A DNA stretch of 33,959 nucleotides, from NCBI GenBank assembly GCA_903842345.1, contig CAIMLR010000017.1, forward strand, positions 1 through 33,959, read 5' to 3'. This DNA comes from an uncultured Myxococcales bacterium. GTDB lineage: Bacteria > Myxococcota_A > UBA9042. The translations under genes and the position numbers were made by a program. Shown piece after piece: positions 1-33,959 of this stretch; the stretch's first letter is position 1; each line of letters begins with the position of its first letter. The notes under the pieces are model-generated. The model was not told the origin of the DNA. It worked only from the letters and a program-made list of their open reading frames with translations, and did no database searches.

Positions 1-147
1 CTGGCGGTGCTGATGAGTTTGGTCAGGAGCTGCGAGGCGGTGGGCGTGAATCCGCAGGAGTATCTGGCGGATGTGCTCATGCGGGTGCAGGACTGGCCGG
101 CGGCGCGGGTCGAGGAACTGCTGCCGGAGCGGTGGAGTGCGGCTTAG
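1..147 (+). CDS. IS66-family transposase, C-terminal fragment
   Basis: Frame 1 is open from the first base to the TAG at 145-147, giving 48 residues. They contain the pattern NPQEYLADVL followed by a WPAARVEELLP-type ending, which is the recognisable C-terminal tail of IS66 transposases (the short IS66 C-terminal domain after the DDE catalytic core). The family catalyses cut-and-paste-like transposition. The DDE residues are upstream of the window, so whether the enzyme is intact cannot be judged. It runs toward the operon at 276-7004, ending 129 bases from it on the opposite strand. Confidence 0.85.
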   Translation: MAVLMSLVRSCEAVGVNPQEYLADVLMRVQDWPAARVEELLPERWSAA

Positions 148-160
148 GCCGGGCGGTTAC
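1..160 (+). mobile_element. 3' end of an IS66-family insertion sequence
   Basis: The window opens inside an IS66-type element. The transposase C-terminus ends at 147. Thirteen bases later the sequence reads GGGCGGTTAC, ending at 160. IS66 elements usually have terminal repeats starting GTAA, so on the opposite strand this would be the outer end of the right inverted repeat. The left end and the rest of the element lie outside the window, so the inverted-repeat pair and the expected 8-bp target duplication (gttgatac would be the copy here) cannot be confirmed. The boundary at 160 is inferred from the TTAC end only. Confidence 0.7.
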
Positions 161-275
161 GTTGATACCAGTCGCGATTACTAAAGCTCCGCTACGCGTG
201 CACGGCAGCCCACCAATCGCCCCGTCGAGTCGGCGTTGGGCTTGGTCAACGGCGCGGGGCCGACCACCCTCGCCA

Positions 276-1442
276 TCACTTTCCCGCGTTCGAATACCAG
301 ACCTGCCCGCCGTCCTTGACGCGCGCGATTTTCCCCGCGGCCACGAGCCTGTCGACCGTGTTGGCGATGGTCTGCCGCGCCCACTTCCGCTCCGACTCGT
401 CCCAGATGTCGCTTACTTGCATCTCGTAGTCGGGGTGCCAGGCCAGCAGATCGAGGATGAACCGGCCTGCGCTGCCAGCGGAGCGTTCTGCTGGCTTGAC
501 GAGCTGCTGCCCGGTCGCCGGTGCGATTGGTGTCGCGCGAGCTGTAGGTGCTGACGGCACCACGGCGTTCGGCATTGTTGTCGTTGCCGTCGCAGTTGCC
601 GCTGACCACCAACTCGTCCTGCCAGTGATCGTCTTCTTGAGCTTGCCGGCCCTGAGCAGGCGGACCAACGACTTGTAGACATTGGGCTCTGTCCACTTCT
701 GGCCACCGGCGGCGACGATTTCTGCGATCCGCCATTCACGCGCAGGCTTGCTGGCGAGAAGCGCGGCGACGAATTGCGTCGCGGTGGCGGCGGTACGGTC
801 TGACTCAGCCGCGACAAAACTCAATTCTGCAATTGGCTCGGGAACCGCTGCCAGTTCCGGTACAGATGCCATCACCGGTGTTGGTGCCGACTTGGCGCCC
901 TTCGTTGAGCCCGCGATGCCTGCATCCGCCTTCGCGATTCCCCACCAAGCCTGCCGGTCGGCGACGGATTTCCTCACGAGTCCTTTAGCCAGCAGGCGCT
1001 TCATTGTGGTGGACACACCGCCATCGGTCCAACAGCCGCCCGCCTCAACGATCTCCGAAATCCGCCATTCGAGGTCGGGCTGTGTCCCCAGGAGCCCCAA
1101 CACGAACTCAGCCGCGGTGCCTGCTTCTCCCGCCAGAGTCGACGCGCGGTCAGCGGGTTTGCCGGCAGGTTCGGTCGCCCCCGGCGCGACGGGCGGCGTT
1201 TCCGTAGGCGATGACGTCCCGGCCGGCGCCGTCACCGCGGACCACCGCGCTGACCGATCAGCGCCGACGGTTTTCTGGACGCGCCCGGCCGCCAGCAGCC
1301 TCTTCAGCGTCTCGTGGAAGTTGTCGGCCTTCCATCTACCCTCGCACGCCGTGAGAAGTTCAGAGATCCGCCAAGCGCGCTCGGGCTGTCGCGCCATGAA
1401 TGTGAGGATGAATTCTGCCGCGCTACCGGTTCTGGTCACCAT
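276..1442 (-). CDS. Protein of four tandem winged-helix repeats
   Basis: The 388-aa protein has four copies of a roughly 60-residue unit at about residues 6-69, 108-170, 218-282 and 333-386, joined by 35-50-residue linkers rich in Ala, Pro and Thr. Each unit has the same skeleton: an AAEF(I/V)L helix, a WRISE(I/L) helix, a helix ending KRLLA.G, then a short strand pair ending in W(W/Y)S or similar. This fits a compact winged helix-turn-helix. The ATG at 1442 is chosen because AGGGAGAAG lies just upstream; a TTG 21 bases earlier is less likely. It is the last gene of the TIR-STAND/GT4 operon, 42 bases after the GT4 stop. No catalytic motif is visible, so it may bind DNA or act as a multivalent adaptor. 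The function is unknown. Confidence 0.85.
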   Translation of the reverse strand: MVTRTGSAAEFILTFMARQPERAWRISELLTACEGRWKADNFHETLKRLLAAGRVQKTVGADRSARWSAVTAPAGTSSPTETPPVAPGATEPAGKPADRASTLAGEAGTAAEFVLGLLGTQPDLEWRISEIVEAGGCWTDGGVSTTMKRLLAKGLVRKSVADRQAWWGIAKADAGIAGSTKGAKSAPTPVMASVPELAAVPEPIAELSFVAAESDRTAATATQFVAALLASKPAREWRIAEIVAAGGQKWTEPNVYKSLVRLLRAGKLKKTITGRTSWWSAATATATTTMPNAVVPSAPTARATPIAPATGQQLVKPAERSAGSAGRFILDLLAWHPDYEMQVSDIWDESERKWARQTIANTVDRLVAAGKIARVKDGGQVWYSNAGK

Positions 1443-1484
1443 TTGCTCTTCTCCCTGTGCCAATCTGAACTGGTGTGGCTTGGC

Positions 1485-2723
1485 TCACGGTAGCTTGCCG
1501 ATGTACTCGAGCAGCGCTTTCGCGGACTTTTCCCACGTGTACACGTTGAGCGCCTCCTGCGCCAGCGTCACCTGATCACGCGCCTTATTGGGATTAGCCC
1601 AGAGCGCGCGAATCCGTCGACCCCACTCCTGTTGCGATTCCTCTGCCGTCTCCCGAGCGCCCACCACGTGTTGTTCATATAGTTCCACGCTTAAGGTCTT
1701 CAGGAGTTCCGCGAAGCCGGAGTGCGGTGTTGCCAGCACTGGACAACCTGCACCAAGCGCTTCAAAAGCCACCAAACCGAAGCCCTCCTCCGCGGACGGC
1801 ATGAGGGTCACCGAGGCAAGGAACATTTCACGGGCAACATGGCCCGGCTGCGGGTCGTACTCCAGCACGGTAACCCGCACCAGGGGTGAATCGATGTTGG
1901 CAACACAATCCTCTCGGAGCGCCTCCGCCTTGCCGTTTTCACAACCTAGGATCCTGAACTCGATCTCCAACTCCGGTTTGGATACCGCGGCGGCCAAGAC
2001 CGCAGCACAGGCGGTAGGGAGTCCCTTGAGCTCTGGATCTTTTGTACGCGCTACGAGCAGCACGCCCATTCTCGTCGCCGAACCCGTCGTGCGTGGGGAT
2101 CGATGAGGGCCAAATCCCGGCACGAAGCAGAGCAACTGCTTGGTGCCCACGTATTCAGCAATCCCTGAGACCTGGTCGTGCAGGTGCGGGCCCACGCACG
2201 CGACGACATCCGCACCGCTTATCAGCGCTTCAAGTTCGTCGAACTCGGCCGCACGTCGCGCGCCATGTGCCCCGTCCACCTTGTACGGACGAATCCCCGG
2301 CGAATACGTATGCACAAAGACGACGATCTTTGCTTCAGGCCAACGGCTCCGATAGGTCTTTGCAAGCCCGCCGGTCTTGTCGTCATGCCCGATTACGATG
2401 TTCGGCGCGAATGCTTCGAAACCAGGGTAGTCGACAATGGGCGTCTGGATTAGATACCCGTTAGTCGAAGGATCTACGCCGGAAACCAACTTGGCGGGCC
2501 AAATCAAGACATTCTCCTCCACACGCGCCGCGCCTTCCATTGGCGGCACGTAGCAGACCACCCGGCATTCGAGTTTGGCAAGGCTCCTGCACAACTTCTG
2601 GTTGAACACAGAAAGCCCGCCCTTGGTAGGGTCCCACTCAGTGGCGAGAACCAGCACGTCTTCCCTTCGCTCCGCACTGGCGGCGACGTCACTGTATGCG
2701 GCAGTCAATGACAGGTTAGTCAT
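1485..2723 (-). CDS. GT4-fold glycosyltransferase-like protein linked to a STAND ATPase
   Basis: The protein has 412 aa with a two-lobed GT-B layout. The N-terminal lobe starts with a TEWDPTKGGLS motif at residues 28-38, typical of the loop after the first strand in GT4/glycogen-synthase-like enzymes. The C-terminal lobe has the nucleotide-sugar signature E-x7-E (E313 to E321, in EGFGLVAFE) followed by GAGCPVL, so the donor site looks intact. No signal peptide or membrane segment is seen, so it should be cytosolic. Its ATG overlaps the TIR-STAND stop by 8 bases, which implies translational coupling and joint function rather than ordinary cell-envelope synthesis. It may glycosylate a target, sense a nucleotide sugar, or serve as a ligand-binding subunit. 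The fold assignment is confident; the role is inference. Confidence 0.85.
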   Translation of the reverse strand: MTNLSLTAAYSDVAASAERREDVLVLATEWDPTKGGLSVFNQKLCRSLAKLECRVVCYVPPMEGAARVEENVLIWPAKLVSGVDPSTNGYLIQTPIVDYPGFEAFAPNIVIGHDDKTGGLAKTYRSRWPEAKIVVFVHTYSPGIRPYKVDGAHGARRAAEFDELEALISGADVVACVGPHLHDQVSGIAEYVGTKQLLCFVPGFGPHRSPRTTGSATRMGVLLVARTKDPELKGLPTACAAVLAAAVSKPELEIEFRILGCENGKAEALREDCVANIDSPLVRVTVLEYDPQPGHVAREMFLASVTLMPSAEEGFGLVAFEALGAGCPVLATPHSGFAELLKTLSVELYEQHVVGARETAEESQQEWGRRIRALWANPNKARDQVTLAQEALNVYTWEKSAKALLEYIGKLP

Positions 2724-5700
2724 TGCGTCCTCCCAGAAGGTCCAACAGTTCGCTCGGCTTCAATGGAGTCCATGCGCGCCGCGCAGCAACAGCCGTCACC
2801 TCCAGCGCGCGTTCGGCCAACCAAGCCAAGCCGGTGGCGCTGGCCAACGCCGCGAGTTCGTCCGCCGCTGCTTGGGTGCCAAGCGCGATTACACGGTTGA
2901 GCAGTTGGTCCCGCAGCATGGCAGCGCCCTCCTCGGGCCCAACAACCCCGGCTCCGCGTCGTCGGCTGCCCTCGGCTGGGAAGAGGCGAAACATCAGCGC
3001 CAGGATTTCACCATCACGGCGCAGATCCAGCGTGCGCGGCCAGGCACCGGCGTAGCCGCCCCTTCGCCCAAGCGAGTGGAACACCTTGCGCGCGATCTCG
3101 GTGTCCGCCGTCAATACGGGTGCAAGCTGCGGCCACGCGACATCGGGCGAGGCCAGCAGGACCTCGGTCGCGAGTACCGGTCGCAGCGCGTCCGGAATGG
3201 CATTCCCACCCGCATTCACTGCTTCGCAGGCCCACGCCAGAGACTCCTTGTCGCCGTGTGCGAGCAGCAACTCGACAATCGGCGCCTTGGCTTCGGGGAT
3301 GAGGTCCGAACCGAACAACAATTCTCGGAAGAACCCCGCCAAACGGTCATCCCAGCACTGCGCCACCACCCGCTGGCTGAAAACGAACTTGAGCTCCGTG
3401 CTCTCCGTAACGAGCAAGGTCTTGAGAGTTTCGAGAATGGCCTTCGGCGCGTACCCATAGGCTGCCTTCACCAAGTCGGCTTGGAGTGTGTGCTCGTCTG
3501 TCCCGTCCACAGCGACGGCGGTGATGGTGCCCGCCCACTTCTCCCAGAGATCACTTCCAATCACCGCGAAGCGCGCGGGTGCAACTGAATGCAACAAGCC
3601 GAAAGCCGCGTAGCCAGCCGCCGCCGGATGGTGAACCGCGGACTTGCCTAGCCACGATTTCAGATCTGGATCGCCGGTGTCCAGATACGCTTCTGCGAGC
3701 GAAATCAGGCGTTCCCTCGTCTCCTGCGTCGCATCGTGCCACCCGGGCATCGCGGTGACCATCGTGCGCAGAGGGCTGCCGTACTGCGTCGCACCTGGCG
3801 TCAGCGTCAGCTGTAGCCAGACCTTCCACCACCCGTCTTTCGGGTCTTGTTCACCTCGTTCGAGCCAGTCAAGCACCCGTACTTTGGGGTCGAGGGTTAG
3901 GGACTGGTTGGCGCGTTTCCGTTTCGCCGCTTCTTGCTCAGCTTGTGCGCGCATGAACTCGGCTTCCCTCGCACGCATGCCATTCGCTGCATCGCCGTGC
4001 AGCGGAATGGGGTCGAGGAATGGGCCAAAAGCATAGTGGAGCGACGGATCGGCGAGCAATTGGCCGTAGTGTTCCGCAATAAACTCGCAGGCACCGGCGA
4101 CCGACGTCGCGAGCGTCATGGTAAGCGACGCCCAAGGACCCTTTTGTACATCCGTCAGGGAGTCGGCCAGGGTCAGCAGCCATTCGACGTCCTCAGCGAG
4201 CATGAGCGGCTCCCGACTGAAGACGAACGCCCGCCAAGATGCATCCGTGACGTTTCCGCGCGAGAGTAGAACTTGAATGACCTCTCGCCGCTCCGCGAAC
4301 GTTGGTCGATCAAGCTCTTTCTGTTCGCCTCCCGCTGACCAGGATCCACTCGGCCGCGGAAGGATGGATTCGTGATCCTTGGCCCAAACCAGCGCCAAAT
4401 CGGCGAGTCCACCAACAACGTTTTCCGATCCGATGTTCCTCCATGCAGCACGGACGATGGAATCGCACAGATCGACCAGCGGGCCGTAACCGTAGGAATG
4501 TCCGCGACGGTCACGCGCCCAAGCAAGTGCGGAAGGGAGCAAGTCAGTGGGCAGTTCACGTTCAAGTTCGTACAGGAAGCCCTTGTAAGCCCCGAACAAA
4601 CTTTCCTCTTTGGGTACATCCAAGAACTCGAAAATATTATCCCGAATATCCCCGCTCCGCCAGAGGGCCCGCAAAGCACAGCCCTTGAGTTCGTCCTCTT
4701 TGTCCTCCTTCACTCCCTCGGCGAGCCCGCGCAGCCGCGAGTCGCCCAGTTCTAATCGGGCGATGGTGCCTGCAGCTGCGATACGTAAGCCAAGCACGAT
4801 CTCGGGGCTGAGTGCGAGTGCATAGAACGAGTCCTTGGCTTGTTTGAAGTCACAGTCACGGGCCAACTTGACGGCGACCATACGGGTCGGGACGGAACGA
4901 GCGCTGTCCATCATCGCGTGCTGGACCACGGCTGCCGTGCCGTCGCAGCGAAGTACCTCCCCTCCGTTCAGTTCGTGGGCCTGCGTCCAAGACAGCCGCT
5001 TCTGCTCGACGGCGTCCAAGAGCGCCTGCGCCACTTGGACCTTCATCCCGTCATCGCTGCGGACCACGTCGCTGCGCAGCAAGACGTCCGGTTCCGTGTC
5101 GAGCACTGCCTTTCGAAAGTCGTCGTCGATTCCGGCCAGCCAGGCCGCCACTTCTGCCAACTGCGGCACGACTCGGTTGCGGTCCGTCCCTTCCATGAAC
5201 AGGAGAGAGCGCAACGCGGCGCGGTTCGGATGGCGGCTCGCAAGGAATTCCGCATATGTGCGGTGCGCGAACTCATACCTGGGTTCGTGCAACTTCGGCT
5301 GCGCGAAAAGGGCCATCTTGAGTGCGGCGCGCGTGTTTGCCAGGCTAGCTGTGACCCGAGGAGGCCCGAACTCGTTGCCTGTTGCCCAATCATCGATGGG
5401 GAGGTCATCATGACTGAGGTTCGGGCTGTGGTCGTCAATCGCAGTCAGGTTGGCGAAGACAACCAACGCCGCCGCTTGCGTGTCCAGGGCAAGCAATTGA
5501 GGACCATCCGGCGTGCCAGGTTGAGCGGCCTGGCGATCTGCCCGGGCAGTGTTCGATTCGGAGGCCAGCGCGCGACAGCCCTGCGTGTACAGGTCGCTCA
5601 ATGATGTCGGCGGCAACGCCCCACGGAATCCATGTATAAGCAACTCAAGCGTGACGGGGCGCCGCAGGAGTTCAGTCGCGTTCAGGTCCTTGACACGGGA

Positions 5701-6780
5701 AAGAACTGTGGCCGGATCGAGGCCTGCCTGCCGGAGAATCGTCTCCGCCTCATTGTCTGTGAGCAGTGGAACACGCGCCGTGCAGTAGCCGTGCTCCTTA
5801 AACAGGTCTTTGCGCCAAACATCCCGGATCTGACGTGGCAGGTCCGCGGTCCGACAGGCGACACGCAGGCGCAAACGCCCCAGTGCCTTCCGCTGTGTCT
5901 CCAACTGGTCGGTCAGGAGATCGGTCAGAAGCGGCGTACCCAGCCGACATTCGTCCAAGCTGTCGAGGTACAGCGTCAGCTTGGCGGTCCCCGCCGCCCA
6001 AGCTCGCCACCAAGCCGAGGCGAACACGTCCTCGATCAGCCGCCGCTCATCGGCATACGTCCGCAGGTCCACACCAACCACAAAGTGTTGGGAATCGTTG
6101 TCGGCACGTTGGCGGGCTGCGGCGAACTCGGCGCGCATAGCCGTGCTCTTGCCGATGCCAGGTTCGCCGATGGCAATCACGCAACCAGTGTCATCGAGCG
6201 GCTCGAGGGACGATACGGTTGGCGGCGGGGATGGCTCAAATGTTTCCGTCGTCGGCTGAATGTTCCAGGCGCGCGGTACGGAGCCGGACTTCGGTTCGGG
6301 CAATTTCGGTAGTGACAGTCGGTAGTCTGCTGCAGAACCGGTCGAAGACCGCAGCCGACTGAGCATCGCGCGGGCCACTTCATCAGGAGTCCGCTCACCG
6401 GCCTCGAACCGGCCGTCACCGGAGTAGATTCCCAGCGCACCGAGGTCCCCCGGCTCCGAGAAACACACCGGCATGATGCGCGACGGGTCTGTGGTCGCGA
6501 TAATCTGCCGAATCCCGCGCCATTCCAGCAGAGACCACCGCTTCCTGTCGTATTCGGTGCAAAGGAACACGACGATGAGCTCCGACTGCTCTGAGTACAG
6601 CCGAGGCAAGTAGACGTCCAAGTCCAACCTCGCGAACTCCGCCTCATGGTACTTGTCGTAGAGGATTCGGTCGGGCGAGAGCGTCGTCGCCAGAACCTCG
6701 GCTACCTCCTTAACAAAGGACCGCCACTCTCCGGGAAACAACAGCGCCACAGCGAATCTCTTCAGTTCAGTCCCGCCCAT
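2716..6780 (-). CDS. TIR-STAND (NACHT-type) immune ATPase with helical-repeat C-terminus
   Basis: The protein has 1354 aa. Residues 8-145 form a TIR-like domain: alternating strands and helices, a hydrophobic ELIVVFLC strand, then RWSLLEWRGI, where W82 and E86 match the W-x3-E spacing around the catalytic glutamate of NAD-cleaving TIRs. A STAND NTPase follows with Walker A GEPGIGKST (205-213), Walker B LTLYLDSLDE (268-276) and a sensor arginine in VACR (about 310). FAHRTYAEFLASR (504-516) is the helical block typical after NACHT modules. The remaining 800 or so residues are helical and probably HEAT/ARM-like, a plausible sensor. The start at 6780 has AAGGAG four bases upstream; 30 extra codons are open before it. 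Family knowledge suggests that oligomerisation on detecting an invader triggers NAD depletion. Confidence 0.9.
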   Translation of the reverse strand: MGGTELKRFAVALLFPGEWRSFVKEVAEVLATTLSPDRILYDKYHEAEFARLDLDVYLPRLYSEQSELIVVFLCTEYDRKRWSLLEWRGIRQIIATTDPSRIMPVCFSEPGDLGALGIYSGDGRFEAGERTPDEVARAMLSRLRSSTGSAADYRLSLPKLPEPKSGSVPRAWNIQPTTETFEPSPPPTVSSLEPLDDTGCVIAIGEPGIGKSTAMRAEFAAARQRADNDSQHFVVGVDLRTYADERRLIEDVFASAWWRAWAAGTAKLTLYLDSLDECRLGTPLLTDLLTDQLETQRKALGRLRLRVACRTADLPRQIRDVWRKDLFKEHGYCTARVPLLTDNEAETILRQAGLDPATVLSRVKDLNATELLRRPVTLELLIHGFRGALPPTSLSDLYTQGCRALASESNTARADRQAAQPGTPDGPQLLALDTQAAALVVFANLTAIDDHSPNLSHDDLPIDDWATGNEFGPPRVTASLANTRAALKMALFAQPKLHEPRYEFAHRTYAEFLASRHPNRAALRSLLFMEGTDRNRVVPQLAEVAAWLAGIDDDFRKAVLDTEPDVLLRSDVVRSDDGMKVQVAQALLDAVEQKRLSWTQAHELNGGEVLRCDGTAAVVQHAMMDSARSVPTRMVAVKLARDCDFKQAKDSFYALALSPEIVLGLRIAAAGTIARLELGDSRLRGLAEGVKEDKEDELKGCALRALWRSGDIRDNIFEFLDVPKEESLFGAYKGFLYELERELPTDLLPSALAWARDRRGHSYGYGPLVDLCDSIVRAAWRNIGSENVVGGLADLALVWAKDHESILPRPSGSWSAGGEQKELDRPTFAERREVIQVLLSRGNVTDASWRAFVFSREPLMLAEDVEWLLTLADSLTDVQKGPWASLTMTLATSVAGACEFIAEHYGQLLADPSLHYAFGPFLDPIPLHGDAANGMRAREAEFMRAQAEQEAAKRKRANQSLTLDPKVRVLDWLERGEQDPKDGWWKVWLQLTLTPGATQYGSPLRTMVTAMPGWHDATQETRERLISLAEAYLDTGDPDLKSWLGKSAVHHPAAAGYAAFGLLHSVAPARFAVIGSDLWEKWAGTITAVAVDGTDEHTLQADLVKAAYGYAPKAILETLKTLLVTESTELKFVFSQRVVAQCWDDRLAGFFRELLFGSDLIPEAKAPIVELLLAHGDKESLAWACEAVNAGGNAIPDALRPVLATEVLLASPDVAWPQLAPVLTADTEIARKVFHSLGRRGGYAGAWPRTLDLRRDGEILALMFRLFPAEGSRRRGAGVVGPEEGAAMLRDQLLNRVIALGTQAAADELAALASATGLAWLAERALEVTAVAARRAWTPLKPSELLDLLGGRND

Positions 6781-6788
6781 GCAACTCC

Positions 6789-7004
6789 TTACAACGACAC
6801 AACCCGCGGACCCAGCGCGAAGACTGCAGTCCAGCCGACCACCGTCTGCGTCTCCGCACGAACAAAGCACGCCTGATCATCCATGAACGACTGGAATTGT
6901 GACCCGGTCGTCTCCCTTCCGCTCGTCAGGCTCCGAACGACGACGCCGCCCGGCAGGTACACCCTCTCCGTCGTTGCCGTCAATGTCCCGTCGCTTCCCG
7001 CCAT
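6789..7004 (-). CDS. Possible small leader protein of the TIR-STAND operon
   Basis: A 71-aa frame ends 8 bases before the TIR-STAND start. Its stop codon overlaps the AAGGAG ribosome site of that gene, which would couple their translation. The sequence has several predicted strands (an RVYLPGGVVVRSL stretch and a TVVGWTAVFALG stretch) and no known motif. ATG at 7004 is the chosen start; a TTG three codons upstream is also possible, and neither has a strong Shine-Dalgarno. It could be a small accessory or regulatory subunit of the system, or a chance frame in GC-rich DNA. Confidence 0.45.
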   Translation of the reverse strand: MAGSDGTLTATTERVYLPGGVVVRSLTSGRETTGSQFQSFMDDQACFVRAETQTVVGWTAVFALGPRVVSL

Positions 7005-7763
7005 CCGGCACAACAGGGCACCCAGATCAAACCGGCGTCAGCCGCCCACGCGAAGCGCCGCGAGCGCCGACACCGCGAGAACGTGCGCGAGCCAGCGCGC
7101 ACCGGCGCCCCACGGCGGCAAGGCAGCGCACCAACGTCTGGACCGGCAGAACCACGCCGGTCGCGCGCAACGCCAGAATTATCGCCGGTAATATCCTGCC
7201 CTTCAACCCAAGCGCGCGCACCGGCGCCCAGTCGCGCCAGCCCGGCGGTGCACGGCCGCGCGTCCGCGCAGGAGCGTGCCGGTGGCCGGCGGCTGCGCCA
7301 CCGCCCACCGCTCCCCCCTATGTGGACGGTCCACAGAGGGAGAAAAACCGACACAAGACGCTGAGAATACTGATGATCTCTCAAGCCATTTGGCGCGATT
7401 TCTGGGCCTGCGGCGCCCGGGCCCGGCGCGCCGACCGCCGACTTCTGCGGCGCCGCAACCGGCCGTCGGTGGCCGCGCCGGCCGCGCCGCTGGCGCAGAT
7501 CACGCGGTGATGAGGCCTGGATCGCGCCGGCACCGTGGCCTCACGGTTCGCCCTATTATGCGCGCGGATCAGATGACCGAAATCGCTTGGCTGTGGGGAT
7601 TCGGGTGCTACGATCCTCGAGCCGGGCGCAACCCGGCACTCCTGGACAGCCGTGACCTTCCTTCTCCAACCCAGCCGCCTGAACGTGAACGTTGCCCCAA
7701 CAGGTTGTCCTGGGTCACCGTGTTGCGCGCGTTCAGGTGGCTGTGTTGGCGCAGGAGGGGCCG
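7005..7763. other. Non-coding stretch between divergent genes
   Basis: About 760 bases separate the minus-strand TIR-STAND operon from the plus-strand polymerase gene, so promoters for both should lie here. I see no convincing gene. The open frames are rich in Arg, Ala and Pro, as expected for chance frames in GC-rich DNA. A minus-strand frame at 7027-7308 has one hydrophobic stretch but no ribosome site and no recognisable motif. A perfect palindrome lies at 7321-7335. Confidence 0.6.
7321..7335. repeat. 15-bp perfect palindrome, possible operator
   Basis: TGTGGAC and GTCCACA are exact inverted repeats of 7 bp around a single G. It lies in the gap between the divergent TIR-STAND and polymerase genes, about 430 bases upstream of the latter. 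It could be a dimeric regulator site. No T-run follows, so it is not an obvious terminator. Confidence 0.35.
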
Positions 7764-9680
7764 ATGGCCTCACGACGCTCTTACGCCGATGACCTTGGCG
7801 CCGCGCAGTTGCCCTTGCCCGAACATGCGATGTCGCGGCCGGTTCATGTCTACGGCCTGGATCTGATTCCGACGCAGCCTCGCGGTCTGCTACAGCACAA
7901 GAAGGGCGTGTACAAGCACAGCCTGCAATTCCAGGTCGGCCTGTCGGGCGAGCCTGTTGAGGCGCTCCACCGGGCGGTCATGTCACACCTGAAGGCGTCC
8001 GGCTGCAACGTGCGCAAGCCCGACGACTACCTGGCGGTCCTGCAGAACCTGTGCGTCTCGTTCGCGCAGGCACGCTGTGATTCGGTCGCGTACGGCGTGC
8101 CGGTGCTCGTCACGTTCTCCCTGCACCGCTCCGCTTATACGCCTCAAGTCAGCCTGGCAGAGTCGTTGCCTGGTCAGGCCGTCGTCAAGACGCTAACGAC
8201 GGCGCTGCAGGAGCTTGGCGTGGTCGAGGTGACGACGTCGCGGGTCGTTGGCCAGCTCTCGACGATTGTGCCGACCCCCTCGTTCCTGCCGTTCGACGCC
8301 GACCTGACGCCGATTATCCTCAGTCACAGCGGCCAAGTGTGCGTGATGTCGGCGCGTACCAAGGAGAAGGGCGAGAAGAAGCTGACCGGCGGCACGACCA
8401 AGACGGGGCGCCCGGAGATGCGCACGCGGGTCCTCGAGGGCGGGCACCAGCGCGTTCCGAAGAGCAAGCTCGCCCGGGCGTGCCAGCGCCGACTTGAGCG
8501 CGAATCCCGCAAGCTCACCGACATCAACAGCCTTGCGTCCCGATGCCGCTTGGCCCTTTGTGACGCCGTCGGCTGGCGGGCGTATTTCGCGGGCAACCTC
8601 CTGCTGCACGCCGTATGGAACGACGGTGACACGGAACACGGTGGCCGCAACTACTGCAACGTCCAGAACCTGCCGGCGCGCTGCGTGGTGCCGATCCGCG
8701 AGACGCTCCAGATGGGCATGGACGGCGGAGAGCTGCGTGCGCTGGTAGAGGTCGACTATAAGAACCTGCACATCCGCATGCTGTACGCGCTGGTTCGGCA
8801 TGTGCTCACCGACAACTTCGACTGCTACGACATCGAGATTCCCGGCTGGCCGAAGTGCCCGGCCCAGCGCGACTTCTTGAAGGTCCTGCTGCTGGCTCTC
8901 CCCAACTGCGGCAGTCCCGATAAGTCGCCTGAGGAGAATCTCCAGACCGCGCACGCGATGGCGCGCAAGCAGTACGGCGACTGGTCGCGTGAGACGTACG
9001 AGTGGTTTGATGAGGGCGGCAATCCGAGCAGTTGTGCGCGACGGATCCCGGGCCGCGGCTTGCCGGATGGTGTCACGCCAGCCAAAATCGTCGACGCCAT
9101 CTTGGCGGCGCACCAGCCTATCGCCAAGCACCTTTACACCGGCAAAGGCTTGGAACTACAGGCGGTTGACGGGCAGATCGCACGCGACATCTTGCACCAC
9201 TTTGCCGTAAAGGGCGTGCCCGTCATCTGCGTGCACGATTCCTTCATGATCTGGCCGGAGTACGAGGACGAGCTGGTCGCGCTGATGAAGTCCGAGTACC
9301 GCCAGCAGATGCAGGCGGCGTATCCAGCGGACTACGACGGCAGCGATCCTGTGCCGGAGATCAAACAGAAGAAGCGCAAGGACTTGCCTCCGATTCCGGA
9401 CCTCTCGCCCATCGTTGGGACACGCCTGTTGACGCCCGACTTGGACGCCATGCTGGCCAAGCTCGCGGGGATGCAGGACGCGCTGCGGCAGAACGCCGCT
9501 TGGGGTGATTGGCTTGGGCGACGTTCATCACGCATGCAATCGGCCGAGTACGGCCTCCGGCAGCCGCTCGCGCGGAAGTCCAGCCAGGTCACGGTCCAGT
9601 CGATGTACTTGACGCGGTCTGCAAGTGTGCAGGAACACAGGGATGCGCTCGTCAAGTCGCTGCGCGCCATGGAGCATTAG
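7764..9680 (+). CDS. Orphan polymerase of the Pol I / T7 RNA polymerase superfamily
   Basis: The 638-aa protein carries the three palm/fingers motifs of family A polymerases and single-subunit RNA polymerases. Motif A is D331 in DYKNLHIRM, close to the DYSQIELRI pattern of Pol I but with His where Pol I has its steric-gate Glu. Motif B is R369-x3-K373 followed by N381-C-G-S, in register with the R-x3-K...Y-G-S of T7 RNA polymerase, the Tyr being replaced by Asn. Motif C is HDSF with D492, the T7 RNAP form rather than the HDE of DNA polymerases. The first 330 residues carry no exonuclease motif I can recognise. ATG at 7764 is chosen for the AGGAGG five bases upstream. Nucleotide choice (DNA or RNA) cannot be told. 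No primase, helicase or integrase is adjacent. A replication, transcription or defence role is possible. Confidence 0.8.
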   Translation: MASRRSYADDLGAAQLPLPEHAMSRPVHVYGLDLIPTQPRGLLQHKKGVYKHSLQFQVGLSGEPVEALHRAVMSHLKASGCNVRKPDDYLAVLQNLCVSFAQARCDSVAYGVPVLVTFSLHRSAYTPQVSLAESLPGQAVVKTLTTALQELGVVEVTTSRVVGQLSTIVPTPSFLPFDADLTPIILSHSGQVCVMSARTKEKGEKKLTGGTTKTGRPEMRTRVLEGGHQRVPKSKLARACQRRLERESRKLTDINSLASRCRLALCDAVGWRAYFAGNLLLHAVWNDGDTEHGGRNYCNVQNLPARCVVPIRETLQMGMDGGELRALVEVDYKNLHIRMLYALVRHVLTDNFDCYDIEIPGWPKCPAQRDFLKVLLLALPNCGSPDKSPEENLQTAHAMARKQYGDWSRETYEWFDEGGNPSSCARRIPGRGLPDGVTPAKIVDAILAAHQPIAKHLYTGKGLELQAVDGQIARDILHHFAVKGVPVICVHDSFMIWPEYEDELVALMKSEYRQQMQAAYPADYDGSDPVPEIKQKKRKDLPPIPDLSPIVGTRLLTPDLDAMLAKLAGMQDALRQNAAWGDWLGRRSSRMQSAEYGLRQPLARKSSQVTVQSMYLTRSASVQEHRDALVKSLRAMEH

Positions 9681-9995
9681 GCGCGGAGCATCTGGGGGGT
9701 ACGCGGAGACTGTTCAGTGCGGCACCAAGCGCGATTAGGTCTAGCGTATTTTCCAGTAATAAAGAGACGATCCACTGGTGCACTGACACTTTGCCAACTT
9801 TGGGGGCGACCATCGGCACCACGCGATGGATCCGGCCACAGCGGCGGCCACAGTCCTGACGCCACTGCTGATTTCCTATCCGGATCCACCTCGCCCCGCC
9901 CGAGCCGGGTCCTCGACGTCGCAGCGCCGCTTGACTATCGTCGCACACGGCCGTTCACTCCCGGCGCGCCGTGGGCGTCGCTGCTGGAGAGTCGA
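9681..9995. other. Intergenic stretch, no supported gene
   Basis: This gap between the polymerase and the membrane-anchored DUF4352-like protein has only chance-like frames. The long frame of the next gene stays open back to 9717, but the upstream part looks non-coding and the best ribosome site is at 9996. A TTGACT hexamer near 9931 could be a -35 box, but no good -10 follows. I see nothing else. Confidence 0.5.
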
Positions 9996-10943
9996 ATGGG
10001 GACGGCCGCCAAGATCCTTGTCACCAGTGGCGTGCTGCTGTTCGCCGCCTCCAAGATTGCGCACGAGCTGAATCCGCATTCAGAAACTGCCGAGCCGGTT
10101 CGACCGACGCCAGCACGGCTCGCTCCGGCCGTTATCGTGCCGGCGCCACCGCCACCTTCCGTCGCAGCGCCAATTCCGCCTGATCCGCCGCGTCCGGCCC
10201 CAAGCGCGCCGATTCCGATCCCCAAGCAAGTTGCGGACGCAATCGCGTCCGAGAGATACGAGTTTGCGCTGAACCTGCTGCTTCCCGATCGCGTCGCCGA
10301 GGTGAAGGCAGCTTTGCGGCGCGATCCGAACGTGCAGGGCCTCAAAATGAAGGGCGATCAGGCGACCAAAGACGGGCACGCGGACGACGCCCTCGTCATC
10401 TACCGCTTATCGCGGACGCTGACCGATACGCCATCCGCTGCGATGCTGGGGCAGCTTGAGCGCCGGTCTTTCGCAGCCAACACCGCGGCCCGTCTGGGCG
10501 ACGAGAAGCGCGCGGCTACGGAGACCTGGGCGAATGAACTGGATCGGCTTCAGCGCGGAACGGAATCCCACGAAGGACTGCGGATTTCCGTCGACGGTGT
10601 GAAGCTCCGAAGGTCCATGTCGAGTGGCCTCACGTCGTACACGCATGACGCCACTGGCCGGTTCATCGTCCTGGATGTCGTCGTCACCAACGTTTCGCAG
10701 GAAGTGAAGCACGTCAATCCACTCTATTTCACGTTGTCGACTTGCAGCGAGGACAAGAACGCTGACGAGCTGACCTGGGGACTACCGGGCCACCTGAAGG
10801 CAACAAACGTCATGCCGGGCAGCCACGTGCGTGGCAAGCTCATGTTCGAGACCGACACGCGTTGCGACGACAACACACTGAACTTCATCGCACGGTCCGA
10901 TCGAGCGTTCCTCGCGCTTCCGGCCATCACCGCAGTTCGCTGA
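9996..10943 (+). CDS. Membrane-anchored protein with DUF4352-like C-terminal domain
   Basis: The 315-aa protein begins with one hydrophobic segment (about residues 4-19, LVTSGVLLFAAS region), then a Pro/Ala-rich linker (about 30-85), a helical TPR-like middle (about 85-185), and a strand-rich C-terminal domain. In that domain the pattern FIVLDVVVTNVS...VNPLYFTL resembles the Ig-like DUF4352 fold, usually extracytoplasmic. The layout suggests an inner-membrane anchor with a periplasmic domain on a flexible linker. ATG at 9996 has TGGAGAG just upstream. No partner is evident; it follows the polymerase by about 315 bases and need not be linked to it. Domain assignment is moderate and function is unknown. 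Confidence 0.75.
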   Translation: MGTAAKILVTSGVLLFAASKIAHELNPHSETAEPVRPTPARLAPAVIVPAPPPPSVAAPIPPDPPRPAPSAPIPIPKQVADAIASERYEFALNLLLPDRVAEVKAALRRDPNVQGLKMKGDQATKDGHADDALVIYRLSRTLTDTPSAAMLGQLERRSFAANTAARLGDEKRAATETWANELDRLQRGTESHEGLRISVDGVKLRRSMSSGLTSYTHDATGRFIVLDVVVTNVSQEVKHVNPLYFTLSTCSEDKNADELTWGLPGHLKATNVMPGSHVRGKLMFETDTRCDDNTLNFIARSDRAFLALPAITAVR

Positions 10944-11147
10944 GGTTGTTCAGCGACGCTACTTGCAGGGCGATGCATTCGGCCAGCTCGCAATCTGCAG
11001 GAACAGCCGCACGCGCTCGCGGACGCTTCGCAAAGACTGCCTGGTGGGAACATGTCCGACGGGCTGCGCTGTATTTTTGAGTAATACTGCAGTCGTGACC
11101 TCTGCGAAGCAGCGCCGAGTCCAGAGACGCACGTGCCGCGAGGTACG

Positions 11148-12581
11148 TCAGATCACCGCGACATCCCCAATCGCCACGTCGAGCCCCCGCCGTAGTTCCA
11201 GCATCTCATCCTCACGCAACAACACGCCGAGCGCCTCATGCGCGGCAGCAAACCAGCGGTCCCGCCGCTCAACCGCGGTTGTCGTACCGGCGGAAACGTC
11301 GGCAAGCGGCTTGCGCAGGTGGATGGGCTGCCAAATCTCCGGGTTGCGCAACGCCATGCTGTCGTGGAATGCCCAGTCGCCCGCATCCGCCTTCAACCGT
11401 CGGCGCAGCGCCGCAAGACCCGCACCAGCCAGGCAGTCGCGGACCCGCAACCGGTTCTGCCGGGTATGGCCGACGCAGAACAGGACCGTGAAGTCCGCGC
11501 CATCCGTCGGCCTGCAGAGCGGCACTCGATGGTCGCGTCCGTCCACCATCGCCCCGACAAACACGGTCGGGCGCCAGCCTTGGTTGAGATACGCACCGAA
11601 TCGACCGTTCCTAAACCCGGGTGGCTGACCGACCGGAAGGGACGCTTCGCGTTCCTGACCATCCCGCAGAAGCGTCTGGTCGACTTCGGGCCACTCTGCG
11701 CTCAGGGCTTCATTATGGAGGGCGAGCAACTCGTCCACCAACGCGTCCACCGGCAGTCCCAGCTTGGTGGCAACCGGCGCGAGGCTCGCGAATGAAGGCT
11801 CCGCAGTGGCCCGCTGGACGTTCTCCTGAATCCGCTCGGCATCGTCAGCCTGGACCTGCACGCTCACGCGATCGCTGCCGGCCTCATTGCGTATGAGCAC
11901 GACCGTCCGTGCAATGATTTGCGTTGCCACCGCGTGGTGCGCCTGCAGCAAGATTTCGCCGGGTCGAGCCGCGCAAACGAACGGCGTCACCTCGATGATG
12001 CGGAGCTCAAAAGCCAGCGCCTGTTGATTCGCGACAGCGCGCACCATTTCGGCAACGCCGTCGGGCACAACGTCGCAAGCAACCACGATGACGACGCGGC
12101 CCTCCGCGATGTTGCGCCGCAGATCCGCCGCCAGCCAGTCAGCGTGCTGCTCCTGTGGCCACGTCGCACGTACCAGCTCTTCCCAAGTTGCGTGGTCGGC
12201 GCTGAGCGAACGCACCAAGTCCCCTTCCGCCATCGCGGCGGCTGTGGCGACGTAGTCGACCACCTGGGCAATGACTGCGCGCCCTTGCAACTCCGGGTTG
12301 CCGAGACGCTTGACCTCGACGACGACCAATTGCCCTGCGCTTGTGACCGCCACGACGTCGGCGCGCAGGTTGCGCCCATCCGGAGCCGCGAAACGCACCT
12401 GCTTGAACGTCCGGGCGTTGCCGAGCCGTAAGCCGTATGCCCCGAGCGCGAGCACCGAGATGTCGGCCGCGATGGCGTCTTCGAGGAACTGCTCGCCCTT
12501 GCCCGATTGCAGCAACGTGGTCGGCGTCCAGCGGAGTTGTGCGCCTGTCGCGTCGCGGAGATGGATGTCGGGGCGGCTCAT
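11148..12581 (-). CDS. Standalone PD-(D/E)XK nuclease-like protein
   Basis: The 477-aa protein has a restriction-endonuclease-like core in its first 120 residues: an N-terminal Glu-rich helix (E30/E34), D75 in LRADVVAV, then E89-V-K91 at the end of the QLVVVEVK strand, and Q106 with VVDYV on the next helix. This E-D-ExK-Q set is typical of NucS/DUF91-like and related nucleases, so it probably cuts DNA with Mg2+. The C-terminal 300 residues are unrecognised and may bind DNA or a partner. AGGAG lies 9 bases before the ATG at 12581. It sits 98 bases downstream of a small unknown gene and may be the last gene of the 14150-to-11148 unit. It could serve repair or defence. Confidence 0.8.
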   Translation of the reverse strand: MSRPDIHLRDATGAQLRWTPTTLLQSGKGEQFLEDAIAADISVLALGAYGLRLGNARTFKQVRFAAPDGRNLRADVVAVTSAGQLVVVEVKRLGNPELQGRAVIAQVVDYVATAAAMAEGDLVRSLSADHATWEELVRATWPQEQHADWLAADLRRNIAEGRVVIVVACDVVPDGVAEMVRAVANQQALAFELRIIEVTPFVCAARPGEILLQAHHAVATQIIARTVVLIRNEAGSDRVSVQVQADDAERIQENVQRATAEPSFASLAPVATKLGLPVDALVDELLALHNEALSAEWPEVDQTLLRDGQEREASLPVGQPPGFRNGRFGAYLNQGWRPTVFVGAMVDGRDHRVPLCRPTDGADFTVLFCVGHTRQNRLRVRDCLAGAGLAALRRRLKADAGDWAFHDSMALRNPEIWQPIHLRKPLADVSAGTTTAVERRDRWFAAAHEALGVLLREDEMLELRRGLDVAIGDVAVI

Positions 12582-12679
12582 GGTCGTGGACTCCTGGGCG
12601 TCGGAGTGCGAACGCCGTACAGGACGTCAGCGTATCGCAGGCTCGCGGCGCTGTCGTGGGCCGGCCGATCTCCCGTTTG

Positions 12680-13135
12680 TCATCGTCGCCGTCGTCGTCG
12701 TCGCCGTCGATCTGCCAGTTGATCCGCCGTCAGCAGCTGCTTGCCATCCAGGATTCTCGCAGCCTGGACAGCCAACGGATCGCGGAGGCGGACCGCGACC
12801 AGTACGAGCGCGTCGTGGATGCATGGCACGGTGCGGTGTTTGCGCGCGTACGGCAGCAGGGGATCTCGCCACCATCCTTGCAGACGCAGGCCAGCCGCAA
12901 CCGCTTCGGCCGCAGTCGGCCCAATACGCACCAGCTCCTTGGCAATCACGTCGGCGTCGTGCACCCGCTGCCCGTTGCGCTCCATCAGTCGCTCGGCGGG
13001 GGAGGTGCCAAACATGGACATGCTCCACATGTCGGAGTCGTCGGAGATCGAAGCCGGGTTTTCAAGCGAAGTCAGGCAGGTGCGCATCGCGAGGACGCGG
13101 TCGAAGAACGGGAGGTCGCGCACTCTGCTTGCCAT
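12680..13135 (-). CDS. Small hypothetical protein with poly-arginine C-terminus
   Basis: The 151-aa protein is not recognised. It is largely helical (for example DADVIAKELVRIGPTAAEAV and DALVLVAVRLRDPLAVQAAR) and lacks a signal peptide or membrane segment. It ends in nine consecutive arginines encoded by a CGA/CGG triplet run, which may have grown by slippage. ATG at 13135 is chosen because it is 40 bases after the creatininase-like stop and has a weak GGTGG upstream; the frame is open further, overlapping that gene. Co-transcription with its neighbours is likely. The function is unknown. Confidence 0.6.
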   Translation of the reverse strand: MASRVRDLPFFDRVLAMRTCLTSLENPASISDDSDMWSMSMFGTSPAERLMERNGQRVHDADVIAKELVRIGPTAAEAVAAGLRLQGWWRDPLLPYARKHRTVPCIHDALVLVAVRLRDPLAVQAARILDGKQLLTADQLADRRRRRRRRR

Positions 13136-13175
13136 CGTCGTGTCCACCAGTCTTGCGGCGCGCCTCAGCCAGCGC

Positions 13176-14150
13176 TCACGCGCCCCGGGGGCCCATTTCC
13201 GCCAGCGGCACATCCTGGTGCAGGATCCGCCCACGCAGCGAGAGCCACTCCAGCCAGCCCATCACCGGCTCCGGCGGCGGCGCTCCGGCAAAAACTGCTT
13301 CTGTCGCGGTCACGTAGCGAGCTAGCAACTCCGCCGCGAACGCCGCGCCGTCCGTCGCGCGCGCCAGGTGCGGCTGGCCAGTGTAGCCAGGAAAAGGGCG
13401 CAGCAAGTTCCACGCCGTCCCCGCCGACGCCAGGAACAGGTCGCCGGCCATGCGCTTCTGGCCCAGCAGCTGCGCGCCGCGCCGCGCCAGCTCGATCGGC
13501 CCGCGCATCGGCAGCGGCGGACACGGCGGCAAGTTCACGTGCGCGGGATCGACCGAATCGGGCGCGAAGTGCAGCGCCAGCGACGTCTCGAAGTAGCCGG
13601 CGTGGAAGTCGGTCTGCAGGCCGCGAAGGGCCGCCTCGCGCTCGGGCGTGTCGGCGTGGCTGCCAAACCGCTCGACCCAGTCCTCGGCGTTGAAATCCAT
13701 CATGAAGTGCATCAGCAGGTTGAACGGCGACAGCGCGCGCACGCCGCGATCCTGTAGCAGCTTCGTGCCGGCATGGAGCGCAACGCCGTGCAGCGGGCTG
13801 CCGTGAAATGTCATCAGCACGACCCGTTGCGCGCCCAGGTCAGCGAGCGCCCGGCACGCAGTCATGACCTGGGCGCGAACATCGGCAAAGGGCGTGTGGC
13901 GGGAGCCGGGACCCGGACACGGATCAACGCCCATCTCCAAGTCGTCGGCCAGCACGAGCGACCATTCCGGATGCGTTTCTACCAGTTTCGTGTGCAGCGC
14001 CCGCATCAGGCCGAGGCTGATGAGCCGATCGTTGTGCAGCGACAGGTGCGGGCCGTGGTACTCGACCGGGTTGACCAGCAGGAAGATCGGCGAGCCGGAT
14101 TGGGCAAGGCGCCGGGCCTCGGCGTGCGGGAGATCGAAGAGGTGGATCAT
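13176..14150 (-). CDS. Creatininase-family amidohydrolase-like protein
   Basis: The 324-aa protein has the creatininase fold signature. E30 and H32 in VEYHGPHL and D41 in LHNDRL match the metal-binding start of the family, and DFHAGYFETS (181-190) matches its HAG-x-x-ETS motif. The usual NGHGGN segment is replaced by TFHGSPLH (H116), and the first Glu of HAGE is Tyr, so the second metal site may differ. Family members hydrolyse cyclic amides such as creatinine or formamide-like substrates using Zn or Mn. ATG at 14150 has CGGAGAAG seven bases upstream. It is divergent from the ferritin-like gene and leads an apparent unit with the two genes downstream. The substrate is unknown. Confidence 0.85.
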   Translation of the reverse strand: MIHLFDLPHAEARRLAQSGSPIFLLVNPVEYHGPHLSLHNDRLISLGLMRALHTKLVETHPEWSLVLADDLEMGVDPCPGPGSRHTPFADVRAQVMTACRALADLGAQRVVLMTFHGSPLHGVALHAGTKLLQDRGVRALSPFNLLMHFMMDFNAEDWVERFGSHADTPEREAALRGLQTDFHAGYFETSLALHFAPDSVDPAHVNLPPCPPLPMRGPIELARRGAQLLGQKRMAGDLFLASAGTAWNLLRPFPGYTGQPHLARATDGAAFAAELLARYVTATEAVFAGAPPPEPVMGWLEWLSLRGRILHQDVPLAEMGPRGA

Positions 14151-14365
14151 GGTGCTTCTCCGGGTCGCGTGTGGAGCTGTCAGCGCTGGGCAGTTCGTCG
14201 ATTCGACAATGCGCGCCGCGTCAGGCCGGGTCAAGCGTTGTTCACTGGCCGGGCGACGTCGCAGGTGGGCTGCCAGCACAATCGCTTGACGCGTCGATCC
14301 GGTCAGGCCAGTCTGGTACCGTTGAAGCAGCAGTGTGTGGGTATGGGCGCGATGCGGAGGCAGGG

Positions 14366-15580
14366 ATGCGTGACTTGGGGATTTTTCGGAATCGTCTGTT
14401 GGCGGCGATGGGCTTTGCCGCAGCGGTTGAGTCAGGCTGCGCGATGGATGTGCCGGTCAGCGTGACGCTTGACGGAACGGACCACAGTGACAGCGTCTTG
14501 TCGGAAGTTCTGGACGCAGTTGCAGAGGTCAGTGACGTCGTCGCGAGCGATCCGGACGCGCCAACGTGCCAAAACGGTCCAGCGACGGCGAAGTGGCACT
14601 GCTACACGGCCGACCAGTTGAAATACGCGGCAGAAAACAAAGGTATGGGCGGAAACGACACCGGGCCAAAGGATGCCGACGCTGTGGCGTACACGTACAC
14701 CGGCGTCTTGCCGCCAGACGGCTGCCCGGCGCCTGCCGCCATCGAGTACTGCTGCCAGGATCTCGTTGGCCCCGGCACAGTGCAAGGCGGCTCGTGCTGC
14801 TACTGGGATTGCACGTCGTGCATTTGCGGGCGACCGTTGACCATCGCGGGCGCGGCTCGCTCTGCGGCAACCTCTGAACGCGGGGATTGGCAAGCGGATT
14901 TTGGCGTCATCGCCTCGACTGCACACGCGGCCGCACTCGCGGCAGCCTGGCGCGCGGACGCGTTGGACGAGCACGCCTCGGTCGCCAGCTTTCAGCGCTT
15001 CGGCCTCGAACTGCTCGCGTGCGGTGCGCCGCCGGAACTGGTCGCAGCGGCTTCCCACGCGACCATCGATGAGATTGCCCATGCTCGTCTCTGTTTTGGT
15101 ATCGCGATGCTGCTGGACGGGCGTTCTGTCGGTCCGGGCGCGCTGGATTGCACCGGCCTGCAGATCCGCGGCGACTTGGCCGTTGCGGCGGTCGCTGCCG
15201 TGCGTGAAGGTTGCGTTGGCGAGACGCTTGCGGCCGCGCAGGTCGGTGCCGCGGCGCGACTGGTGCAAAACGCCAAGGTGGCTGAGGCGCTGGCGCGGAT
15301 CGCCGAAGATGAAGCGCGCCATGCTGAACTGGCGTGGCAATTCGTCGCTTGGGCCTGCGAGGAGGGTGGCGAAACCGTGCGGGCGGCGGTGGCTGCCGCA
15401 TTTGCCGAGGCGTTGGCCGCTCAGCCGTCGGTTGACGCACGTGAGGCTGAGCTGCGCGGTGTGCCAGATGCGATCCGCGCGGCTTGGGGGCGATTGCCAC
15501 AGGGTGAGGCGAGGCGTCTGTCACGGGCCGTGCTGGCGGAAGTGGTGGCGCCGTGTGCCGCGCGGCTGGCGCGTGGGTAG
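14366..15580 (+). CDS. Cysteine-rich lipoprotein with ferritin-like di-iron domain
   Basis: The 404-aa protein starts with a signal-like stretch ending in ESGC, a plausible lipobox, so it may be a lipidated envelope protein. A cysteine-rich segment (about residues 65-155, with YCC, SCCYWDC and SCIC clusters) follows. The C-terminal half is a four-helix ferritin-like domain with ligands E202 (DEHAS), E236 and H239 (DEIAHAR), E286 (GCVGET), and E316 and H319 (EDEARH), a complete di-iron set. Such proteins are common in Myxococcota. The activity is not established; oxidase or iron-binding roles are typical of the fold. ATG at 14366 has GGAGG five bases upstream. The gene is divergent from the creatininase-like gene and convergent with the 165-aa gene to the right. 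Confidence 0.85.
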   Translation: MRDLGIFRNRLLAAMGFAAAVESGCAMDVPVSVTLDGTDHSDSVLSEVLDAVAEVSDVVASDPDAPTCQNGPATAKWHCYTADQLKYAAENKGMGGNDTGPKDADAVAYTYTGVLPPDGCPAPAAIEYCCQDLVGPGTVQGGSCCYWDCTSCICGRPLTIAGAARSAATSERGDWQADFGVIASTAHAAALAAAWRADALDEHASVASFQRFGLELLACGAPPELVAAASHATIDEIAHARLCFGIAMLLDGRSVGPGALDCTGLQIRGDLAVAAVAAVREGCVGETLAAAQVGAAARLVQNAKVAEALARIAEDEARHAELAWQFVAWACEEGGETVRAAVAAAFAEALAAQPSVDAREAELRGVPDAIRAAWGRLPQGEARRLSRAVLAEVVAPCAARLARG

Positions 15581-15954
15581 CGGCTGCGGTTGCAGATTCA
15601 CCCTGACCAGCCTGGTCGTGCTTGGCCACGACTTCGCCCTCGACCAACTCGGAATCTTGCCGCAGCAGGATGCCGTCGCGGCCCTGGAGCCGGACGATGT
15701 CCTGTACTTCAGAACCGACCGCTGGGGGCGGGCACGATGGAGTGCTTGGCGAAGTCGAAGACCGACAATGCCCCGTCAGGGACGCGCATCTTGGAGATGC
15801 TCGGGAGGCGACAAGATCAGCGAGGCGGCATCAAGGAAGGCGCGGCAAGGCGCTCTCGGGACTTATTACCGCTGATACGGGGAATGTCCCCGTCGGCCTG
15901 GCAGCACCAACCCGTGGCCCGACCAACGTTAGCAAGCCACCGATCCGTCGCACC
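15581..15954. other. Intergenic stretch with possible decayed minus-strand frame
   Basis: No intact gene is supported here. On the minus strand, around 15800 to 15620, a protein-like run (MRVPDGALSVFDFAKH...) meets a stop near 15715, and a second run (VQDIVRLQGRDGILL...) continues in another frame. This could be a gene broken by a frameshift or simply chance, since the plus strand is also open. No ribosome site or family match is visible. Confidence 0.3.
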
Positions 15955-16452
15955 TCAAAGCGGCAAACCATCTGCTTTCGCACGCCGTAAGAAATCGACC
16001 ACTTCGCTGGCGACCCCGCGCGAACGACGCGAGACGGAGCCGCGCTGGATGAGACGCTCAATGCGCGTCGCACCGTCGGGCACGTAGGTCAGCATCCAGC
16101 AGAGGTGATCACCAACATCGCCTCTCCCATCGCCGATCGCCAATTCCACCCCATCAATAATCCGAACGATTTGCTTGTCGTCGACGGCCGCCATGCGCTC
16201 GGAGGCGTACGCACGGCGCGGGTCATCCTTCGCCGCCGGATAAAACCTCGACAAACGGTACCCCGTGTCGGCAATCTCGACAAGCGACGCAGCCGAGGAG
16301 AGGAAAGCGTCGACCATCGCCTTCCATTCAAGCTCGCGGTCTGCCGCCAAATCGCTCGCGGACGGTGGAGCGCTCGCCGCGTCGGTGCCAGCAGTCTGTT
16401 TGGGCTCTGGGGCAGCTCCAATTCGAGCACTCGCGCCGCGGATCTTGTTCAT
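15955..16452 (-). CDS. Hypothetical 165-aa protein
   Basis: I do not recognise this protein. It has a low-complexity Ala/Pro/Ser-rich N-terminus (about residues 1-40) and a helical remainder, with a KAMVDAFLSSAASLVEIA helix and a C-terminal block ASEVVDFLRRAKADGLPL. No signal peptide, membrane segment or catalytic motif is visible. ATG at 16452 is chosen for GAGAGG about five bases upstream; the frame is open for another 54 codons with a less protein-like composition. The gene is convergent with the ferritin-like gene and divergent from the AAA+ operon at 17079, so it is probably transcribed alone. Confidence 0.65.
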   Translation of the reverse strand: MNKIRGASARIGAAPEPKQTAGTDAASAPPSASDLAADRELEWKAMVDAFLSSAASLVEIADTGYRLSRFYPAAKDDPRRAYASERMAAVDDKQIVRIIDGVELAIGDGRGDVGDHLCWMLTYVPDGATRIERLIQRGSVSRRSRGVASEVVDFLRRAKADGLPL

Positions 16453-17078
16453 GCCTGCCTCTCGATAACGTTTGTACAGTTTGCTGACGGGTACACTGGC
16501 CCGAACCCGGGAACGAGTGACAAGCGATGGCCGACGCCGCAAGGTAGGATGCTCCTGATGTCCGTCAAGGTCCCCTGTCGTGCGCACCTCATTCGCACGG
16601 CCACCCAACGCCATCGGCGAACCTGCCTCGAGGGGCGGTGGCGTCCGCCAGTCGTGCAGCGTCTGCTATGCCAACGATAGGTTGCCGGGAAGCCCGCACT
16701 TCCGCCCGGTCCACGGGTCCATGGCTGCCTTCATTGCGGCCTTGGCCGTTGCTCTCGCTCGACCTGACCATGAGCTTTCTTGCCTGGTCGCCGCTTGCCA
16801 ACGCCGTCACCGACAGCACAAGCTGTGACTTGAACGGCCACCAAGGCGTAAGTGACTGATTATGCAGCGCGCGACAACTGTGCCAAAAAGGAACGGATTG
16901 CTAATAGTCATGGATGCAACGAGTAATTGTCGCGCGGCACGCGGCAGGCGCTTCAAGAGCGCGCAACCGATGTGCAACCCCGGATCGGAACGCCACGGCC
17001 GCTGACGCAGTTGACCTTGCACCGACCTGTCGCTAGCCTGCAGCGCGCGCCGCTCGTTGCGCGACCAAGGGTTCCCGG
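16453..17078. other. Non-coding region upstream of the McrB-like operon
   Basis: About 626 bases between divergent genes hold only short chance-like frames. The segment 16855-16940 is locally more AT-rich than its surroundings and carries a 9-bp inverted repeat (16869-16877 and 16927-16935), so the promoter and regulatory site of the 17079 operon may lie there. No gene is supported. Confidence 0.55.
16869..16935. repeat. 9-bp inverted repeat with 49-bp spacer
   Basis: GCGCGACAA at 16869-16877 is repeated in inverted orientation as TTGTCGCGC at 16927-16935. The enclosed segment is less GC-rich than its surroundings and lies about 145 bases before the AAA+ start at 17079. It may be a two-site operator; the spacer is long for a terminator hairpin and no T-run follows. 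Confidence 0.3.
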
Positions 17079-18971
17079 ATGGATCAGCCCATCGTCTTCG
17101 TTTGTCGCGTGAACGCCCACCGTGAGGGCTGGAACGGCGACATCTGCCGCGAACCAACGACTTGGGACTGCGGCACGCAGCAGGTCACCTTCCGTTCGGA
17201 TTTTTGTGCCGCAGGAATTGACCGTTGCTTCCATTTGCAGCTCTTCGACCCCACCGATCCACGTCTGGTCGTGCCGGACCGGACTGTCGTCGACGCCATA
17301 CGACAGAATTCAGCCTTCCTCAAGAATCAAATCTTGCTCTTCGCCGGCTCGGCCTTCGGGGAACCGAATGGCATCCGTCAGCGCGCGAGCAAGGATGTCG
17401 TTTACGGGGCCTACTGCGTCAAGAGTGCCGAAATCGAGAGGCGTCTCAACCAGGACGTCGTCATCATCCGGCCACACAACGGTGCTTGGACGCTGTTTCC
17501 GCCGAATCGCATCGACAAGCCCTACGATCAACGTTACGAGGACTTGAACTACATCAAGTTCGTGCCTGAGGACGTTGCCCGCGAACTTTTTCGCGGCGCG
17601 TTGGACGACGCCAAGGCAACAAAATGGCACCGTTCGTCGCTGGACCGGCTTTCCACCTTCACGAACGACCTGGACCGCCGCTTGGTCAAAGCGCGCGAGA
17701 CTTTCGAGGGCCTGCCCAAACGTGCATCGGTCGCGAAAGCGCTTTCCTTTGCGCGGCCACAAGATCCATTGCCGTCGGCATTTGCCGACCTCGGACGCCT
17801 CAAGATTTCCGTTGCGCCGAGCCCGGCAGCGAGCACGTTGCCTTCGGCGGTTGTGAACGCACCGAGTGCACTACTACCTGATGGCGTCTCGCCCGAAGCA
17901 CCCACGCCCGCTCCGCTGGAGTCCATTCCCTCGGCGCCTGACGTCGTCGCTTCGGTCCAGGAAGCACATGTCGTAGCAAGTGCCACCGTTACTGACACCC
18001 TCGGCCCCTTGCCGGAGGCGCACTCTCGGGCGCGCGTCGAGGCGGGATATGGCCGTCGGATCCTGACGGCCTTGGAAATCGCGTCGCGTTCGAAGAGCCT
18101 GACGATTCTTACGGGTAACCCTGGGGTGGGCAAGAGCCGTCTCGCCGCTCTGCTCCTCGACGATGCCGGCCAAGAGAGGTCGCTGATCGTGCCGGTCTCC
18201 TCAACTTGGCGCGGTCGCGAAGATCTGCTGGGCTACGTGAACCCGGTCACTGGCCTATTTGAGCCAACCGCGCTCACCTCGTTCCTGCTGGCGGCTGAGC
18301 ACGCGTGGGACCAGGGCGATCGACGGCGTCGCTTGGTCGTGTTCGAGGAATTCAACATCAGCCAGCCGGAGCACTGGCTGTCCGACGTCCTTGTGCGCGC
18401 CGAATACCCCGCGAACGCCCGCAAGGATCGAACGATCGATCTGGGAGGCCGGGCCATCAGCGGCGCGGGCGAACACGAGAGCCGGGTCTACCTCGCACCC
18501 AGTGTCTCGTTCGTGGCTACCATCAACAACGACCACACGGTCCGCGCTCTCTCGCCGCGCGTCATCGATCGTGCGTCCGTCATCGAGATCACGGCAACCG
18601 TGACAGAGGCTCTCGCCCGGGCGGAGGTGGCCATCGATCAGGCCACGACGCGCGTCATTGAGGAACTGAACTCCCTGCTGGAGCCCAAAGGAATCGCTTT
18701 TTCGGTGCGCACGGGGCTGTCGATCAAGCGCTGCGAACCGCATTTGTCTCTGATGGGCCTGAGCTTCTTGCAGCTGATCGACGTGGTGCTGGCCAATGAG
18801 TTACTGTGCAAAGTCCGGCTCATGTCGGGCGACCCGCGCGATGAACAGCTGCTCGAGCACCTGGTGAACTGGTGCGGGCGTGAAGACAGTCGAGCTTTGA
18901 CGCTCTGCGCGGAACGAATCGATTCGTGGGGCGAGCTGATGCGCAGCGGCCGAGATGTCTTCCAAGCCTGA
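17079..18971 (+). CDS. McrB-like AAA+ ATPase with cysteine-rich N-terminal domain
   Basis: The 630-aa protein ends in a McrB/MoxR-type AAA+ module. Walker A is TGNPGVGKS (345-353). Walker B is LVVFEEFN (419-426), where Glu423 replaces the usual Asp. An SQPEHWLSDVL segment parallels the RPEYYLSDLLS of McrB proteins, and sensor 1 is VATINNDHT followed by the SPRVIDRA arginine-finger region. The N-terminal 200 residues form a separate domain opening with FVCRVNAHREGWNGDIC and cysteines at 9, 23, 31, 43 and 50, possibly metal-binding or specificity-giving. A Pro/Ala/Ser-rich linker (about 240-320) joins the halves. The stop is 9 bases before the McrC-like gene. By analogy with McrBC it would form a ring that drives its partner, here probably GTP- or ATP-fuelled. 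Confidence 0.85.
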   Translation: MDQPIVFVCRVNAHREGWNGDICREPTTWDCGTQQVTFRSDFCAAGIDRCFHLQLFDPTDPRLVVPDRTVVDAIRQNSAFLKNQILLFAGSAFGEPNGIRQRASKDVVYGAYCVKSAEIERRLNQDVVIIRPHNGAWTLFPPNRIDKPYDQRYEDLNYIKFVPEDVARELFRGALDDAKATKWHRSSLDRLSTFTNDLDRRLVKARETFEGLPKRASVAKALSFARPQDPLPSAFADLGRLKISVAPSPAASTLPSAVVNAPSALLPDGVSPEAPTPAPLESIPSAPDVVASVQEAHVVASATVTDTLGPLPEAHSRARVEAGYGRRILTALEIASRSKSLTILTGNPGVGKSRLAALLLDDAGQERSLIVPVSSTWRGREDLLGYVNPVTGLFEPTALTSFLLAAEHAWDQGDRRRRLVVFEEFNISQPEHWLSDVLVRAEYPANARKDRTIDLGGRAISGAGEHESRVYLAPSVSFVATINNDHTVRALSPRVIDRASVIEITATVTEALARAEVAIDQATTRVIEELNSLLEPKGIAFSVRTGLSIKRCEPHLSLMGLSFLQLIDVVLANELLCKVRLMSGDPRDEQLLEHLVNWCGREDSRALTLCAERIDSWGELMRSGRDVFQA

Positions 18972-18980
18972 GAGCGAAAG

Positions 18981-20261
18981 ATGGACGAATTCGCCGAGGC
19001 AATCGCTGCTGACCTCCGCTCGGTCTCCCACGAGTTGCTTGAGCGCGGGTTGGCGACCCGTCAGGTGGCCCAAGCCAGCGGTTCTGCCGGTGGCGGCAGC
19101 ACGTCGCGCGCCCTCCTGCTGGCCGTGCACCGAATCGCCGTTCTGATGCCCACCCTGCTGGACGAAGCGCAGACAATCGAAGGATTGGCCCTCGACGAAG
19201 TTCGCACCACACTCAGTCCCCTGCGTTCTGTGCCGTCGCAGCGCCCGTCAGACTACTTAATGGACGAGTCGACCGGCCACCTCGTGCCGCTGCGCTGGCT
19301 GCAGCCGACGCATCGGGAAGAGCCGGTCCTGCCGCCCCTGCGCTGGCTCATGTACGTCGTCGAGACGCTGCAATACCTGGTGGAACAACATCTGCGACGC
19401 TTGACCAAACAGGTGCAGGATGCGGAGGCCGTGCGCAGCGGCGACTCCACGTACGCGCTTGCGGACGCGGTGCGGTTGCGCGAGTTACTGGCGCCAATTC
19501 AGCGGGCGGCACGCTTGATCGCATTGGCGAGGCAGCAAATTCAAGGGCACGCCGGCCGACTGATCTCCCCAAGCGAACGTTTGCCGGATCCGTTCCCGAT
19601 GTCGAGTGCGTGGCGCTCTCTGCGTCGGGACCTGACATCGTTGATGAATCCGCACGCCGCCCTGCCCGAGTTGGTGCGTTCGCTCCTCACCTTTCCCGTG
19701 GACGTCGCCGAGCTCCCGTTCCTCTATCAGCGCTGGTGCGGTTTGCAGCTTCTCCGAGCCTTTGCCAGGCAAGGTTGGGATCCCGCCGGCGACACGGTCG
19801 GCCCGCTTTTTCTCGGCGGCAAAATCGAGCTGCGCAACGCCGGTCGTCAAATCGAGCTCTGGGTCGAGCCGAGGCTGGACCGAGCCAAGGCGACGACGGT
19901 TGGTTTCGGACCGCTCGATACGCTCGATGTGACGCCTGACTACCTGATCGTCACGCGCACGCGGGGCGGGCGAGATTTGTTTGTGCTGGATCCGACCTTG
20001 ATGACCAATCTGACAGAATCCCGCAAAGACCGCTACTTGGTCAACATCCAAGGCGTTGACGCCCTGCTGGTCGCGGGCGTGCCTGTGGCGCGTCGGCCGG
20101 AGCGGGCGTGGGCGTGCGTGCCACTTAGGACCGGTGTGTGCCACCTCGGAGATCCCGCAGGCAAGTCGGGCGCGATTCCGATGCACCCTGTGCACTGGCG
20201 GAGCGAACCGTTGGACGCGTGGCTGGCGGATGTGTTGCGGTTCGACGCTGCGTGGTCGTGA
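18981..20261 (+). CDS. McrC/DUF2357-like partner with degenerate nuclease motif
   Basis: The 426-aa protein pairs with the upstream AAA+ gene (9-base gap). Its C-terminal half aligns by eye with the second McrC-like protein in this window: LPFLYQRWCGLQLLRA against VYEYWCFVQL, and TPDYLIV...LFVLDPT against RPDFVLQ...VLVFDAK. D320 and D337 occupy the PD-(D/E)XK aspartates, but the residue in the catalytic Lys position is T339. The N-terminal half is helical (about 100-190) and resembles the DUF2357 helical region. It may be an inactive structural partner, or another Lys or Arg (for example K349) may serve. No membrane or signal segment is seen. The start at 18981 has only a weak GAGAG upstream. 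Confidence 0.75.
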   Translation: MDEFAEAIAADLRSVSHELLERGLATRQVAQASGSAGGGSTSRALLLAVHRIAVLMPTLLDEAQTIEGLALDEVRTTLSPLRSVPSQRPSDYLMDESTGHLVPLRWLQPTHREEPVLPPLRWLMYVVETLQYLVEQHLRRLTKQVQDAEAVRSGDSTYALADAVRLRELLAPIQRAARLIALARQQIQGHAGRLISPSERLPDPFPMSSAWRSLRRDLTSLMNPHAALPELVRSLLTFPVDVAELPFLYQRWCGLQLLRAFARQGWDPAGDTVGPLFLGGKIELRNAGRQIELWVEPRLDRAKATTVGFGPLDTLDVTPDYLIVTRTRGGRDLFVLDPTLMTNLTESRKDRYLVNIQGVDALLVAGVPVARRPERAWACVPLRTGVCHLGDPAGKSGAIPMHPVHWRSEPLDAWLADVLRFDAAWS

Positions 20262-20663
20262 CCAACAGTGGCCGATGGGTCGGCTGATTCTGCGTCGGCG
20301 CGGACCAGCAGAACGGGCAGGCTCAGATGCGCCCGGAACGTGCTTGCCTTGCACACTTATTATGCGTGATACGCCACAACCCGACCGACTCGTGTGTTGC
20401 TTCTTTCTCGGCGGCCGCTGCCCATGGATCGGGGGGCGCCCCGAAACGCCCAAACGATCCGAAATGCGCACTGAAGCGGGTACGACAGCTCCCACGCGCC
20501 AAATCCGCCCGGGCGACGCCCGACCGCAACCCAAACCGCACGGCGTGACCGTCGTCCGCCCTGGTACCGAGGTCGAGGCCCACGGTCGCCGCTGAGAAAT
20601 CGTCAGTACAGACCCCGCCGGCGAGCAACACCGCGACCGGTGGGTCGGCCCGAGCTTGGAGCC
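20262..20663. other. Gap between convergent operons
   Basis: These 402 bases lie between the ends of the plus-strand McrBC-like pair and the minus-strand SNF2 gene, where terminators are expected. The only candidate I see is a weak GC hairpin at 20430-20443 (five-base stem, four-base loop) without a T-run. No gene is supported; frames are short and Arg/Pro-rich. Confidence 0.5.
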
Positions 20664-23600
20664 TCAGGGCGCCAGATCAATCGCCCACCGCGCCAGTTCC
20701 TCACTGCCCAGCGTCGATCGCCCCAGCAAGGTCACCAGCTCTTCTTGCCGCGGTTGGCCGAACGCGACCCGATAGGCCGCGAGCTGCCGCTTGAGCGAGC
20801 GGAGTTCTTCGACCTCCCGTGTGTACGGCAAAGCGGGAACGCGGCGCTGCACCTTGAACGGACCCGGCGCGACCCAAAAGGGAATCAAGTCGCTTTTGCC
20901 TTCAGCTCGCGCCGCCGCATCAGCAAGTCCGAACAGCGCGGCCCACAGGTCCGTCCCTGGGCGCCACAAGTCGAGCGCTTCCTTCTCATGCTCGTGCGCG
21001 ACGTTCCGGCGGACCGCGTGTCCCTTGTAGCGGTGCACACGCCCTTCGCGCTGCTCCAGGTCCACGGGATTGCCGGGCAGATTCCAGTGGACGAGGCGGT
21101 GACACCAAGGGTGGAAGTCCAGCCCCTCCTGGCCGATGGATGTGCTCGCCAGCACGAACGGCCGAAACGGACTGTTGAAGGCCGCGCGGAGGTCGTCTTG
21201 CGAAAATTGCTGTTGGTCGGTACGCACGTCGCCAAAGCGCAGGGCGAAGCTGGTCCGCACCCGGACGGTCTGCTCTTGCACATCCCCCTCGCGGTCATTG
21301 GGCAGATCCAGGCACTGTGCGTGGACACGCGCGACAGGTGGCTCGACGACTTTGGCCAGTGCCTGCAGGCACTTCTCAGCCGCGGCGTCCGGGTCTTCGC
21401 CTGCTGACCACGCGACCTGCTCAGCGCCCTGATGCCAAGCCTCATCAAGCACGGCCTGCAGATTGCCATCGATGCAGTAACGCAACACGAGGCGCCAGTA
21501 GTGCGCTTCCTCGCGGGACGCCACGGATGAGCGCGGCGTCAACTGGTGCAGAAGCTTGATGACATCCGGACGATTGAACAGCTTCCAGAACCCGTGGGCC
21601 AGCTTGAGCGCCAAGCAACGGCGCACCGGCTCGGATACTGGGCTCGCCAGCATCATCCGGGCGGCGAGCACCGCGGGGGACCCGAGGGCGACATCCGTCA
21701 GCAGATCGGCGAGGCCGTCCGGCATGCGACCCAAGTTGGTCCGATCCAAGCTCAAAAAGTCGTCGACGTGGCTGACAAACGCATCCGGGTTGGGCACGTC
21801 GGTGGCGGCGCGGACGCTCTCAAGAAAGGGCCCGAGACCCGGGTCCAGCGCCAGCGGGGCGTACCATTCCCACCGATCGTCCACTTCCTGTGCCTGCTGC
21901 TCCGGCGTCGTGCACGCCGCGAGCAACTCGACCACACGCGCGCGCACCCACGTCCGGCGGTCCACGCCTTTGGGCGCCGCGAGTGGATGCGCTTCGTCAG
22001 CCAATGTCAGACATGGCATCAGAAGAAGAAACAGCCGATGCCGCGCCAGAGTGCCTGCACCGCCTTGTGTGAGGCGGAGCAAGGTGGGCTGCTGTCGCGA
22101 CCGGCCAGAGTAGGAGGCGAGCTGTCCGCCCATCATGCGCCGCTCTGCTTCATAGCTCAGCACCGCGCTGATCGCATCGGGGACAACGTTCCAGGCAGAG
22201 AACAGCAACGTCTTGGTCTGCCCTCGATGACCGGCGAACGCTCCCGCAAGCGGCCAATACTCCACGGTGGGCGGGATCCACAGCAACTGCCACAGGCCAC
22301 CGTCCAAGAGGTCCCGCGCCACGTCGCGCAGCTTGGCGTTGGCGAGGGGCACGGGATTCCAGCGACTCAACGAGGCGTGCTGCAGGAAGGCCAGCGGGCG
22401 CGCCCGCACCACTTTTGTCACGTTACCGCGACTGTTTGCCAGCGCTTCTGTCAGGCGTTCATGGAATTTGTAGCCATGCATGAAGTGCGCGAGATAAGGC
22501 GCCGATTTCCAATACGCCATCGGGTCATTTTCGCCGACAGCCCGGAAGATGGCGTCGGCTGCCATGTACTGGTCGACGTCCTCGCGCAGCAGTTCCAAGA
22601 CGGACTCTGGCGCCTCGACCATCGCGTCGCGATCTTCGCTCGAGGAAACTCGCTCTGTGCGCGCCATGACGGTCCGCAGCGCCGCCTCCACTTTGACCTT
22701 CGCGCCCAGGACGTCAGCTTTCCCGCCGGTCGCAACCCGCTTGAGCGCGCCACCGAACGCCGCAAGATCCTGTTGCAACGCATCGACCCGCGCGGTGTCG
22801 TGCTTGAACAGGAACCGCGTCGTGGCGAGAAAGTCGGCGAAATGCTCTTCGTCCGCAATTTCAGCGTCTTTGGTGAACAGTTTGTAGGGCGTTGCTGACA
22901 GAAGCAACGTGCGCACCGGCTGCCCCTCGGGCGTGGTGAAATCGAAGAGCGATTGCGCCAACTCTGCCGCAGGATCGCGCTTGTCCGGCCGGGTCTCAAG
23001 CAGCGGTTTGAAGCGCTGGAACTCATCGAGAATAACGAGGTCCGGCTGCAGCGCGCCAACGCAGACTTCCGCCAGCAACTTACGCAACTTGCCGATCAGG
23101 GCATTGCGCGGAACACGCGCATCTTCGGGCCAAGCCTCGCGGATGCGAAAGAACCACGCGTCGCACAAGCTGCGGATCTCGATCTCCAGCGCGGGGTCAG
23201 CGGCAAATTTGGCCGCAAATTCGCTGCGGATCGACGCATCGATGGCGAAGGCCGGATTTTGCAAACGCCAGCGCCAGTCGTCAGTACGGGAAATGCCTCC
23301 CTGCAACAGGTTGGACAGTGGAGTCCAGTTGCCGATGAGTGGCAAGAGCAAGTGGAAGAGGACTTCGCGCTCCTCACCGCGACCCGCCGAGTTGCCCAAT
23401 TGGAACGACGTCGACGGCGTAAAGCTGATGAAGTTGAGCTTGCTGTCGGCGATGCCTCGCTCGCCATCACGCGGGGAGAGCTGCGTCGCGAGCATCGTGA
23501 GCCGGGTTGCCAGCGAGAAGGAGCGTTCGCCTTCCACCCCGACCGTCAACTTGGGCAAGTTCGCGCGTGCGATGCTGCCGTTGCTGCAGATGTAGAGCAC

Positions 23601-23813
23601 GTCGATACGCTTGACGTCGTCCCACAGGCGGTCAATCGTCTTGGCGATGACACCGCGGGCGACGAGCGTCTTGCCCAGCCCGACCTCATCGGCCACCAGG
23701 AACCGCGCGGTGCTGTCCTCAGCCTCAAAGAGCCGGTGAAAGGCGTGGTCAACGGTACGACGCTGAAAAGGCTTGAGAGGCGCCAGGATCTTCTCGACGT
23801 CGGGACGGTTCAC
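20664..23813 (-). CDS. SNF2/superfamily 2 helicase-like ATPase of a defence operon
   Basis: The 1049-aa protein has the helicase motifs in order: a Q-like KPFQRRTV near residue 14, Walker A ADEVGLGKT (41-49), motif II LVILDEFQRF (DEFQ at 263-266), motif III SATPYK (306-311), and in the second RecA lobe IGQEGLDFH and EQREGRVHR (about 890-930). A large insertion sits between the lobes. It should translocate on double-stranded DNA or remodel protein-DNA complexes. The GTG start overlaps the TGA of the PLD gene as GTGA, so the two are translationally coupled, as in other helicase-PLD restriction-like systems such as DISARM. It is the last gene of the DUF6361-PLD-helicase set. Confidence 0.9.
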   Translation of the reverse strand: MNRPDVEKILAPLKPFQRRTVDHAFHRLFEAEDSTARFLVADEVGLGKTLVARGVIAKTIDRLWDDVKRIDVLYICSNGSIARANLPKLTVGVEGERSFSLATRLTMLATQLSPRDGERGIADSKLNFISFTPSTSFQLGNSAGRGEEREVLFHLLLPLIGNWTPLSNLLQGGISRTDDWRWRLQNPAFAIDASIRSEFAAKFAADPALEIEIRSLCDAWFFRIREAWPEDARVPRNALIGKLRKLLAEVCVGALQPDLVILDEFQRFKPLLETRPDKRDPAAELAQSLFDFTTPEGQPVRTLLLSATPYKLFTKDAEIADEEHFADFLATTRFLFKHDTARVDALQQDLAAFGGALKRVATGGKADVLGAKVKVEAALRTVMARTERVSSSEDRDAMVEAPESVLELLREDVDQYMAADAIFRAVGENDPMAYWKSAPYLAHFMHGYKFHERLTEALANSRGNVTKVVRARPLAFLQHASLSRWNPVPLANAKLRDVARDLLDGGLWQLLWIPPTVEYWPLAGAFAGHRGQTKTLLFSAWNVVPDAISAVLSYEAERRMMGGQLASYSGRSRQQPTLLRLTQGGAGTLARHRLFLLLMPCLTLADEAHPLAAPKGVDRRTWVRARVVELLAACTTPEQQAQEVDDRWEWYAPLALDPGLGPFLESVRAATDVPNPDAFVSHVDDFLSLDRTNLGRMPDGLADLLTDVALGSPAVLAARMMLASPVSEPVRRCLALKLAHGFWKLFNRPDVIKLLHQLTPRSSVASREEAHYWRLVLRYCIDGNLQAVLDEAWHQGAEQVAWSAGEDPDAAAEKCLQALAKVVEPPVARVHAQCLDLPNDREGDVQEQTVRVRTSFALRFGDVRTDQQQFSQDDLRAAFNSPFRPFVLASTSIGQEGLDFHPWCHRLVHWNLPGNPVDLEQREGRVHRYKGHAVRRNVAHEHEKEALDLWRPGTDLWAALFGLADAAARAEGKSDLIPFWVAPGPFKVQRRVPALPYTREVEELRSLKRQLAAYRVAFGQPRQEELVTLLGRSTLGSEELARWAIDLAP

Positions 23814-25627
23814 GGCGCCTCCGGTGCGGCGACGGCCGCTTCCACAGCCTGCCAGATGGCGAACAAGTCGTCCGGGATCACCTTGCTACCCTCCTCGGTC
23901 GCGCGGAGGTCAATGAAGAGCTTGCGAATCGCCTCCAGGCGGGTTGGCGCGCGGGATGCGGTGCGCAGCAGGTCGTCGAGCAGCGTCTCTCCATTGAGTC
24001 CGGCAGTCCAAGCCGACTGGCTTGCTGCACCCGGCTCCTTGGCGCCGATCGACCACTCGACCAAGCCCTCCAGGCCGCCCAACAACGCGCGCAAGTAGCA
24101 TAGCAACCGTTCCGGCGAGTCGATGAGCGAACGCAGAACGCGGGCGACACGGCCTTCCGGTAACCCAACGGCCGGCAACTTCAGCGTAACCCGGACATCG
24201 TCCACGTGTGGGTGGTCGACACGCAGCATGAACCCGGCGAACGCGGTGAGCCGGGTGTCAGGCAACCGCCAGTCCACCGACGCCGTCAGCGCCTTCGCGT
24301 CGTCCTCTCCCCACGCGATGGGCCAAAGCGAGGCAGAGACGCCGTCGGGCAGTTCCACGCCGCCTTCCACGCGCCACTGCCACAGTTCGCCATCGGGCGA
24401 GCATTGGATCCGCAAGTCTGCAGCCAAAAGCAGGCGCAACGCCTTGTCCATCTGGCGCTGCGCCTCGACCTTCTTGGCGTCCGACGGCGCGGCACGTCGC
24501 TGGTAGGGCTCGCACAACCGGTCGAGGAAACCATCCTGGGCAAACCGCGCAATGCCAACGCCGGTCTTGCCATTCGGCCCGCCTTTCGGGCCTGTCAGCG
24601 TCGCCATCAACTCCACGTTGGCGCCAGTAAACGCTGCGGAAGTCAGGTTAGCCGAGCCGACAAACCAAGTCGCCTGTGCCCCGTGTTCGACCACAATCAG
24701 CTTGGCGTGGAGGCCATGGGCTTGGCCGAGGTGACCATCCTCAGCCTCGCCCTGCGCCGCCTCGCGCAGCACGCGAACCTCGCGCCAATTCGGCGTCGGG
24801 TCGTGTTGCAATGCGTCCAGCGATTCCTGTCGACTGACAAGCGTGCGCTGGTCAGAACCGCATGCCGCGACGGACTCGAGCGCAGTTTTGTTCACGAAGG
24901 GCGCCATGGCCAGCACGCTGGTCCCGTCCTTCAGCGGCCTCCAGATGCGCGGCCTGCCTTCGCTGAGCCCGAACGCCTTGAACCCGATCGCACCCTCAAA
25001 TCCGTCGGCCTTCGGCACCGGGAACTTCGCGTAGTCCAGCGCGTCCGCCAGCGCGGCGAGAGAAGCGACCACAGTTTCTGGCACCTGGAGTTCCGGACGG
25101 GCGAACCCCGCGATCTGGCGAATGAATGCTGCGAGTTCGCGCGACTCGGGCACGCGACGCCGCTCAGTGGTAGACGTCTCGCTGGCCACGGCGATGTCCC
25201 ACGATCGGTCGAACGTCAGGTTGCGCGACAGCACGGCGACTCGGACGACCGGCGCCGCCGTATCACTGGCAAATTTGGCCACCCAGACTTTGGGATGGAA
25301 GGCGCCACCGTTCGGCGCACGAACCGGGTGGACGCTTGATTCCAGCATCGCGAACAGCGGACGCGCAGTCGCGGGCACAGCGATGCCACCGTGGTCCACA
25401 AACACGTGCACCCGCCCGGCCGCCTCACGTAACGCCGTCAGGATCAGCAGCGGATCGGCCAAGAGCTGCTCAACGCCGTGGTCCGACTGCGCGAGGACCG
25501 CGAGCGGCAGAGCAAGCAGCGCCTCGAGATCCAGGCTGTACGTCGTCAGCACGGCCGTCTCAAGCCGATAGCCGGCCGGAGGGCGCAGGAGGTCGACGGC
25601 AACTTGGCGGGCCTCAGGAGGTAACAT
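23810..25627 (-). CDS. Phospholipase D-family (HKD) nuclease
   Basis: The 605-aa protein has two HKD motifs. The first is H111-P-K113 in AFHPKVWVAKF with N136 in SRNLT. The second is H307-A-K309 in GLHAKLIVV with N327 in GSANLTS. Both copies keep the HxK and the following Asn, so a phosphodiesterase active site formed by the pair looks intact. In defence operons this family usually acts as a metal-independent nuclease, not a lipase. The C-terminal third is helical and unrecognised. Its ATG shares one base with the DUF6361 stop (TGATG) and its stop overlaps the helicase start by four bases, so the three proteins are probably made in fixed ratio. Confidence 0.9.
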   Translation of the reverse strand: MLPPEARQVAVDLLRPPAGYRLETAVLTTYSLDLEALLALPLAVLAQSDHGVEQLLADPLLILTALREAAGRVHVFVDHGGIAVPATARPLFAMLESSVHPVRAPNGGAFHPKVWVAKFASDTAAPVVRVAVLSRNLTFDRSWDIAVASETSTTERRRVPESRELAAFIRQIAGFARPELQVPETVVASLAALADALDYAKFPVPKADGFEGAIGFKAFGLSEGRPRIWRPLKDGTSVLAMAPFVNKTALESVAACGSDQRTLVSRQESLDALQHDPTPNWREVRVLREAAQGEAEDGHLGQAHGLHAKLIVVEHGAQATWFVGSANLTSAAFTGANVELMATLTGPKGGPNGKTGVGIARFAQDGFLDRLCEPYQRRAAPSDAKKVEAQRQMDKALRLLLAADLRIQCSPDGELWQWRVEGGVELPDGVSASLWPIAWGEDDAKALTASVDWRLPDTRLTAFAGFMLRVDHPHVDDVRVTLKLPAVGLPEGRVARVLRSLIDSPERLLCYLRALLGGLEGLVEWSIGAKEPGAASQSAWTAGLNGETLLDDLLRTASRAPTRLEAIRKLFIDLRATEEGSKVIPDDLFAIWQAVEAAVAAPEAP

Positions 25628-26832
25628 CAGGCCACCAGTCCGCGATGCAAGTCGGTAAGCAGCTGGCGGACGCGAAACCAGCGAAAGTCCATGCGGCCAA
25701 CGCCAACGCGACCGCCCCAGTCCTTGAGACGATCGGGGTTGGCCAAGCGCGCCCGGCCACCTGGCTTGAGTTCGCGCTCGCGGGCCTCGACCAGTTTTCG
25801 CAGGGTTTGGTCGGGGACGATGTCCTGGCCGCGCAGTTCATTCGTACGCGCCGCCCATGCCTTGACGAAACTGTGCTGTCTGTCCGGGACCCTTCCGCCT
25901 GCGCGAATCACAAATAGCCGCAGCATTTCGGCGTCGAACGGCGCCTCCTGTTGCTCGCGACCGAACCATTCTGCGAGTTCCGCGCGATACTGATCGATGC
26001 GTTCGGCACCGTTGCCGATGAGCGCAAACCGGCGCTCGGCGAGGAGCAGGTTGTAGACAAGAGGCGCGCCTTCCGCGAGGAGAGAGAACCGACGGGCCAG
26101 TTCGACCGCGGCTTGGATCTCGGCAGAGGCATCCTGAACCGCCGGCTCGTCCCAAAGTTGAGATGTTGGAGCGGCTGAGCCTTCTGACGCCAGCCAAGCG
26201 AGCAACGAACCGGGACAGCCCTCCTGCATCCGGCCGCGCACGAACTCGGCCTCCTCACGGGTCAGCGCGAAAGTGACGGCCTTGGGAAAATCGCCAGGTC
26301 GCTTGGGCAACCGCGAGTGCCAAGTCTCGCGACCCGCGACCGAGACGCCAGGATCATCGGTGCGAACAGTGTCGCACTGCGAATGCGCGAGGGAAGAAAA
26401 ATTGGCGTGGTACCAACTGCCGCTCTGCCGGGGCATGAAAATCCGCCACCGCGATAGTCCTGCCCAGTACACCGAACTCGGCAACCGGCTGACAGCGGCC
26501 CCCGCGCGGGCGCCAATGACGCCGTCGGAGTCTTCGTTGCGGAGCAACGGCGCGATGACCTCGACTTCGGCAGCGCGTACGCGCCTGACGATGTCTTCAC
26601 TCCGTACGCGCTCCGCCTCCAAGGCCTTGTAGATCCAAGGGACAAACAGCATGTAGCGGAGGCGTGTCTGGATCGACGATGTTCCGGGAAAGAGGGCGTC
26701 CGAAAGTGTGTCGCGCAGAGTGCCGAGGCCCATTTCATCTACAGTGCCGGTTTCGGTGAACATGTCGAGGACGCGCCGCATCTTGTCGCGATCGCTGGAG
26801 GTGAGGTCGATCCAGGTGAGTGTGGGGTCCAT
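25627..26832 (-). CDS. DUF6361-family protein
   Basis: The 401-aa protein matches my recollection of DUF6361: an N-terminal LTWIDLTSSDRDKMRRVLD, a DTLSDALFPGTSSIQTRLRY segment and LFVPWIYKALE (about residues 5-75). The function of the family is not established. I recall it occurring beside PLD nucleases and helicase-related proteins, as here, which points to a component of a nucleic-acid-targeting defence system, perhaps a recognition or scaffold subunit. No nuclease motif, membrane segment or signal peptide is visible. AGGAG lies about 11 bases before the ATG. It is the first gene of the tightly overlapped trio that ends at 20664. Confidence 0.8.
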   Translation of the reverse strand: MDPTLTWIDLTSSDRDKMRRVLDMFTETGTVDEMGLGTLRDTLSDALFPGTSSIQTRLRYMLFVPWIYKALEAERVRSEDIVRRVRAAEVEVIAPLLRNEDSDGVIGARAGAAVSRLPSSVYWAGLSRWRIFMPRQSGSWYHANFSSLAHSQCDTVRTDDPGVSVAGRETWHSRLPKRPGDFPKAVTFALTREEAEFVRGRMQEGCPGSLLAWLASEGSAAPTSQLWDEPAVQDASAEIQAAVELARRFSLLAEGAPLVYNLLLAERRFALIGNGAERIDQYRAELAEWFGREQQEAPFDAEMLRLFVIRAGGRVPDRQHSFVKAWAARTNELRGQDIVPDQTLRKLVEARERELKPGGRARLANPDRLKDWGGRVGVGRMDFRWFRVRQLLTDLHRGLVA

Positions 26833-27295
26833 GGTGCTGGTGACTCCTCGGCCGTCGGCCGGCGGATGTCGGGATGGAGGTGCGGTCCGGCGCGAGTCTC
26901 GGGGACCCGACCTCGTTCGTCAAGCTGGATGACGCTGACGGTGACGCTGACGGAAGCTTCAAGGAACGGTCGAGCACCATGACGTCATCAGGGAGATTGG
27001 CGAGGTACGCCAGTGCAGCCAGAACCGGAGCGCCTACCGCCGCGGCCTGCGCCCGGTCGCGGCACTCGTCCGCGAGAACGCCGACGGCAACGCCGGTATT
27101 GGCGCATCGTATTATCGGTGATACCGAAGCCAGCCCGCTGCGCCGCTCGATCCTGCGTGCGCCGCTGAGGCGCAATTGACCGTCTCGGGAGACCGGACAC
27201 CGAGGCCGCGTCCACCCGATCCGCAAAGCGCGCCCGTGAGTTGCGATGCTGCTGCTCAGCCCTGGTGCCAGATTGGGCAGGCCTGCAAGCTCCGA
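26833..27295. other. Gap between McrC-like and DUF6361 genes
   Basis: These 463 bases separate two same-strand gene sets and should hold the promoter of the DUF6361 operon unless it is read through from McrBC. A minus-strand frame (27226 to 26735) looks partly protein-like (LADECRDRAQ, LAALAYLANLPDDVMVLD) but overlaps the DUF6361 start out of frame and has no ribosome site, so I do not call it. A small palindrome, TATC-GGT-GATA at 27113-27123, with a wider GGTAT/ATACC pair, may be an operator. Confidence 0.5.
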
Positions 27296-29254
27296 TCATT
27301 CCGGATGGTTGTCCGTTGAAACCGCCCACGAAACCAGTTCCAAAAGGCCGTCGTCGATTGCCAACTTGTGCCCTTTCAACGGCCCGTCGGGAAACGTCCC
27401 GCGGCTGTCCGCCTCGGTAGGAATCAGCGGCCACGCACCCACGCCACCGCTCGGGTGTGCCGAGAGCCAAGAGCCGAGCGGGCCACCGTCCCAGTGCGCC
27501 CGTCGCCCCGACGCATGCGCGGCAAACATCGCCCTTTCAGTCCCGGGAAACAAGATCACCACCCATGCTGGGCGCGGCGAAAGAGCGTCCCGGTAGGTGT
27601 GCATCTTGTACAGGTCCGCGTTCTTCCAGTCGCCGCGTCGCTCCGCCTGCGAGGTCGCACTCCCGTCTTGCTCGGACGCCGCCTCCACCGAGATGTCTAC
27701 CCGGTATTTGGCGTCGAAGACCAGCACACGCTGAGTTTCCCGGTCGCCAGGGCCCTGGAGCACAAAGTCCGGACGCAGCCCGACGGACCAACTCCGGAAC
27801 GGTCCTCTGTTGCCAGTCGAGTAATTGAAGGAGAGGACCACGGCTTCTGACGATGTCCTTCCCAGACGGTTCCACGTCAGTCGAACGCTGTTTTCCGGCA
27901 GGCCGGAGTGCTCGCAGGTCGTTTGGAACACCTTCCAGTCTGCCTCACCATAGCCGCGACCGCGTAGCGCACAGGCGACCGCGCCGCCCAGCTGGACAAA
28001 GCACCAATATTCGTACACGTCGTATGCCTTGCGCATCGGCGTCGTCGCCCACGCCGGATCAACCGAGAACGCGAGATTTGTCCGCAGCGAACGCCAGAGT
28101 TGACCAAGCCGACGGTAGCGCGGGTCGTGCAGCAGGACCGGGTTCCCTGGATCAAAGCCCTGGTCAGGGTCCGCCTCCGCCAAGGGCCCAGTGCGCCACA
28201 GACCCGCCAGGCGCGCTGCCCAAGACTCCAAGTCAGTCGCCGTCCTCGTCCAGTAGCTCCCGCGGTGAAGTTCGGTTCCGAAGGCATCGGCCACGTCCTC
28301 GCGTGCATGCCGGGCGACGCCGTGGAGCCAACGGACCACCATCGCCGCAAAACGGTTCGGCGGTGTGTCCAGGGTCGTCTGGACCCGGCGTTCAGGAAGG
28401 GACGCGGGCAGCAGCAGGTGACCGTCCGGCGCGCGAAGCACACCTGAGGGCGAACGTACCGCGCCCCGCGCCACCGCGTCGTGCAGGAGCGTCGGCTCCA
28501 CGCGCCCTACCCGACCAGCGGGCATCCAGCGGACGGTCGCATCCAGACGATGGTGCGGGCGTTCCAGAATCAGATGGACGACGCGGTCCAGTTCCTCGCG
28601 GTAGTGCGACAATTGCTGAAGGCGTTGAAGGGCCGATTTCGTCAGGTCAGCGCCATCGCCGAGCTCGTTCGCCACTGCGCCCGCGGACGAGTGGACGAGC
28701 GCTGTGTGCAGGCGCATGAGGTCGTGAAAAACACGCTCCGCAATCTGCGGGCTCCCCAGCTTGCGGGGCCAGATGACCAGACGCAGCCACAGGTCTGGCG
28801 GCAATGACTCGGCTGCGTCGTCCAGAGCATCCAGAGGCAGGTGCATCTCGATCTTGCCAATCTCATGTCCAGTCGAGAACGTCCTGCCATGTCCAATACC
28901 CAAGGGCGTAAACAGCGTCGGGTCAGACTTCGCGGTGCGGCCGACCGAGACTCGACGGCTACCGAGAATATGCAGCGCTCCGCCTTCGTCCAGTCGCAGC
29001 CAGTGCGACGGGAACAGGTGCGGATCGTTGCCAGGTGTCTCGTGCGGCCAGCTCAACCCGGTTCCGGGCAGCAACGCCAGCCGCCAGCCGACCGGCAAAT
29101 CGAGAAGCCAGACGCGCGCATCCGCCACAGCGTCGGGACTCAGCTCCTCCTGCTGGAGTTCCTCACGACCTAGCGTGCCAGCCACCCAAACCGTCAGACG
29201 CCGTTGACCAGCGCTGTCGAGCACCACAAAACCCGAAAACGTGTGGCTCGGCAT
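27296..29254 (-). CDS. McrC-like DUF2357 nuclease subunit
   Basis: The 652-aa protein is a DUF2357-type partner of an McrB-like ATPase. The first 250 residues are strand-rich; a helical section follows (about 290-420). A C-terminal PD-(D/E)XK nuclease has D496 in RPDFVL and D514-A-K516 in VLVFDAKYR, with LYKMHTYRDAL as the following helix, all as expected for McrC-type enzymes. It should be the DNA-cutting subunit, acting when its ATPase ring translocates. ATG at 29254 starts three bases after the McrB stop. The protein is much longer than classical McrC because of its N-terminal domain. Compare the lysine-lacking homologue at 18981-20261. Confidence 0.9.
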   Translation of the reverse strand: MPSHTFSGFVVLDSAGQRRLTVWVAGTLGREELQQEELSPDAVADARVWLLDLPVGWRLALLPGTGLSWPHETPGNDPHLFPSHWLRLDEGGALHILGSRRVSVGRTAKSDPTLFTPLGIGHGRTFSTGHEIGKIEMHLPLDALDDAAESLPPDLWLRLVIWPRKLGSPQIAERVFHDLMRLHTALVHSSAGAVANELGDGADLTKSALQRLQQLSHYREELDRVVHLILERPHHRLDATVRWMPAGRVGRVEPTLLHDAVARGAVRSPSGVLRAPDGHLLLPASLPERRVQTTLDTPPNRFAAMVVRWLHGVARHAREDVADAFGTELHRGSYWTRTATDLESWAARLAGLWRTGPLAEADPDQGFDPGNPVLLHDPRYRRLGQLWRSLRTNLAFSVDPAWATTPMRKAYDVYEYWCFVQLGGAVACALRGRGYGEADWKVFQTTCEHSGLPENSVRLTWNRLGRTSSEAVVLSFNYSTGNRGPFRSWSVGLRPDFVLQGPGDRETQRVLVFDAKYRVDISVEAASEQDGSATSQAERRGDWKNADLYKMHTYRDALSPRPAWVVILFPGTERAMFAAHASGRRAHWDGGPLGSWLSAHPSGGVGAWPLIPTEADSRGTFPDGPLKGHKLAIDDGLLELVSWAVSTDNHPE

Positions 29255-29257
29255 CAG

Positions 29258-30937
29258 CTAGAAAAACCCGGTGACGCCGTGGTCGCCCAGCCGGTGTTTC
29301 AGCTTCATCACCCGTGCGTGGCTGCGGGCCAGGTCAAGCGGAGAATCCCGCAGTGCATCAGCCAGGGCGTCGAGCGCGGTCTCCAGCCCCTTGCCGTGAC
29401 CGCGCAACTTGGGCAGCACCGTGCCGATGAACGTGAGGTCCAGCTGTTCACGTGGCGCTGCGAGGAGGCGTGACGCTCCCCGGTAACCCGGGTGCAGGCT
29501 GATGGCCTCAAGCGCGTTGCGGCATGCCTCCAGGAGTGCCAAACGCTCCTGCCGATCCGGCCCCGCGACGACATTCTCTGCCAGCCACAGGTAACTCACG
29601 TCGTTCAACTCCAGCACCAGCGCGCGGTCCAGCACTTTGGGCGAGAAACCAAACGTTGTCTCATCCACATTCACCGTGCCGACGATGCCCAGATTCTGCG
29701 GATAGGCCAAGTACGGGGGCACCCAGCGAGCTCCGGCCGGCGCCTTCGGCAGTTGTCCAGCACGCTGCTCCGACGTCCACGCCGCCTCACCGCGCAAGGG
29801 GCCGAGAGGGCAGGTCTTGCAGCCATCGCCCGCAGCCACGCAACGCGCCGTGCCGTTTGGGGCACCGCGCGTCTCCTCCTGCGCCGTCGCCACACAGGCC
29901 GTTTCCGCGTGAATCCGGACGCGCTCCTTGCCTTTCGGTTCGACGCCGGCGCCGTGCGACCAAGGCAGTTCCCGCAGGCTCAGTAAGTCGCTGAGGTAGT
30001 ACTCTGGCCGCGCCAGGTTCATCTCGTCCAGGATCAACGTGTGCTTTTGCGCCTCAGGCCCCTTCGCCATCATCTCAAGCCAGGCGTTCAGGATGAGTCC
30101 GGTCACCTGCGTCGCTCGGAAGGTGCCGGTCAGCGGGTCCAGATAGCCGGTCAAGTCACGCGCTTCTGTCCACTCTGGCCGGACGGGCACGAGTTCGACC
30201 GCGGGATGCGCTTTGTCTTCCGGCACGAGCAACTGGGTAAAACTCCCATCGCCCCAAGGAGTCCCTGCCGTTTCCTGCACGCCCGCCCGTTGATCCGCCA
30301 GCAGCCGGGCGACCTGGGTCTTGCCGGTGCCGCTGATGCCTGCCAGCAGGACGAACGGGTGGTCGTCGTCGAGCAGCGTGTCGCGGAGCAGCTTGAATTC
30401 ATTTGTCGGGAAAAGGCGATGAGCCATACCGGTGCTCCTTGGCTTGGGAGGAAGCACCGCGGCTTCGGCGTCGTCGGGATCCGGATCTGCCCAGTGCACA
30501 TCGAGGGTGTTCAAGTTCGCCGGGGGAGGCAGACCCAGCAGTTCATTCATCGTGCTGTGCGTGGCCAAGATCAGCGACACCATCGCCATCCCGACCTCGC
30601 GAGCTTCTCCAGACGGCTTACGGATCCCGAGCAAGACGCCGTTTCCTTGGTTCTGCCCGCCTTGCCATCGCGGCCCAATGACAATGCCCTGAAGACCCTG
30701 AACAAGCGGCTGAAGCGCGTCAATGAACTCCTGTTGTCGGTCAAACAGCTCCGAGCGCTCGATGTGCAATTCAGCACCGATCTCCCCTTGGCCGAGAATC
30801 AGTTCGTAGTGCGTCGATCCTGGCCACCCGACCGGACGAATCTGGCGGTAGGCGTCGGCCCGTCCTTGCGCGCGGTACTCGCCACCTCCGAACCGAGCGG
30901 TCCACGCCTCAAGAACGGCCGTAAGATCTCGATGCAT
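29258..30937 (-). CDS. McrB-like AAA+ ATPase with four-cysteine insert
   Basis: The 559-aa protein has an N-terminal alpha/beta domain (about 1-130, unnamed, perhaps DUF4268-like) and a McrB-type AAA+ module. Walker A is AGISGTGKT (199-207), Walker B is LILDEMN (301-307) followed by ARPEYYLSDLLS, sensor 1 is GTVNVDETT (420-428) and the finger region is SPKVLDRA. Between Walker B and sensor 1 lies an insert with C348, C366, C373 and C376, arranged like a zinc-binding knuckle. It would form a ring that powers the McrC-like nuclease encoded three bases downstream. The ATG at 30937 has an AAGG eight bases upstream and a promoter-like pair of boxes at 30977-31006. Confidence 0.9.
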   Translation of the reverse strand: MHRDLTAVLEAWTARFGGGEYRAQGRADAYRQIRPVGWPGSTHYELILGQGEIGAELHIERSELFDRQQEFIDALQPLVQGLQGIVIGPRWQGGQNQGNGVLLGIRKPSGEAREVGMAMVSLILATHSTMNELLGLPPPANLNTLDVHWADPDPDDAEAAVLPPKPRSTGMAHRLFPTNEFKLLRDTLLDDDHPFVLLAGISGTGKTQVARLLADQRAGVQETAGTPWGDGSFTQLLVPEDKAHPAVELVPVRPEWTEARDLTGYLDPLTGTFRATQVTGLILNAWLEMMAKGPEAQKHTLILDEMNLARPEYYLSDLLSLRELPWSHGAGVEPKGKERVRIHAETACVATAQEETRGAPNGTARCVAAGDGCKTCPLGPLRGEAAWTSEQRAGQLPKAPAGARWVPPYLAYPQNLGIVGTVNVDETTFGFSPKVLDRALVLELNDVSYLWLAENVVAGPDRQERLALLEACRNALEAISLHPGYRGASRLLAAPREQLDLTFIGTVLPKLRGHGKGLETALDALADALRDSPLDLARSHARVMKLKHRLGDHGVTGFF

Positions 30938-30976
30938 TGTTGACTACCTTCGCCCATGTGCGGACTCCCGGGGGGC

Positions 30977-31006
30977 GTTCTACGCTGCGGCGCACGCTCC
31001 GGTCAA
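30977..31006 (-). promoter_or_regulatory. Putative sigma70-type promoter for the McrBC-like operon
   Basis: Reading the minus strand, TTGACC (31006-31001) is followed after 18 bases by TAGAAC (30982-30977), a fair match to -35 and -10 boxes. The -10 is about 40 bases before the start codon at 30937. It lies between the divergent McrB-like and 120-aa genes. Sigma specificity in this organism is unknown, so the call is tentative. Confidence 0.35.
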
Positions 31007-31103
31007 GGCAGTCAACGTACCGATTGACGCCAGCTTTCCGGCAGCATAGCGTCATCGCCGCGCGACCCGGAGTGATCGCGCCGCTTCGCCGTGAGGACAT
31101 GCA

Positions 31104-31466
31104 GTGGGAACGACAACCGAAACAAGTCAGGCGCTACCCTTCCCTGAGACTGGAAGCACCTCGGAGACGACCAACGACTTATGGTACGCATTGGTGCGGA
31201 ACAACAGTCGACAGATCGAGCACATGGTCGTCGCTTGGCTCACTTCCGACGCCATGGAGAACGAGATCGACGCGTACACGACGTGGGACCGCCGCGCCAG
31301 CAAGACCGAACGTTGGACGCTGATTTCCTTTGCCAGGTCGGCACGCGAGAGCTACTTTCGCCAGAAAAAGAACCCTGAAGACCCGGATCTTATTGAATAC
31401 CATTGGGTTCTCGCTGATTTGGAAGCACATCCCGTGACTGAACTTCGCTCGATCAACTCCCCGTAG
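31104..31466 (+). CDS. Small hypothetical protein divergent from McrB
   Basis: The 120-aa protein is not recognised. It has a Thr/Ser-rich N-terminal stretch and then a helical, charged region (LWYALVRNNSRQIEHMVVAWL, with ARESYFRQKK further on). Composition is natural for a soluble protein, unlike the chance frames around it. It starts with GTG at 31104, with GAGG seven bases upstream. It is divergent from the McrB-like operon and its 3' end overlaps the tail of the zinc-ribbon nuclease gene by 14 bases on the opposite strand. A regulator or accessory of the island is possible. Confidence 0.55.
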   Translation: MGTTTETSQALPFPETGSTSETTNDLWYALVRNNSRQIEHMVVAWLTSDAMENEIDAYTTWDRRASKTERWTLISFARSARESYFRQKKNPEDPDLIEYHWVLADLEAHPVTELRSINSP

Positions 31467-33372
31467 GTTTGGAACTACGTTCCGCTTTTTGGATCTTGGT
31501 CACATCGGCCCGCGCCTTCCGAGCGTCCTTCACGGCTTGCCAACGGGCGAACACGAGGTCACGGTCTCCGGCGGGGGGGGCCGCGAAGTACACAGCTGCG
31601 GCCCGGGGAAGTTCCAGCCCCAAGGCTAACAGTCGCGTCAGTACCTGCCGGACAATGGCGTCCGGCCGACACCGGACGTCGATGTCGCGAACCTCCATGT
31701 CCCAAGCCCCCCAGTCGGATATCGGCGGCAGTCCGGTCTCGCGTATCCTCAGAACACTATAACCTGAGTCGATTAGGCGCCGATTCTTGTCCCTATCCTC
31801 CCGCTCGCGCTGCCGATGAAAATGCAGTCCGTCATACTCGATGACAAGCCGTAGACTCGGAACGAGGATGTCGGGCTGCTCAACTGACTTGCGCTTGCCA
31901 CGGCGCCCGGGGTGCTCCCCGTTGACGGCCAAGTGCGGCTCCTCCTCCAAGTCGGGCCACACCTTGCGCAGCTCCCACGCGAGCGCGAACCCGACGTAGG
32001 ATCGTCCCGGCATCAAGCAACTCGGACACTCTTGGTACTGCCCGAGCCGATCTGAGGGCTTCGCTCGCCAGACGTGGTCCGGTCCGTTCGGGCACTTCCA
32101 CCACATCGGCGCCGCCGTCGCCTTCGGGATCTGCATCGCACTGACGCCGTCGTTTAGTGTGGGATGCAGGCTGTCGGCGAGGCGGGGAACGCGTAGCATG
32201 GAGTTCGTTACTGAAACCCTGAAGCTCTTGCAGTAGGGACATTCGCCTATTGTTGGGCGTTGGACAAGCGTGTTCGGCGTATTCTGCCATCGGTGATCCG
32301 GCCCTTTGGGACAGGCGAAATGAACGACTCCGTTCGCGCTGCGACGGACGTCTCGCGGTGACGTCGGATTGCGCAGGTCGTCCCAGAGCGCGGCCACCTT
32401 CGGGACGGTGACCGCCAAGCTGTTCGTCACGGACACGGGACCGCTCGTCTCGCACAGGGGGCATCCCTGGTTGCTGCGAACGCGCTTCTCGACCGTCGTC
32501 AGCCAGATGTGATCGGGGCCTTCGACACACTTCCACCAAAGCCTCCGGCCAACGCCCGGGGCCAAGGTCCATGCCTTCAAGTCCGGATTGAGTGTCGGGT
32601 GAATACTCGACGCGATCTCGGGTCGCCTCGCGAGTGAGTTGCTCACAGACGCGTGGTACTCGCTGCAGAACGGGCACTTAGACCGCGTCCGGACTCGCTC
32701 GTTTGGACTGGTTGCCCAGACATGGTCGGGAGCACGAGGACACCTCCACCACATCCGAAGGTCCGACTGCGGCGGCAGGCGCGATGGGTCGACACGCGCA
32801 TTCAGGACGGGATCAAGTTCAAGTACAAGATCAGGCCAGTTCGATGCGAACGTTCCCCGCTGTCTGGTAACTGGTAGGAAGCACAAAGGGCAGCGTGAAC
32901 GCAACCCCGGATTGTTTTCGCGCTTTGCCGGCACGGTCTGCCACTCGTGCTCCGGGTCGAAGTCACACTGCCACCAGACCAAGAACCTGTTGTGCGAGGA
33001 ACCTGCAGGAACAGACTCAGGTGTCAGCGCGCCGTTCCGCGTCGCGTGCCACTGTTGCAGAAGGCCGACAGGACTTCGCGCGACAGAGTTGCAGACGGAA
33101 GCGTCCCGCCCAGCGCACATCGGGCAACCTGCGCCGTCCTTCCTGCTCGACACGGTCGCGCGCCAGTTGTGATCTGGGTATCGAGGGCAACGCCACCAAA
33201 CCTTGACGTTGCTTCCGCACGACACATCGTCCGGCGTAGTCGACTCGTTCAGGACCGGGTGCCAGGACTCCGCCAGGTGGGCAACCGCGGATGCTCGGAC
33301 AACGCCGCGCGGGTTGCTGCGCCAGTCGCCGCCGGGTCGAATCTGCGAGTTGGTCGTCTCCCTGTCGCTCAA
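31453..33372 (-). CDS. Six-zinc-ribbon protein with C-terminal Vsr-like nuclease
   Basis: The 639-aa protein contains six copies of a treble-clef-like zinc ribbon, each W-x-C...(D/E)H-x-W...CP-x-C, matching the DUF4379 'probable zinc-ribbon' type. The copies fill residues about 55-470. The C-terminus is a Vsr/DUF559-like PD-(D/E)XK nuclease: D501 in PDILVP, then IEYDGLHFH (E512, D514, H517, H519) and a DRDKNRRLIDSGYSVLRIRE block. The zinc ribbons probably read nucleic acid while the C-terminal domain cuts. The start used is TTG at 33372 with GGGGTGGGG upstream; a later GTG is possible. It stands beside the McrBC-like operon at the edge of the defence island. Confidence 0.8.
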   Translation of the reverse strand: MSDRETTNSQIRPGGDWRSNPRGVVRASAVAHLAESWHPVLNESTTPDDVSCGSNVKVWWRCPRYPDHNWRATVSSRKDGAGCPMCAGRDASVCNSVARSPVGLLQQWHATRNGALTPESVPAGSSHNRFLVWWQCDFDPEHEWQTVPAKRENNPGLRSRCPLCFLPVTRQRGTFASNWPDLVLELDPVLNARVDPSRLPPQSDLRMWWRCPRAPDHVWATSPNERVRTRSKCPFCSEYHASVSNSLARRPEIASSIHPTLNPDLKAWTLAPGVGRRLWWKCVEGPDHIWLTTVEKRVRSNQGCPLCETSGPVSVTNSLAVTVPKVAALWDDLRNPTSPRDVRRSANGVVHFACPKGPDHRWQNTPNTLVQRPTIGECPYCKSFRVSVTNSMLRVPRLADSLHPTLNDGVSAMQIPKATAAPMWWKCPNGPDHVWRAKPSDRLGQYQECPSCLMPGRSYVGFALAWELRKVWPDLEEEPHLAVNGEHPGRRGKRKSVEQPDILVPSLRLVIEYDGLHFHRQREREDRDKNRRLIDSGYSVLRIRETGLPPISDWGAWDMEVRDIDVRCRPDAIVRQVLTRLLALGLELPRAAAVYFAAPPAGDRDLVFARWQAVKDARKARADVTKIQKAERSSKPTGS

Positions 33373-33624
33373 GCCCCACCCCGATCCACAGCTTAATGCC
33401 TAGCTGTCGAACGTGCACGAATAGCAGCCACAAGAGTGCCGTCGCCACCTCCGAGATTCCGCGATCGGTCCACCGCATGCGACAATCGCTGTCGCATCCG
33501 GACGCCGCCGCCAAGTCGGTGCCTTTCCTCGCGCCATCCCCGTTTGACGCCCTCCCTCGCCCCAGACTACGCTGCGGCCCCCGCCCCAGCGTGTGAGTCG
33601 ATGCGTGCAGGGCAAGGAGCAGCC

Positions 33625-33959
33625 ATGACGGCGAAAATCCCCAGCGACCAGCGCGACACCTTCTACGCCGTCGCCATCCTCGGAATGCGCGCCCTTGATG
33701 CCCGCAGCAATGGCCGGCAGCGCCTGGACGCCAACGCAGACGCCACCTGGGCCGCGTACAAGGGCGCACAGCAGCACGCCGATCGCGTCGACCTCCTGGT
33801 CCGCGACGCGGCGGTGACCCAGCCGACAGCATTCGCGCCGCGCGTGGTCTTTGACCTGCCCGGGTTGGCCGACGACGACCCATTTGGCGCGGACTGGCCG
33901 GGAGCCGAAGGCCCACGCGCCGGCGACTGGCTGCGTGCAACGCCAGCCGAAGACGCCAC
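33625..33959 (+). CDS. Hypothetical protein, truncated by the window end
   Basis: From ATG at 33625 the frame stays open to the last base (111 full codons). AAGGAG lies five bases upstream, a strong ribosome site. The N-terminus is soluble and helical (TFYAVAILGMRALDARSNG, then WAAYKGAQQHADRVDLLVRD), followed by an acidic stretch with DLPGLADDDPFG. I do not recognise it. The C-terminus lies outside the window, so length and function cannot be judged. The gene is divergent from the zinc-ribbon nuclease, with about 250 bases between them. Confidence 0.65.
   Translation, partial: MTAKIPSDQRDTFYAVAILGMRALDARSNGRQRLDANADATWAAYKGAQQHADRVDLLVRDAAVTQPTAFAPRVVFDLPGLADDDPFGADWPGAEGPRAGDWLRATPAEDA

Follow-up and report, generated by a model that had tools for sequence, protein, structure and literature searches.

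Two overlapping genes on the minus strand of the DNA stretch analysed here (positions 1-33,959; hereafter the window), one encoding a TIR-STAND ATPase and the other a GT4-conflict glycosyltransferase, are best read as an anti-phage, or counter-invader, STAND module with two effectors, the TIR domain acting in cis and the GT4 protein in trans. On the strength of the sequence comparisons set out below, the probability of this reading is put at roughly 0.6. A gene for a tandem winged-helix protein follows the pair, and is likely to be a separate accessory gene that has become a passenger behind the GT4 gene.

The sequence-only reading had described four tightly packed genes on one strand. These are a 71-codon open reading frame (ORF), the TIR-STAND gene, the GT4 gene and a gene encoding four winged helices; all were found at the coordinates it gave, and its spacing was reproduced with refined starts (Table 1), there being an 8-base gap at 6788-6781, an 8-base overlap at 2723-2716 and a 42-base gap at 1484-1443. 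The TIR-STAND start was placed at the ATG at 6780, preceded by TAAGGAG; a GTG at 6870 was rejected, its extra codons scoring -0.14 per codon as against +0.16 for the gene. A TTG at 1463 was likewise discarded as the start of the winged-helix gene, as the ATG at 1442 fits the conserved N terminus of its relatives, MATRTGSAAEF. The 3' end of the STAND gene reads CTTCTGGGAGGACGCAATGACTAA, and within it lie both the GT4 start codon and, 5 bases before this ATG, a GGAGG motif, an arrangement which suggests that the two genes are translationally coupled. Coding scores per codon are 0.155 for the STAND gene and 0.154 for the GT4 gene, with the 71-codon ORF, at 0.075, reaching half the value of the others; this ORF matched nothing in Pfam or PADLOC and had no significant relative among the loci compared (best E 0.21), and its standing as the first gene of the operon is doubtful. 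The IS66 remnant that had been noticed beside the operon is genuine. The contig itself begins at window position 1, inside this transposase end, hence the downstream side of the operon is cut off.

Table 1. Positions of the operon genes and of other features in the window.
Feature	Position	Strand	Basis
IS66-family transposase, C-terminal end, at contig edge	1 to about 147	+	translation read by eye
Tandem winged-helix protein, 388 aa, four domains	276..1442	-	domain profiles, relatives
GT4-conflict glycosyltransferase, 412 aa, 8-base overlap with TIR-STAND gene	1485..2723	-	PF20706, motifs
TIR-STAND(NACHT-like)-HEAT protein, 1354 aa	2716..6780	-	profile, alignment, coding score
TIR domain of TIR-STAND protein, LYDKYHEAEF subfamily	6300..6780	-	alignment, structure match
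71-codon ORF, ending 8 bases ahead of TIR-STAND gene; coding status doubtful	6789..7004	-	
ZacABC candidate defence system, complete	20664..26832	-	PADLOC
PD-(D/E)XK_7/DUF2357 nuclease and AAA protein, McrBC-like pair	27296..30937	-	

The TIR domain spans about residues 7-160 of the TIR-STAND protein. It matches a home-made TIR profile with an E value of 3e-58, and scores 18.2 bits with Pfam TIR_2, under the gathering score of 28. An AlphaFold model of the domain (pLDDT 76) matched bacterial, plant and animal TIR structures, and the presence of PdTIR, BtpA, RPS4, RUN1 and AbTir among its best matches in the PDB identifies the fold as that of a TIR domain; both AbTir and RUN1 are NAD-cleaving. 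The motif RWSLLEW, at residue 81, holds the glutamate of the W-x3-E pattern known from TIR domains, which we take to be the catalytic residue, and which is invariant in all 19 aligned TIR sequences. The TIR domain probably destroys NAD. The first matches of the TIR search had only this domain in common with the window protein, being joined to other partners, and so were set aside as a test of the system.

Behind the TIR domain are a P-loop (GEPGIGKST at residue 205), a Walker B motif (YLDSLDE at 271) and a NACHT-type motif (FAHRTYAEFLA at 504), followed by a long tail of helical repeats with HEAT-like signatures that continues to the C terminus. The Walker A and B residues are invariant in nine aligned STAND sequences and FAHRTYAEFLA is also conserved, as expected of a STAND ATPase; a weak profile match to NLRP3 lies near the latter motif. 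The AlphaFold model of the core (pLDDT 56) was too poor to be used in fold searches. An N-terminal effector, a central STAND ATPase and a C-terminal repeat sensor form the layout of TIR-STAND, or TIR-NLR, and Avs-type defence proteins, as in the window; we know of no GT4 partner in the characterised examples of either.

Amongst curated families, the core matched NCBIfam antiphage_EruA (NF058535; E 1e-32, 113 bits, cut-off 1000) and HyoA (NF058534; E 1e-16, 59 bits, cut-off 1200). As these scores fall far below the curated cut-offs, the window protein is a relative and not a member of these families, and its STAND-HEAT core is, by profile comparison, distantly related to these antiphage NACHT proteins. 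The homology extends over the NACHT region and the helical region following it, but leaves out the TIR domain and the C-terminal part of the tail, and the two models have no GT4 partner. A literature search found no paper on EruA or HyoA, and no PADLOC model matched either the TIR-STAND or the GT4 protein.

Searching with the STAND core detected relatives, many of which were weak, in 20 genomes besides that of the window, out of 379 sampled, as well as on plasmids and IMG/VR contigs. Their ends vary: one (L070) has an EAD1 end, with GASH and GAP1-N1 genes alongside; another (L071) combines NACHT with an FGE-sulfatase and adjoins a PD-(D/E)XK_7 gene; and a third (L073) ends in a calcineurin-type phosphoesterase and adjoins a BrxL gene. 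That the ends are exchanged while the STAND core stays the same is consistent with their acting as effectors. A TIR domain was absent from all of the approximately 20 other EruA/HyoA-like STAND relatives compared, hence the exact pairing with TIR rests on one genome. In our own reading of the alignment, the tail of a relative on a Bradyrhizobium plasmid (L075, 7866-12113) resembles a PD-(D/E)XK nuclease; about 3 kb upstream of this relative there is a TIR gene.

The GT4 protein matches the Pfam GT4-conflict family (PF20706) across the entire profile, positions 1-385 of 385, with an E value of 3e-85 and 286.9 bits against a cut-off of 26. Its EX7E motif (EGFGLVAFE) and nucleotide-sugar R/K motif (VARTKDPELKG) are intact, and E313, E321, R226 and K233 are invariant across five sequences; we know of no donor, acceptor or activity for any GT4-conflict protein. 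Raw matches to PF20706 were rejected as a measure of co-occurrence, since ordinary GT4 enzymes made almost every genome, and each of the 14 controls, positive; a home-made profile of five domains, applied at E <= 1e-30 to 379 genomes of the phylum, was therefore used instead. GT4-conflict was present in only four of these genomes, in three of which a STAND ATPase is either part of the same chain or encoded next to it: that of the window, a congener (G001) in which GT4 is fused to a STAND-TPR protein, and G153, with a fusion to a NACHT-like STAND. In the fourth, G243, the GT4-conflict domain is fused to a PQQ-type beta-propeller (L058, 7185-9704).

Outside these 379 genomes, the same association is found in rhizobia, where Ti plasmids of Rhizobium and pSymA of Sinorhizobium medicae (L074, L077 and L175) encode GT4-conflict C-terminal to the same STAND-HEAT core in one chain, as does the IMG/VR contig L176. 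These proteins, of about 1640-1670 aa, have the core and GT4 in the same order as the window but lack a TIR domain, whereas the window arrangement has a TIR domain and is split between two genes. At a further locus (L177), GT4-conflict is fused to the N terminus of a STAND-TPR protein. Since this kind of GT4 is joined in a single chain to sensor relatives elsewhere, the TIR-STAND/GT4 pair looks real; judged on this distribution, the linkage of STAND to GT4 is not due to chance, and for this core it occurs in at least the window and the lineage represented by rhizobia and L176. The GT4-fused rhizobial and L176 cores group as a clade in a tree of STAND cores; the data speak neither for nor against a clade that joins them to the window core (p-AU 0.28), and the tree does not decide between one and two joinings of GT4 to the STAND family.

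Fusions of this general kind have been predicted before. Kaur, Burroughs, Iyer and Aravind 2021 (PMC8195603) reported fusions of GT4 with STAND NTPases of the AP-ATPase, NACHT, SWACOS and nSTAND2 types, a subset having an N-terminal TIR or caspase domain, and predicted that they are counter-invader systems, proposing GT4 as the effector. The window shares with them the conflict-clade GT4 (PF20706) and the STAND ATPase, and with the subset the TIR domain; having TIR and STAND in one chain and GT4 in an overlapping gene, it has the composition of a TIR-STAND-GT4 conflict system contained in one protein or operon. However, GT4 is fused, often C-terminally, in the published proteins and is encoded by a separate overlapping gene here, and the STAND part is an EruA/HyoA-like NACHT-HEAT core as opposed to the STAND types of that study. 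Hence the claim of the sequence-only reading that GT4 joined to a TIR-STAND protein is without precedent is true of experiments, but not of predictions. Two features are new: the division between two genes of a system built on an EruA/HyoA-like core with a TIR domain, and a family of tandem winged-helix proteins confined to one genus.

The surroundings are consistent with a role in defence. Judged by gene content, the 34 kb window is a defence island: all three components of the candidate system ZacABC were detected by PADLOC (ZacC with 1041 bits and an E value of about 0, ZacB with 4e-152 and ZacA with 2e-123), the McrBC-like pair lies nearby, and another AAA gene has a PADLOC candidate match. 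The coupling of a TIR-STAND protein to GT4 in a defence setting, as originally proposed, is thus borne out by the EruA/HyoA-related core, the GT4 fusions elsewhere and these neighbours. Divergent to the operon, a gene at 7692-9680 (+) encodes a 662 aa protein in which polymerase-like motifs, VEVDYKNLHIRML and VPVICVHDSF, were seen by eye, as in T7-type RNA polymerases; it matches PHROG 4756, of unknown function (E 2e-26), and has no match in Pfam or the PDB. The protein of a further CDS, at 31453-33372 (-), combines six treble-clef zinc fingers of the DUF4379 type with an end resembling a DUF559/HNH nuclease.

The remaining gene of the operon encodes four MarR/Penicillinase_R-like winged-helix domains, all intact and of similar quality, separated by Ala/Pro/Thr-rich linkers. 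It could be imagined as part of one four-part machine, serving as a nucleic-acid sensor or DNA-targeting arm alongside the TIR-STAND and GT4 proteins, and the soundness of its domains agrees with this; furthermore, it shares the strand of the GT4 gene, which it follows after 42 bases, has a plausible ribosome-binding site and lacks the upstream region of its relatives, hence it is probably co-transcribed with the pair. However, when 129 genomes were searched with a domain profile, every member of the protein family came from the taxonomic family of the window, with no match in the plasmids, phages and viral contigs searched. The five genomes of the genus have single-domain winged-helix genes and ten loci with tandem genes of two to four domains, nine of them outside the window amongst toxin-antitoxin, recombinase and other accessory genes. 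None of these nine has a STAND, GT4 or TIR gene nearby in the stretches read, although the absence is weak evidence in the three cases where the contig is under 6 kb, and no such winged-helix neighbour occurs at the approximately 20 loci of STAND-core relatives or the other GT4-conflict loci examined. The 200 bp upstream that are conserved among most of the other tandem loci are missing in the window, where homology begins no more than about 40 bp from the ATG and stops at the stop codon. These observations make a four-part machine quite unlikely: the co-occurrence expected of the large proteins is seen for STAND and GT4, as fusions in other genomes, but not for the winged-helix protein, and the earlier proposal that the latter belongs to the machine is not upheld. 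It is more probably a mobile, lineage-specific DNA-binding gene that shares only a transcript with the TIR-STAND/GT4 pair. A PADLOC match to PDC-M05A was dismissed, as it reflects the shared winged helix only, PDC-M05 being a nucleotidyltransferase/HEPN pair.

Two further associations of the winged-helix family were observed. At six of the nine loci (L120, L121, L122, L124, L125 and L126), which have the conserved upstream region, a gene near the tandem genes, usually divergent to them, encodes a CxxC protein of only about 80 aa (MRLIGIL...VPCASC...FDDGAI...CPSCD), and a serine recombinase-like gene adjoins three of the six; this may be a separate mobile unit. In genome G000 (C7:473000-482000; L089 2619-4464, +), a CD-NTase-like gene followed by a gene for a CBASS-effector-like membrane protein, both recognised by eye, adjoins one of that genome's single winged-helix genes.

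Two other explanations concern the pair itself. GT4 might be a guard, antitoxin or licensing partner of the TIR-STAND protein, or an enzyme that modifies it, in which case there would be no second effector. A fixed order of overlapping genes, with the products as separate chains, would be suitable for a regulator made in equal amounts, and GT4-conflict does occur at either end of STAND proteins; however, the fused relatives carry GT4 in the absence of a TIR domain and at the position where other relatives have their probable effectors, its catalytic residues are conserved, and the effector position is also that assigned to GT4 by Kaur 2021 (PMC8195603). Such a regulatory role is consequently regarded as unlikely. 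The idea that the genes have no defensive function, being accessory genes that gathered by chance at an IS66 element and have in part begun to decay, is less credible still. It draws on the operon's position next to the IS66 remnant and the contig edge, and the winged-helix gene does resemble a chance neighbour, but the overlap that holds the GT4 ribosome-binding site, the coding scores and intact motifs of both genes, the recurrence of STAND-GT4 fusions elsewhere and the surrounding defence island all argue against it.

The sequences themselves show the domain content, the intact motifs, the gene overlap, the island setting and, elsewhere, GT4-STAND fusions and winged-helix genes that lack STAND or GT4 neighbours. 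In the two-effector reading, we infer a sequence of sensing, oligomerisation, NAD cleavage and glycosylation by which the pair would confer immunity. The HEAT-like tail would be the likely sensor of an invader molecule, upon which the NACHT-like ATPase would bind ATP and oligomerise; the clustered TIR domains might then cleave NAD+, or produce an NAD-derived signal, so that either the cell or the phage is stopped. Because its gene overlaps that of the STAND protein, the GT4-conflict protein would be synthesised in parallel with the latter and would serve as a second effector, glycosylating a target in the invader or in the host; the pair would represent a split version of the rhizobial single-chain STAND-HEAT-GT4 proteins. 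A more elaborate version, in which the STAND sensor simultaneously drives two chemically distinct effectors, with NAD cleavage by TIR in cis and glycosylation by GT4 in trans, and the winged-helix array has been recruited for regulation of the operon or for reading DNA, is improbable; were it true, GT4 would be the first glycosylating effector shown in bacterial immunity.

Comparative genomics has led to the proposal that GT4 domains act as immune effectors, both in bacteria and in several invertebrates, and we know of no test of this role. The GT4-conflict family is now placed beside a STAND-HEAT family with named relatives called antiphage proteins. In the split two-gene form TIR and GT4 may be switched off separately, which is harder in fused proteins; hence the effector role of GT4, and its target, would become directly testable.
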